The notes under the pieces were generated by a model. The model was given only the letters and a program-made list of their open reading frames with translations, made no database searches and was not told the origin of the DNA. Source: an uncultured Bacteroidia bacterium (GTDB lineage: Bacteria > Bacteroidota > Bacteroidia > Bacteroidales > UBA932). Taken from it: a stretch of 42,775 nucleotides of DNA. Numbering within the stretch: the first letter of the stretch is position 1; each line of letters starts with the position of its first letter. The position numbers were made by a program, and so were the translations under genes. Shown in pieces: positions 1 through 42,775 of this stretch. Where the stretch lies: the NCBI GenBank assembly GCA_902784965.1, contig CACZWU010000012.1, positions 1 to 42,775 of the forward strand, in the 5' to 3' direction.

Positions 1-473
1 TGTGTACCGGTTCGGGCTGCATTGCCTGGTCGCTGGCGGCGGCGTTTCCTGAAGCCATGGTCTATGGTTGCGACCTTTCGGATGCGGCTTTGCGCTACGC
101 TTGCAAGCAGCGGGTCAAGACGGGTGGGGCCAAGCCGATCTTCTTTACGGCCGACGTGCTGGCCGCGCCGCCCGCCGGTCTGCCTCCTTTCGATGTCATC
201 GTGTCGAATCCGCCGTACATCTGCGAAAGCGAACGGGCGCAGATGCGCCCCAACGTGCTGGATTTCGAGCCGGCCGAAGCGCTCTTCGTCCCTGACGACG
301 ATCCGATGCGTTTCTACAAGGCTATCGCCCGCTGGGCCGACGCCCTTCTGCGCCCGGGCGGCCGCATCTTCCTGGAAATCAACGAGCGTTTCGGCCCCGA
401 GGTGGCTGCGCTCTTCCCCGGCGCCCAGGTCTTTCCCGACCTCTTCGGCAAAGACCGTTTCGTCATCCTCTAA
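1..473 (+). CDS. prmC: PrmC/HemK-like protein-glutamine N5-methyltransferase, 3' part
   Basis: Partial gene, cut by the left edge and read in the frame beginning at base 3. The first visible residues (TGSGCIAW) are the SAM-binding loop of class I methyltransferases. The catalytic SNPPY motif that binds the target glutamine amide lies about 70 residues further on. The family methylates the GGQ glutamine of peptide-chain release factors in the cytoplasm. About 156 C-terminal residues are visible; the N-terminal helical substrate-binding domain would lie outside the window. The TAA stop at 471-473 overlaps the last 4 bases of the convergent deacylase gene, and no terminator separates them. An ATG at 57 is in frame but internal, because the SAM motif lies upstream of it. 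Another N5-glutamine methyltransferase such as PrmB is possible, but PrmC is the commoner match. Confidence 0.85.
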   Translation, partial: CTGSGCIAWSLAAAFPEAMVYGCDLSDAALRYACKQRVKTGGAKPIFFTADVLAAPPAGLPPFDVIVSNPPYICESERAQMRPNVLDFEPAEALFVPDDDPMRFYKAIARWADALLRPGGRIFLEINERFGPEVAALFPGAQVFPDLFGKDRFVIL

Positions 474-997
474 ATAAACCGCAGTGGCCGGCCGGCGAGA
501 TATTTGTCGAGGAGGTCGCGGGTGCGGAGCTTGACAAAGCAGGTGGGAGTGCCGTCGGTACAGGCGAACCAGGGGCTTTCGGCAACGGCGCCGTCCATGA
601 CCAGATGCACCGGTGCGGCCTGTGGCAGGATGGTGCTCAAAATGGTCGTAGCGCCGACTTCGACCCCGGTCAGTTCCCATAACTTGTCGGCCGGAGCGAA
701 GGATACGCGCGAAATGCCGAGCGCGCTGCAGAATTCCCGTGTGACGAACGGCTTGTCGTCGGTGGTGACATACAGGTAGAATTCCGTCTGCTGCCGGTTG
801 CACAGGAAGAGGGTCTTGACGATGCGAACGCCGATCTTCGCATCAATATGCTGGCAGTCCTCCATGGTGAGCCCCGGGTCGGTATCTACGCGCTCGAAAA
901 GAATCTCCAGCCGGGCAAAGGTCTCGTACACGAGCTGCTGCAGGACCGTGGCGAACACGGGCGGCGGCGTAGTTATGGGATCGCTTACTTTAAACAT
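470..997 (-). CDS. YbaK/ProX-type prolyl-tRNA deacylase
   Basis: A 175-residue protein of the YbaK/ProX trans-editing fold, which hydrolyses mischarged aminoacyl-tRNA (typically Ala-tRNAPro) free in the cytoplasm. The recognisable core is KTLFLCNRQQTEFYLYV, followed by a block containing SFAPADKLWELTGVEVGA and a C-terminal segment ending in a DLLDKYL helix, as in stand-alone PrdX proteins. The start is the ATG at 997, one base after the radA stop. A longer open frame in the same register runs back into radA and is not the gene. radA and this gene are therefore probably one mRNA with coupled translation. The 3' end overlaps the convergent prmC stop by 4 bases. Substrate specificity (Pro versus Cys tRNA) cannot be read from the sequence. 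Confidence 0.82.
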   Translation of the reverse strand: MFKVSDPITTPPPVFATVLQQLVYETFARLEILFERVDTDPGLTMEDCQHIDAKIGVRIVKTLFLCNRQQTEFYLYVTTDDKPFVTREFCSALGISRVSFAPADKLWELTGVEVGATTILSTILPQAAPVHLVMDGAVAESPWFACTDGTPTCFVKLRTRDLLDKYLAGRPLRFI

Positions 998-998
998 G

Positions 999-2408
999 CT
1001 ATTGGAACAGTCGCCGGCAGAGGGCGGCGATGTCGGCGACGGGGGTGACAGTAATGCCGCCTTCGGCGGCTTTCTTGCGTTTGGCAAAAGAGGATTCCTT
1101 GTTGAAGGAAGAAATATAGATTTCTTCAAAGCCCAGCTTCTCGGCTTCGGCGATGCGGCGTTCCACCTGGCTGACGGGACGGATTTCCCCGCTGAGTCCC
1201 ACTTCCGCGGCAAAGCATACCTTCGGCGAAATATAAAGGTCGAAATTCGACGAGAGAACGGAGGCCACGATGGCCAGGTCACAGGCCGGGTCGGAGACCC
1301 TGAGGCCGCCGGCGATGTTGAGGAACACGTCTTTCGCCGCCAGCTTGAAACCGGCCCGCTTCTCGAGGACTGCCAGCAGCATATTGAGCCGTCGGCCGTC
1401 GAAACCGGTGGCGGAGCGTTGCGGCGTGCCATAGGCCGCCGTGCTCACCAGTGCCTGGATCTCGATAAGGAAGGGGCGGGTGCCGTCCATCATGGCGGCG
1501 ATGGCGATGCCCGAGAGATCGTCCTGGTGCATCGGAATGAGGATTTCCGAAGGATTGCGGACTTCGCGAAGGCCGGCACCGGTCATTTCGAAGACGGCCA
1601 GTTCGTCGGTTGAGCCGAAGCGGTTCTTGATGCTGCGCAGGATGCGGTACGAGCCCTTGGTGTCGCCTTCGAACTGGAGTACTACGTCGACGATGTGCTC
1701 GAGGACCTTCGGTCCCGCGATGGTGCCGTCCTTGGTGATGTGGCCGATCAGAATGACGGGCGTGCCCGTTTCCTTGGCGAAACGCAGGAGGGAGGAGGCG
1801 CATTCGCGGACCTGCGACACGCTGCCTGCCGAAGAGTCGAGGGCTTCGCTGTAGATGGTCTGGATGGAATCGACGATCAGCAGGGCAGGCTTGACTTCGC
1901 GGGCCTGTGCGAGGATGTTTTCGAGCACGGTCTCGCTGAGGATGAAACAGTCCTCGTCGCTGCCGCCCAGGCGGTCGGCGCGGAGCTTGATCTGCTTGGG
2001 GCTTTCCTCGCCCGACACATAGAGTGTCTTGAGGTCCTTGCAGCAGAGGGGAATCTGCAGTGACAGCGTAGATTTGCCGATACCGGGCTCGCCGCCGATA
2101 AGGATCATCGATCCCTCGACCATACCGCCGCCCAACACGCGGTCGAGTTCCTCGATGCCCACGGAAAAACGATTGTCGCGGCTCAGGTCGATTTCGCGGA
2201 GCCGCGTTGGACGTGCGTCGGCCGCGTCGATATAGGCCCGTGAGCGCGACGTAGCGCCGCCTCCGCCGGCACTTGCATACGCACGCGCCGACTTCGGCTC
2301 TTCCACCATCGTATTCCATTCCCCGCACGCCGGACACCGTCCCATCCACTTGGGACTCTCGTTTCCACACGACGTACAATACCAAACCGTTTTAATCTTC
2401 GTTGCCAT
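999..2408 (-). CDS. radA: DNA repair protein RadA
   Basis: A 469-residue RadA (Sms), the RecA-like helicase that drives branch migration during recombination and repair. The N-terminal C4 zinc finger is complete (Cys11, Cys14, Cys25, Cys28). It is followed by a RecA-type ATPase core with Walker A GGEPGIGKST near residue 105, the RadA signature KNRFG near residue 260, and a C-terminal Lon-protease-like domain. The length is normal for the family (about 450-470). The ATG at 2408 lies 4 bases after a possible -7 element on the minus strand, so the transcript may have almost no leader. The prolyl-tRNA deacylase gene follows after one base. Confidence 0.97.
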   Translation of the reverse strand: MATKIKTVWYCTSCGNESPKWMGRCPACGEWNTMVEEPKSARAYASAGGGGATSRSRAYIDAADARPTRLREIDLSRDNRFSVGIEELDRVLGGGMVEGSMILIGGEPGIGKSTLSLQIPLCCKDLKTLYVSGEESPKQIKLRADRLGGSDEDCFILSETVLENILAQAREVKPALLIVDSIQTIYSEALDSSAGSVSQVRECASSLLRFAKETGTPVILIGHITKDGTIAGPKVLEHIVDVVLQFEGDTKGSYRILRSIKNRFGSTDELAVFEMTGAGLREVRNPSEILIPMHQDDLSGIAIAAMMDGTRPFLIEIQALVSTAAYGTPQRSATGFDGRRLNMLLAVLEKRAGFKLAAKDVFLNIAGGLRVSDPACDLAIVASVLSSNFDLYISPKVCFAAEVGLSGEIRPVSQVERRIAEAEKLGFEEIYISSFNKESSFAKRKKAAEGGITVTPVADIAALCRRLFQ

Positions 2409-2412
2409 ACGA

Positions 2413-2420
2413 CAAACTTA
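2413..2420 (-). promoter_or_regulatory. Candidate -7 element for radA
   Basis: Read on the minus strand this is TAAGTTTG, a match to the Bacteroidota -7 consensus TAnnTTTG. Its final G lies 4 bases before the radA ATG, so transcription would begin at or next to the start codon. No TTTG box is visible at the -33 position, so the call is tentative. Confidence 0.35.
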
Positions 2421-2432
2421 CGAAAAAAATCG

Positions 2433-2440
2433 TATCTTTG
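2433..2440 (+). promoter_or_regulatory. -7 promoter element for malQ
   Basis: TATCTTTG matches the Bacteroidota -7 consensus TAnnTTTG exactly. A start of transcription near 2445 would give malQ a leader of about 190 bases that contains both repeat blocks at 2462-2529 and 2542-2596. It is back-to-back with the candidate radA element. The -33 box is not convincing. Confidence 0.55.
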
Positions 2441-2461
2441 AACATTCTGGACGAATGAGAT

Positions 2462-2529
2462 GCCGGGTCAAGCCCGGCATGACGTTGGAGTCGCCCGGCA
2501 TGACGTTGGGTCAAGTCCGGAATGACGGG
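2462..2529. repeat. Three tandem REP-like units of about 21 bp
   Basis: GCCCGGCATGACGTTGG occurs at 2472-2488 and again, identical over 17 bases, at 2493-2509. A degraded third unit (GTCCGGAATGACGGG) follows at 2515-2529. The first unit is preceded by GCCGGG at 2462-2467, which pairs with CCCGGC at 2473-2478 across a 5-base loop. The spacing of about 21 bases and the palindromic GC-rich units resemble REP-type intergenic repeats. The block lies in the malQ leader and is not part of a reading frame that needs explaining. Confidence 0.7.
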
Positions 2530-2541
2530 GAGCGAAGCGGT

Positions 2542-2596
2542 GCGGGTGGTTTTTGGAGCCGCGAGCATTTTTCGCGAGCGGGACAAAAACCAGAGC
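2542..2596. repeat. Dispersed palindromic repeat, copy 1
   Basis: A 55-base block that recurs at 31431-31486 with a single one-base difference in length. Arms GGTTTTTG (2548-2555) and CAAAAACC (2584-2591) are perfect inverted repeats of 8 bp. The interior holds CGCGAGC as a direct repeat around ATTTTT. GTCCGG at 2515-2520 and CCGGAC at 2606-2611 could form an outer pair. It lies in the untranslated leader of malQ. Confidence 0.8.
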
Positions 2597-2638
2597 CAGC
2601 GGAACCCGGACCCGAGAGATAACAAAAGACAACAATAT

Positions 2639-4669
2639 ATGGAAAAGCTTACCATTAAGACGATCGGCCCGTGGATGCCCCACGGCGAACAAATCTATAT
2701 CGTGGGCGACTGCCCCGCCCTGGGCACATGGGACCCCCAGAAAGCACTGCCGATGACCCCAACGCAAGGCATCATCTGGCATATCGACCTGGACACCCGA
2801 AAACTACCCGACCATTTCGAATACAAATTCCTGCGCAAGGAACTCGACGGCTCCTTCACCTGGGAGAACTGCTTCAACCGCACCGACCCCTACGATGTCA
2901 GCGAAACCACCTTCCCCGGCCAGCATCCCCGCTACGCCGGTACGGCCATCCCCGTGTTTGCACTGCGCAGCCGCACGAGCGCCGGTATCGGCGACTTCGC
3001 CGACATCAAACTGATGGTCGACTGGGCGGCTGCCACCGGACAGGCCGTGCTGCAACTGCTTCCGGTCAACGACACCACCTCGACCAAGACCTGGACCGAC
3101 TCCTACCCTTATGGAGGCATCTCCATCATGGCGCTGCATCCCATCTATCTGAACCTGAAGGACATCGGTCCTCTTCACGATACGAAAGAGCAGGCCGCAT
3201 TCGAAGCGGAGGCTGCCGAACTGAATGCCATGCCGCAACTCGATTACGAGCGGGTGTTCCAGCTCAAGGAGCGCTATACCCGGGCCATCTTTGCGCAGAA
3301 AGGAACACGGACGATGGCCGGCAAGGCCTTCCGTGCCTTCCTGACGGCCAATCGCGACTGGCTCATGCCTTACACAGCCTTCTGCGTACTCCGTGACCAC
3401 TTTGGCACGGCCGACTTCTCAAAATGGAAGCGCCTCAAGAAATACAGCAAGATCGGTGTCAGCCGGCTTTACACCGAGGCAACGGCCGAAATGGACTACT
3501 ATATTTTCGTGCAGTACCACCTCGACCGCCAGTTGCGCGAAGCCCACGAATACGCCCGCTCGAAGGGTATCGCCCTCAAGGGTGACATTCCGATCGGCAT
3601 CACACCGCACAGTGTGGAAGCGTGGGCTGAACCCGAATATTTCAATATGGGCGAACAGGCAGGCGCACCGCCGGACGCCTTCGCCACCGACGGCCAGAAT
3701 TGGGGATTCCCGACCTACAACTGGGAGCGCATGGCACAGGACGGCTATGCCTGGTGGAAACGCCGCTTCGCCAAGATGGCCGAATATTTCGATGCTTACC
3801 GCATCGACCACGTGCTGGGCTTCTTCCGCATCTGGGAAATCCCCGTGCCGTTCAAATCGGGCCTGATGGGCCATTTCAGTCCGGCGCTGCCCTATTCGGC
3901 CGACGACCTGCGCTGGCGCGGCTTCCCCTTCGACGAAAACCGCCATGCCAAGCCCTATGTCAGTGATGACTACCGCGAAGTGCTGTTTGTGGAGGATCCC
4001 GTGCAAAAGGGCATGTGGCATCCGCGCATTAGCGCGCAATATACCCGCAGCTACAACGACCTGCAGCAGTGGGAGAAAGATGCATTCAACCAGATCTACG
4101 ACGAATTTTTCTATGTTCGCAATACCGAATTCTGGCGTGAACAGGCCCTGCGCAAGTTGCCCGAACTGATCGGAGCGACCAACATGCTGACCTGTGCCGA
4201 AGACCTGGGGATGATTCCCTCCTGCGTACCCGAAGTGCTCGAAGACCTGCATGTCCTTACCTTGGAAGTCCAACGTATGCCGAAAGACCCGAAACAGATT
4301 ATCGGCAACCCGGCAGAATATCCGTATATGAGTGTCTGCACCACCGGTTCTCACGACACCAGTACGCTGCGTGGCTGGTGGGGCGAAAACCATGACGGCG
4401 AAGACTGCCCGGTGGAAGCCTGTGAATGGATCGTAGCCGGACATCTTTACTCTCCGGCCATGCTGACCATCTTGCCGCTACAGGACTGGTTCTCCATCGA
4501 ACCGTCGCTGCGGGTAGCAGACGTCGCTGGCGAGCGCATCAACGTCCCTGCCAACCCCAAGCACTACTGGCGCTGGCGGATGCATGTCACGCTCGAAGAC
4601 ATGCTGGCCAATAATTCCTTCAACCAGAAAGTAGCCGACATGATCGAACGCAGCGGCCGCAAAGAATAG
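2639..4669 (+). CDS. malQ: 4-alpha-glucanotransferase (amylomaltase, GH77) with N-terminal CBM20-like domain
   Basis: A cytoplasmic enzyme of 676 residues that transfers alpha-1,4-glucan chains between malto-oligosaccharides, converting imported maltodextrins to glucose and longer chains. Residues 1-100 are a starch-binding CBM20-like domain (GDCPALGTWDPQKA). The rest is the GH77 barrel, with nucleophile Asp390 in YRIDHVLGFF, acid/base Glu521 in CAEDLGMIP and Asp573 in GSHDTST. Bacteroides relatives that I recall carry two N-terminal starch-binding domains; only one is seen here. The ATG at 2639 is chosen because the reading frame upstream runs through intergenic repeats, while MEKLTIKTIG starts exactly at the CBM20 fold. 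No signal peptide is present. The symporter gene follows after 4 bases. Confidence 0.95.
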   Translation: MEKLTIKTIGPWMPHGEQIYIVGDCPALGTWDPQKALPMTPTQGIIWHIDLDTRKLPDHFEYKFLRKELDGSFTWENCFNRTDPYDVSETTFPGQHPRYAGTAIPVFALRSRTSAGIGDFADIKLMVDWAAATGQAVLQLLPVNDTTSTKTWTDSYPYGGISIMALHPIYLNLKDIGPLHDTKEQAAFEAEAAELNAMPQLDYERVFQLKERYTRAIFAQKGTRTMAGKAFRAFLTANRDWLMPYTAFCVLRDHFGTADFSKWKRLKKYSKIGVSRLYTEATAEMDYYIFVQYHLDRQLREAHEYARSKGIALKGDIPIGITPHSVEAWAEPEYFNMGEQAGAPPDAFATDGQNWGFPTYNWERMAQDGYAWWKRRFAKMAEYFDAYRIDHVLGFFRIWEIPVPFKSGLMGHFSPALPYSADDLRWRGFPFDENRHAKPYVSDDYREVLFVEDPVQKGMWHPRISAQYTRSYNDLQQWEKDAFNQIYDEFFYVRNTEFWREQALRKLPELIGATNMLTCAEDLGMIPSCVPEVLEDLHVLTLEVQRMPKDPKQIIGNPAEYPYMSVCTTGSHDTSTLRGWWGENHDGEDCPVEACEWIVAGHLYSPAMLTILPLQDWFSIEPSLRVADVAGERINVPANPKHYWRWRMHVTLEDMLANNSFNQKVADMIERSGRKE

Positions 4670-4673
4670 ATTC

Positions 4674-5933
4674 ATGAGCGAAGCGAAGGAGAAAAAAGGG
4701 CTGGCGCTCCACTGGCAGATCCTCATCGGCATCGGGCTGGGCGTCGTGGCAGGCATCCTGCTCTGCAAGATCACGCCCTATGAGAACTGGTCGGTCTATA
4801 TCAAATGGGTGGGTGACATCTTCCTGCGTGCACTGCAGATGATCGTCATTCCGCTGGTGTTTACCTCCATCGCACTGGGCGTGGCCGGTATGGGCGACTC
4901 CGCTTCACTGGGGCGCATCGCCGGGAAGACCATCCTCTATTACATCGTGACGACCGCAATTGCCGCCACCATCGGCCTGACGCTGGTCAATCTGGTCAAG
5001 CCGGGTGTGGGAGCGAACCTCAACCTGGCAGAGAAGGCCACATCGGTCAGCACCGGTGAAATTTCGTTCATCGACCAGATTGTGTCGATCGTACCGTCGA
5101 ACATTTTCGAGTCGATGGCCAAAGGCGACCTGCTCCCCATCATCTTCTTTGCCGTGGTTTTCGGCTTCTTCATGAACAAGGTGGCGGAGCAACATACCAA
5201 TACGCTCAAAGAACTCTTCACGGCGGTGTATGAGGTGATCATGAAGATCACGATGTTCATCATCCGGCTGGCACCCATCGGCGTGTTTGCCATCGTGGCG
5301 AACACGGTGGGCCAGCAGGCCGGCAACCCGCAGGCCCTGCTGTCGATGGCCGGCTCGCTCGGCGTCTTCGTGCTGGTGGTCTGGGGCGGCTTGCTGCTGC
5401 AGGGCGGCGTGGTGCTGCCGCTGCTGGTGCGGGTCCTGGGCAAGCAGAATCCCTGGCGGCACATTGCCAAGATGTCCACGGCCTTGCTGACGGCCTTTTC
5501 CACCTGCTCATCGGGCGCGGCACTGCCCATCAACATCCGTGACTCACAGGAGAAATGCGGCATCTCAAACAAGATCGCCAGTTTCGTCCTGCCCTTGGGC
5601 AGCACCATCAATATGAACGGGACGGCCCTCTATGAGTGCGTGACGGCCATCTTTATCGCCCAGGCCTACGGCATCGACCTGACACTGGCTCAGCAGGTCA
5701 TGATTGTCTTCACTGCCCTGCTAGCCGCCATCGGCACGGCCGGCATCCCGATGGCCGGCATGGTGATGCTGACCATCGTCCTGACCGCCGTCGGCCTTCC
5801 GCTCGAAGGCATCGGACTGGTACTCGCCGTCGAACAGTTCTGCGACATGCCCCGTACCTGCATCAATACCTACGGCGACTCCTGTGGCGCCGTGATCATC
5901 GCCCACTCCGAAGGTGAGCACCTGACTATCTGA
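4674..5933 (+). CDS. Dicarboxylate/amino acid:cation symporter (DAACS family)
   Basis: A 419-residue inner-membrane carrier of the GltP/DctA family, which couples uptake of glutamate, aspartate, C4-dicarboxylates or small amino acids to H+ or Na+. The first membrane helix begins at about residue 12. The family's two hairpins and unwound helices are visible as TCSSGAALP (serine-rich HP1) and LGSTINMNGTALYE (the NMNGT motif of TM7), with DMPRTCINTYGDSCGA in TM8. This corresponds to the usual DMxRTxxNVxGD with a change after the first Arg-Thr, so the substrate may differ from the prototypes. The ATG lies 4 bases after malQ, implying cotranscription. Nothing ties the carrier functionally to glucan use. 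Confidence 0.93.
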   Translation: MSEAKEKKGLALHWQILIGIGLGVVAGILLCKITPYENWSVYIKWVGDIFLRALQMIVIPLVFTSIALGVAGMGDSASLGRIAGKTILYYIVTTAIAATIGLTLVNLVKPGVGANLNLAEKATSVSTGEISFIDQIVSIVPSNIFESMAKGDLLPIIFFAVVFGFFMNKVAEQHTNTLKELFTAVYEVIMKITMFIIRLAPIGVFAIVANTVGQQAGNPQALLSMAGSLGVFVLVVWGGLLLQGGVVLPLLVRVLGKQNPWRHIAKMSTALLTAFSTCSSGAALPINIRDSQEKCGISNKIASFVLPLGSTINMNGTALYECVTAIFIAQAYGIDLTLAQQVMIVFTALLAAIGTAGIPMAGMVMLTIVLTAVGLPLEGIGLVLAVEQFCDMPRTCINTYGDSCGAVIIAHSEGEHLTI

Positions 5934-5961
5934 CGAACACGAAAAAAACTTAAACCTATTT

Positions 5962-6669
5962 ATGAAAAGAGTATCGATTCTTCTGGCTGCACTTTTGATA
6001 GCAGTTCCGGGCCTGATGGCCCAGTCTACCGGCATCCCCTTCAATAGTAATACGGATTTCTCCCTGGGAAGAGGACCCATCTCCTTCCAGGCAATCAGTT
6101 ATGTGGGCTGGGGCTTCCATGTGCCTACCAACCAGATGGCCCCGGAACAGAAGAAGGCTGTCAACAGCGAGTTGTTTCTCAATATCGTGGAACTGCGCGT
6201 GCACCTTTACGAGCAGGGGCATATTACCCTGGGCGTAGACTGGGACCGCGACTGCTATCGCTTGAACAATAACTACAAATGGCAGCCCATCAACGGAAAT
6301 GAAGGTGTCACCATCATACACCGGGGTAGCGAGCGGGTCCGCAAATCCAATCTCATCGTCAACACGTTCTCCTTCCCGGTCGGCTTCGAGCACAAATTCG
6401 GCAGTTGGCTGCTGCGTGCCGATGCTGCCCTCGACTTCAACCTGAATGCCACGACCCGCCTGAAGATCGAAAGCATCGAAGGCGAAAAAATCAAATCGGT
6501 CGTCAAGGGCATTCCGACCCGGACGCTGACCTGCCATTTCACGGCGGCCGTCAGCTATGGCGGCCTGGGCATCTACGCCCGCTTCAATCCCATCCCGCAG
6601 TTCGAAGAAGGCATCGGCCCGCAGTATCGTGCCGTCACCATCGGCCTGATCCTGGGCTTGGGCATGTAG
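5962..6669 (+). CDS. Small outer-membrane beta-barrel-like protein, function unknown
   Basis: A 235-residue protein that I cannot assign to a named family. It begins with a clear Sec signal peptide (MKRVSILLAALLIAVPGLMAQ). It then alternates short amphipathic strands with turns rich in Gly, Asn and Asp, ending in an alternating hydrophobic segment (AVTIGLILGLGM), as outer-membrane barrels do. The size would suit an eight-stranded barrel of the PorT/OmpX kind. It is 28 bases downstream of the symporter, with no promoter or terminator visible between them, and it converges with the DUF5723-like gene 16 bases away. The barrel call is inferred from composition and the C-terminal strand. Confidence 0.6.
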   Translation: MKRVSILLAALLIAVPGLMAQSTGIPFNSNTDFSLGRGPISFQAISYVGWGFHVPTNQMAPEQKKAVNSELFLNIVELRVHLYEQGHITLGVDWDRDCYRLNNNYKWQPINGNEGVTIIHRGSERVRKSNLIVNTFSFPVGFEHKFGSWLLRADAALDFNLNATTRLKIESIEGEKIKSVVKGIPTRTLTCHFTAAVSYGGLGIYARFNPIPQFEEGIGPQYRAVTIGLILGLGM

Positions 6670-6685
6670 CCGCTACGCAGTAAAG

Positions 6686-8035
6686 CTATTTCACGAACGA
6701 GTAGTTTCCGAAGAGGAGATTGACGCCGAAAGCGAAGCTGTCGGTGAAGTTGCCGACACCCAGGTGGACGTTGTTGCGCTTGAAAGAGGCGCGCTCCATG
6801 CCGAAGAAGACACCCACATATTTCCGGGGAATGAATTCCGCGTAGAAACCGAAACGGCTGGCAGGACCGAGGAAGGTCCAGTTGAAGCCCAGGTTGAGCC
6901 AGTCGAAAGGCGTGGCGCCCAGCGACGCCATCAGGTTGCTCCGGCCTACTGTGTAGTAGTAGAGCACGCCGGCGTGCAGCAGGTTGTGGAGGAACGGTAC
7001 TTCCGCGCCCGCATAGATGCTGGGCGTGAGCAGCTGGGTAAAGGCCTTGCCCGCTTCCACGTCGAAACGGGTAAGCTGATCCAGGTCACGCGTCAGCTGG
7101 TCGATCTGCTCCTGCAGGCCTTCACCGCCCAGATCGTTGAAACCCGAGAAGGAGAAGGAGCGGTCGGTGGTCAGCGTCTGGAGGGTGCGGTTGAAACCGA
7201 TCAGACCCAGGTCGTTGATGGAAGCCGAGAGGTTGACGCCATTGAAAAAGCCGTCGAGCGGCAGCTGGTATTCGACGCCCAGGTCGATGGCGGCGCCAAT
7301 CCCCCGCAGTCCGAAGCCCTTCAGTTTGAATCCATCGGCCGTGTAGTCGATGCCCGACAGACGACCGCCGCCATGGGTGGAGACGGCAAAGCGTTCGTCG
7401 TCAATCTGAACGGAAAGCCGGTCGACAGCGACATCGGCGGCCGCCAGCCCCACCAGCAATTTCACGCGTCCGCCCACATGCAGCCCGTCTACGAGCGAAC
7501 TCAGGTCGTGGCTGTAACCGGCAGCCAGGGATGTGTAGCCATAGAGCCGGGCCTGCAGGCCTCCTGCTTCCCAGGCCTTCGCGTCGCCGCTCCGTCCGGT
7601 CTTGGCGAAACGCAGCAGGGCGTCAGGAACCAGCGCTTGTCCGCATTCGACCACCGACAGGCTTACGGTCGCATAGCCGTGCTCACCCCAGCGCATGCCG
7701 CCGCCGATCAGGTCGGTTTCGATGCGCTCGGCCAGATAGGGGTCGCGGGAAGGAAGCTGCTGGAAGAAGGTTTCGGCAGGAATGTTCTCGTTGAGGAAAG
7801 TGTAGCTCTTGCCCCGGTATTGGAAAATGAAATTCTTGAGTCCCACGTTGCTGGCGGCATCGACGCCGACACTGCCGAGTACGGGAACGGAGATATAGGT
7901 TACCTGCGGAGCGAAGGCGGCGTTGAGTTTGCTGCGCAGCAGGGAGTTTTCAAAGAAATAGCTGCCGTGCGACTGGGCCGTCGCCAGGAGCGGGAGTGCC
8001 AGCAAAATGAAGAAAGGGAGGATCGTTCTTTTCAT
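6686..8035 (-). CDS. DUF5723-like outer-membrane protein
   Basis: A 449-residue exported protein with a cleavable signal peptide (cleavage likely after LLATAQ). It resembles the Bacteroidota DUF5723 proteins, which are thought to be outer-membrane barrels related in architecture to FadL/PorV. Repeated amphipathic strands separated by Gly/Asp/Asn turns run to the end, including GVLYYYTVGRSNLMASLG and a closing strand (FAFGVNLLFGNYSFV). The role is unknown. It is the last gene of a minus-strand operon, 12 bases after a large lipoprotein. The pairing of a barrel with a surface lipoprotein suggests a two-part outer-membrane assembly, but this is inferred from context only. Confidence 0.65.
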   Translation of the reverse strand: MKRTILPFFILLALPLLATAQSHGSYFFENSLLRSKLNAAFAPQVTYISVPVLGSVGVDAASNVGLKNFIFQYRGKSYTFLNENIPAETFFQQLPSRDPYLAERIETDLIGGGMRWGEHGYATVSLSVVECGQALVPDALLRFAKTGRSGDAKAWEAGGLQARLYGYTSLAAGYSHDLSSLVDGLHVGGRVKLLVGLAAADVAVDRLSVQIDDERFAVSTHGGGRLSGIDYTADGFKLKGFGLRGIGAAIDLGVEYQLPLDGFFNGVNLSASINDLGLIGFNRTLQTLTTDRSFSFSGFNDLGGEGLQEQIDQLTRDLDQLTRFDVEAGKAFTQLLTPSIYAGAEVPFLHNLLHAGVLYYYTVGRSNLMASLGATPFDWLNLGFNWTFLGPASRFGFYAEFIPRKYVGVFFGMERASFKRNNVHLGVGNFTDSFAFGVNLLFGNYSFVK

Positions 8036-8047
8036 GGTGCCAGTCGG

Positions 8048-9793
8048 TTAGAAGGAAAGATGATAGCCGCCCGGAATCCGGAGCTTGAGGTCGGCCTCGA
8101 TGTAATCGTCGACCTTGATGGCCCGGGTGTTGCGGATGCCGGTTACCTGGAAGGTAAGGATGGCGCCGGTAGCCCGGTCGATATCGTCGCCCGCCGTCTT
8201 TTTCAAGGGGATTTCGATGGCGCTCGTACCGCCCGCATCGATATGCTGGGTAACAGGTTCCGTGAGGGCCTTTCCGGCAGGGTCGATCAGCACGATGTCG
8301 AAATCGACCTGGAGCGGCAGGGTGTTGGTCATCTGTCCGGTCACGATGAGCGTGTTGTCACGGAGCAGCGTCCCCATGCCTTCCGGCAGGGCGACGGTGT
8401 CGCGCAGCGTGATCTGGGTCGACGGGCCGAAAGCCAGCGGTACGCGCAGCCGGGGCAGCATGTCGATGTTGTAGACCACACCGAGCCGCACTTCGGCGGG
8501 CAGGTCGGTGCGGGTGGAAGCGTCGACGTCGACCAGAATGTCGTCGGGGACGCGGCTCATCAACTTGCTGAAGTCGACGATGACCTCCTCGACGCCCTCT
8601 TCGTGTTTGGGCGTGGCGGCCAGTCGGATGCGGCTGTTGATGGATTCACCAGGCGCGGCGAAAGGGAAATTGACCAGGATGTTGTTGATACTGGCGTAGC
8701 GGATGTTGTTCTTCCGGGCTGACAGATTGATATTGGCCTTGGTCGGAATGGTGATGTTGGTGGCCACGTCGAGCAGGATCTCCGGGTTGCTCAGGTCGAT
8801 CGACAAGGCCTCGTCACCGACGGCCGCCGTGAGGCGGTCCATCATCTCCTTGAAATTGACCGAGGTCTGGATGTCGTCGAGCTGGTATTTGTAGATGCCT
8901 TCGACTGCCTGGCAGTTGATCCGGCGCATGATGACGCTGGCCAGCAGCTGGGTGGTGGCGGGGGCGCTTTCATAGTGCGAGCGGTCGGTCTTGACACCCT
9001 GGAGGGAGCAGCTGCCGTCGAAATTCATGACGGCCTTGAGCATCAGGGTGTGGGTCTGGGGATCGTAATTCTTGGGATCGAACACCACCTTGTGAAGATT
9101 GAACGACTGGGTCGCGGTATAGCCGTTGGCCGGTTCGAGCGGCGTGTCGAAATGGAGGATGCCGTCGACGGCGTCCTTGCTTTCGAACCACGCGCTCAGG
9201 TCGATGCGCAGGTCGGGGATGACGGTTCCCTCGGTGAACATGCAGTCGGGAATCGAAACGGTGAGCTCGAAGCAGGAATCATCGCTCAGGGTGATGGACG
9301 CCAGGGAGACCAGTTCGTCGGGGAGACGGGGCACGCTGAGCGACGCGCTCTTGCTCCGCTTGCCCAGGCTGATGGTGCCGGGCAGGACGCCTGTCAGGTC
9401 GGCTTCGCCGTGCTCGTCGAAGGCGGGAGCGGGCACCGGCTTGGAGAAGAAGTTGAAGCCGTAGCTGATGGGGTAGTTGATGTAACGGCGGAACGGGCCG
9501 GTGCCGTCGTAGTCTTTCAGCCCGTCGAACGTGAAAGAATAGGGAGCGGAGTCGTATTGGATGGCGTAGGAGCCGTCTTCCTCCACGGCGATATACTCGC
9601 TGAATTTGTCGCCCACCAGGTCGGCAACCGTCATCTGGCCGGTCTTGGCCAGCGGCAGGGCCAGGTCTTCGCCGCCAAGCGTGATGGCATGGTCGACGCG
9701 GTCGAAATCATAGGTATTGTCGGTACAGGCGCTGACTGCGGCAGCCAGGGCCGCCACCAGGATGATCCTGAGCCGGAAAGTTCGAAAAATCAT
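8048..9793 (-). CDS. Large lipoprotein, function unknown
   Basis: A 581-residue protein that I do not recognise. Its N-terminus is a lipoprotein signal with lipobox AVSAC (Cys at about residue 23), followed by acidic and polar residues. The remainder is beta-rich, without obvious catalytic motifs, and contains regularly spaced hydrophobic strands separated by Asp/Thr/Gly turns, suggesting several immunoglobulin-like or similar sandwich domains. One stretch of about 60 residues near the C-terminus resembles adhesin-like repeats (DTVALPEGMGTLLRDNT region). It sits between the amidotransferase-like gene (9 bases) and the DUF5723-like barrel gene (12 bases), so it is probably made together with the barrel and placed at the outer membrane. 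Confidence 0.55.
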   Translation of the reverse strand: MIFRTFRLRIILVAALAAAVSACTDNTYDFDRVDHAITLGGEDLALPLAKTGQMTVADLVGDKFSEYIAVEEDGSYAIQYDSAPYSFTFDGLKDYDGTGPFRRYINYPISYGFNFFSKPVPAPAFDEHGEADLTGVLPGTISLGKRSKSASLSVPRLPDELVSLASITLSDDSCFELTVSIPDCMFTEGTVIPDLRIDLSAWFESKDAVDGILHFDTPLEPANGYTATQSFNLHKVVFDPKNYDPQTHTLMLKAVMNFDGSCSLQGVKTDRSHYESAPATTQLLASVIMRRINCQAVEGIYKYQLDDIQTSVNFKEMMDRLTAAVGDEALSIDLSNPEILLDVATNITIPTKANINLSARKNNIRYASINNILVNFPFAAPGESINSRIRLAATPKHEEGVEEVIVDFSKLMSRVPDDILVDVDASTRTDLPAEVRLGVVYNIDMLPRLRVPLAFGPSTQITLRDTVALPEGMGTLLRDNTLIVTGQMTNTLPLQVDFDIVLIDPAGKALTEPVTQHIDAGGTSAIEIPLKKTAGDDIDRATGAILTFQVTGIRNTRAIKVDDYIEADLKLRIPGGYHLSF

Positions 9794-9802
9794 GTCAGAA
9801 AA

Positions 9803-10603
9803 CTAATTTGCGGCCTCTTTGACCAACTTCTGGAAAATGGGAAGGAATTCGGGATTGCCTGCGTTGGTGATGACCTCGGGATGGAACTGTACGCCAAGAA
9901 TCATGCCACCGCCGTCGGCGAAGTCAGGAGCCAGGCGTCCGGAACGCTCCACGGCCTCGATGATGCCGTCGGCCGCCGTGGCGACGACCTTCAGGCCTTG
10001 GGGGACTTTTTTGATGGCCTGGTGGTGAAAAGAATTGACTACTGCTGTGGTACGTCCGCCCAGAATGGTCGATAGCAGGGACCCTTTTTCAATCTGGATG
10101 GAGTGGGTGCCGAAAGCGCCGTTGGTCGGACCCTGGCGATGCTTGACATAGCTGTCCTTTACCTGGGAAGGGATGTCCTGCCAGAGCGAGCCGCCGAAGG
10201 CTATGCCCAACAACTGCTCGCCGCGGCAGATGCCCAGCACGGGAATGCCTTTGGCTACGGCGGCGCGAACGAGTTTTACGTCATAAGCGTCGCGTTCCGG
10301 CACGACTTCTCCCAGTCCGCGGATGGGTTCTTCGCCGAACCATTTGAGCGGGTCGAAATCTTCCCCGCCGGTCATTACCAGGCCGTCGATGGCGTCAATG
10401 ATCGCTTCGATCTGATCGTCGTCTTCGGTGAGGGGAATCACCAGCGGTACGCCGCCGGCCATCCGGACGGAATTGACATAGGTCATATTGACCTGGCAGC
10501 GGCCGTTTTCGCTATATGCGGAAATGCCGATGACGGGGGTCTTTGCGAAGAGGCCGGATGCTGCACCCAGCAGCACGGCGGCCAACAGGAGAAGCCGTTT
10601 CAT
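9803..10603 (-). CDS. Secreted gamma-glutamyl hydrolase / class-I glutamine amidotransferase-like protein (peptidase C26)
   Basis: A 266-residue protein of the C26 (PuuD-type) family, which cleaves gamma-glutamyl bonds. The nucleophile is Cys126 in GICRGEQ, and the catalytic His241 and Glu243 are in VQFHPEV. The glycine-rich oxyanion strand precedes the Cys. Unlike cytoplasmic PuuD, it begins with a Sec signal peptide (MKRLLLLAAVLLGAASGLFA), so it acts in the periplasm or outside, perhaps on gamma-glutamyl peptides from food or cell wall. It lies 12 bases after the serine hydrolase gene and 9 before the lipoprotein gene, all on the minus strand. The actual substrate is not predictable. Confidence 0.85.
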   Translation of the reverse strand: MKRLLLLAAVLLGAASGLFAKTPVIGISAYSENGRCQVNMTYVNSVRMAGGVPLVIPLTEDDDQIEAIIDAIDGLVMTGGEDFDPLKWFGEEPIRGLGEVVPERDAYDVKLVRAAVAKGIPVLGICRGEQLLGIAFGGSLWQDIPSQVKDSYVKHRQGPTNGAFGTHSIQIEKGSLLSTILGGRTTAVVNSFHHQAIKKVPQGLKVVATAADGIIEAVERSGRLAPDFADGGGMILGVQFHPEVITNAGNPEFLPIFQKLVKEAAN

Positions 10604-10615
10604 GACGGCTCAAAA

Positions 10616-12193
10616 TTACAGTTTTCTATCCCAATTTGCAAATTCCTCTCCCGAGCCTACCGTAATGGAAAGTCCTTTGGCGAGGGATCCCCATTCATCG
10701 GGGTTGTCGAAATGGAAGGTGACGTCGAAGCCCCAGCCGTCTGCCCGGAAGTTGAAAACATTGCCGTTCACGTGCTTGAGCTCACGCTTCCAGGCTTTTT
10801 CATTGTGGAGTTGGATCATCAGTTTCCCTCCCTCAATGAAGATGTCGATGTCGCCCAGCACGTCATGCTGGCCGGTGTAGTGGCCCTGAAGACGCGACCA
10901 GGCAGGGGCAGGTACGGCCACACGCTCCGCGGCGGCCTTTTCTTCGGCGGTGGCGCGCTCGTCGGCCCGTTTGTACCAGGCGGCGAGGTATTCGGCGTTG
11001 TAGTCGTAGTCTTCATAACCGAGGAAAAGGTCGATGGCCCGGCGCAGGATGGCGTGGCGTGCTTCGGAGGGCGCTTCGCTGTTGACCTGAATGGTCATGG
11101 CGAAGTCCATCTCGGGGATGAAGGCGCACATCGTGGTCATGCCCCAGGTGGTGCCGGTATGGAAATAGAGGCGGCCCTTGCGGGTCTGCTCGATAAACCA
11201 GCAGTGGCCGTAGAGATTCGTCTTTTCGGGCGTCTGCGAGGTGATGGTGACGCCACGGTGCAGGAAGTTCATCTGCTTTTCAGAAATGAGCTGGGTGTCG
11301 CCCACCTTGCCGTTTTCCAGATGGAAGCGGGCCCATTTGATGAGGTCGACGGGCGGGCAGCAGAGGCTGCCGGCAGGGCCCACGACGGTCAGCCACCAGA
11401 GCGACTGCTCGTCGCCGTACATGGGCCAGACGTCCATCTCGCGGCCTTTGCGCTCGAAGGCGTAGGGGAGGGCGGCCGTGCCCTTTTCCAGCGCAGCGCC
11501 GAAGCCCTCGCCGTTGAGGGTCGACTCGCTCATGCCCAGGGGCTCGAAGATGCGCTCGCGGACATTCTCTTCCCAGCTTTTGCCGGTTACCTTTTCAATG
11601 ATCTTCGCGGCGGGAATGAAGGTGATGTTGTTGTACTGGTAGTCGCCGCGGAAAGTGTAGGCGGGCGGCATGAGCTTGAACATATGATAGATGTCGTCGC
11701 GGTTGTATCCCAGGTTGCCCAGGTAGGTGCCGATATCGTCGCGCATGCCGCTGCGGTGCGAGGTGAGGTCCTGGATCTCGATGTGTTCGGTGACCCAGGG
11801 GTCGTACATCTCGAAATCGGGGAGATGGTCTATCACGCGATCCTGCCACTTGAGAAGGCCTTCGTCCACCAGTTGGGCGATGATGGCGGCCGTGAATGAT
11901 TTCGACACCGAACCAATCTGGAAGATCGTGTGTTCGTCGACCGGCATGCCGCTTTTCCAGTCTTTGACGCCGTAGCCCTTGCAGAGGAGCATTTCGCCGT
12001 CTTTGCAGAGGGCCACGCCGATGCCCGGAATTTTCCAGTCGGCGCGTACCTGTTCGATGGTCTGTTCGATGTTGGCGAGGATCTGGTCCTGGCTCAGGAC
12101 GGGATGCCGATCGGGCATGTTTTTCGTGGTCTGTGCGCCCGCCATGGGGAAGAGGAGCGCATAACAAACAAGAAGGAGAATCGTCTTTTTCAT
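10616..12193 (-). CDS. Secreted serine hydrolase, class C beta-lactamase/penicillin-binding family
   Basis: A 525-residue protein with a Sec signal peptide (MKKTILLLVCYALLFPMAGA), followed by a beta-lactamase-fold domain of about 350 residues. Active-site motifs are Ser95-x-x-Lys98 in GSVSKSF, the YxN-type motif in YQYNNITF and a C-terminal HTGTTWG triad loop. Such proteins include D-aminopeptidases, esterases and peptidoglycan or peptide hydrolases; resistance is not implied. The last 150 residues look like a DUF3471-type C-terminal domain. The ATG at 12193 is preferred to that at 12220 because it begins the signal peptide cleanly. It is the first gene of the operon that continues to the barrel gene at 6686, so the family may process peptides together with the C26 hydrolase. 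Confidence 0.85.
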   Translation of the reverse strand: MKKTILLLVCYALLFPMAGAQTTKNMPDRHPVLSQDQILANIEQTIEQVRADWKIPGIGVALCKDGEMLLCKGYGVKDWKSGMPVDEHTIFQIGSVSKSFTAAIIAQLVDEGLLKWQDRVIDHLPDFEMYDPWVTEHIEIQDLTSHRSGMRDDIGTYLGNLGYNRDDIYHMFKLMPPAYTFRGDYQYNNITFIPAAKIIEKVTGKSWEENVRERIFEPLGMSESTLNGEGFGAALEKGTAALPYAFERKGREMDVWPMYGDEQSLWWLTVVGPAGSLCCPPVDLIKWARFHLENGKVGDTQLISEKQMNFLHRGVTITSQTPEKTNLYGHCWFIEQTRKGRLYFHTGTTWGMTTMCAFIPEMDFAMTIQVNSEAPSEARHAILRRAIDLFLGYEDYDYNAEYLAAWYKRADERATAEEKAAAERVAVPAPAWSRLQGHYTGQHDVLGDIDIFIEGGKLMIQLHNEKAWKRELKHVNGNVFNFRADGWGFDVTFHFDNPDEWGSLAKGLSITVGSGEEFANWDRKL

Positions 12194-12257
12194 ACGATAA
12201 AGATAAGGATAAATCATCAAAAAAGGTCAAAAAGATATAACAATTGTAAAAAATGAT

Positions 12258-12265
12258 TACTTTTG
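12258..12265 (+). promoter_or_regulatory. -7 promoter element for the MFS-susCDE unit
   Basis: TACTTTTG matches TAnnTTTG and lies 36 bases before the chosen MFS start at 12301. It overlaps the region just after the alternative ATG at 12253, which would then not be transcribed, so it supports the later start. No TTTG is found at the -33 distance. A weaker minus-strand candidate for the divergent hydrolase operon (TATCTTTT, 12230-12237) lies in the same 107 bp gap. Confidence 0.5.
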
Positions 12266-12300
12266 AAGGTTTAATATGGCATGATGCCCCTGTATTGATT

Positions 12301-13635
12301 ATGCAAAAGAAAAAACTAACTTTCGGCCAGATGTTCAACCTGAGTTTCGGGTTCTTCGGCGTGCAGATCGCTTATGCGCTGCAAAGTGCCAACATCAGCC
12401 GGATTTTTGCTACGCTGGGCGCCGACCCGCACCAGCTCAGCTTTTTCTGGATCCTCCCACCGCTGATGGGAATGATTGTCCAGCCCCTGATCGGACACTG
12501 GTCCGACCGCACCTGGAACCGGATGGGACGCCGCAAGCCCTATTTGCTGATCGGCGCCCTCGTCGCCGTGCTGGTGATGATCTTCCTGCCCAATGCCGGC
12601 AGCCTGAATTTCAGCCAGCGGCTGTTCCTCGGCCTCAACGGCGCCATGTGGTTCGGCCTTTTCTCCCTCATTTTCCTTGACACGTCCATCAACGTGGCCA
12701 TGCAGCCCTTCAAGATGATGGTGGGCGACATGGTGGGCGAGGAGCAGAAGACCCAGGCCTATTCCATCCAGAGTTTCCTGTGCAATGCCGGTTCACTCGT
12801 GGGCTACCTGTTCCCCATTTTCTTCACCTGGATCGGTATCGCCAATACGGCGCCGGAAGGCGTGATCCCCGATTCGGTCATCTGGTCTTTCTACGCCGGA
12901 GCGGCCATCCTCATCCTCTGTGTGCTCTATACTTTTATTAAGATAAAGGAGATGCCGCCGAAAGAGTATGCCGAATTCCACGGCATTGACCCCCAGAAAC
13001 AGCAGGAAGGCAGCAAAGAGGGTTTTGTCAAGTTGCTGTCACAGGCGCCGAAGGCGTTCTGGACGGTGGGCCTCGTGCAGTTCTTCTGCTGGGCGGCCTT
13101 CCTTTTCATGTGGACCTATTCGAACGGCGCCATTGCAAAGAATGTCTGGGGTACCACCGACGTGGCGTCGGCGGGCTATCAGGATGCCGGCAACTGGGTG
13201 GGCGTGGTGTTCGCCGTACAGGCTGTCGGCTCGCTTTGCTGGGCGTTGTTCATTCCGAAATTCAAGACCGACCGGGCTGCCTACATCACTTCGCTGGTGA
13301 TCGGCGCCATCGGTTTCATCTCGATCCTGTTCGTCCACGACAAGTTCCTGCTCTTCGTCTCGTATTTCCTGATCGGCTTCGCATGGGCCGCCATGCTGGC
13401 CTTGCCGTTCTCGATCCTGACCAACGCGTTGAAGGGTACTTCCCATATGGGTGAATACCTGGGCCTGTTCAACTGCACCATCTGCCTGCCGCAGATCGTG
13501 GCCGCCGCCCTGGGCGGATTCCTGCTCAAGGCCATCGGCGGTTCGCAGGCCGGCATGCTGGCCATCGCCGGCGTTCTGCTTCTTTGCGGCGCCGTCGCGG
13601 TGCTCGGCATCCAGGAATTGAAACACAAACAATAA
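12301..13635 (+). CDS. MFS transporter of the SLC45-like sugar/maltodextrin type
   Basis: An inner-membrane carrier of 444 residues with 12 predicted helices. The loop between helices 2 and 3 carries the signature GHWSDRTWNRMGRRKP, as in SLC45/sucrose-maltose transporters, and a second conserved loop lies near residue 240. Relatives occur upstream of susCD in alpha-glucan loci of many Bacteroidota and carry malto-oligosaccharides or glucose into the cytoplasm. The start at 12301 (MQKKKLTFGQ) is preferred; an earlier in-frame ATG at 12253 lies just before the -7 element. susC begins 27 bases after the stop with no terminator between, so the carrier and susCDE are probably one unit. Substrate is inferred from context. 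Confidence 0.88.
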   Translation: MQKKKLTFGQMFNLSFGFFGVQIAYALQSANISRIFATLGADPHQLSFFWILPPLMGMIVQPLIGHWSDRTWNRMGRRKPYLLIGALVAVLVMIFLPNAGSLNFSQRLFLGLNGAMWFGLFSLIFLDTSINVAMQPFKMMVGDMVGEEQKTQAYSIQSFLCNAGSLVGYLFPIFFTWIGIANTAPEGVIPDSVIWSFYAGAAILILCVLYTFIKIKEMPPKEYAEFHGIDPQKQQEGSKEGFVKLLSQAPKAFWTVGLVQFFCWAAFLFMWTYSNGAIAKNVWGTTDVASAGYQDAGNWVGVVFAVQAVGSLCWALFIPKFKTDRAAYITSLVIGAIGFISILFVHDKFLLFVSYFLIGFAWAAMLALPFSILTNALKGTSHMGEYLGLFNCTICLPQIVAAALGGFLLKAIGGSQAGMLAIAGVLLLCGAVAVLGIQELKHKQ

Positions 13636-13662
13636 CCTAAATATTTAATCAAAAGCAGTTTT

Positions 13663-16644
13663 ATGAAGAAGATTCTCACTCTGCTCTCGATCCTGGCACT
13701 GACCTCTGCCACCGCCTTTGCGCAATATACCGCCAAAGGTGTGGTGGAAGACAAGTTCGGTCCGGTGATCGGGGCCGCTGTTATCCAAGTGGGTACCAGC
13801 AACGGCGTGCAGACGGATCTGGACGGAGCGTGGACGCTCAACGTCCCTTCTGCCAGCACGCTGATCGAAATCAGCTTCCTGGGTCTGAGAACCGTGACGA
13901 TCGAAGCCGGCAAGGCCGGCAAAGTCATGCTGGAGGATGACCAGGAGTTCCTCGACGAAGTGGTCGTCATCGGTTATGGTACGGTCAAGAAGAGCGACAT
14001 GACCGGTTCGATCTCCACCGTCAAGGCCGATGAAATCAACAAAGGTGTCATCACCACGCCTGCCGACCTGCTGCGCGGCAAGAGCGCCGGTGTGGTCGTC
14101 ACCTCGGGATCCGGTATGCCGGGTTCCGGTGCGACGATCCGTATCCGTGGCGGCTCCTCGCTCAACGCCTCGAACGACCCGCTCATCGTCATCGACGGCC
14201 TGCCGGTGTCGAACGACGGCATCAGCGGCATGTCGGATCCGCTTTCTTCCATCAACCCGGAAGACATTGAGAGCTTTACCGTGCTGAAAGACGCTTCGGC
14301 CACCGCCATCTACGGTTCCCGTGCCTCCAACGGTGTGATCGTGATCACCACGAAGAAAGGCTCGAAGTCGGGCAGCAACGTTCCGCACGTAGCGGCCGAC
14401 TTCACGGCTTCCGTCAACACCATCGCCAAGTACAACAACTTGCTCGACAAAGACGGCATCGTGAACCTGATCCGCGATTTCTACGGCGAGAACTCCACCG
14501 CCGAGGCCAACCTCGGTATCTATGAAAACGGTGTACAGAAACTCTACGACACCGACTGGCAGCGCGAGATCTACCAGATCGCCCCGACCTTCGACGGCAA
14601 CCTGAGCGTTACGGGCCGCATCGGCGAGAACTTCCCGTACCGTGTTTCGGGCGGTTTTACCGAGCAGAACGGTACGCTCCGCGGTTCGAAAATGGACCGT
14701 GCCACGGCTTCCATCAACCTGTCGCCGACCTTCTTCAAGAAACACCTGACCGTCAACCTCAACGGAAAGGGTACGTATGCATTCAACGAGTATGCGAACC
14801 AGGATGCCATCGGCGCAGCCAACCACTACGATCCGACCAAGCCGGTGTTCAACTCTGCTCCGGGCTACAACCTGAACAAGTACACCACCTGGTACGACCA
14901 GAGCGGCAACATCAATACCATGGCGACCATGAACCCGGTGGGCCTGCTCGACGCCAAGTATGACAACGCTGATGCCTACCGTTTCATCGGCAATGCGCAG
15001 ATCGACTACAAGGTCCATGGTTTCGAAGCCCTCCGCTTCAACCTCAACCTCGGTCTCGACTGGGCCAAGAGTATCGGCGTCACCGAGCTGGCCATGGGTT
15101 CCGAAGCTTCCTACCACAACACCAACCAGAGCGGCGGTGGCTCTCATACCAGTTACGACTACATGCGCCGTAACACGACCCTCGAGTTCTACGGCGACTG
15201 GAACCAGGATTTCGGCCAGCACAACGTCGACCTGATGGCTGGTTACTCCTGGCAGCACTTCTACAGCGAGAGCAACAGCACATCCTATCGTATCAGCGAC
15301 AAGGCTTCGTTGGGCGAATCGGTCGGCAAAGGTGAGCTTTACCTCCTCTCCTTCTTTGGCCGTGCCAACTACTCGTTCGCCGACAGGTATCTGCTGACCG
15401 CTACGGTCCGTGCCGACGGTACCTCCCGTTTCCAGAACCATAAGTGGGGTATCTTCCCCTCTGTGGCTTTCGGCTGGAACGTCATGAACGAAAACTTCAT
15501 GAGCGGCGTGAAAGGCATGAGCACCCTGAAGCTGCGTCTCTCCTGGGGCCAGACCGGCCAGCAGGAAGTGGGCGGCTACTATGACACTTTCGCCACGTTC
15601 CTCAACAACCAGCTCGGTTCGTATTACTACTTCGGCGACCAGCTGATCACTCCGATCTCCGCGCTGGGTTACAGCGCCGACCTCCGCTGGGAGACCACGA
15701 CGACCTACAACATCGGTTTCGACCTCGGTTTCTGGAACGACCGGTTGACGGCCGCCATCGACCTGTACAAGCGTGACACCAAGGACATTCTCAACTACAT
15801 CCCGGTGCCGGCGCTTTCCAACCTGACCAACTACCTGAACACCAACATCGGTAACATGACCAACTACGGTGTCGAGCTCGACGTGAACGCGATTCTCGTG
15901 GAGAAGAAAGACATGGGCTGGACCTTCGGTTTCAACGTGGCCTACAACCACAACGAGATCACCAAGCTGACGGCTTCCGACGAGAACGCCACGGGCGTTG
16001 AGACGGGCGGCATCTCGGGTGGTACCGGCAACAACGTGCAGATGTTCCAGGTGGGCTATCCGATGCGCACCTTCAACCTCTACAAGCAGGTGTATGACGA
16101 ATACGGCCGGCCGGTCAACGGCGTCTATGTTGACATGAACGGCGACGGCCAGATCACGGCCGACGACAAGTATATGGACAAACACCTCAAGGCCAGTCCG
16201 GACGTCACCTTCGGCTTCAACACCAACTTCCACTGGAGGAACTGGACGGCGGCCCTCTCCGGCCACGCCTCCATCGGCAACTGGGTCTACAACAACGTGG
16301 CGTCCGACACCGAGATGCTCGCCGACCTGTGGACCAACAGCTTCATCAGCAACCGCGTCGCTTCGGCTCCGTTCTCGATGTTCTCCCAGGCACAGTATCT
16401 CTCCGACTACTATCTGCAGAACGGCTCGTTCCTGAAGCTCGACAACTTCACGCTGGGCTACACTTTCCCGAAACTCTTCAAGGTGGCCGAGAACAACGCT
16501 TCCCTCAATATCTTCGGTACCGTGCAGAACATCTGCACCATCACGAAGTACACCGGTATCGACCCTGAGGTCTTCAACGGCATCGATGGCACGGTCTATC
16601 CGCGTCCGCGTACCTTCACCCTCGGTCTCAAGTTTAACTTCTAA
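13663..16644 (+). CDS. susC: SusC-like TonB-dependent outer-membrane oligosaccharide transporter
   Basis: A 993-residue outer-membrane transporter with a signal peptide (MKKILTLLSILALTSATAFA). A carboxypeptidase-D-regulatory-like domain follows at about residues 22-95 (GVVEDKFGPVIGAAVIQVGT). The TonB box region EVVVIGYGTVKKSDMTG comes next, then the plug and a 22-strand barrel. The C-terminus ends in an aromatic strand (RPRTFTLGLKFNF) as required for barrel insertion. It imports malto-oligosaccharides bound by SusD with energy from TonB-ExbBD, which is not in this window. It is followed by susD after 15 bases to the chosen ATG. Codon use is strongly biased: in-frame TTA, CTA and TCA codons are absent. 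The substrate is inferred from the susG and GH13 neighbours. Confidence 0.95.
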   Translation: MKKILTLLSILALTSATAFAQYTAKGVVEDKFGPVIGAAVIQVGTSNGVQTDLDGAWTLNVPSASTLIEISFLGLRTVTIEAGKAGKVMLEDDQEFLDEVVVIGYGTVKKSDMTGSISTVKADEINKGVITTPADLLRGKSAGVVVTSGSGMPGSGATIRIRGGSSLNASNDPLIVIDGLPVSNDGISGMSDPLSSINPEDIESFTVLKDASATAIYGSRASNGVIVITTKKGSKSGSNVPHVAADFTASVNTIAKYNNLLDKDGIVNLIRDFYGENSTAEANLGIYENGVQKLYDTDWQREIYQIAPTFDGNLSVTGRIGENFPYRVSGGFTEQNGTLRGSKMDRATASINLSPTFFKKHLTVNLNGKGTYAFNEYANQDAIGAANHYDPTKPVFNSAPGYNLNKYTTWYDQSGNINTMATMNPVGLLDAKYDNADAYRFIGNAQIDYKVHGFEALRFNLNLGLDWAKSIGVTELAMGSEASYHNTNQSGGGSHTSYDYMRRNTTLEFYGDWNQDFGQHNVDLMAGYSWQHFYSESNSTSYRISDKASLGESVGKGELYLLSFFGRANYSFADRYLLTATVRADGTSRFQNHKWGIFPSVAFGWNVMNENFMSGVKGMSTLKLRLSWGQTGQQEVGGYYDTFATFLNNQLGSYYYFGDQLITPISALGYSADLRWETTTTYNIGFDLGFWNDRLTAAIDLYKRDTKDILNYIPVPALSNLTNYLNTNIGNMTNYGVELDVNAILVEKKDMGWTFGFNVAYNHNEITKLTASDENATGVETGGISGGTGNNVQMFQVGYPMRTFNLYKQVYDEYGRPVNGVYVDMNGDGQITADDKYMDKHLKASPDVTFGFNTNFHWRNWTAALSGHASIGNWVYNNVASDTEMLADLWTNSFISNRVASAPFSMFSQAQYLSDYYLQNGSFLKLDNFTLGYTFPKLFKVAENNASLNIFGTVQNICTITKYTGIDPEVFNGIDGTVYPRPRTFTLGLKFNF

Positions 16645-16659
16645 AACAGGGTGTGCAAT

Positions 16660-18207
16660 ATGAAAACGATCAAATATTTCTTCAGCATACTTGCAGTCTC
16701 CGCCCTTCTGGCCTCCTGTATCGGCGACCTGAACGTCACTCCGATCGACCCGAATATCAATACGGCGGACAAGGCCCTCGTGGACGAGGCTTCCTTTACT
16801 GCGTACCTGGCCGGTGTCTACACAGGCTTCGCCACCTCCGGCTACTACGGAGCCAACGGTTCTGCCTCGATCTCCGGTCTCGACGGCGGTGCGTCGCAGT
16901 ACATCCGCGGCCTGTATCACCACAGCGAGCTGACCACCGACGAATCGGTCTGCGGCTGGAACGACCAGACCATCAAGAACTTCCACTGGATGAACTGGAC
17001 CACCGACGATACCTTCATCTATGCGTTCTACTCCCGCATCTTCATGCAGGTGTCGGCCGCGAACGAATTCATCCGTGAGCTGCAAGCCTCCGACCTGGCC
17101 TTCGCCAACCGCGAAGAATACATCGCTGAGGCCCGCGTGCTCCGCGCCATCGCTTACTACCACGCTATCGACAACTTCGGCAATGTGCCGTTCGCTGATG
17201 AGACGTCCGTGGTGGGTTCTTTCCCCAGCCAGATCAAGCGCGCCGACCTGTTCGAATGGATGGAAGCCGAGCTGAAAGACCTCATCAACAACAGCGCCCT
17301 GGCCGCGCCGCGTGGCAATGGCTTTGCCCGTGCCGACAAGGGTGTGGCCAAGTTCCTGCTCGCCAAACTCTACCTGAACGCAGAAGTCTACACGGGCACG
17401 CCCCGCTGGGATGACTGCGCGGATGTCCTGAAAGACCTGATGGACGACGGCTACAGCCTTCATACTACCTCCGTCGGTGACTTCTCGCCGTACCAGGAAC
17501 TCTTCCTGGCCGACAACAACCGCTGCACCGACGAGATCATCTTCGCCATCGAGCAGGACGGTGTGAACACCACCAGCTACGGTGCGACCAACTACCTGAT
17601 CTTCGCCTCTACCGGCGGTGAGATGGATCCGGAAGAAATGGGTATCTCCTCCGGCTGGGGCGGTCTCCGCACTACGCCTGAATTCTATCATCTGTTCACC
17701 TCCGGTGACGCCCGCAACCTCTTCTACACGAAGACCCAGCAGGAGAGCATCGACGATATCGGCGAATTCTCCAACGGCTACGCCTTCATGAAGTTCCGCA
17801 ACCGGACGAGTGACGGCGGCTATGGCAAGGAGATGGGTTTTGTCGACACCGACTTCCCGATGATGCGCTACGCCGACGTGCTGCTGATGGCAGCCGAATG
17901 TGCCGCACGCGGTGCCAAGATCGATGGTCTTACCGCTTTCAACCAGGTGCGTGCCCGCGCCGGCGTCCCCGCCTCCAACGGACTCTCCCTGAATGAAATC
18001 ATTAACGAACGCGGCCGCGAACTCTACCAGGAGTGCTGGCGCCGTAGCGACCTCATCCGTTTCGGCCTGTTCACTTCCGGTTACAACTGGCAGTGGAAGG
18101 GCAACGTGAAGGAAGGCCGGGACGTCGAATCGTACCGAGCCCTCTTCCCGATTCCTGACTCCGACCGGCTGGCCAACACGGGTCTCGAACAGAACCCCGG
18201 TTATTAA
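16660..18207 (+). CDS. susD: SusD-like starch-binding lipoprotein (RagB/SusD family)
   Basis: A 515-residue outer-membrane lipoprotein with signal and lipobox LLASC (Cys at about residue 21), followed by the SusD helical fold. Segments close to Bacteroides thetaiotaomicron SusD from memory include INDL-like CIGDLNVTPIDPN, the TPR helix FGRADKA-like GFARADKGVAKFLLAKLYLN, and the C-terminal WRRSDLIRFGLFTS. It sits over SusC and delivers malto-oligosaccharides to the pore. The ATG at 16660 is preferred over an in-frame GTG at 16651 because it starts the signal peptide. The gene lies 15 bases downstream of susC and 15 upstream of the SusE/F gene. Confidence 0.95.
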   Translation: MKTIKYFFSILAVSALLASCIGDLNVTPIDPNINTADKALVDEASFTAYLAGVYTGFATSGYYGANGSASISGLDGGASQYIRGLYHHSELTTDESVCGWNDQTIKNFHWMNWTTDDTFIYAFYSRIFMQVSAANEFIRELQASDLAFANREEYIAEARVLRAIAYYHAIDNFGNVPFADETSVVGSFPSQIKRADLFEWMEAELKDLINNSALAAPRGNGFARADKGVAKFLLAKLYLNAEVYTGTPRWDDCADVLKDLMDDGYSLHTTSVGDFSPYQELFLADNNRCTDEIIFAIEQDGVNTTSYGATNYLIFASTGGEMDPEEMGISSGWGGLRTTPEFYHLFTSGDARNLFYTKTQQESIDDIGEFSNGYAFMKFRNRTSDGGYGKEMGFVDTDFPMMRYADVLLMAAECAARGAKIDGLTAFNQVRARAGVPASNGLSLNEIINERGRELYQECWRRSDLIRFGLFTSGYNWQWKGNVKEGRDVESYRALFPIPDSDRLANTGLEQNPGY

Positions 18208-18222
18208 TAGGAGGACATTGTC

Positions 18223-21090
18223 ATGAAAAAGATATTTTCCATTCTCTTTGTCAGTGTGATTGCCTTGATGGCAGTCTCCTGCTATCCGGAAGACCTGGCG
18301 GTGTTTGACACTTCCAAGGCCACGGCTCCCGTGCTGGGCTCCTATGAGATGGGCGACAAGGCCGTCTCGGCCTCTTTCACTCCGGGTGCCTTCAACCAGG
18401 ATTTCAACAAGAACGTGCAGCCGAACCACTTCTTCGTGATGACGCAGGTGGACGGAAAGAACGTGAGCAAGGCCGTTACCTCGTCCGTCAAGGACGGTGT
18501 GCTGACCGCCAGCAAGAACAGCATCAACAATACCCTGATCGCCATGGGCTATACCGAGGGCGACGTTGTGAACTTCGTGCTGCGCGTCCGCGCTTCGATG
18601 CAGACCAATGCGGGCGACAATGGCCGCAACGGCTATGTCGATTCCCAGGGCGCCATCGAAGTGAGCGGCTATGAAATCGTGTTCCCGAAAGGCAGCCCGT
18701 ATCAGGAATACACCGAGACCAGTCCGTTCAGCGTGATCGGCTCGCTCTCCGCTTACGAGATCTCCTGGGACGGTGACCTCGAAATGTGGATGACGCCCGA
18801 TGGCAACCAGCATGTGGCCAAGTGCGTCACCATCAACGCAGGTGACGAGTTCAAGTTCCGCAAGGACCAGGATTGGGGCGTCAACTATGGTGGCGACTTC
18901 GGCAGCCTGGACAACGCCTTTACGGTGAGCCAGGATGGCCCGAACATCGTAGCGCCGGCCGGTCTCTATGACCTCTGGCTCGACCTCGCTGCCGGTACCG
19001 CCACCCTGACCGAGGCCTACCAGGCTTATCCCGACCACAAGGAAGCCAGCAACTGGAGCATCATCGGCTCGCTGTCCGAATACGGCATCAGCTGGGATGG
19101 CGACCTTCCGATGATAACCGACGGTGTGACCCACGTCGCGCAGGGTGTCAAGTTGACCGCAGCCGACGAATTCAAGTTCCGTCAGGACAAGGATTGGACC
19201 GTGAATCTGGGTGGTGACTACGGCAGCCTCGGCGCCGACTTCGCAGTGACGCAGGATGGTCCGAACATCAAGGTCGGCGACGGTGTCTTCGACCTGATCG
19301 TCAATCCGGGCGCCGGTACGGCCCAGGTCGTCGAGACCCTCGGCGGCGGTGTTTCCGGCAAGATCGGCGGCGACGAACCGACGCCTCCGGGTCCGGAACC
19401 GGAACCTGTGACCGGCTGGAACATTATCGGCCTGAACGGTGATTGGGAGAACGATGTTCTCGCCACGCAGGATGGCAGCAAGTGGACGGCTTACATCACC
19501 GCCGACAACGCTACCGAGTTCAAGTGGCGCAAGGATGCCGGCTGGGCCGAGAACTACGGCGGTGTCATGGCAGCCTTCGGTGAACCGTTCGCAGCCGTGG
19601 CCGATGGCGACAACATCAAGGTCGACGCCGGCTTCTACAAGGTGGTCCTGGATACCGAAGCCCTCACCATTACCGTATACAACGACTTCACGGTCTGGAG
19701 CCTCATCGGCGACTTCAACAGCTGGAGCGGCGACGTGGACATGGTGGAAGTCGATGGCAAGTGGGTAGCCGAGGACGTGCAGCTCACGCCGGGTTGGAAG
19801 CTTCGCAAGAACCACGACTGGGCTGAGAACCGTGGCGGTGCCTTCGTGGCATTGGACGAACCGTTTGCCGTCACCAACGGCGGTGACAACATTGACTGCG
19901 GTACCGGTAAGTTTACTGTGATTTACGATCCTGAGAACGAGACTGTTACCGTGAAGGAAGGCACGGTCTGGAGCCTCATCGGCGACTTTAACGACTGGGG
20001 CGGTGACGTGGACATGACCCTTGAGGGTGGTCTTTGGATCGCTGAGGGCGTAGACCTCACCGGCGGCTGGAAGATTCGCAAGAACCACGACTGGGCCGAG
20101 AACCGTGGCGGTGCGTTCGTCGCTTTCGGCGAGCCTTTCGCTGTGGTGAACAATGGTGACAACATCAACTGCGGTGATGGCAAGTTCACCGTGACGTACA
20201 ATCCTGCCGAAGAAACCATCACTGTCGAGGCCGCCTCCTACGGATGGTCGGTCATCGGCGTGAATGGTGACTGGAACACCGACTATGATATGATCGAAAC
20301 GGCACCCGGCATCTGGATGAGCGGTCCGATCGATGTCACCAGCGGTGACTGGAAGATCCGCTACGACCACGGCTGGGATGTCAACCGTGGCGCTGCTACG
20401 CCCGAGAACTTCCAGGTCGGCCAGTTCCTTGGCGCTGCTCCCGGTGGCCCGAACATCGCGCTTACCGGCACAATCCGCGTGGTCTATAACGCCAACAACG
20501 AAACCGTCGGTACCCTTGGATGGGGCGTGGTCGGCAGCATCGCGTCGATCCCCGGCTTCAACTGGAACAATGACCTTCCGATGAACTGCTTCCAGGATGG
20601 CGGATGGGCGAGCGTTCCTGTTTACCTGACCAAGGACGATCAGTTCAAGATCCGTTGGCAGGGTGGCTGGGATCTCAACTACGGTGGCACTATGGTCGCC
20701 GTCGAAGAACCGTTCGATGCCGTGGATGGTGGTGACAACATCAAAGTGGCGGAAGACGGCTGGTATGTTCTGGCTTTTGATGCCAATGAAAAGAAGATTG
20801 CGCTGACCCACCAATTCTGGAGTCTGATCGGTGAATTCAACAACTGGATTGCCGATGTGTTTATGATGTACAGGGGCAACGGTGAGTGGGTTGCCTACAA
20901 CCAGACCCTTCCTGGCGAATGGAAGATCCGTCAGGGTGCGGGATGGGATGTGAACCGGGGTGGTACCTTCGTCGAGGTGGGAACACCCTTCGACGCCGTC
21001 CCCGGTGGCGATAACATCAATGTCGGCGATCTCTCCGGTTTCACGGTCGTCTACAACCAGGAGACCGAAAAGATTACGGTTGTCAAGTAA
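18223..21090 (+). CDS. SusE/SusF-type starch-binding lipoprotein with eight tandem modules
   Basis: A 955-residue surface lipoprotein with lipobox MAVSC (Cys20), an N-terminal Ig-like SusE domain (about residues 30-160) and eight tandem copies of a 91-99 residue starch-binding-type module. The modules start near residues 167, 277, 398, 491, 582, 674, 766 and 865. Each contains a strand WS-I-G, a WDGDL or W..DVDM loop, then WKIRK-W-NYGG and a GDNI turn. A proline-rich linker (PTPPGPEPEP) follows module 2. SusE has two and SusF three such modules in Bacteroides thetaiotaomicron, so eight is exceptional. Modules 4 and 5 are almost identical, with a period of 273 bases, showing a recent internal duplication. 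The likely role is multivalent capture of starch on the cell surface beside SusC and SusD. Calling it susE or susF would be arbitrary. Confidence 0.93.
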   Translation: MKKIFSILFVSVIALMAVSCYPEDLAVFDTSKATAPVLGSYEMGDKAVSASFTPGAFNQDFNKNVQPNHFFVMTQVDGKNVSKAVTSSVKDGVLTASKNSINNTLIAMGYTEGDVVNFVLRVRASMQTNAGDNGRNGYVDSQGAIEVSGYEIVFPKGSPYQEYTETSPFSVIGSLSAYEISWDGDLEMWMTPDGNQHVAKCVTINAGDEFKFRKDQDWGVNYGGDFGSLDNAFTVSQDGPNIVAPAGLYDLWLDLAAGTATLTEAYQAYPDHKEASNWSIIGSLSEYGISWDGDLPMITDGVTHVAQGVKLTAADEFKFRQDKDWTVNLGGDYGSLGADFAVTQDGPNIKVGDGVFDLIVNPGAGTAQVVETLGGGVSGKIGGDEPTPPGPEPEPVTGWNIIGLNGDWENDVLATQDGSKWTAYITADNATEFKWRKDAGWAENYGGVMAAFGEPFAAVADGDNIKVDAGFYKVVLDTEALTITVYNDFTVWSLIGDFNSWSGDVDMVEVDGKWVAEDVQLTPGWKLRKNHDWAENRGGAFVALDEPFAVTNGGDNIDCGTGKFTVIYDPENETVTVKEGTVWSLIGDFNDWGGDVDMTLEGGLWIAEGVDLTGGWKIRKNHDWAENRGGAFVAFGEPFAVVNNGDNINCGDGKFTVTYNPAEETITVEAASYGWSVIGVNGDWNTDYDMIETAPGIWMSGPIDVTSGDWKIRYDHGWDVNRGAATPENFQVGQFLGAAPGGPNIALTGTIRVVYNANNETVGTLGWGVVGSIASIPGFNWNNDLPMNCFQDGGWASVPVYLTKDDQFKIRWQGGWDLNYGGTMVAVEEPFDAVDGGDNIKVAEDGWYVLAFDANEKKIALTHQFWSLIGEFNNWIADVFMMYRGNGEWVAYNQTLPGEWKIRQGAGWDVNRGGTFVEVGTPFDAVPGGDNINVGDLSGFTVVYNQETEKITVVK
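18721..21087 (+). repeat. Eight tandem starch-binding module repeats in the SusE/F gene
   Basis: DNA starts of the eight modules are 18721, 19051, 19414, 19693, 19966, 20242, 20518 and 20815. Modules 4 and 5 share long nucleotide identity, for example CACGGTCTGGAGCCTCATCG at 19689 and 19962, giving an exact 273-base (91-codon) period. The other modules align only at protein level. A TTPEP-like Pro-rich linker separates modules 2 and 3. Modules 1 and 2 share the IGSLS-Y-ISWDGDL opening; modules 4, 5 and 8 share WSLIG-FN-W. Confidence 0.9.
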
Positions 21091-21111
21091 CGGAAATCGT
21101 TATGAACAACG

Positions 21112-21145
21112 GATGCCCGGGTCGAAAGGCCCGGGCATCTTTTTT
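21112..21145 (+). terminator. Strong intrinsic terminator after susE/F
   Basis: A perfect 10 bp stem: GATGCCCGGG (21112-21121) and CCCGGGCATC (21130-21139), with loop TCGAAAGG, followed by six T residues at 21140-21145. It lies 21 bases after the SusE/F stop. The U-tract is immediately followed by, and shares its final Ts with, the TTTG box of the susG promoter. Confidence 0.95.
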
Positions 21146-21174
21146 GTAAAAATCATAACATTTTCGTATATTTG
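21143..21174 (+). promoter_or_regulatory. Promoter of the susG operon
   Basis: TTTG at 21143-21146 (-33) and TATATTTG at 21167-21174 (-7), separated by 20 bases, give a full match to the Bacteroidota primary-sigma consensus TTTG-N19-21-TAnnTTTG. Transcription would begin near 21179-21181, which is at the ATG of susG (21181). The mRNA may therefore have no leader. The -33 box shares the last three T bases of the upstream terminator. Confidence 0.8.
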
Positions 21175-21180
21175 AAGGTT

Positions 21181-23151
21181 ATGATGAAAATGAAACGAAT
21201 CTATCTGATACTGGCAGTGGTGTCTGCGACGCTGCTGCTGACGGCGTGCCCGCACATCACGCCTCCCGGCCCCGACGACCCGGATACGCCGGTCACCCCC
21301 GATGATTCCTGGCGGAACCAGGCCTCAAAGACCAAACTCTCCGGCATCACCTATCAGGTCAACGTCTACAGCTTCGCCGACAGCGACGGCGACGGGTGGG
21401 GCGACATCCGCGGTATCACCCAGCACCTCGACTATCTCGACAGCATCGGGGCCACCGCCCTCTGGCTCTCGCCCATCCACGAAGCCATGTCGTACCACGG
21501 TTACAATGTGAACGACTATTATTCCGTGAGCAGCAATCTGGGCACGGAAGACGACCTGAAGGACCTGATCTCCCAGGCCAAAGCCCGGAATATCGACATC
21601 TATCTCGATTTCGTGCTCAACCACTCCGGCAAGGACAACGCCTGGTTCAAGCAGGCCATCGCCGACCCGTCCAGCAAATACGGAAGCTATTATATCTTTG
21701 AAGACAAGCCTGGCGAATCCGTCACCGGCGGGATGGGTGGCTGGAACTCGACGTCCAGCGGCAGTATCGGCTACAAGGGCCTGCTGCATTTCAAGCTCGA
21801 TGTCTCGAATCCTTCCCAACCCCAGCTTACCATCACGCAGGCAAGCGGAAACGCGCAGAGCGGAAACACGGACACTTCTGTCAAGTGGTTTATCTACGAG
21901 AACAACGCCATCCGGATGTACAAGACCGGGAACAATATCTTCGAAATCACGCTCTCCATCAACAACGACTGGGGCGTCCTGGTAAAGGATGATCCCACGC
22001 AGTGGGGGGATCATAAATGGGGAGCCCGTGCGAACGATAAGCTCGTCGAATTCGGCAAGCCCAAGACCCTGGTCAAAGGCGACGCTGCCAATGACCTCAT
22101 CTTCGGGGGTACTTCCGCCCAGTATTGGGCCAGTTTCGACGCTTCGATGCCCGACCTGTATTTCGGCCCCTACGCCAAGGCTTCCGACTCGGAGACCTTC
22201 AAGGACCTGGCTTCGGCGGCTGACAAGTGGATCAATATGGGAGTGGCCGGCCTGCGCCTCGACGCCGTGATCTGGATTTACCAGAACAACACGGCAGCCA
22301 ACGTTGCGTTCCTCAAGCAGTGGTACGACCGCTGCAATTCGACCTGGAAATCCCATGGAGGCAAGGGCGACTTCTACATGGTTGGCGAGGCCTGGTGCGA
22401 CAACGCCGAGAAGATGGCGCCCTACTATGAAGGCCTGCCGTCGAACTTCAATTTCTACTACTGGTACACTCTCAAGGACCGTATCGGAAAGGGAAAGGGC
22501 GACGATTTTGCCACGACTGTCATCTATTTCCAGAACCAGTTCCGCAAGTATCGCACGGATTTCATCGATGCCATCAAACTCTCCAACCACGACGAGGACC
22601 GGGCCGCCAACGACCTGGGCCGCGACATCGCCAAGGAGAAACTGGCCGCCGCCGTGTTGCTCACTTCACCTGGCAAACCCTATGTCTACCAGGGCGAAGA
22701 ACTGGGCTATTGGGGCAACAAGGGCAAGGGCGACGAATATGTCCGTGCGCCCATCAAATGGACGCGCGGCGGCAGCGTTGCTTCCGCAGCCCTGAGCGGC
22801 AAGGTGGACAACAACATGCTAACGGCAGACATCTCGGTAGAGGCACAGGAGCAGAACGCGGCGTCCGTGTTGCGGGTCTACCGCGATTTCGCCAAGGCAC
22901 GCAATGGATGGAAGGCCCTGGCACAAGGCCAGATCGAGGCCGTTTCCAGCCCCAACAGCGCCGTGGCGATGTGGAAGATGAGCCATGAGGGGCAGACGGT
23001 ACTGGTGGTTCACAACTTTGGTTCCGGTGCTCCGGTACTCCCGCTCAGCAGCTACAAGACCGACAAGCTGATTGTTTCGAACGGCGCGGTGACGGTTTCC
23101 AACGGTGCTGTGGCGCTGGGCGCCTATGCTTCTGCGGTATTTTTGCAATAA
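21181..23151 (+). CDS. susG: SusG-like outer-membrane alpha-amylase (GH13) with CBM58-like insertion
   Basis: A 656-residue lipoprotein (lipobox LLTAC, Cys about residue 22), a surface endo-amylase of the GH13 family that cuts alpha-1,4 bonds in starch. The catalytic triad is Asp361 (GLRLDAVIW), Glu403 (MVGEAWCD) and Asp471 (LSNHDEDR). The domain-B region is enlarged by about 140 residues (about 175-320: GLLHFKLDVSN to GGTSAQYW), at the same place as the CBM58 starch-binding insertion of Bacteroides SusG. Many stretches agree with that protein from memory, such as YSFADSDGDGWGDI and LSPIHEAMSYHGY. ATG codons at 21181, 21184 and 21190 are all possible starts; the in-frame TTG at 21172 is ruled out because it lies in the promoter. 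The next GH13 gene starts 10 bases after the stop. Confidence 0.93.
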   Translation: MMKMKRIYLILAVVSATLLLTACPHITPPGPDDPDTPVTPDDSWRNQASKTKLSGITYQVNVYSFADSDGDGWGDIRGITQHLDYLDSIGATALWLSPIHEAMSYHGYNVNDYYSVSSNLGTEDDLKDLISQAKARNIDIYLDFVLNHSGKDNAWFKQAIADPSSKYGSYYIFEDKPGESVTGGMGGWNSTSSGSIGYKGLLHFKLDVSNPSQPQLTITQASGNAQSGNTDTSVKWFIYENNAIRMYKTGNNIFEITLSINNDWGVLVKDDPTQWGDHKWGARANDKLVEFGKPKTLVKGDAANDLIFGGTSAQYWASFDASMPDLYFGPYAKASDSETFKDLASAADKWINMGVAGLRLDAVIWIYQNNTAANVAFLKQWYDRCNSTWKSHGGKGDFYMVGEAWCDNAEKMAPYYEGLPSNFNFYYWYTLKDRIGKGKGDDFATTVIYFQNQFRKYRTDFIDAIKLSNHDEDRAANDLGRDIAKEKLAAAVLLTSPGKPYVYQGEELGYWGNKGKGDEYVRAPIKWTRGGSVASAALSGKVDNNMLTADISVEAQEQNAASVLRVYRDFAKARNGWKALAQGQIEAVSSPNSAVAMWKMSHEGQTVLVVHNFGSGAPVLPLSSYKTDKLIVSNGAVTVSNGAVALGAYASAVFLQ

Positions 23152-23161
23152 ATCAGATATC

Positions 23162-25201
23162 ATGCGTAACGCATTTCTTTTCTTTACGATACTTCTGGCG
23201 GCGGGATGCGGCCACGTGAAAGTGACGCCTTCTCCGCTTTTTGACGAAGGTCCGCTGTCCGCGCCCTGTCTGCTGGAGCAGGCCGCCAACACCGTGATCC
23301 TCCGCGATTATTTCCCGACACTTCCTTCGATGGATACGCTGGAAGTGACGGCGACAGCAGCGGATCCCTGGCTCCGGTACATGGATATCCAGACGGCCGA
23401 TGGACAGAAGGGTGCGCTGGTGCTCAAGAACCGTCTCCCCGAAAAATTGGCAGGAGCAGATCCTGCCAGGGTTCCGTTCATCACCACGGCTCCCGTGCCC
23501 GGCAAGAGCGACCGGTTCTATATCCTGATCGAGCCTGAAGCGGACGACGTGCTGGTGCTCTGGCAGAACACCGTCCTCGACAAAGAGCACGGAATCCGCG
23601 TGATCGACCGCAGCCGACTCGAAATCACCGTACCCCGGAACGCCCGCAAGATGGAGCGCTCCTATATCCGCGCCTATGCCGCCAATGCCTGCGGCATCGG
23701 CAACGACATCCTCGTTCCCCTCCGCTATGGCAAGGTTATGCGCGATCCGAAAGACCTCCGGCGCAGCGACAAGCATGCACTGGTACTCTACTCGCTGATG
23801 ATCGACCGCTTCGTGGACGGCCGAACCGACAACGATATGCCGCTCAACTCTCCCCTCGTGAATCCCAAGGTAGACTATTGGGGCGGCGACATCGCCGGCG
23901 TGACCAAGACCCTCGAAAGCGGCTATTTCGACAGTCTGGGCGTGAATACCATCTGGCTTTCGCCCATCACGCAGAACCCCTATGACGCCTGGGGACAGAT
24001 CCACGATCCCGAAACGAAGTTCAGCGGATACCACGGCTACTGGCCTTATTATGCTACGGCCGTCGATGTCCGCTACGGCACCGAAGCCGAGCTTCGCCAG
24101 CTGCTCGACGAGGCCCACGCCGACAACAAGAACGTCATCCTGGACTATGTGTCGAATCATATGCACATCCAGAGTCCCACGCTGACGGAGCATCCCGACT
24201 GGACCACACCCTCCGACACGCCGGACGGACGCCCGAACCGCCAGCTCTACGACGAATACCGCCTGACCACCTGGTTCGACGACCATATCCCGACGCTCGA
24301 CCTGGAGCGGGCGGACATCTGCGCCCAGCTCACCGACTCAGCCCTGTACTGGATGCAGCACTTCGACTTCGACGGTTTCCGCCACGATGCCACCAAGCAC
24401 GTGCCCGAGCAGTACTGGCGGATGCTGACCCGCAAGCTCTACGACAGCCTGCCCGGCCGCAGTTTCTACCAGATCGGCGAGACTTACGGTTCCACTGCGC
24501 TCATCAATTCGTATGTGAAACCCGGTATGCAGGATGCCCAGTTCGACTTCAACGTTTATGATACCTATGTGTGGGCCACCACGCGGCCGGCGGGCTCTTT
24601 CGAGGGGCTGGCCGACCGTCTCAGAGAAGATATGGCTGTCTATGGCTCGCACCACCTGATGGGCAACATCACCGGCAACCACGACCGCTCCCGCTATATC
24701 TGCCTGGCCAGCGGCGACGTGAGCCAGGACGAAGACCAGAAACTGGCCGGTTGGCACCGCGACATCAAGGTAACCGATCCCGTCGGCTACGACTACCTGA
24801 AGATGCTCCACGCGCTGAATTTCACGATTCCGGGCGTGCCTTGCATCTACTATGGCGACGAATATGGGCAGCCGGGCGCCAACGACCCCGACAACCGGCG
24901 CTGGATGCAGTTCGACGGGTTGACGAAGGACGAGCAGGAGACCCTGGAGGAGACGCAGTTCCTGGCCCGTCTGCACAATACGTCGATGCCGCTGATCTAC
25001 GGCGACTACAAGCTGCTTTACGCCGACACCGACGTGCTGGCCTACAGCCGCAGCTACATGGGCGAAACCACGGTGGTCGTACTCAACAAGAGCCGTCAAC
25101 CCCGCAAGGTCGACCTCACCCTGCCTTGTGGCTTGGCCTGCAACGGGCAGAACCGCTTGACCGTGGAAGTCGCCCCCGTTCATTATGCGATCATTCAATA
25201 A
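23162..25201 (+). CDS. Lipoprotein GH13 alpha-amylase-family enzyme
   Basis: A 679-residue GH13 lipoprotein (lipobox LLAAGC). Residues about 25-195 form an N-terminal beta-rich domain without clear catalytic motifs, possibly for glucan binding. The barrel follows with LYSLMIDRFVDGR, catalytic Asp409 (GFRHDATKH), Glu440 (IGETYG) and Asp508 (TGNHDRSR), and the C-terminal sandwich after residue 590. The sequence WGGDIAGV and the split DRF region point to the GH13 cyclomaltodextrinase/amylase group. It is the second gene of the susG operon (10 bases after susG, 9 before the next GH13 gene). The start at 23162 is chosen because it begins the signal peptide; an upstream extension of the frame overlaps susG. 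Product specificity is unknown. Confidence 0.88.
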   Translation: MRNAFLFFTILLAAGCGHVKVTPSPLFDEGPLSAPCLLEQAANTVILRDYFPTLPSMDTLEVTATAADPWLRYMDIQTADGQKGALVLKNRLPEKLAGADPARVPFITTAPVPGKSDRFYILIEPEADDVLVLWQNTVLDKEHGIRVIDRSRLEITVPRNARKMERSYIRAYAANACGIGNDILVPLRYGKVMRDPKDLRRSDKHALVLYSLMIDRFVDGRTDNDMPLNSPLVNPKVDYWGGDIAGVTKTLESGYFDSLGVNTIWLSPITQNPYDAWGQIHDPETKFSGYHGYWPYYATAVDVRYGTEAELRQLLDEAHADNKNVILDYVSNHMHIQSPTLTEHPDWTTPSDTPDGRPNRQLYDEYRLTTWFDDHIPTLDLERADICAQLTDSALYWMQHFDFDGFRHDATKHVPEQYWRMLTRKLYDSLPGRSFYQIGETYGSTALINSYVKPGMQDAQFDFNVYDTYVWATTRPAGSFEGLADRLREDMAVYGSHHLMGNITGNHDRSRYICLASGDVSQDEDQKLAGWHRDIKVTDPVGYDYLKMLHALNFTIPGVPCIYYGDEYGQPGANDPDNRRWMQFDGLTKDEQETLEETQFLARLHNTSMPLIYGDYKLLYADTDVLAYSRSYMGETTVVVLNKSRQPRKVDLTLPCGLACNGQNRLTVEVAPVHYAIIQ

Positions 25202-25210
25202 TCCGAACAT

Positions 25211-26581
25211 ATGAAAAAGATTCTGAGTTTCCTGCTTCTTTTCTGCTGCCTGGTGGCCTGCAAGAAGGCCGCTCCCGAGGTAAATGTGACCCATGTGATC
25301 CACCCCGATTGGGCGCAGCACGCCGTGATCTATCAGGTCAACGTGCGCCAGTTCTCCCCCGAGGGTACCTTTGCCGCCATTGAGCCGCAGCTCGACCGTC
25401 TCGCTGAACTGGGCGTCGACATCCTTTGGCTGATGCCCATCCATCCCATCGGCGTCGAGGGCCGCAAGGGCACGCTCGGCAGCTACTATGCCGTGCAGGA
25501 CTATTGTGCCGTGAACCCTGAGTTCGGCACGCTGGAAGACTTCGACCATTTCCTGGCTGCCGCCCACGGAAAGGGCTTCAAGGTGATTCTCGACTGGGTG
25601 GCCAACCATACCGGTCGTGACCATGCCTGGACGCGCGAGCACCGCGACTGGTATCATCTCGACAAGGACGGCAACCTGGCCACGCAATACGACTGGACCG
25701 ACATCGCCCACCTCGATTACGTGAACCACCCCGAAGTCTACGACGCCATGGAGGCGCAGATGCAGTTCTGGATCGACCGCGGCGTGGACGGTTTCCGCTG
25801 CGACGTGGCGAGCGAAGTGCCCCGGGACTTCTGGGACAAGGCTTTCGCCGATTTCCGGGCCCAGCGCCCCGAGGGCCTCTTCTTCCTGGCCGAGGCCGAA
25901 ACGCCGGCCCTGCAGGAAGATGCCTTTGACGCGTATTACGCCTGGCGGCAGATGCACCTGTGGTACGAGATGGCCGCCGGCAAGAAGAACGCCAACGACC
26001 TGGCCGATTTCTATGTGAACTACGAAAAGGAGGTCGGCATGCCGGCCGGTACCCTCGCGATGAACTTCATCTCCAACCATGACCAGAATTCCTGGTCTGG
26101 CACGAACCTGGAGCTGTACGGACCGTATCTCAGGGAATTTACCGTCCTGAGCTTCATGCTCCCGGGCATCCCGATGCTCTACAACGGTGATGAGGTGTGC
26201 CTGGGCAAACGCCTGGAATTCTTCGAGAAAGACCCGATCGACTGGAGCCGCGACCCGCTGGAGATGACCAAGCTCTACAAGGAGCTCATCGCTCTGCGCG
26301 ACCTGCACGCCTGCCTGTGGGCCTCGCCCTGGGGCGGTTCGATGGCCGTTCTTCCGACCGACCATCCCGACCAGGTGTTCGCATTCGAGCGGGAGGAAGA
26401 GGGCGACATGTGCCTGGCGATGTTCAATTTCTCCGGCGAAGAGGTGTCTTTCAAGGTGGAGAACCATCTGGTGACGACCGACAGCGAATTTACCTTGCCG
26501 GCCTACGGCTATCACATTATCTTCAGCGTCGGCGACTGTTTCGGCGACTGCGATGAAAGCGAATTTGAAAATGAAGACTAA
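25211..26581 (+). CDS. Lipoprotein GH13 alpha-amylase, compact type
   Basis: A 456-residue GH13 enzyme with a lipoprotein signal (lipobox LVAC, Cys17) and almost no N-terminal accessory domain. Catalytic residues are Asp198 (GFRCDVAS), Glu228 (LAEAE) and Asp291 (SNHDQNSW). The sequence begins the barrel with AVIYQVNVRQFSPEGTF and ends with a short C-terminal sandwich and a Cys/Asp/Glu-rich tail (CFGDCDESEFENED). Its compact form resembles alpha-amylases that act on short malto-oligosaccharides. The following GH13 gene overlaps the 3' end by 11 bases, so translation is probably coupled. Confidence 0.9.
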   Translation: MKKILSFLLLFCCLVACKKAAPEVNVTHVIHPDWAQHAVIYQVNVRQFSPEGTFAAIEPQLDRLAELGVDILWLMPIHPIGVEGRKGTLGSYYAVQDYCAVNPEFGTLEDFDHFLAAAHGKGFKVILDWVANHTGRDHAWTREHRDWYHLDKDGNLATQYDWTDIAHLDYVNHPEVYDAMEAQMQFWIDRGVDGFRCDVASEVPRDFWDKAFADFRAQRPEGLFFLAEAETPALQEDAFDAYYAWRQMHLWYEMAAGKKNANDLADFYVNYEKEVGMPAGTLAMNFISNHDQNSWSGTNLELYGPYLREFTVLSFMLPGIPMLYNGDEVCLGKRLEFFEKDPIDWSRDPLEMTKLYKELIALRDLHACLWASPWGGSMAVLPTDHPDQVFAFEREEEGDMCLAMFNFSGEEVSFKVENHLVTTDSEFTLPAYGYHIIFSVGDCFGDCDESEFENED

Positions 26582-28412
26582 AATCCTGCTGCTGTGTGCG
26601 GCGCTGCTGAGTATGACGACGCTCCGGGCGGAAAAGATTGACAGGGTAGAGCCTCCTTGCTGGTGGGTCGGGATGGAGACGGATCTCCAGCTGATGATCC
26701 ACGGCGACCGCCTTGCCGGTGCCACGGTATCGGTCGACGCCTCTGTCAAAGGCCTTTCGATCGGCAAGGTCACGTCGGCCGACAACCCGAACTACCTGTT
26801 CGTGGAAGTGAAGGTCTCGAACCGGCTGGACCCGGATATCTACGCCTTCAATGTCCTGACGCCCGACGGCCGTCAGTTCAGTTTCGACTATCCGTTTTAC
26901 AAGCGCCGCGATGGATCGGCCAAGCGCGAATCTTTCGGCCCGGCCGATGTGGTGTACTTGCTGATGCCCGACCGTTTCGCCAACGGCGACCGGTCGAACG
27001 ATTCCGTGAAGGAAGCGGCTGAAAAGGCCGATCCGACGAACCTGGGCGGCCGCCATGGCGGTGACATTCAGGGTATCATCGATCACCTCGACGACATCGC
27101 GTCGCTCGGCGTGACCACCATCTGGCCCACGCCGCTGACCTTCGACAACGAAAAGGCATATTCCTACCATGGCTATGCCTGTGCCGACTACTACCGCATC
27201 GACCCGCGCTACGGCACCAACGAACTCTATCGCTCCTTTGTGGAGAAAGCCCACGCCAAGGGCCTGAAGGTCATCATGGACATGGTGCCGAACCATTGCG
27301 GAACGGCCCACTGGTGGATGAAGGACCTGCCTTCGCAAACCTGGATCAACTATCCGGAGAACCTCAAGCGGGGCGGCGACAAACTCATCCGCACCAACGC
27401 CGCGATGACCACCCACAGCGACCCGCATGCCGCCTCGATCGACAAGGAAAGCTGCATCAAGGGCTGGTTCGATACGACGATGCCCGACATGAACATGGCC
27501 GATCCGCTCGTGCGGCATTACCTGGAGCAGATGGCCGTCTGGTGGGTGGAGTACGCCGACCTCGACGGCTTGCGCGTGGATACGTTCCCGTATTCCGACA
27601 AGGAAGGCATCGCCGCCTGGACCAAAGCCATCCGCAAAGAGTACAAGAAGCTCAACATCGTGGGCGAGGTGTGGTTCGGCGACGTGGCTTCCTGTGCCTA
27701 CTGGGAGGGCGTCAAGCAGAAAGACGGCTACAACTCCAACCTGCCGTCCGTGATGGACTTCCCGCTGATGTTCAATGTCCTGTCGGCGCTTTCCAAGCAG
27801 GGCACGTCGTGGGAGCCGAGCATGGTATGGGTCTACAACTCCCTGGCGCTCGACCGCCTCTACGACGACCCTTCCGACATCCTGATTTTCGTGGGTAACC
27901 ACGATACGGCGCGCCTGGCCCACGAGTTGGGTGGCGATCCGGAAAAGATCAAGATGGCCTATGCGCTGCTGGCCACCATGCGTGGCGTTCCGCAACTCTA
28001 CTATGGGGATGAATACGGCCTGCAAAGTGCCGACGGCACGGTAGGCCACTCCCAGGAGCGCGTGGATATGCCCTGGGGCAAGTTTACGGAAGAACAGAAG
28101 GCCCTGCGCAGGTATGTGGCCAACCTCTTTGACTGGCGCCAGGATTCCAAGGCCGTGGCAGCGGGCGATTTCATCCATTTCCGTCCCGATGCAGCGAATG
28201 TGTACGTCTATTTCCGGACGGTGAAAGGGGAGGCCGTCATGACCATCCTCAATGCGGGCACGGAAGAATATTCGGTCGATTGGCCGCATTTCTCGGAAAT
28301 AACCGCTAAATTTGCGGGGAAAGGAGTGAACGTGATGACTGGCGAGCGGATCAAGGTGAGCACCAAGTATGTCGTCGAGCCCGGCACCGCTGCTATCCTT
28401 GAATTTAAATAA
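26571..28412 (+). CDS. susA: SusA-like neopullulanase/cyclomaltodextrinase (GH13)
   Basis: A 613-residue protein with a Sec signal peptide (MKTKILLLCAALLSMTTLRA), an N-terminal cyclomaltodextrinase-type beta domain (about residues 20-130) and a GH13 barrel. Catalytic residues are Asp337 (GLRVDTFPYSD), Glu366 (VGEVWFG) and Asp445 (VGNHDTAR). The tract ADVVYLLMPDRFANGD and the domain order match SusA/neopullulanases, which cleave oligosaccharides in the periplasm. The absence of a lipobox supports a periplasmic location. The ATG at 26571 is preferred to 26553 for the signal peptide; both overlap the upstream gene. Assignment to SusA rests on architecture and context. Confidence 0.88.
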   Translation: MKTKILLLCAALLSMTTLRAEKIDRVEPPCWWVGMETDLQLMIHGDRLAGATVSVDASVKGLSIGKVTSADNPNYLFVEVKVSNRLDPDIYAFNVLTPDGRQFSFDYPFYKRRDGSAKRESFGPADVVYLLMPDRFANGDRSNDSVKEAAEKADPTNLGGRHGGDIQGIIDHLDDIASLGVTTIWPTPLTFDNEKAYSYHGYACADYYRIDPRYGTNELYRSFVEKAHAKGLKVIMDMVPNHCGTAHWWMKDLPSQTWINYPENLKRGGDKLIRTNAAMTTHSDPHAASIDKESCIKGWFDTTMPDMNMADPLVRHYLEQMAVWWVEYADLDGLRVDTFPYSDKEGIAAWTKAIRKEYKKLNIVGEVWFGDVASCAYWEGVKQKDGYNSNLPSVMDFPLMFNVLSALSKQGTSWEPSMVWVYNSLALDRLYDDPSDILIFVGNHDTARLAHELGGDPEKIKMAYALLATMRGVPQLYYGDEYGLQSADGTVGHSQERVDMPWGKFTEEQKALRRYVANLFDWRQDSKAVAAGDFIHFRPDAANVYVYFRTVKGEAVMTILNAGTEEYSVDWPHFSEITAKFAGKGVNVMTGERIKVSTKYVVEPGTAAILEFK

Positions 28413-28424
28413 AAACGAAATACT

Positions 28425-29339
28425 GTGAAACCTACGCTATTAGTTCTGGCTGCCGGGATGGGTTCCCGCTACGGCTCGCTCAAACAGATGGACGGTCTCG
28501 GTCCTTGCGGCGAGGCCATCATCGATTATTCGATCTATGATGCCATCCGGGCCGGTTTCGGCAAGGTGGTGTTCGTGATCCGGCACTCCTTCGCCGAGGC
28601 TTTCGAGAAAATCTATTCCAAGGAGCGTTTCGGCGGAAAAGTCGACGTGGAATTCGTCTATCAGGAACTGGACTGCCTGCCGGAAGGCTTTTCCGTGCCG
28701 GAAGGCCGGGAGAAACCCTGGGGTACGAACCACGCCATCATGATGGCCAAAGACGTCATCCACGAGCCGTTCGCCGTCATCAACTCCGACGACTTCTATG
28801 GCCGGGAGGGTTTCGAGGCCATTGCGGAATTCCTGCGCGGCGTCGAGGGTTGCCGGGGAAAGTATGCCCTGGTGGGCTATTACCTCAAAAACACGCTCTC
28901 CGAATTCGGCAGTGTATCGCGCGGAGTGTGCGAACTCGATGACAACGGCTGCTTGTCGACGGTCACCGAGCGGACGGCCATCCAGCGGAAGGCAGATGGG
29001 AAAGTGTATTATACCGACAAGACCGGCGATCATGAGTTGTCGGAAGACAGCCTGGTCTCGATGAACTTCTGGGGATTCACGCCCGACTATTTCGGCTGGT
29101 CGGAGGAACTGTTCAAGACCTTCCTCCGCTCCGACGACGTCAAGACCAATCCCAAGGCGGAGTTCTTCATTCCGTATGTGGCCGACGTGCTCATCAAGCG
29201 GAACGATGCGTCCTTCAAGGTGCTCAACTGCGATGCCAAGTGGTTTGGCGTCACCTACAAGGAAGACCGCCCGTATGTGGTGGCCAAGATCAATGAACTC
29301 ATTGAAAAAGGCGTATATCCGCGCAGTCTCTGGGGATAG
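28425..29339 (+). CDS. Sugar-phosphate nucleotidyltransferase-like protein
   Basis: A 304-residue cytoplasmic protein of the nucleotidyltransferase (RmlA/GalU-like) superfamily, which joins a sugar-1-phosphate to an NTP. The signature AAGMGSRYGSLKQMDGLGP at the N-terminus corresponds to the GxGxRxxxLxK phosphate loop, and SDDFYG (about residue 123) is the metal/sugar site. The start is GTG at 28425, since no ATG is available. It is 12 bases after the neopullulanase and 3 before the membrane gene. Its inclusion in a glucan operon suggests use of glucose-1-phosphate from glucan breakdown, but this is inference. The substrate and nucleotide are not determinable here. Confidence 0.8.
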   Translation: MKPTLLVLAAGMGSRYGSLKQMDGLGPCGEAIIDYSIYDAIRAGFGKVVFVIRHSFAEAFEKIYSKERFGGKVDVEFVYQELDCLPEGFSVPEGREKPWGTNHAIMMAKDVIHEPFAVINSDDFYGREGFEAIAEFLRGVEGCRGKYALVGYYLKNTLSEFGSVSRGVCELDDNGCLSTVTERTAIQRKADGKVYYTDKTGDHELSEDSLVSMNFWGFTPDYFGWSEELFKTFLRSDDVKTNPKAEFFIPYVADVLIKRNDASFKVLNCDAKWFGVTYKEDRPYVVAKINELIEKGVYPRSLWG

Positions 29340-29342
29340 GCG

Positions 29343-30362
29343 ATGAGCGAGAAACTGAAAAAGATCCTGAAGTATGCACTGCTGCTTGTCCTGGTGGCAG
29401 TGCTTCTCTTTTTCTCGTTCCGTGGCGTAGACTGGAGTGAATTTTCGGCGGACCTGAAGCAGTGCCGCTGGGGTTGGGTGATCGGCATCATCGCCGTACA
29501 ATGGATCATCACCTACCTGCGGGGCAACCGCTGGCGGCTCATGCTGCAGCCCATCCGCAAGGAAGGCACACCGCCCATCACGCATCGCGAGACCTACGAC
29601 GCCTATGCCATCTGCTACCTGTCCAACATCGCCTTCCCGCGCTCCGGAGAGGTGGTGCGCTGCGGCTTGATGGGCGAGACGCGCAAAACAACGTTCCAGG
29701 GCTCCCTCGGCACAGTCGTGATCGAGCGGACCTGGGATATACTTTGCATGTTCCTGGCGGGTGTTCCGCTGCTTTTTTTCGGCCGTTTCCGCGATTTTAT
29801 CATCGAGAAGATGTTCCGGCCGGCGGCGGGTTCAATGCAGATTGGTGGGTTCTGGATCGGGCTGATCGTCATCGCGGCGATCGTGGGGCTGGTGTTCCTG
29901 GTGCGCGCTTTCCGCGAGCAGATCGGCCGGAGCAAGGCCGGCGCCGCCTTCCTGAAATTCTTTCAGGGCCTGGGCGAGGGAATTACCGCCGCTTTCCGCA
30001 TGAAGAACAAATGGGGCTTCTTCGCCTACACGCTTATCATCTGGATCGGCTACTGGCTTTGCAGCCTGTGGACGCTCCGGGCCTTGCCTGCCGCCGATGC
30101 GCTCGACGGGTGGGATGCCCTCTTCCTGATGGTGGTGGGTTCCCTGGGTTGGATCGTTCCGGTGCAGGGCGGATTCGGAGCCTATCATTTCATCGTCGCG
30201 ATGACGTTGATGCCTGTCTATGGCTTCGACAAGCCGACGGGCCTGCTCTTCGCCACGCTGTCGCATGAGTCCCAGATCGTACAGATGCTGCTTTGCGGCC
30301 TCATCTCGCTCGTCAGCTGGACGCTTTATCGCAGAAAAATGAAAACCAATCCTGAAGCATGA
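29343..30362 (+). CDS. LPG synthase TM/UPF0104-family membrane protein
   Basis: A 339-residue inner-membrane protein with about eight helices, of the lysylphosphatidylglycerol synthase transmembrane (AglD2/UPF0104) family. Characteristic elements are the first hydrophobic helix, the loop segment LRGNRWRLML, and the central GSLGTVVIERTWDI motif, plus a late VPVQGGFGAYH segment. No catalytic C-terminal domain is present. The family is believed to move or modify lipids or sugars; a precise role is unknown. The stop codon overlaps the PfkB start by 4 bases (ATGA), and the nucleotidyltransferase gene ends 3 bases upstream. Confidence 0.85.
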   Translation: MSEKLKKILKYALLLVLVAVLLFFSFRGVDWSEFSADLKQCRWGWVIGIIAVQWIITYLRGNRWRLMLQPIRKEGTPPITHRETYDAYAICYLSNIAFPRSGEVVRCGLMGETRKTTFQGSLGTVVIERTWDILCMFLAGVPLLFFGRFRDFIIEKMFRPAAGSMQIGGFWIGLIVIAAIVGLVFLVRAFREQIGRSKAGAAFLKFFQGLGEGITAAFRMKNKWGFFAYTLIIWIGYWLCSLWTLRALPAADALDGWDALFLMVVGSLGWIVPVQGGFGAYHFIVAMTLMPVYGFDKPTGLLFATLSHESQIVQMLLCGLISLVSWTLYRRKMKTNPEA

Positions 30363-31351
30363 AATCTATTCTCGGTATCGGGAACGCGCTGACCGACATC
30401 CTGGCGGTCCTTCCCGACGATACGCTGCTCAAGAAATACAATCTGCCGTTGGGCAGCATGCAGCATGTGGATGCCCGGACGGGCAACACCATCTGGGCCG
30501 ACCTCAAGGAGATCGGCGTACAATACGTGGCGGGCGGTTCGGCCGCCAACACGGTGTCTGCCACTGCCATCCTGGGCATGCCTTCCGGGTACATCGGCAA
30601 GGTGGGCGACGATGAACTGGGCTCGCTTTTCCGCCAGTCGCAGATGCAGAACGGCATCAAGTCGAACCTGCTGGTGGGTACGGTGGCTTCAGGCCGGGCC
30701 ATGGTCTTCATCACGGCCCCCAATGCCGACCGCACCTTCGCCACCTATCTGGGAGCGGCGCTCCAGCTGGGCCCCGACGACCTCAAGCCGGAATACTTCG
30801 AGGGGTACGACTATCTGCACATCGAGGGGTATCTGGTGCAGAACCAGTATCTGGTACGCCGGATCGCGGAGATGGGCAAGGAGCGTGGCATGATCATCTC
30901 GCTCGACATGGCTTCCTACAATGTGGTGGAGTCGAACAACGTGTTCCTGCAGGACATCGTGAAGAACTACGTGAACATCGTCTTCGCCAACGAGACGGAG
31001 GCGGCAGCCTTCGTACACCGTCCGCCGCGCGAGGCGCTGCAGGCCATGTCGGAGATGGCCGACATCGCGGTGGTGAAGATCGGCAAGGACGGCTCGATGA
31101 TCCAGCGGGGCGACGAATACCATTTCATCGAAGCCTGGCCGGGCGAAGCCGTCGACGCCACCGGTGCCGGCGATACCTATGCGGCCGGCTTCCTCTTCGC
31201 GCACGCCCACGGCATGCCGCTCAACATCTGCGGCGAAGTGGGCTCCGCCCTCGCTGCCAAGGTGGTCGAAGTCATCGGCACGAAGATCGACATCCCCCGC
31301 TGGAAAGCCGCGAAACAGGAGATCCGGCAGTTGATGGGGATTGTTGAATGA
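30359..31351 (+). CDS. PfkB-family carbohydrate/adenosine-type kinase
   Basis: A 330-residue cytoplasmic kinase of the ribokinase/PfkB family. The N-terminal GGSAANTVSATAILG binds substrate, and the C-terminal signature DATGAGDTYAAGF contains the catalytic base Asp272 and the anion hole. The closest overall resemblance is to adenosine kinase-like and sugar kinases; the acceptor cannot be fixed. It closes the susG operon, overlapping the preceding gene by 4 bases. The gene ends 249 bases before the convergent nucleoside kinase, and the repeat at 31411-31522 lies between them. Confidence 0.85.
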   Translation: MKSILGIGNALTDILAVLPDDTLLKKYNLPLGSMQHVDARTGNTIWADLKEIGVQYVAGGSAANTVSATAILGMPSGYIGKVGDDELGSLFRQSQMQNGIKSNLLVGTVASGRAMVFITAPNADRTFATYLGAALQLGPDDLKPEYFEGYDYLHIEGYLVQNQYLVRRIAEMGKERGMIISLDMASYNVVESNNVFLQDIVKNYVNIVFANETEAAAFVHRPPREALQAMSEMADIAVVKIGKDGSMIQRGDEYHFIEAWPGEAVDATGAGDTYAAGFLFAHAHGMPLNICGEVGSALAAKVVEVIGTKIDIPRWKAAKQEIRQLMGIVE

Positions 31352-31410
31352 GGGCAACGAGAAACCCTGAACACTCCAGCAGACTAACGCACAGCCCGTC
31401 GCTCCACGTC

Positions 31411-31522
31411 TGATGCCAGCGAGCGCAGCGGCGGGTGGTTTTTGGAGCCGCGAGCATTTTTCTGCGAGCGGGACAAAAACCAGAGCAGCGAAGCGAGCGC
31501 GTAACGGTAACCCGCGGCATCA
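31411..31522. repeat. Dispersed palindromic repeat, copy 2, with nested inverted repeats
   Basis: The core 31431-31486 is the second copy of the 2542-2596 repeat. Inner arms are GGTTTTTG (31437-31444) and CAAAAACC (31474-31481). An outer pair TGATGCC-A-GCG (31411-31421) and CGCGGCATCA (31513-31522) pairs over 10 bp with one bulged base. Together they form a 112-base nested palindrome, as in REP/MITE-type non-coding elements. It lies between two convergent genes. A further small hairpin (CGGGGC/GCCCCG, 31583-31597) follows close to the kinase stop, without a T-tract. Confidence 0.75.
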
Positions 31523-31599
31523 GCCGCTAGCGGAGACCGAGCGCGAGAGCCTTGCGCCATAGCCGGTCGGAGCGGCGGGGTTCGGGGCAGCGCCCCGTA

Positions 31600-32577
31600 C
31601 TAATAATGAAAACTCGATCCGCCGATGAACTCCCGGATGATGGAGGTCGGGGGGATGTGGCGGACGTCGGCGGGGGTCATGGCGATGACGTTGCGGATCA
31701 GGCCGAGCAGCCGATGGGCAACCGGGAAAGCAGGCGATTCTTTCGAAATGACCTGCAGCAGCGGCTCGGCATAACACTTCAGCATCGGAATCTCATAAAA
31801 CAGAGATGAATTGAACACGGCGTCTGCCAAACCTTTGAAAGGCAGAATGTGTTTCTCCTCGCCGTTGCGGACACTCGGCCAGCGCAGGATGGTCTCTTCA
31901 GCCGTCATGCCGCGGAACTGGTTGTCGCGCACCATGCGGCGCAGCAGGCGATAGTCGGCCGCTGACATGCGGGTCTTCTCGTCGATGCTCAGCGGCGTCA
32001 GCACAGAGACGTACAGCTGGAATTTCTCTTCTTCGGGTATCAGCGGCGTCAGGGCCGGATTCAGTCCGTGGATGCCTTCCATGATCAGCACGTCGTTTTC
32101 CGTCAACGTCAGGAACTGTCCGACGAACTTGCGGGAACCCGTCGCAAAGTCGTATTTCGGGATCTCCACCCGCTTCCCTTTAAGCAACTCCTCCAGCTGG
32201 TCGTTGAGGAAAGGTACGTCGAGCGCTTCCAGGCATTCGAAGTCGTACTCGCCATTCTCGTCGCGTGGGGTGTCGATGCGGTCGCGGAAGTAATCGTCGA
32301 GCGAAATGATGATGGGGTTCAGCCCGTTGACACGCATGTGCATGGCCAGGCGCTTCGAGGAGGTGGTCTTGCCGCTGCTCGAAGGACCGGCGATCAGGAC
32401 GAGTTTCACCCCTGGGCGCTCTGCAATCTCGTTGGCTATCTCGGCATAGCGATGGTCGTGTAGCGTTTCAGACAGGTTGACCACATAGCGGATTTTTCCG
32501 CAGGCCGTTGCTTCGTTCAGCGTGCTTACATTGTTTTCGCGGAACAGATTCCGCCACATCGACATTTCCTTGATCAT
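31600..32577 (-). CDS. Nucleoside/uridine kinase-like P-loop protein, short form
   Basis: A 325-residue protein of the phosphoribulokinase/uridine kinase family that phosphorylates nucleosides. The P-loop GPSSSGKTTSSKRL lies near residue 65, and the base-binding/catalytic region ISLDDYFRDR lies about 30 residues later. Bacteroidota relatives that I recall are about 550 residues, with a TGS/ThrRS-like N-terminal half; here only the kinase half and a short lead (WRNLFRENNVSTLNE) are present. No room exists upstream, because uvrA ends only 3 bases before the ATG at 32577. Either the gene is a genuine short type or it lost its N-terminus. It is cotranscribed with uvrA. Confidence 0.8.
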   Translation of the reverse strand: MIKEMSMWRNLFRENNVSTLNEATACGKIRYVVNLSETLHDHRYAEIANEIAERPGVKLVLIAGPSSSGKTTSSKRLAMHMRVNGLNPIIISLDDYFRDRIDTPRDENGEYDFECLEALDVPFLNDQLEELLKGKRVEIPKYDFATGSRKFVGQFLTLTENDVLIMEGIHGLNPALTPLIPEEEKFQLYVSVLTPLSIDEKTRMSAADYRLLRRMVRDNQFRGMTAEETILRWPSVRNGEEKHILPFKGLADAVFNSSLFYEIPMLKCYAEPLLQVISKESPAFPVAHRLLGLIRNVIAMTPADVRHIPPTSIIREFIGGSSFHY

Positions 32578-32580
32578 ATC

Positions 32581-35400
32581 TTAAAGCATTTCTTTCAAAA
32601 ATTGTCCAGTATAGGAGCCGGGGGTCTCAGCCACCTGCTCGGGGGTTCCTGCCGCCACGATCCTGCCGCCGGCCTGGCCACCTTCCGGCCCCAGGTCGAT
32701 GAGCCAGTCGACCGATTTGAGGATATCGAGGTTATGCTCGATGATGACCACGGTGTTGCCCTTGTCGACCAGGCGCTGCAGCACGCCGATGAGCACCTTG
32801 ATGTCTTCGAAATGCAGGCCCGTGGTGGGTTCGTCGAGCAGGTAGAGGGTGTTGCCGGTGTCCTTGCGCGAGAGCTCGGCGGAAAGTTTCAGGCGCTGGC
32901 TTTCGCCGCCACTCAGGGTGGTGGCCGGCTGTCCGAGCGTCAGATAGCCCAGTCCCACTTCTTCCAGGGTCTTGAGTTTCTGGGCGATAGAGGGGATCGC
33001 CTCGAAGAAGGCAGCCGCCTGGCTGATGGTCATGTCGAGGACCTCGCTGATATTTTTTCCCTTGTACTTGACGGCCAGCGTATCCGGCTTGTAGCGGCGG
33101 CCGCCGCATTCCTTGCAGGTCACCTGGGCCGAAGGGAGGAAGTGCATCTCGATGAGCTGGAGCCCGGCCCCCTTGCAGGCCTCACAGCGTCCGCCTTTCA
33201 CGTTGAAGGAAAAGCGGTTGGCCTTGAATCCGCGGATCTTCGCATCGGGGGTCTGTTCGAAGAGCTTGCGAATATCGGTCATCACGTCGGTATAGGTGGC
33301 CGGATTGCTGCGTGGAGAACGGCCGATGGGAGCCTGGTCGATCTGGATGATCTTGTCGATGTTCGACACGCCTTCGATCCGCTCGTAAGGCAGCACCGGA
33401 TAGTGGGAGCGATAGAGCTTGTTGCTGATGACCGGCATCAGCGTTTCGGCGATCAGCGACGATTTGCCGCTGCCGCTCACGCCGCTGACGCCGACGAACA
33501 AGCCGAGCGGGAGGTCAAGGGTAACGTCTTTCAGATTGTTGCCGCGAGCGCCCCTCAGGAGGATGTGTTTGCCATTGCCGGAGCGACGCTCCTCGGGCAC
33601 GTCGATCTGCTCGCGTCCCAGCAGATAGTCGATGGTCAGGCTCTTTCCGGGTGCCACCTGGCCGATGTCACCGGGCACTCCGTTGTAGAGCAACCAGCCG
33701 CCTTTGTCTCCGGCCCCCGGCCCCAGGTCGATGAGCCAGTCAGCGCTGCGCATCATCTCTTCGTCGTGTTCGACCACCATCACGGAGTTGCCTTCGTTGC
33801 GCAGGGTCTTGAGCGAGTAGATGAGCTTGCGGTTGTCGCGCTGGTGAAGGCCGATGCTGGGCTCGTCGAGGATATAGAGCACATTGACCAGCTTCGAGCC
33901 GATCTGCGTGGCCAGCCGGATGCGCTGGCTCTCGCCGCCGCTGAGCGAGCGGGTGGTGCGGCTGAGCGAGAGGTATTCCAGACCGACGTCTTTCAGGAAG
34001 CCGATGCGGTCTTTGAGTTCCTTGATGATGTCGGTACCGATGGTCAGCTGCCGGGGCGACAGGCGGCCGGGCAGGGCGCACACCCAGTCGTAGAGCTGGG
34101 TAATGTCCATTTCAGCTACTTCGGCGATGTTTTTCCCGTCGATCTTGAAGCAAAGCGCCTCGGGCTTCAGCCGGGTGCCGTTGCAGACCGGGCAGACGGC
34201 TTCTTCGAAGAAAAGTTCTTTCCGTTTCTTCTTCCAGGGCCCTTCATCCTCATCTTCGGCCTCCGCATTCAGCTGTGCGAGAATGCCGGGGAAGGTGGCC
34301 ATTTCCATATCTGCGTCGGTCCCGATGCGCAGCAGCTCGTCGGTGCCATAAAGAATCACCTGCAGGGCTTCTTCGGGGATATCCTTGATCGGGTCGTGCA
34401 GGGAAAAATGGTAGCGGCGGGCGATGGCTTCCAGGTAGCGGTACATCGTATTGCCCCGCATCGGGCCGATGCTTTCGATGCCGCCTTCTGCGATGCTGCG
34501 GTTGCGGTCGGGGATGATCTTGTCGATATCGGCGTGGGCGATATGGCCCAGGCCGCGGCAGTGCGGGCAGGCTCCCTGCGGCGAGTTGAACGAGAAGGTA
34601 TAGGGCGCCGGGATCTCGAACGAAAGACCTGTGTCGGGGCACACGAGATTGCGGCTGAAATGCTCGAGCTGCCCGTCGGCCAGCGAGAGGATGGCCAGTG
34701 AGCCCTTGCCCTGGCTCATGGCGGCGGCGACCGAATCTTTGATCCGCTTGCGGTCGTCCGCTTTGGGAACCAGTTTGTCGACCACCAGCTCCACGAAGTG
34801 GATCTTGTAGCGGTCAAGGGGACCGGCCTGGCTCAGGTCGGTCAGCTGCCCGTCGATCCGTACCTGGGAAAAACCTTTCCGTTGCAGTTGCACGAACAGT
34901 TCACGGTAGTGTCCTTTGCGCCCCCGTACCAGCGGAGCGAGCAACAGCACTTTTTGTCCTTCGTAGCGTTGGAGGATGAGGTTGATGATCTCATCGTCGG
35001 TATAACGCACCATCTCCTTGCCGCTTTCCGGCGAAAAGGCTTGCGAGGCTCGGGCGTAGAGCAGGCGGAAAAAGTCATAGATTTCGGTGATGGTCCCGAC
35101 CGTGGAGCGGGGGTTGCGGCCCACTGTTTTCTGTTCGATGGAGATGACGGGGCTTAGACCTTTCACTTCATCGACGTCGGGACGTTCGAGGATACCGATG
35201 AACTGGCGTGCATAGGCCGACAGGGTGTCCATGTAGCGACGCTGGCCTTCGGCGCAGATGGTATCGAAAGCCAGAGACGACTTGCCGCTGCCCGACAGTC
35301 CGGTGACCACCACCAGGCTGTCGCGGGGAATCTCCAGGTCAATGTTCTTGAGGTTGTGTACCCGGGCTCCGGCAATCGTGATCTTGTCGCTTCCGGTCAT
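32581..35400 (-). CDS. uvrA: Excinuclease ABC subunit A (UvrA)
   Basis: A 939-residue UvrA, the damage-recognition ATPase of nucleotide excision repair, of normal length. Two ATPase halves are complete: Walker A GLSGSGKSSLAF near residue 30 and GVSGSGKSSLIAE near 620, ABC signatures LSGGESQRIRLA and LSGGESQRLKLSAEL, and zinc modules CPVCNGTRL and CEACKGAG...CKECGGRRY. The ATG at 35400 is taken because UvrA proteins begin with a short segment before KITIAGARVHNLK; the open frame extends further upstream into the MBL gene. It is separated by one base from the MBL gene upstream and by 3 from the kinase downstream. Confidence 0.98.
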   Translation of the reverse strand: MTGSDKITIAGARVHNLKNIDLEIPRDSLVVVTGLSGSGKSSLAFDTICAEGQRRYMDTLSAYARQFIGILERPDVDEVKGLSPVISIEQKTVGRNPRSTVGTITEIYDFFRLLYARASQAFSPESGKEMVRYTDDEIINLILQRYEGQKVLLLAPLVRGRKGHYRELFVQLQRKGFSQVRIDGQLTDLSQAGPLDRYKIHFVELVVDKLVPKADDRKRIKDSVAAAMSQGKGSLAILSLADGQLEHFSRNLVCPDTGLSFEIPAPYTFSFNSPQGACPHCRGLGHIAHADIDKIIPDRNRSIAEGGIESIGPMRGNTMYRYLEAIARRYHFSLHDPIKDIPEEALQVILYGTDELLRIGTDADMEMATFPGILAQLNAEAEDEDEGPWKKKRKELFFEEAVCPVCNGTRLKPEALCFKIDGKNIAEVAEMDITQLYDWVCALPGRLSPRQLTIGTDIIKELKDRIGFLKDVGLEYLSLSRTTRSLSGGESQRIRLATQIGSKLVNVLYILDEPSIGLHQRDNRKLIYSLKTLRNEGNSVMVVEHDEEMMRSADWLIDLGPGAGDKGGWLLYNGVPGDIGQVAPGKSLTIDYLLGREQIDVPEERRSGNGKHILLRGARGNNLKDVTLDLPLGLFVGVSGVSGSGKSSLIAETLMPVISNKLYRSHYPVLPYERIEGVSNIDKIIQIDQAPIGRSPRSNPATYTDVMTDIRKLFEQTPDAKIRGFKANRFSFNVKGGRCEACKGAGLQLIEMHFLPSAQVTCKECGGRRYKPDTLAVKYKGKNISEVLDMTISQAAAFFEAIPSIAQKLKTLEEVGLGYLTLGQPATTLSGGESQRLKLSAELSRKDTGNTLYLLDEPTTGLHFEDIKVLIGVLQRLVDKGNTVVIIEHNLDILKSVDWLIDLGPEGGQAGGRIVAAGTPEQVAETPGSYTGQFLKEML

Positions 35401-35401
35401 G

Positions 35402-36043
35402 TCAGAGGCCTTGCAGGAAAGGATTGGTGGCCCGCTCGTAGCCGATGGAGCTGTTCGGGCCGTGTCCCGGCAATATTTTGATCTCGCCATCGAGCGGCAG
35501 GAGTTGTGTTTCGATGCTGTGGATCAACTGGTCGTAGTCGCCGCCGACGTGGTCGGTCCGGCCGATGCTGCCGGCAAAGAGCGTATCGCCGGTAAACATG
35601 ATTTTGTCGGTTTCGTTGAGAAAACAGACACCGCCCGGCGTATGTCCGGGGGTCGCCAGGACTTTCAGTTCCGTGTGGCCGAAGCGAAGGGTTTCGCCGT
35701 CGGCCAGGTCGTGCATCGTACCTGAGAAGCGACATAAGGTCAGTCCCAGCTGTGCGCACCAGTCAATCGAACTGTCCAGGATCATCTTGTCGTCTGGATG
35801 CATCCAGGCATCGATCTTCCAGGCCTGTGCCGTCATTTCCAGGCCAAGCACGTGGTCGAAATGGCCGTGGGTCAGCAGAATCATCACCGGCTTGAGCTGG
35901 TGTTCCGCCACAAAGTCTTCCATACGCTGCAATTCCCGGTCTCCATAGTTGCCCGGATCGATGATCACGCATTCCTTCGTATCGTCCCACGCCAGGTGGC
36001 AGCATTCCCGGAGCGGGTTGAAATAGAAAGTCTTAATCTCCAT
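35402..36043 (-). CDS. MBL-fold metallo-hydrolase (glyoxalase II-like)
   Basis: A 213-residue metallo-beta-lactamase-fold hydrolase with the metal-binding motif THGHFDH (residues 58-64), a second histidine in ATPGHTPGG, the bridging Asp in FTGDTLFA and the last His in LPGHGPNS. This is the glyoxalase II-type set of ligands for two metal ions. The substrate is unknown (thioesters are typical in the family). No signal peptide is seen, so it is cytoplasmic. It is the first gene of the uvrA operon; a -7 element at 36054-36061 is 10 bases upstream of its ATG. The N-terminus is complete. Confidence 0.9.
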   Translation of the reverse strand: MEIKTFYFNPLRECCHLAWDDTKECVIIDPGNYGDRELQRMEDFVAEHQLKPVMILLTHGHFDHVLGLEMTAQAWKIDAWMHPDDKMILDSSIDWCAQLGLTLCRFSGTMHDLADGETLRFGHTELKVLATPGHTPGGVCFLNETDKIMFTGDTLFAGSIGRTDHVGGDYDQLIHSIETQLLPLDGEIKILPGHGPNSSIGYERATNPFLQGL

Positions 36044-36053
36044 ATTTTTACTT

Positions 36054-36061
36054 CAAACATA
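36054..36061 (-). promoter_or_regulatory. -7 promoter element of the MBL-uvrA-kinase operon
   Basis: On the minus strand the sequence is TATGTTTG, a match to TAnnTTTG, 10 bases before the MBL start codon. TTTA at 36083-36086 on the minus strand lies 21 bases upstream as a partial -33 box. It overlaps the divergent dNK promoter region. Confidence 0.5.
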
Positions 36062-36082
36062 CAAAAATACGAAAAGATGTTG

Positions 36083-36090
36083 TAAATTTG
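36083..36090 (+). promoter_or_regulatory. -7 promoter element of the deoxynucleoside kinase gene
   Basis: TAAATTTG matches TAnnTTTG, 26 bases before the ATG at 36117. The predicted transcript would have a leader of about 20 bases. The -33 box is not clear. Confidence 0.5.
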
Positions 36091-36116
36091 AAGGACGAAT
36101 CAAAAACTCCCGCAAT

Positions 36117-36731
36117 ATGCACATCGCCATCGCTGGAAACATTGGCAGCGGAAAGACCACGCTGACGCGGATGCTGGCCGAGCACTTCCATTGGACGCCG
36201 AAATACGAATCGGTGGACTATAATCCGTATCTTTCAGATTTCTACAACGATATGGAGCGCTGGTCGTTCAACATCCAGATTTTCTTCCTCAACAAGCGTT
36301 TCCTCGACGTGGTGGAGATCAGCAAGCACGACGACATCGTCATCCAGGACCGCAGCATCTACGAAGACGCCTGCATCTTCGCACCCAACCTGCACAACAT
36401 GGGGCTGATGTCCACCCGCGATTTTGAGAACTACTCATCCCTGTTCACCCTGATGTCGTCGCTGGTCAAGGCGCCCGACCTCCTCATCTACCTGCGGAGT
36501 TCCATTCCGCACCTGGTGGGCAACATCCAGAAGCGCGGCCGCGAGTATGAGAGCAGCATCCGCCTCGACTACCTGAAAGGGCTCAATGCTCTCTATGAGG
36601 AGTGGATCGCGAGCTACAAAGACGGCAAACTCCTGATTGTCGACGTCGACAAATACAACTTCGAAGAAAGCCCCGAAGATTTCGGCACCATCTGCGACCT
36701 CATCGAAGCGCAGCTGAACGGGTTGTTCTAA
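36117..36731 (+). CDS. Deoxynucleoside kinase (dNK/dAK-dGK family)
   Basis: A 204-residue cytoplasmic kinase that phosphorylates deoxynucleosides for salvage. P-loop GNIGSGKTT is at residues 7-15, and the substrate/catalytic motif DRSIYED lies near residue 78. A third block includes IQKRGREYE, the lid region. The length fits deoxyadenosine/deoxyguanosine kinases of Firmicutes and Bacteroidota (about 200-210). It is transcribed alone from 36083 and ends at the bidirectional terminator at 36791. Confidence 0.92.
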   Translation: MHIAIAGNIGSGKTTLTRMLAEHFHWTPKYESVDYNPYLSDFYNDMERWSFNIQIFFLNKRFLDVVEISKHDDIVIQDRSIYEDACIFAPNLHNMGLMSTRDFENYSSLFTLMSSLVKAPDLLIYLRSSIPHLVGNIQKRGREYESSIRLDYLKGLNALYEEWIASYKDGKLLIVDVDKYNFEESPEDFGTICDLIEAQLNGLF

Positions 36732-36790
36732 CGGGGCACCACCCCCTAACGCTGACGCCTGGCATCAAAGTGGCTGATAGCCAGCATTAT

Positions 36791-36831
36791 AACGAAAATC
36801 GATTGCGTCAAAATGCGCAATCGATTTCGTT
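36791..36831. terminator. Bidirectional terminator between dNK and FabG genes
   Basis: Left arm 36791-36807 (core CGAAAATCGATTGCG) pairs with right arm 36816-36831 (core CGCAATCGATTTCG), giving a stem of about 16 bp with one bulged A and loop TCAAAATG. Short T-rich flank follows on the plus strand (TTTAAAAT). It lies between two convergent genes, in a 150-base intergenic region. Confidence 0.85.
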
Positions 36832-36881
36832 TAAAATACTCAGGATCAAAGAGTTGCCTGTCAGGCGGGCTGTGCGTGGGC

Positions 36882-37610
36882 CTACGAATACAGTCCTCCG
36901 TTGATGGAGATGCATTCGCCGGTGATGTAGGCGGCGTCGGGGGAGGCAAGGAAGCCGATGAGGGCGGCGACTTCTTCGGGTTCGCCGAAACGCTGAAGCG
37001 GAATGTCTTTCTTGAGGGCCGCTTCATCGAGGCCGTCGACCATATCGGTCTTCACAAATCCCGGCGCGATGGCGTTGACCGTCACCTTCTTGCGGCCGAC
37101 CTCCTGGGCCAGCGCCTTCGTGGCGGCGATCAGACCGCCCTTGGCGGCCGAATAATTGGTCTGGCCCTGCATGCCTTTCAGGCCGGAAAGCGAAGCCACG
37201 TTGATGATGCGGCCGCGTTTCTTGAGCAGCATCGGCTGCAGGAGCGGACGGGTGACGTTGTAGAAACCGTCGAGCGTGGTGTTCACCACCTTGTGCCAGT
37301 CTTCCGGTTCCGTCCAGATGAGCAGGCCGTCGCGGCGGATACCCGCGTTGTTGACCAGCACTTCGATGAAATCGTCGGGATGTGCCTGCATCCAGCCGCC
37401 GAGTACGGCGGCCGTCTCTTCGGCGTTGGCCACGTCGAATTTCAGGAGTTCGGCCTGCCCGCCGGCTTGCGCGACCAGTTCTGCGGTTTCACGGGCCTTT
37501 TGCTCGTTCGAAACATAGTTGATGAGGATGGCGAATCCCTGCGATGCGAGGCGGACGCAGACTGCGCGGCCGATGCCGCGGCTACCGCCGGTTACAAGTG
37601 CATAGTTCAT
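36882..37610 (-). CDS. fabG: 3-oxoacyl-ACP reductase (FabG-type)
   Basis: A 242-residue short-chain dehydrogenase that reduces the beta-keto group in each elongation round of a fatty-acid or polyene chain. The NADPH motif TGGSRGIG is at residues 7-14, followed by LVNNAGI, catalytic Ser in NVASLSG and Tyr-Lys in YSAAKGG. A copy separate from the primary fatty-acid genes is typical of aryl-polyene/flexirubin clusters. Its start overlaps the oxidoreductase stop by 4 bases, so it is translated with it. Its 3' end is 50 bases from the bidirectional terminator. Confidence 0.93.
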   Translation of the reverse strand: MNYALVTGGSRGIGRAVCVRLASQGFAILINYVSNEQKARETAELVAQAGGQAELLKFDVANAEETAAVLGGWMQAHPDDFIEVLVNNAGIRRDGLLIWTEPEDWHKVVNTTLDGFYNVTRPLLQPMLLKKRGRIINVASLSGLKGMQGQTNYSAAKGGLIAATKALAQEVGRKKVTVNAIAPGFVKTDMVDGLDEAALKKDIPLQRFGEPEEVAALIGFLASPDAAYITGECISINGGLYS

Positions 37611-38650
37611 AGTAAGGAGATGGAATTACAAGTGTTGATGGCCGAAATCGAAGTGCCCAGGACGCCGTGCAGGCCGAGGTTCTGTCCGGTGAGGAAGAGC
37701 CAGGGGAGGGGTGTCTGGGGCGCGAGATAATCGGAGGTGCTGTTCTTGCAGATGCCATAGGCGGACCCGCCGGGGGTGCCGGTGTAGCGCTCCCAGGTCT
37801 TCGGGGTGCTGGTCCAGTATTTCTCGATGGCTTCCGGGAGGCCGGGCAGCCGCACGGACGCTTTCCGGATGAGTTCCTGGGCGTAGGCGTCCCGTTCACG
37901 GTCGGCCGGCTGGAAAGTTACAATATCTAATGATCGGGCATAGCCCTCGACCACTTCGTCGCCGAAGTGGATCATGAAGTCGTTGTTGACGAAGATGCTG
38001 TGTTTGATGTGCTTGATGCTTCCGTGACGCAGCTTGGCATAGACCGTGAAGGCGCCGGGACCGTTCGACAGCATCTCGAGCCGCTGGAGATAGGCGGGGC
38101 GGAAATGGTCGCGGACCATCCGCATGGTCGTGAGCGGGTGGATGTCCGACACGACGAAGTCGCCGCGGTAGCTGCTGCCGTCGGCACAGTACACCGTGCG
38201 GTCTTCAATGGCGACGACCTTCTTGCGAAGGAGTACCTGCTGCCCGGTTTTCAGGGCGTCGATCAAGGTTTTTCCGCCGCCTTCCAGGCGCCAGATACTT
38301 TTGCGGTAGGGTTCCAGCACGTGCCTGCGCTCCACTTCCCATCCTGTCGAAAGGCGGAGGAAAGGTTCGCTGCAGCCGATGCATTCATCATCTTCCATCC
38401 GGAACCAGGGCAGGCTGCGCACACCGAGCTGACGGAAGATCAGGTCGAGGGGTTCGCCCCTGTCCAGTCCGCCCACGGAATGGAATCCGGTGTCGAAGCG
38501 GATGCCGTCGCGGACAAAGGTCTGGAGGGCGCCGCCCGCCTGTGTGCTCTGTTCGAGAATGGTCACGGTAAAGCCCCTATGAGATAGGAACTTACCGCAG
38601 ACCAGTCCGCCCAGGCCTGCACCGATGATGATGACGTGCCGGTCTGCCAT
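37607..38650 (-). CDS. FAD-dependent oxidoreductase, CrtI/phytoene-desaturase-like, shortened
   Basis: A 347-residue flavoprotein with an N-terminal dinucleotide-binding motif (IIGAGLGGLVCGKFL) and the CrtI-type C-terminal FAD-binding region (LTGQNLGLHGVLGTS). Relatives in polyene and carotenoid pathways are about 500 residues. Between GWEVERRH (about residue 115) and LEGGGKTLIDALK almost nothing remains of the usual substrate/membrane-binding segment, so the protein seems to lack 120-140 internal residues without a frameshift. In flexirubin clusters such an enzyme probably acts on the polyene chain. It overlaps fabG by 4 bases and lies one base after the ketosynthase stop. The ATG at 38650 is chosen over a longer frame. 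Confidence 0.8.
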   Translation of the reverse strand: MADRHVIIIGAGLGGLVCGKFLSHRGFTVTILEQSTQAGGALQTFVRDGIRFDTGFHSVGGLDRGEPLDLIFRQLGVRSLPWFRMEDDECIGCSEPFLRLSTGWEVERRHVLEPYRKSIWRLEGGGKTLIDALKTGQQVLLRKKVVAIEDRTVYCADGSSYRGDFVVSDIHPLTTMRMVRDHFRPAYLQRLEMLSNGPGAFTVYAKLRHGSIKHIKHSIFVNNDFMIHFGDEVVEGYARSLDIVTFQPADRERDAYAQELIRKASVRLPGLPEAIEKYWTSTPKTWERYTGTPGGSAYGICKNSTSDYLAPQTPLPWLFLTGQNLGLHGVLGTSISAINTCNSISLL

Positions 38651-38651
38651 G

Positions 38652-39875
38652 CTAGCGGAGGTCCCGGATGACAAGCGAGGAGTTGGTTCCGCCAAATCCG
38701 AAGGAATTGGACAGGAAGGTATCGAAGTGGCAGGACATCCGTTCGGGCAGGATCATCAGTTTGGCGGAATCTTCGTCCGGGTGCTCGAAGTTGATGTTGG
38801 CGCCGATGAAATCGTTCTTCATCATCAGGATCGAGTAGACGATCTCGCTGGCGCCTGCCATCCACATCTCGTGGCCGGTCTGGCTCTTGGTGCTGGTGAT
38901 CGGAATGCGCTGGTCGCCGATGACGGCGTAGATGGCCTTGGCTTCGTTGGTGTCGCCCACGTGGGTGGAAGTGGCGTGTGCGTTGATGTAGCCGATCTGG
39001 TCGAGGCGCAGGCCCGCCTGGCGGATGGAACGCTCCAGGGCACGGCGGGGACCGTCGACATTGGGGTTGGAGATGTGCTCACCGTTGCTCGAGAAGCCGT
39101 AGCCCAGTACCTCGGCAATGATGGGCGCGCCCCGGCGGACGGCCGATTCGTAGCTTTCCAGGATGACCGTGGCGGCACCACCGCCAGGGACCAGGCCGTC
39201 GCGGTCGCGGTCGAAGGGCCGGCTGGCCTTTTCAGGGGCGTCTTCGCGGGTGGAGAAAGCGGAAATGCCGTCGAACGAACCGGTAGCGGCTGCATTGACT
39301 TCCTGCGCACCTCCGCAGACCACGATGTCCTGCAGGCCGTTGCGGATGAGCAGGGCGCCCAGTCCGATGGCGTGGGAGCCACTGGCGCATGCGCCCGAAA
39401 CGGTGAGGTTGATGCCTTTCAGCTTGAAGATCACGCTCAGGTTCATCGTCACGGTGGAGTTCATCGACTGGAAGATGGCACCGGAGCCGCAGAGCATCGT
39501 ATCTTTTTTCTCGTGGATGGTGCTCACCGATTTGTACACGGCATCGGCCGTGCTGTCGTTGCCGTAGAGGATGCCGATCTCATGGGATGCCAGGAAGTCG
39601 GCGTCGATGCGGGCGTCGCGCAGGGCGTCACGGGTGGCACAATAAGCGTATTGGGCAGGTTCGGGCATATAGACTCGCTGCGAACGGGGAAGTTCCCCTT
39701 TCAGTTCGGGTGTGGGGACGAATCCGGTGAGGCCGGAACGGAATCCCATTTCTTTGCGGGCGGGGTCGAGGATGATGCCGGACTTGCCCGTATAGAGGGA
39801 GTCACGAACCTCTTCCAAAGTCGTGCCCAGACACGACCAAATGCCCATTCCAGTTATGACAACGCGTTGTTCCAT
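38652..39875 (-). CDS. Beta-ketoacyl-ACP synthase II-type (KS) of the aryl-polyene cluster
   Basis: A 407-residue condensing enzyme with catalytic Cys163 in GACASGSHAIG, His300 in NAHATSTHVGD and His335 in KSQTGHEMWMAG, so all three active-site residues are present. It extends an acyl-ACP with malonyl-ACP. The Cys context (GACASG rather than TACATS) separates it from the housekeeping FabF and fits KS enzymes of polyene clusters. It is the first gene of the leftward operon, with a -7 element at 39913-39920, and it is divergent from the ACP gene. Confidence 0.9.
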   Translation of the reverse strand: MEQRVVITGMGIWSCLGTTLEEVRDSLYTGKSGIILDPARKEMGFRSGLTGFVPTPELKGELPRSQRVYMPEPAQYAYCATRDALRDARIDADFLASHEIGILYGNDSTADAVYKSVSTIHEKKDTMLCGSGAIFQSMNSTVTMNLSVIFKLKGINLTVSGACASGSHAIGLGALLIRNGLQDIVVCGGAQEVNAAATGSFDGISAFSTREDAPEKASRPFDRDRDGLVPGGGAATVILESYESAVRRGAPIIAEVLGYGFSSNGEHISNPNVDGPRRALERSIRQAGLRLDQIGYINAHATSTHVGDTNEAKAIYAVIGDQRIPITSTKSQTGHEMWMAGASEIVYSILMMKNDFIGANINFEHPDEDSAKLMILPERMSCHFDTFLSNSFGFGGTNSSLVIRDLR

Positions 39876-39912
39876 ATCAATTTAGGTCTAGTAGTAATCA
39901 CATATTATCGTG

Positions 39913-39920
39913 CAAAGATA
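39913..39920 (-). promoter_or_regulatory. -7 promoter element of the leftward polyene operon
   Basis: The minus strand reads TATCTTTG, a match to TAnnTTTG, 37 bases before the KS start codon. It is paired with a divergent copy at 39952-39959 in the 131-base gap. Confidence 0.6.
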
Positions 39921-39951
39921 CGCAATTTTCGGTTTTATAAAGAATAATGAG

Positions 39952-39959
39952 TATCTTTG
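39952..39959 (+). promoter_or_regulatory. -7 promoter element of the rightward polyene operon
   Basis: TATCTTTG matches TAnnTTTG, with a weak TTTC box about 21 bases upstream (39927-39930). It starts a leader of about 43 bases before the ACP ATG at 40007. The two -7 elements in this gap are identical TATCTTTG sequences on opposite strands. Confidence 0.6.
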
Positions 39960-40006
39960 TCACTTTAAAATTGGTTCGATAACAGATTTTTAACAAAAAA
40001 ATAGTA

Positions 40007-40240
40007 ATGACTATTGAGGAAAAAATTAAGAATTTCCTGGTCGAAGAAATGGAAATCGATGCTGCGAAGATCCTTCCGGAAGCACGCCTGAAAGAAGATC
40101 TGGGCATCGACAGTCTCGAAGTCGTGGATACCGTGGTATTCGTGGAACGCGAATTCGGTTTCAAGATGAAATCGGAAGAATTCAAGACGATCAGTACGTT
40201 TGGACAGTTCGTCGACTACGTCACGGAGAGAGTGGGATAA
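40007..40240 (+). CDS. Acyl carrier protein (first)
   Basis: A 77-residue acidic protein. The phosphopantetheine site is Ser36 in LGIDSLE. It holds the growing chain as a thioester during synthesis of the polyene or fatty acyl product. It follows a promoter of its own and precedes the acyltransferase gene by 6 bases. A different ACP at 41588 in the same cluster implies two carrier roles, for example starter/elongation. Confidence 0.95.
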   Translation: MTIEEKIKNFLVEEMEIDAAKILPEARLKEDLGIDSLEVVDTVVFVEREFGFKMKSEEFKTISTFGQFVDYVTERVG

Positions 40241-40246
40241 AGGGTT

Positions 40247-41137
40247 TTGGCGCAGTACGAACATAGCGAATGGCAGGGCTCGACCGGCGGCACGTCATGG
40301 ATGCAGCGGGCGATGGTGAAGCTTTTCCGCTTCCTTCCCCTCTCTTTGGCCTACGCGTGCGTGGCCCCGGTTATTCCGTTCTATATGCTCTTCGACCGCC
40401 GGGGCTATCGTGCCTCGTACCGTTTTTTTCGCGACAGGATCGGGCGGGGACCGTTGCACGCATTCTTCAGCGTCTATGCCAATGAATTCCGCATGGGACA
40501 AGTCGTGGTAGACCGGTTTGCGATGTATGCAGGACGGTCTTTCAAGCTCGATAATGACGAAATGCCGGTGTTCACACGGCTGGCGGAAGGGGAGCCGGGG
40601 TTCGTACAATTGGGTTCCCACACCGGAAACTTCGAACTGTCCGGTTACATGCTGCGCTCGATCAAAAGGATGGGAACCCTGGTGTTTTCCGGTGAGACCG
40701 ATACGGTGATGCAGCAGCGCGCTGCCATGTTCGCCCGGAACAACGTCGAGATGGTGCCCGTTTCCGACGACATGTCCCACTTGTTCACGCTGAATGCCAT
40801 CCTGAGCGAAGGCGGCATCGTGAGCATGCCGGGAGACCGGGTGTTCGGTTCCCAAAAGACTTTCTCCTGCCTCTTTTTCGGCGATCCTGCCCCGTTCCCT
40901 GCAGGGCCCTACATGCTTGCAGCCCAGCGCTCCGTCGCGATGGTCGCTGTTTTCGTAATGAAAGAAAGCATACACCGCTACCGTATCTTCGTCCGGCAGA
41001 TTGGCGAGAATCTCGATCCGGCATTGCCTTCGCGCACACGCGCTCAAGCGATGGCGCAGGAATTCGCCGCCTGTCTGGAAAGCGTGGTCCGGATGTATCC
41101 CACGCAATGGTTTAATTTTTATGATTTTTGGAAATGA
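40247..41137 (+). CDS. LpxL/HtrB-type lysophospholipid/lipid A acyltransferase
   Basis: A 296-residue inner-membrane-associated acyltransferase of the LpxL (HtrB) type, with HX4E-like HTGNFE near residue 125 and a hydrophobic N-terminal helix. In aryl-polyene clusters this enzyme is expected to move the acyl chain from ACP to a membrane lipid acceptor. The start is TTG at 40247: the N-terminal segment EWQGSTGGTSWMQR matches what I recall of cluster homologues, and the first ATG (40301) would remove it. The ATG of the dehydratase-like gene overlaps the stop by 4 bases. Confidence 0.87.
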   Translation: MAQYEHSEWQGSTGGTSWMQRAMVKLFRFLPLSLAYACVAPVIPFYMLFDRRGYRASYRFFRDRIGRGPLHAFFSVYANEFRMGQVVVDRFAMYAGRSFKLDNDEMPVFTRLAEGEPGFVQLGSHTGNFELSGYMLRSIKRMGTLVFSGETDTVMQQRAAMFARNNVEMVPVSDDMSHLFTLNAILSEGGIVSMPGDRVFGSQKTFSCLFFGDPAPFPAGPYMLAAQRSVAMVAVFVMKESIHRYRIFVRQIGENLDPALPSRTRAQAMAQEFAACLESVVRMYPTQWFNFYDFWK

Positions 41138-41574
41138 TTGCCTTTGACCAAATTCCGATTGAATACCTGCTTCCGCAACGTCCGCCTTTCGTGTTCGTGG
41201 ACCATCTCCTGCATCACGAGGAAAAGTGTACCCGCACGTCCTTCCGCATTCCCGAGAAGGGCATCTTTGTGGAGAACGGCCGTTTCGCCACGGGCGGCCT
41301 GGTGGAGCATATGGCCCAGTCGAGTGCGGCGCGGGTCGGCTACATTGCCCGTTATGTCCTGCACATCCCCGTGACCATCGGCTATATCGGCAGCGTCCGT
41401 AAACTCAAGGTGTACCGTCATCCGCTGTGTGGTGAATTGCTTGAGACCACGGTGGTTTTCAAGGAAAACATCTTCGGCATCACGCTGACCGAAGTGGAGG
41501 TCCGCTGCCAGGATGAACTCATCGCGACGGCAGCCATCAAGACGGCCGGCAGCGACAAAGAGATTGACGAATAA
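41134..41574 (+). CDS. Hotdog-fold 3-hydroxyacyl-ACP dehydratase-like protein
   Basis: A 146-residue hotdog protein that aligns by eye with FabZ and aryl-polyene dehydratases. It is probably responsible for removing water from 3-hydroxyacyl-ACP. The two expected active-site histidines of the FabZ and ApeP types are absent or changed: LLPQRPPF where ApeP has LLPH, and FATGGLVEHMAQ where FabZ has GHFP...EAMAQ. The Glu in LVEHMAQ is retained. The ATG at 41134 overlaps the acyltransferase stop. The family name is safe; activity is not. Confidence 0.75.
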   Translation: MIAFDQIPIEYLLPQRPPFVFVDHLLHHEEKCTRTSFRIPEKGIFVENGRFATGGLVEHMAQSSAARVGYIARYVLHIPVTIGYIGSVRKLKVYRHPLCGELLETTVVFKENIFGITLTEVEVRCQDELIATAAIKTAGSDKEIDE

Positions 41575-41587
41575 ACAGAAAAACGAT

Positions 41588-41848
41588 ATGAAAGAACTGA
41601 TTGAAGAGATCAAAGCGCAGATTATCAGTGCGCTGAACCTGGAGGAAATGACTCCGGCCGATATCGATGACAATGCGCCGCTTTTCGGCGATGAGGGCCT
41701 GGGCCTGGATTCGATCGATGTCCTCGAACTCATTGTCCTGATGGAAAAGAATTACGGCATCAAGCTCTCCAATCCCGCAGAAGGGAAGGCCGTTTTCCAG
41801 TCGGTGGCCGTGATGGCCGACTACGTGTCGAAAAACCGTAAGAAATAA
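41588..41848 (+). CDS. Acyl carrier protein (second)
   Basis: An 86-residue ACP with phosphopantetheine attachment at Ser42 in GLDSIDVLEL. The ATG at 41588 is preferred, since the longer open frame runs back into the previous gene. It is acidic and helical like the first ACP, but more divergent. It lies 13 bases after the hotdog gene and 20 before the transporter gene. The presence of two ACPs is common in aryl-polyene clusters. Confidence 0.93.
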   Translation: MKELIEEIKAQIISALNLEEMTPADIDDNAPLFGDEGLGLDSIDVLELIVLMEKNYGIKLSNPAEGKAVFQSVAVMADYVSKNRKK

Positions 41849-41868
41849 GAAGGGCCGGGGGCACGCCT

Positions 41869-42222
41869 ATGTGGAAAATCATACCGCTTGCGATCATCCA
41901 GAGCTTTTTCCTGGCCGGCGGCCAGGTGCTGCTGAAACTCGGACTGGCGGCATCCGGCCCGTTCAGCTGGTCGTGGTCTTTCTTCAAGGCCCAGTTGACC
42001 AACTGGTGGTTCCTGGGCTGCGGTATCTCGTTCGGCGTGGCTACAGTCCTGTGGATGTATATCCTGAAGCATTTTCCTTTCGGCATCGCCTACCCGCTTT
42101 CCAGCATTGCTTACATTTTCGGCACGATTGCTGCCATTGTGGTATTTCATGAACAAGTCAGCGTGAGCCAGTGGGTGGGCGTCCTGCTTATCATGGCCGG
42201 TACGGCGCTGATGGTCAGATGA
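41869..42222 (+). CDS. Small four-helix EamA/SMR-like membrane protein
   Basis: A 117-residue protein with four membrane helices. The signature GQVLLKLGLAASG is in helix 1, YILKHFPFGIAYPLSSIAYIFG in helix 3, and EQVSVSQWVGVLLIMAGTAL in helix 4. This resembles the small multidrug resistance/ArnE-like half of the drug/metabolite transporter superfamily. Such proteins work as dimers to export small compounds or flip lipid-linked sugars. In the polyene cluster it may help move a lipid intermediate across the inner membrane; this is inference. Confidence 0.8.
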   Translation: MWKIIPLAIIQSFFLAGGQVLLKLGLAASGPFSWSWSFFKAQLTNWWFLGCGISFGVATVLWMYILKHFPFGIAYPLSSIAYIFGTIAAIVVFHEQVSVSQWVGVLLIMAGTALMVR

Positions 42223-42229
42223 TAATGCC

Positions 42230-42775
42230 ATGAAAAGAATTTGCATGATCCTGCTCTTCGGCCTGAGCTTCCTGCCGCTCCGCGCGCAGACCGCGCAGGT
42301 TCTCGAAGGCCCTGCGCGTGAAAAAGCCATTGCCACCATTCTCCAGGCCAACGACCTGCGAACCACCCTGCAGTTCCTTTTCGTGATGACCCGCCACAGC
42401 GCCATGCTGACCGAAGACCTCGTGAGCCGCGGACATGCCGCCTATGCCTACCCCGACAAAGTGCGCTGGGAAGTGGAACAGCCCCGGCAGAGCGTGTTCG
42501 TGATGAACGGCACGGCAAAAGGCAACCGGCAGCAGCAGACCCTGCTGCGCAACGTTGAGAAACTCAGCGAAAACGGGCTGATCAACGAGAAAGATTTCAT
42601 CGTCACGGTCTACGCCTCGCCCCAGGTCTGTCAGGTGGACCTGCAGCCCCTGCGGCGCGATCTGGGCCAGCTCTTCACCCGCATCACCCTGCTGACCGAT
42701 CCCAGGACGGGAGAACTTCGTTCCGTGGTGCTGTCGGAACAGGGCGGCGATACCACCCAGCTTGAATTCAGCGCG
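42230..42775 (+). CDS. LolA-like outer-membrane lipoprotein carrier, 5' part
   Basis: Open at the right edge, with 182 residues visible. The signal peptide is MKRICMILLFGLSFLPLRAQ. It resembles the LolA-like proteins of aryl-polyene/flexirubin clusters, with a central YPDKVRWEVEQP strand pair typical of the LolA fold. Such carriers hold a lipid or acylated product in the periplasm. It begins 7 bases after the transporter gene. The ATG at 42230 is chosen for the signal peptide. The rest of the cluster is presumably beyond the window. Confidence 0.82.
   Translation, partial: MKRICMILLFGLSFLPLRAQTAQVLEGPAREKAIATILQANDLRTTLQFLFVMTRHSAMLTEDLVSRGHAAYAYPDKVRWEVEQPRQSVFVMNGTAKGNRQQQTLLRNVEKLSENGLINEKDFIVTVYASPQVCQVDLQPLRRDLGQLFTRITLLTDPRTGELRSVVLSEQGGDTTQLEFSA

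Follow-up and report, generated by a model that had tools for sequence, protein, structure and literature searches.

A predicted starch-binding SusE/SusF-type lipoprotein with eight tandem modules in a Sus-type locus of an uncultured Bacteroidia bacterium

The stretch of DNA that we analyzed as a whole (the window; 42,775 nucleotides) carries a gene for a 955-residue protein which likely represents a high-valency, SusE/SusF-type predicted starch-binding lipoprotein of a Sus-type starch locus. We envisage an outer-membrane-anchored stalk in which an N-terminal domain and two modules would be followed by a flexible linker and six more modules: Each of the eight X25/SusE-SusF-type β-sandwich modules would bind a few glucose residues of an α-1,4-glucan by two tryptophan side chains and a set of lysine and asparagine, and these weak sites, lined up one after another, would keep long starch close to SusG, which would cut it, and to SusCD, which would import it. 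Such a protein may be displayed on the surface, bind starch, granules included, reach out from the cell and gain avidity from its module number, and it may serve by itself where Bacteroides thetaiotaomicron has SusE and SusF. The latter is consistent with our search of the genome, which revealed no other SusE/F-like gene; the genome is 78% complete, so that a second gene could be missing.

The gene and the parts of the encoded protein are arranged as follows:

18223..21090, + strand: coding sequence of the 955-residue SusE/SusF-type multi-module lipoprotein; ATG start, intact reading frame, locus position kept in relatives
18223..18282, + strand: lipoprotein signal peptide with LMAVSC, which we take to be the lipobox, and Cys20, recognized by eye in the translation
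18286..18678, + strand: N-terminal β domain, residues 22–152, from structure prediction; no Pfam match of its own
18721..19017, + strand: module 1, residues 167–265
19051..19338, + strand: module 2, residues 277–372
19339..19413, + strand: Gly/Pro/Glu-rich linker, residues ~373–397, low pLDDT
19414..19686, + strand: module 3, residues 398–488
19693..19959, + strand: module 4, residues 491–579; 72% identical to module 5 in protein and 73% in DNA
19966..20232, + strand: module 5, residues 582–670
20242..20517, + strand: module 6, residues 674–765
20518..20814, + strand: module 7, residues 766–864
20815..21087, + strand: module 8, residues 865–955

The eight tandem modules begin where the original prediction had placed them (residues 167, 277, 398, 491, 582, 674, 766 and 865), and the module bodies measure 89–99 residues. 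When the profile was rebuilt without the module under test, that module still scored 64.5–119.9 bits (eight modules), compared to a best score of 9.5 bits among 1000 shuffled copies of the protein in the same control; the array exceeds chance. Pairwise identity between modules amounts to 25–72% in protein and 43–73% in DNA, with modules 6 and 7 among the most diverged (25–39% to the others), and the DNA range fits the failure of Tandem Repeats Finder to detect an array at this gene. The first two module spacings (110 and 121 residues) are longer and include linkers (pLDDT blocks of 58, 34 and 53), whereas modules 3–8 follow each other head to tail, nearly linker-free. The lipobox, likewise foreseen, holds up as expected of a SusE/SusF-type glycan-binding lipoprotein: Cys20 is nearly invariant, being kept in at least 90% of 12 aligned sequences that include the window protein.

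Sequence tests limited to this protein are weak. A search of the whole protein against Pfam and NCBIfam gave nothing useful (Big_3 at 0.011 and under its cut-off), phmmer found no match among PDB sequences at E≤1, and a profile of the eight modules retrieved no SusE/F chain from the PDB at E≤10. In the HMM comparison proposed for the modules, three of the eight match PF16411 (SusF_SusE) singly at E≤10 (best 2.3e-5), but the gene as a whole reaches 22.1 bits, under the cut-off of 27.5; PF22058 matches the window protein weakly and in module 1 only (0.12). The link to SusE/F is reached via the fold and via a wider profile of 120 modules, those of relatives included, among which 75 match PF16411 and 22 match PF22058 at E≤0.01. 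This profile finds the dextran-locus protein SGBPdex BT3088 (9sji/9sje) as its best sequence-profile match (2.3e-12), followed by SusF (6.6e-10), Sca5 X25-2 of R. bromii (4.1e-6), the glycogen-binding domain of AMPK-β (0.003) and SusE (0.02).

The fold leads to the same proteins. In the AlphaFold2 model of the whole protein (mean pLDDT 83, pTM 0.38), Foldseek identified tandem SusE/F-type β-sandwiches, with SusF (4fe9; E 2.2e-10, probability 1.00) as top match and the X25-2 pair of R. bromii Sca5 (7rpy; E 1.1e-5) as second. The modules thus fit the SusF/X25 fold, as had been proposed for checking by structure prediction, and the two Sca5 matches together with the contact residues described below identify them as X25 modules. 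Over the whole length the fold match has an rmsd of 20.8 and a TM-score of 0.10 by query length, the orientation of the modules being uncertain. The N-terminal domain consists of predicted β-strands with mostly high pLDDT, and together with module 1 its best PDB match is again SusF (E 4.7e-6). Its earlier designation as a SusE-like Ig domain has its basis in the fold and in relatives: At E≤10 the N-terminal stretch of the window protein matches no Pfam family, PF14292 included. Among five relatives scanned, PF14292 is matched by two (L031, 1.1e-9; L021, 0.022) and not by the other three, and at E≤1 it is found in three of 12 family members (best 4.5e-8).

For Sca5X25-2b, PMC9112005 gives W620, K654, W661 and N687 as ligand contacts. 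The comparison of ligand positions suggested in the original prediction fits the predicted binding: Trp, Lys, Trp and Asn occupy the equivalent positions invariantly in all eight modules, and across the 120-module set the contact columns are either invariant or conserved to 90% or more. Lys, the second Trp and Asn were assigned from the profile alignment to Sca5 X25-2; the first Trp was placed by hand because the alignment is shifted at that position. This conservation bears on the notion that only part of the modules bind and the others are spacers raising the binders off the membrane, which would bring the valency below eight. A spacer role is proposed for another PUL domain, going by the title of PMC11216935, and the divergence of modules 6 and 7 would suit it, but a pure spacer would not need the contact residues that every module retains, and we regard this arrangement as unlikely.

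The near absence of linkers between the consecutive modules 3–8 and the second rank of Sca5X25-2 among the fold matches favor another arrangement, in which adjacent modules pair as shared clamshells, so that helical glucan would be bound at about four sites of high affinity instead of eight weak ones. In Sca5X25-2, as described in PMC9112005, one maltotriose is held jointly by two X25 modules, and a module by itself does not bind. On the other hand, the same source reports that the modules of SusF, our best fold match, each bind maltooligosaccharides (Kd ~300 µM), and strict pairing is ill-suited to the odd module numbers (seven or nine) of 13 of the 25 genus genomes that have such modules, so that we rather doubt it. 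The ligand itself might be another α-glucan (glycogen, dextran or a mixture) and not plant starch: SGBPdex is the best sequence-profile match, glycogen-binding domains match weakly, and an affinity for dextrans is reported in PMC10316084 for FjDusE, a SusE/F homologue of similar architecture that combines an Ig domain with three modules. Against this stand the enzymes encoded alongside, and we consider it quite unlikely in view of the following locus:

12253..13635, + strand: MFS sugar transporter, member of the conserved locus
13663..16644, + strand: susC-like TonB-dependent transporter (TIGR04056, 740.8 bits)
16651..18207, + strand: susD-like lipoprotein (PF07980, 105.4 bits; NF033071 SusD, 350 bits, under the 725 cut-off)
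21111..21140, + strand: terminator-like hairpin of intrinsic type, 13 pairs and T-run, 3′ of the lipoprotein gene, consensus match
21143..21174, + strand: Bacteroidota-type promoter-like site TTTG-N20-TATATTTG, upstream of the SusG-like gene
21172..23151, + strand: SusG-like GH13 α-amylase with CBM58 (PF00128, 225.3 bits; PF20756, 86.8 bits; PF23915, 38.7 bits)
23105-25201, 25211-26581 and 26553-28412, + strand: three more GH13 genes

The susC/susD pair lies directly upstream of the lipoprotein gene and the SusG-type GH13 enzyme with CBM58 downstream, a GH77 with CBM20 is found near the locus, and a scan of 28 window ORFs gave no match to GH66, GH31 or GH97. Moreover, the order MFS–susC–susD–lipoprotein recurs in all 15 loci in which the four genes were found (33 loci examined). 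A 2389-residue ORF on the opposite strand (13645-20814) was rejected as a gene, since it shares its register with three genes from which TTA, CTA and TCA codons are absent.

The predicted starch-binding lipoprotein resembles SusF/SusE (4FE9, 4FCH/4FEM) in its tandem X25-type modules behind an N-terminal domain, its lipoprotein signal and the SusC/SusD/SusG-type genes alongside. It differs from them in a sequence under the PF16411 cut-off and in uniting eight modules in one protein, whereas B. thetaiotaomicron distributes three (SusF) and two (SusE) over two proteins (PMC9112005). A single SGBP per locus is shared with SGBPdex and FjDusE (PMC7618045 and PMC10316084), which belong to dextran loci in contrast to the GH13/CBM58 enzymes here. 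The Trp-Lys-Trp-Asn set is common to the X25 pairs of R. bromii Sca5/Sas20 (7RPY), which form two-module sites in an amylosome scaffold without SusCD; several X25 modules per protein are already known from Sca3 and Sca5 (PMC9112005).

Relatives share the module type and, within the genus, the locus order, and they differ in module number and make-up. Such modules occur in 25 of 40 genus genomes examined: Ten genomes have nine per gene, another 10 have six, three have seven, one has four or five, and the present genome alone has eight. L063, from another genus of the family, has a protein with seven modules of the same type. Given these counts, eight modules are no outlier. A published record of homologues in which eight modules are routine had been named as a refutation of the original prediction, and half of it holds: Long arrays are indeed routine in the relatives, but none was found described in the literature searched. 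Six relatives bear additional domain stretches of another type; in six-module relatives the extra stretches (~95 residues) resemble one another and constitute a type of their own, and they were left out of the module counts because hhalign to the module profile was unconvincing (probability 5.5 and 13.7%). Collapse of repeats in short-read data as the cause of eight instead of nine modules is unlikely, since the most similar modules are 73% identical in DNA.

In sequence comparison, the array varies more than SusC and SusD: Modules 1–2 are 42–50% identical in three of 12 relatives, compared to 89–93% for SusC, and 66–97% identical in the other nine. With ~4–9 modules across relatives, it looks like a rapidly changing component of a starch-uptake system that is conserved in other respects. 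Tentatively, the array might be a fast-shuffling and selectable unit in which recombination swaps, adds and removes modules and adjusts valency or starch type while SusC, SusD and the N-terminal part are kept, and the single binding lipoprotein might complete a four-component starch utilisome (SusC, SusD, SGBP, SusG). B. thetaiotaomicron, in contrast, has five outer-membrane components in its starch locus, for all of which SusC is predicted to lack the surface, according to PMC7618045.

SusE and SusF serve as the model of starch retention by gut Bacteroidota. Arrays of ~4–9 modules in one genus, next to well-conserved SusC and SusD, provide a natural valency series suited to testing module number against affinity, granule binding and growth on raw starch, and a starch locus with a single SGBP is a place to seek a stable utilisome. 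The host bacterium is probably from the rumen; if these organisms dwell there, the arrays may bear on the capture of starch from feed.

Downstream of the lipoprotein gene, the hairpin at 21111..21140 has the most pairs among the 18 sites of terminator type counted between 12000 and 29000, where 13.4 are expected. The adjoining site TTTG-N20-TATATTTG, presumably a Bacteroidota promoter by its consensus, occurs twice in the window compared to 0.10 expected, and the true start of the SusG-like gene probably lies downstream of the listed TTG because the latter falls inside this site.

The open reading frame at 18223–21090 (+) is intact in the window translation and encodes 955 residues: an N-terminal beta domain followed by eight homologous modules, which alignment and leave-one-out profile scores find where the original prediction of eight tandem starch-binding modules in a SusE/SusF-type lipoprotein had placed them. 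Against circularity, each module was scored with a profile from the remaining seven, which gave 64.5–119.9 bits, whereas no domain in 1000 shuffles of the protein sequence exceeded 9.5 bits. The closest pair, modules 4 and 5, shares 72% of residues and 73% of nucleotides; protein identity in every other pair is 25–57%. The array is real and well explained.

On its own, the sequence of the array protein gives a weak indication of SusE/SusF membership: It scores 22.1 bits against the Pfam SusF_SusE model PF16411 (cut-off 27.5), three of the eight single modules match this model at E ≤ 10 (best 2.3e-5), phmmer with the protein found no match at E ≤ 1, and an eight-module profile found no SusE/F chain among PDB chains at E ≤ 10. 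Once the modules of relatives are included, the sequences argue strongly for membership. A profile of 120 modules, hand-picked from 185 non-redundant modules of 315 (65 dropped), matches SGBPdex (BT3088, the SusE/F homologue of a dextran locus; 2.3e-12), SusF (6.6e-10), the Sca5 module X25-2 (4.1e-6) and SusE (0.02), and 75 of the 120 modules match PF16411 at E ≤ 0.01. The N-terminal domain of the array protein alone has no Pfam match; among five relatives scanned, PF14292, the SusE N-terminal Ig-like domain, was found in L031 (1.1e-9) and L021 (0.022), with three giving no match. An AlphaFold2 model built on a 12-sequence alignment (mean pLDDT 83, pTM 0.38) places SusF first among PDB matches (E 2.2e-10), followed by Sca5 X25-2 (1.1e-5). 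Just one further match fell below 0.001, 2vse (5.5e-5, probability 0.30), and it was taken as chance. A model of residues 22–272 again matched SusF best (4.7e-6), the sole match below 0.001.

In Sca5X25-2b, maltotriose is contacted by W620, K654, W661, N684 and N687, according to PMC9112005. The lysine, second tryptophan and last asparagine align with positions at which all eight window modules agree; the correspondence of the first tryptophan was set by hand, the printed alignment being shifted at that point, and N684 has no constant counterpart across the eight modules. Candidate contact residues are present in every window module:

Candidate ligand contacts, modules 1–8 in order
First Trp: W182/291/408/501/592/684/781/875
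Lys: K211/318/434/526/617/711/809/901
Second Trp: W218/325/441/533/624/718/816/908
Asn: N241/348/464/556/647/744/839/931

Across the 120-module set, conservation at these positions is complete or at least 90%.

The array gene lies in the following setting:

Upstream in the locus: MFS transporter gene
5' of the array gene: susC-like gene (TIGR04056, 740.8 bits)
5' of the array gene: susD-like gene (match to the SusD model PF07980)
21111–21140, 3' of the array gene: terminator-like hairpin of 13 pairs
21143–21174, 5' of the SusG-like amylase gene: Bacteroidota-type promoter-like site
3' of the array gene: SusG-like GH13 amylase with CBM58 and the SusG C-terminal domain
Downstream in the locus: three additional GH13 genes

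The susD-like gene scores 350 bits against the NCBIfam SusD model, under the cut-off of 725. Since the hairpin follows the array gene and the promoter-like site precedes the amylase, susC, susD and the array gene may form one transcription unit and the amylase another. Terminator-like sites number 18 in the region (13.4 expected) and promoter-like sites two in the window (0.10 expected), the latter called from the Bacteroidota promoter consensus. The SusG-like gene runs opposite to susC and susD in the related loci L024, L029, L075 and L076, which fits an amylase with its own promoter. Close to the locus lies a GH77 4-alpha-glucanotransferase with an N-terminal CBM20 (2522–4669). A serine hydrolase of beta-lactamase fold (10616–12220, −; PF00144, 202.7 bits) reaches 91.7 bits with the best class C beta-lactamase model, far under the cut-off of 415, and gives no evidence of resistance.

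The best supported function, by analogy, would be that of a multivalent starch holder: one eight-module lipoprotein holding starch next to SusG and SusCD. In Bacteroides thetaiotaomicron the modules are divided between SusE (two) and SusF (three), each SusF module binding with a Kd of about 300 µM, and R. bromii Sca3 and Sca5 are described as carrying multiple X25 modules (PMC9112005), whereas the window locus has eight modules in one protein. PMC7618045 describes five outer-membrane parts for the B. thetaiotaomicron starch locus, SusC being predicted to lack surface for all; a locus with a single binding lipoprotein would have four. FjDusE has three modules (PMC10316084), and clones similar to Prevotella SusF_SusE-domain proteins came from a phage-display starch screen. 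The open-licence literature searched (e.g. PMC9112005, PMC10316084, PMC10076258, PMC7618045) describes no protein of SusE/F type that exceeds three modules, and one may be in print elsewhere.

Within the genus, eight modules are ordinary and no outlier. Module matches occur in 25 of 40 genomes, the window's included, the remaining 15 having none at E ≤ 0.001; the 25 carry nine modules in ten cases, eight in one (the window), seven in three, six in ten and four or five in one. Counts come from two profiles over the loci of 21 genomes and from genome match counts for G016, G019, G331 and G332; where the profiles disagree, the broader was used, raising the count by one or two for G003, G007, G011, G013, G025, G026, G034 and G035. 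Total domain number can exceed the module count, since stretches of about 95 residues ('VYGIGDCFGGW...'), a separate domain type missed by the module profile, lie between or after modules in G034, G026, G003, G007, G002 and G032 (L075, L078, L077, L076, L030 and L005), that is, in four six-module proteins of 1016–1023 residues plus G002 and G032. Nearer to the SusE plus SusF arrangement are L081 and L082 (G013 and G011), with adjacent SusE/F-like genes: one of 373 aa has two modules, and its neighbour of 856 aa has six by the broader profile. Of 12 named related records, 11 are labelled Bacteroidales or Bacteroidia and one Prevotella; four titles mention rumen, omasum or reticulum and two state no source. 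Six bear RUG codes, which presumably denote rumen.

Outside the genus, G061 of the same family encodes seven modules in a protein of 977 residues (threshold 1e-2), and L064–L069, from six Bacteroidales genomes, encode proteins of 1037–1147 residues with five X25-type modules and one later. Those inspected end in what resembles a C-terminal type IX sorting domain, and the group may represent another, secreted type of multi-module starch binder; some have SusC/D-like or GH13-like genes close by. The other fetched non-genus proteins mostly have three modules, with one, two, four or five in a few. In a phylum sample, 153 of 395 genomes have module matches; among the matches listed, frames mostly span about 250–750 residues, with five matches in a 593-residue frame (G491).

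The interest of the array lies in module turnover beside conserved SusC and SusD, and in this natural valency series. In one-by-one pairing with the nine-module relatives other than G002 (nine of ten), window modules 1, 2 and 3 pair with modules 1, 2 and 3 and modules 6, 7 and 8 with 7, 8 and 9 (9/9), while modules 4 and 5 find their partner in 4 or 6. The relatives' module 5 has no partner, which indicates loss or replacement of a module in the middle of the array. Across 12 closer relatives, fewer as independent cases since pairs such as G033/G036 and G003/G007 are mutually close, identity to the window is 82–93% for susC (n=11), 78–94% for susD (n=12) and 86–91% for MFS (n=10); in L025 and L028, two loci further removed, susC identity is 70 and 75%. 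Modules 1 and 2 are 66–97% identical in nine of the 12, not far from susD, and 42–50% in G003, G007 and G026, yet SusC there is 89–93% and SusD 86–94%. The N-terminal domain is 49–77% identical in all 12 (77% in G026). Identity also shifts within single proteins: G034 has 74, 86 and 42% in modules 1, 2 and 3, and G032 has 53% in the N-terminal domain (dS 1.35), 97% in module 1 (dS 0.45) and 73% in module 2 (dS 0.82), dS over about 100 codons being noisy and one value infinite.

Over 95-residue windows in 11 relatives (fewer for some genes), the standard deviation of identity is 9–22 for the array protein, whose later windows score lower owing to unequal module numbers, 4–8 for susC, 1–10 for susD and 2–11 for MFS. 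Rapid divergence without recombination is a possible explanation of this variability, which is in itself not unique to the array, as the two GH13 genes tested vary too (6–15). The identity pattern reads to us as an exchange of modules by recombination.

A minus-strand frame of 2389 aa (13645–20814) lies opposite susC, susD and the greater part of the array gene. We rejected it as a gene; it seems to be a side effect of codon usage, because these three genes share one frame without TTA, CTA or TCA (0 of 153, 75 and 89 Leu and Ser codons), triplets that a further three of the 18 window genes counted also lack.
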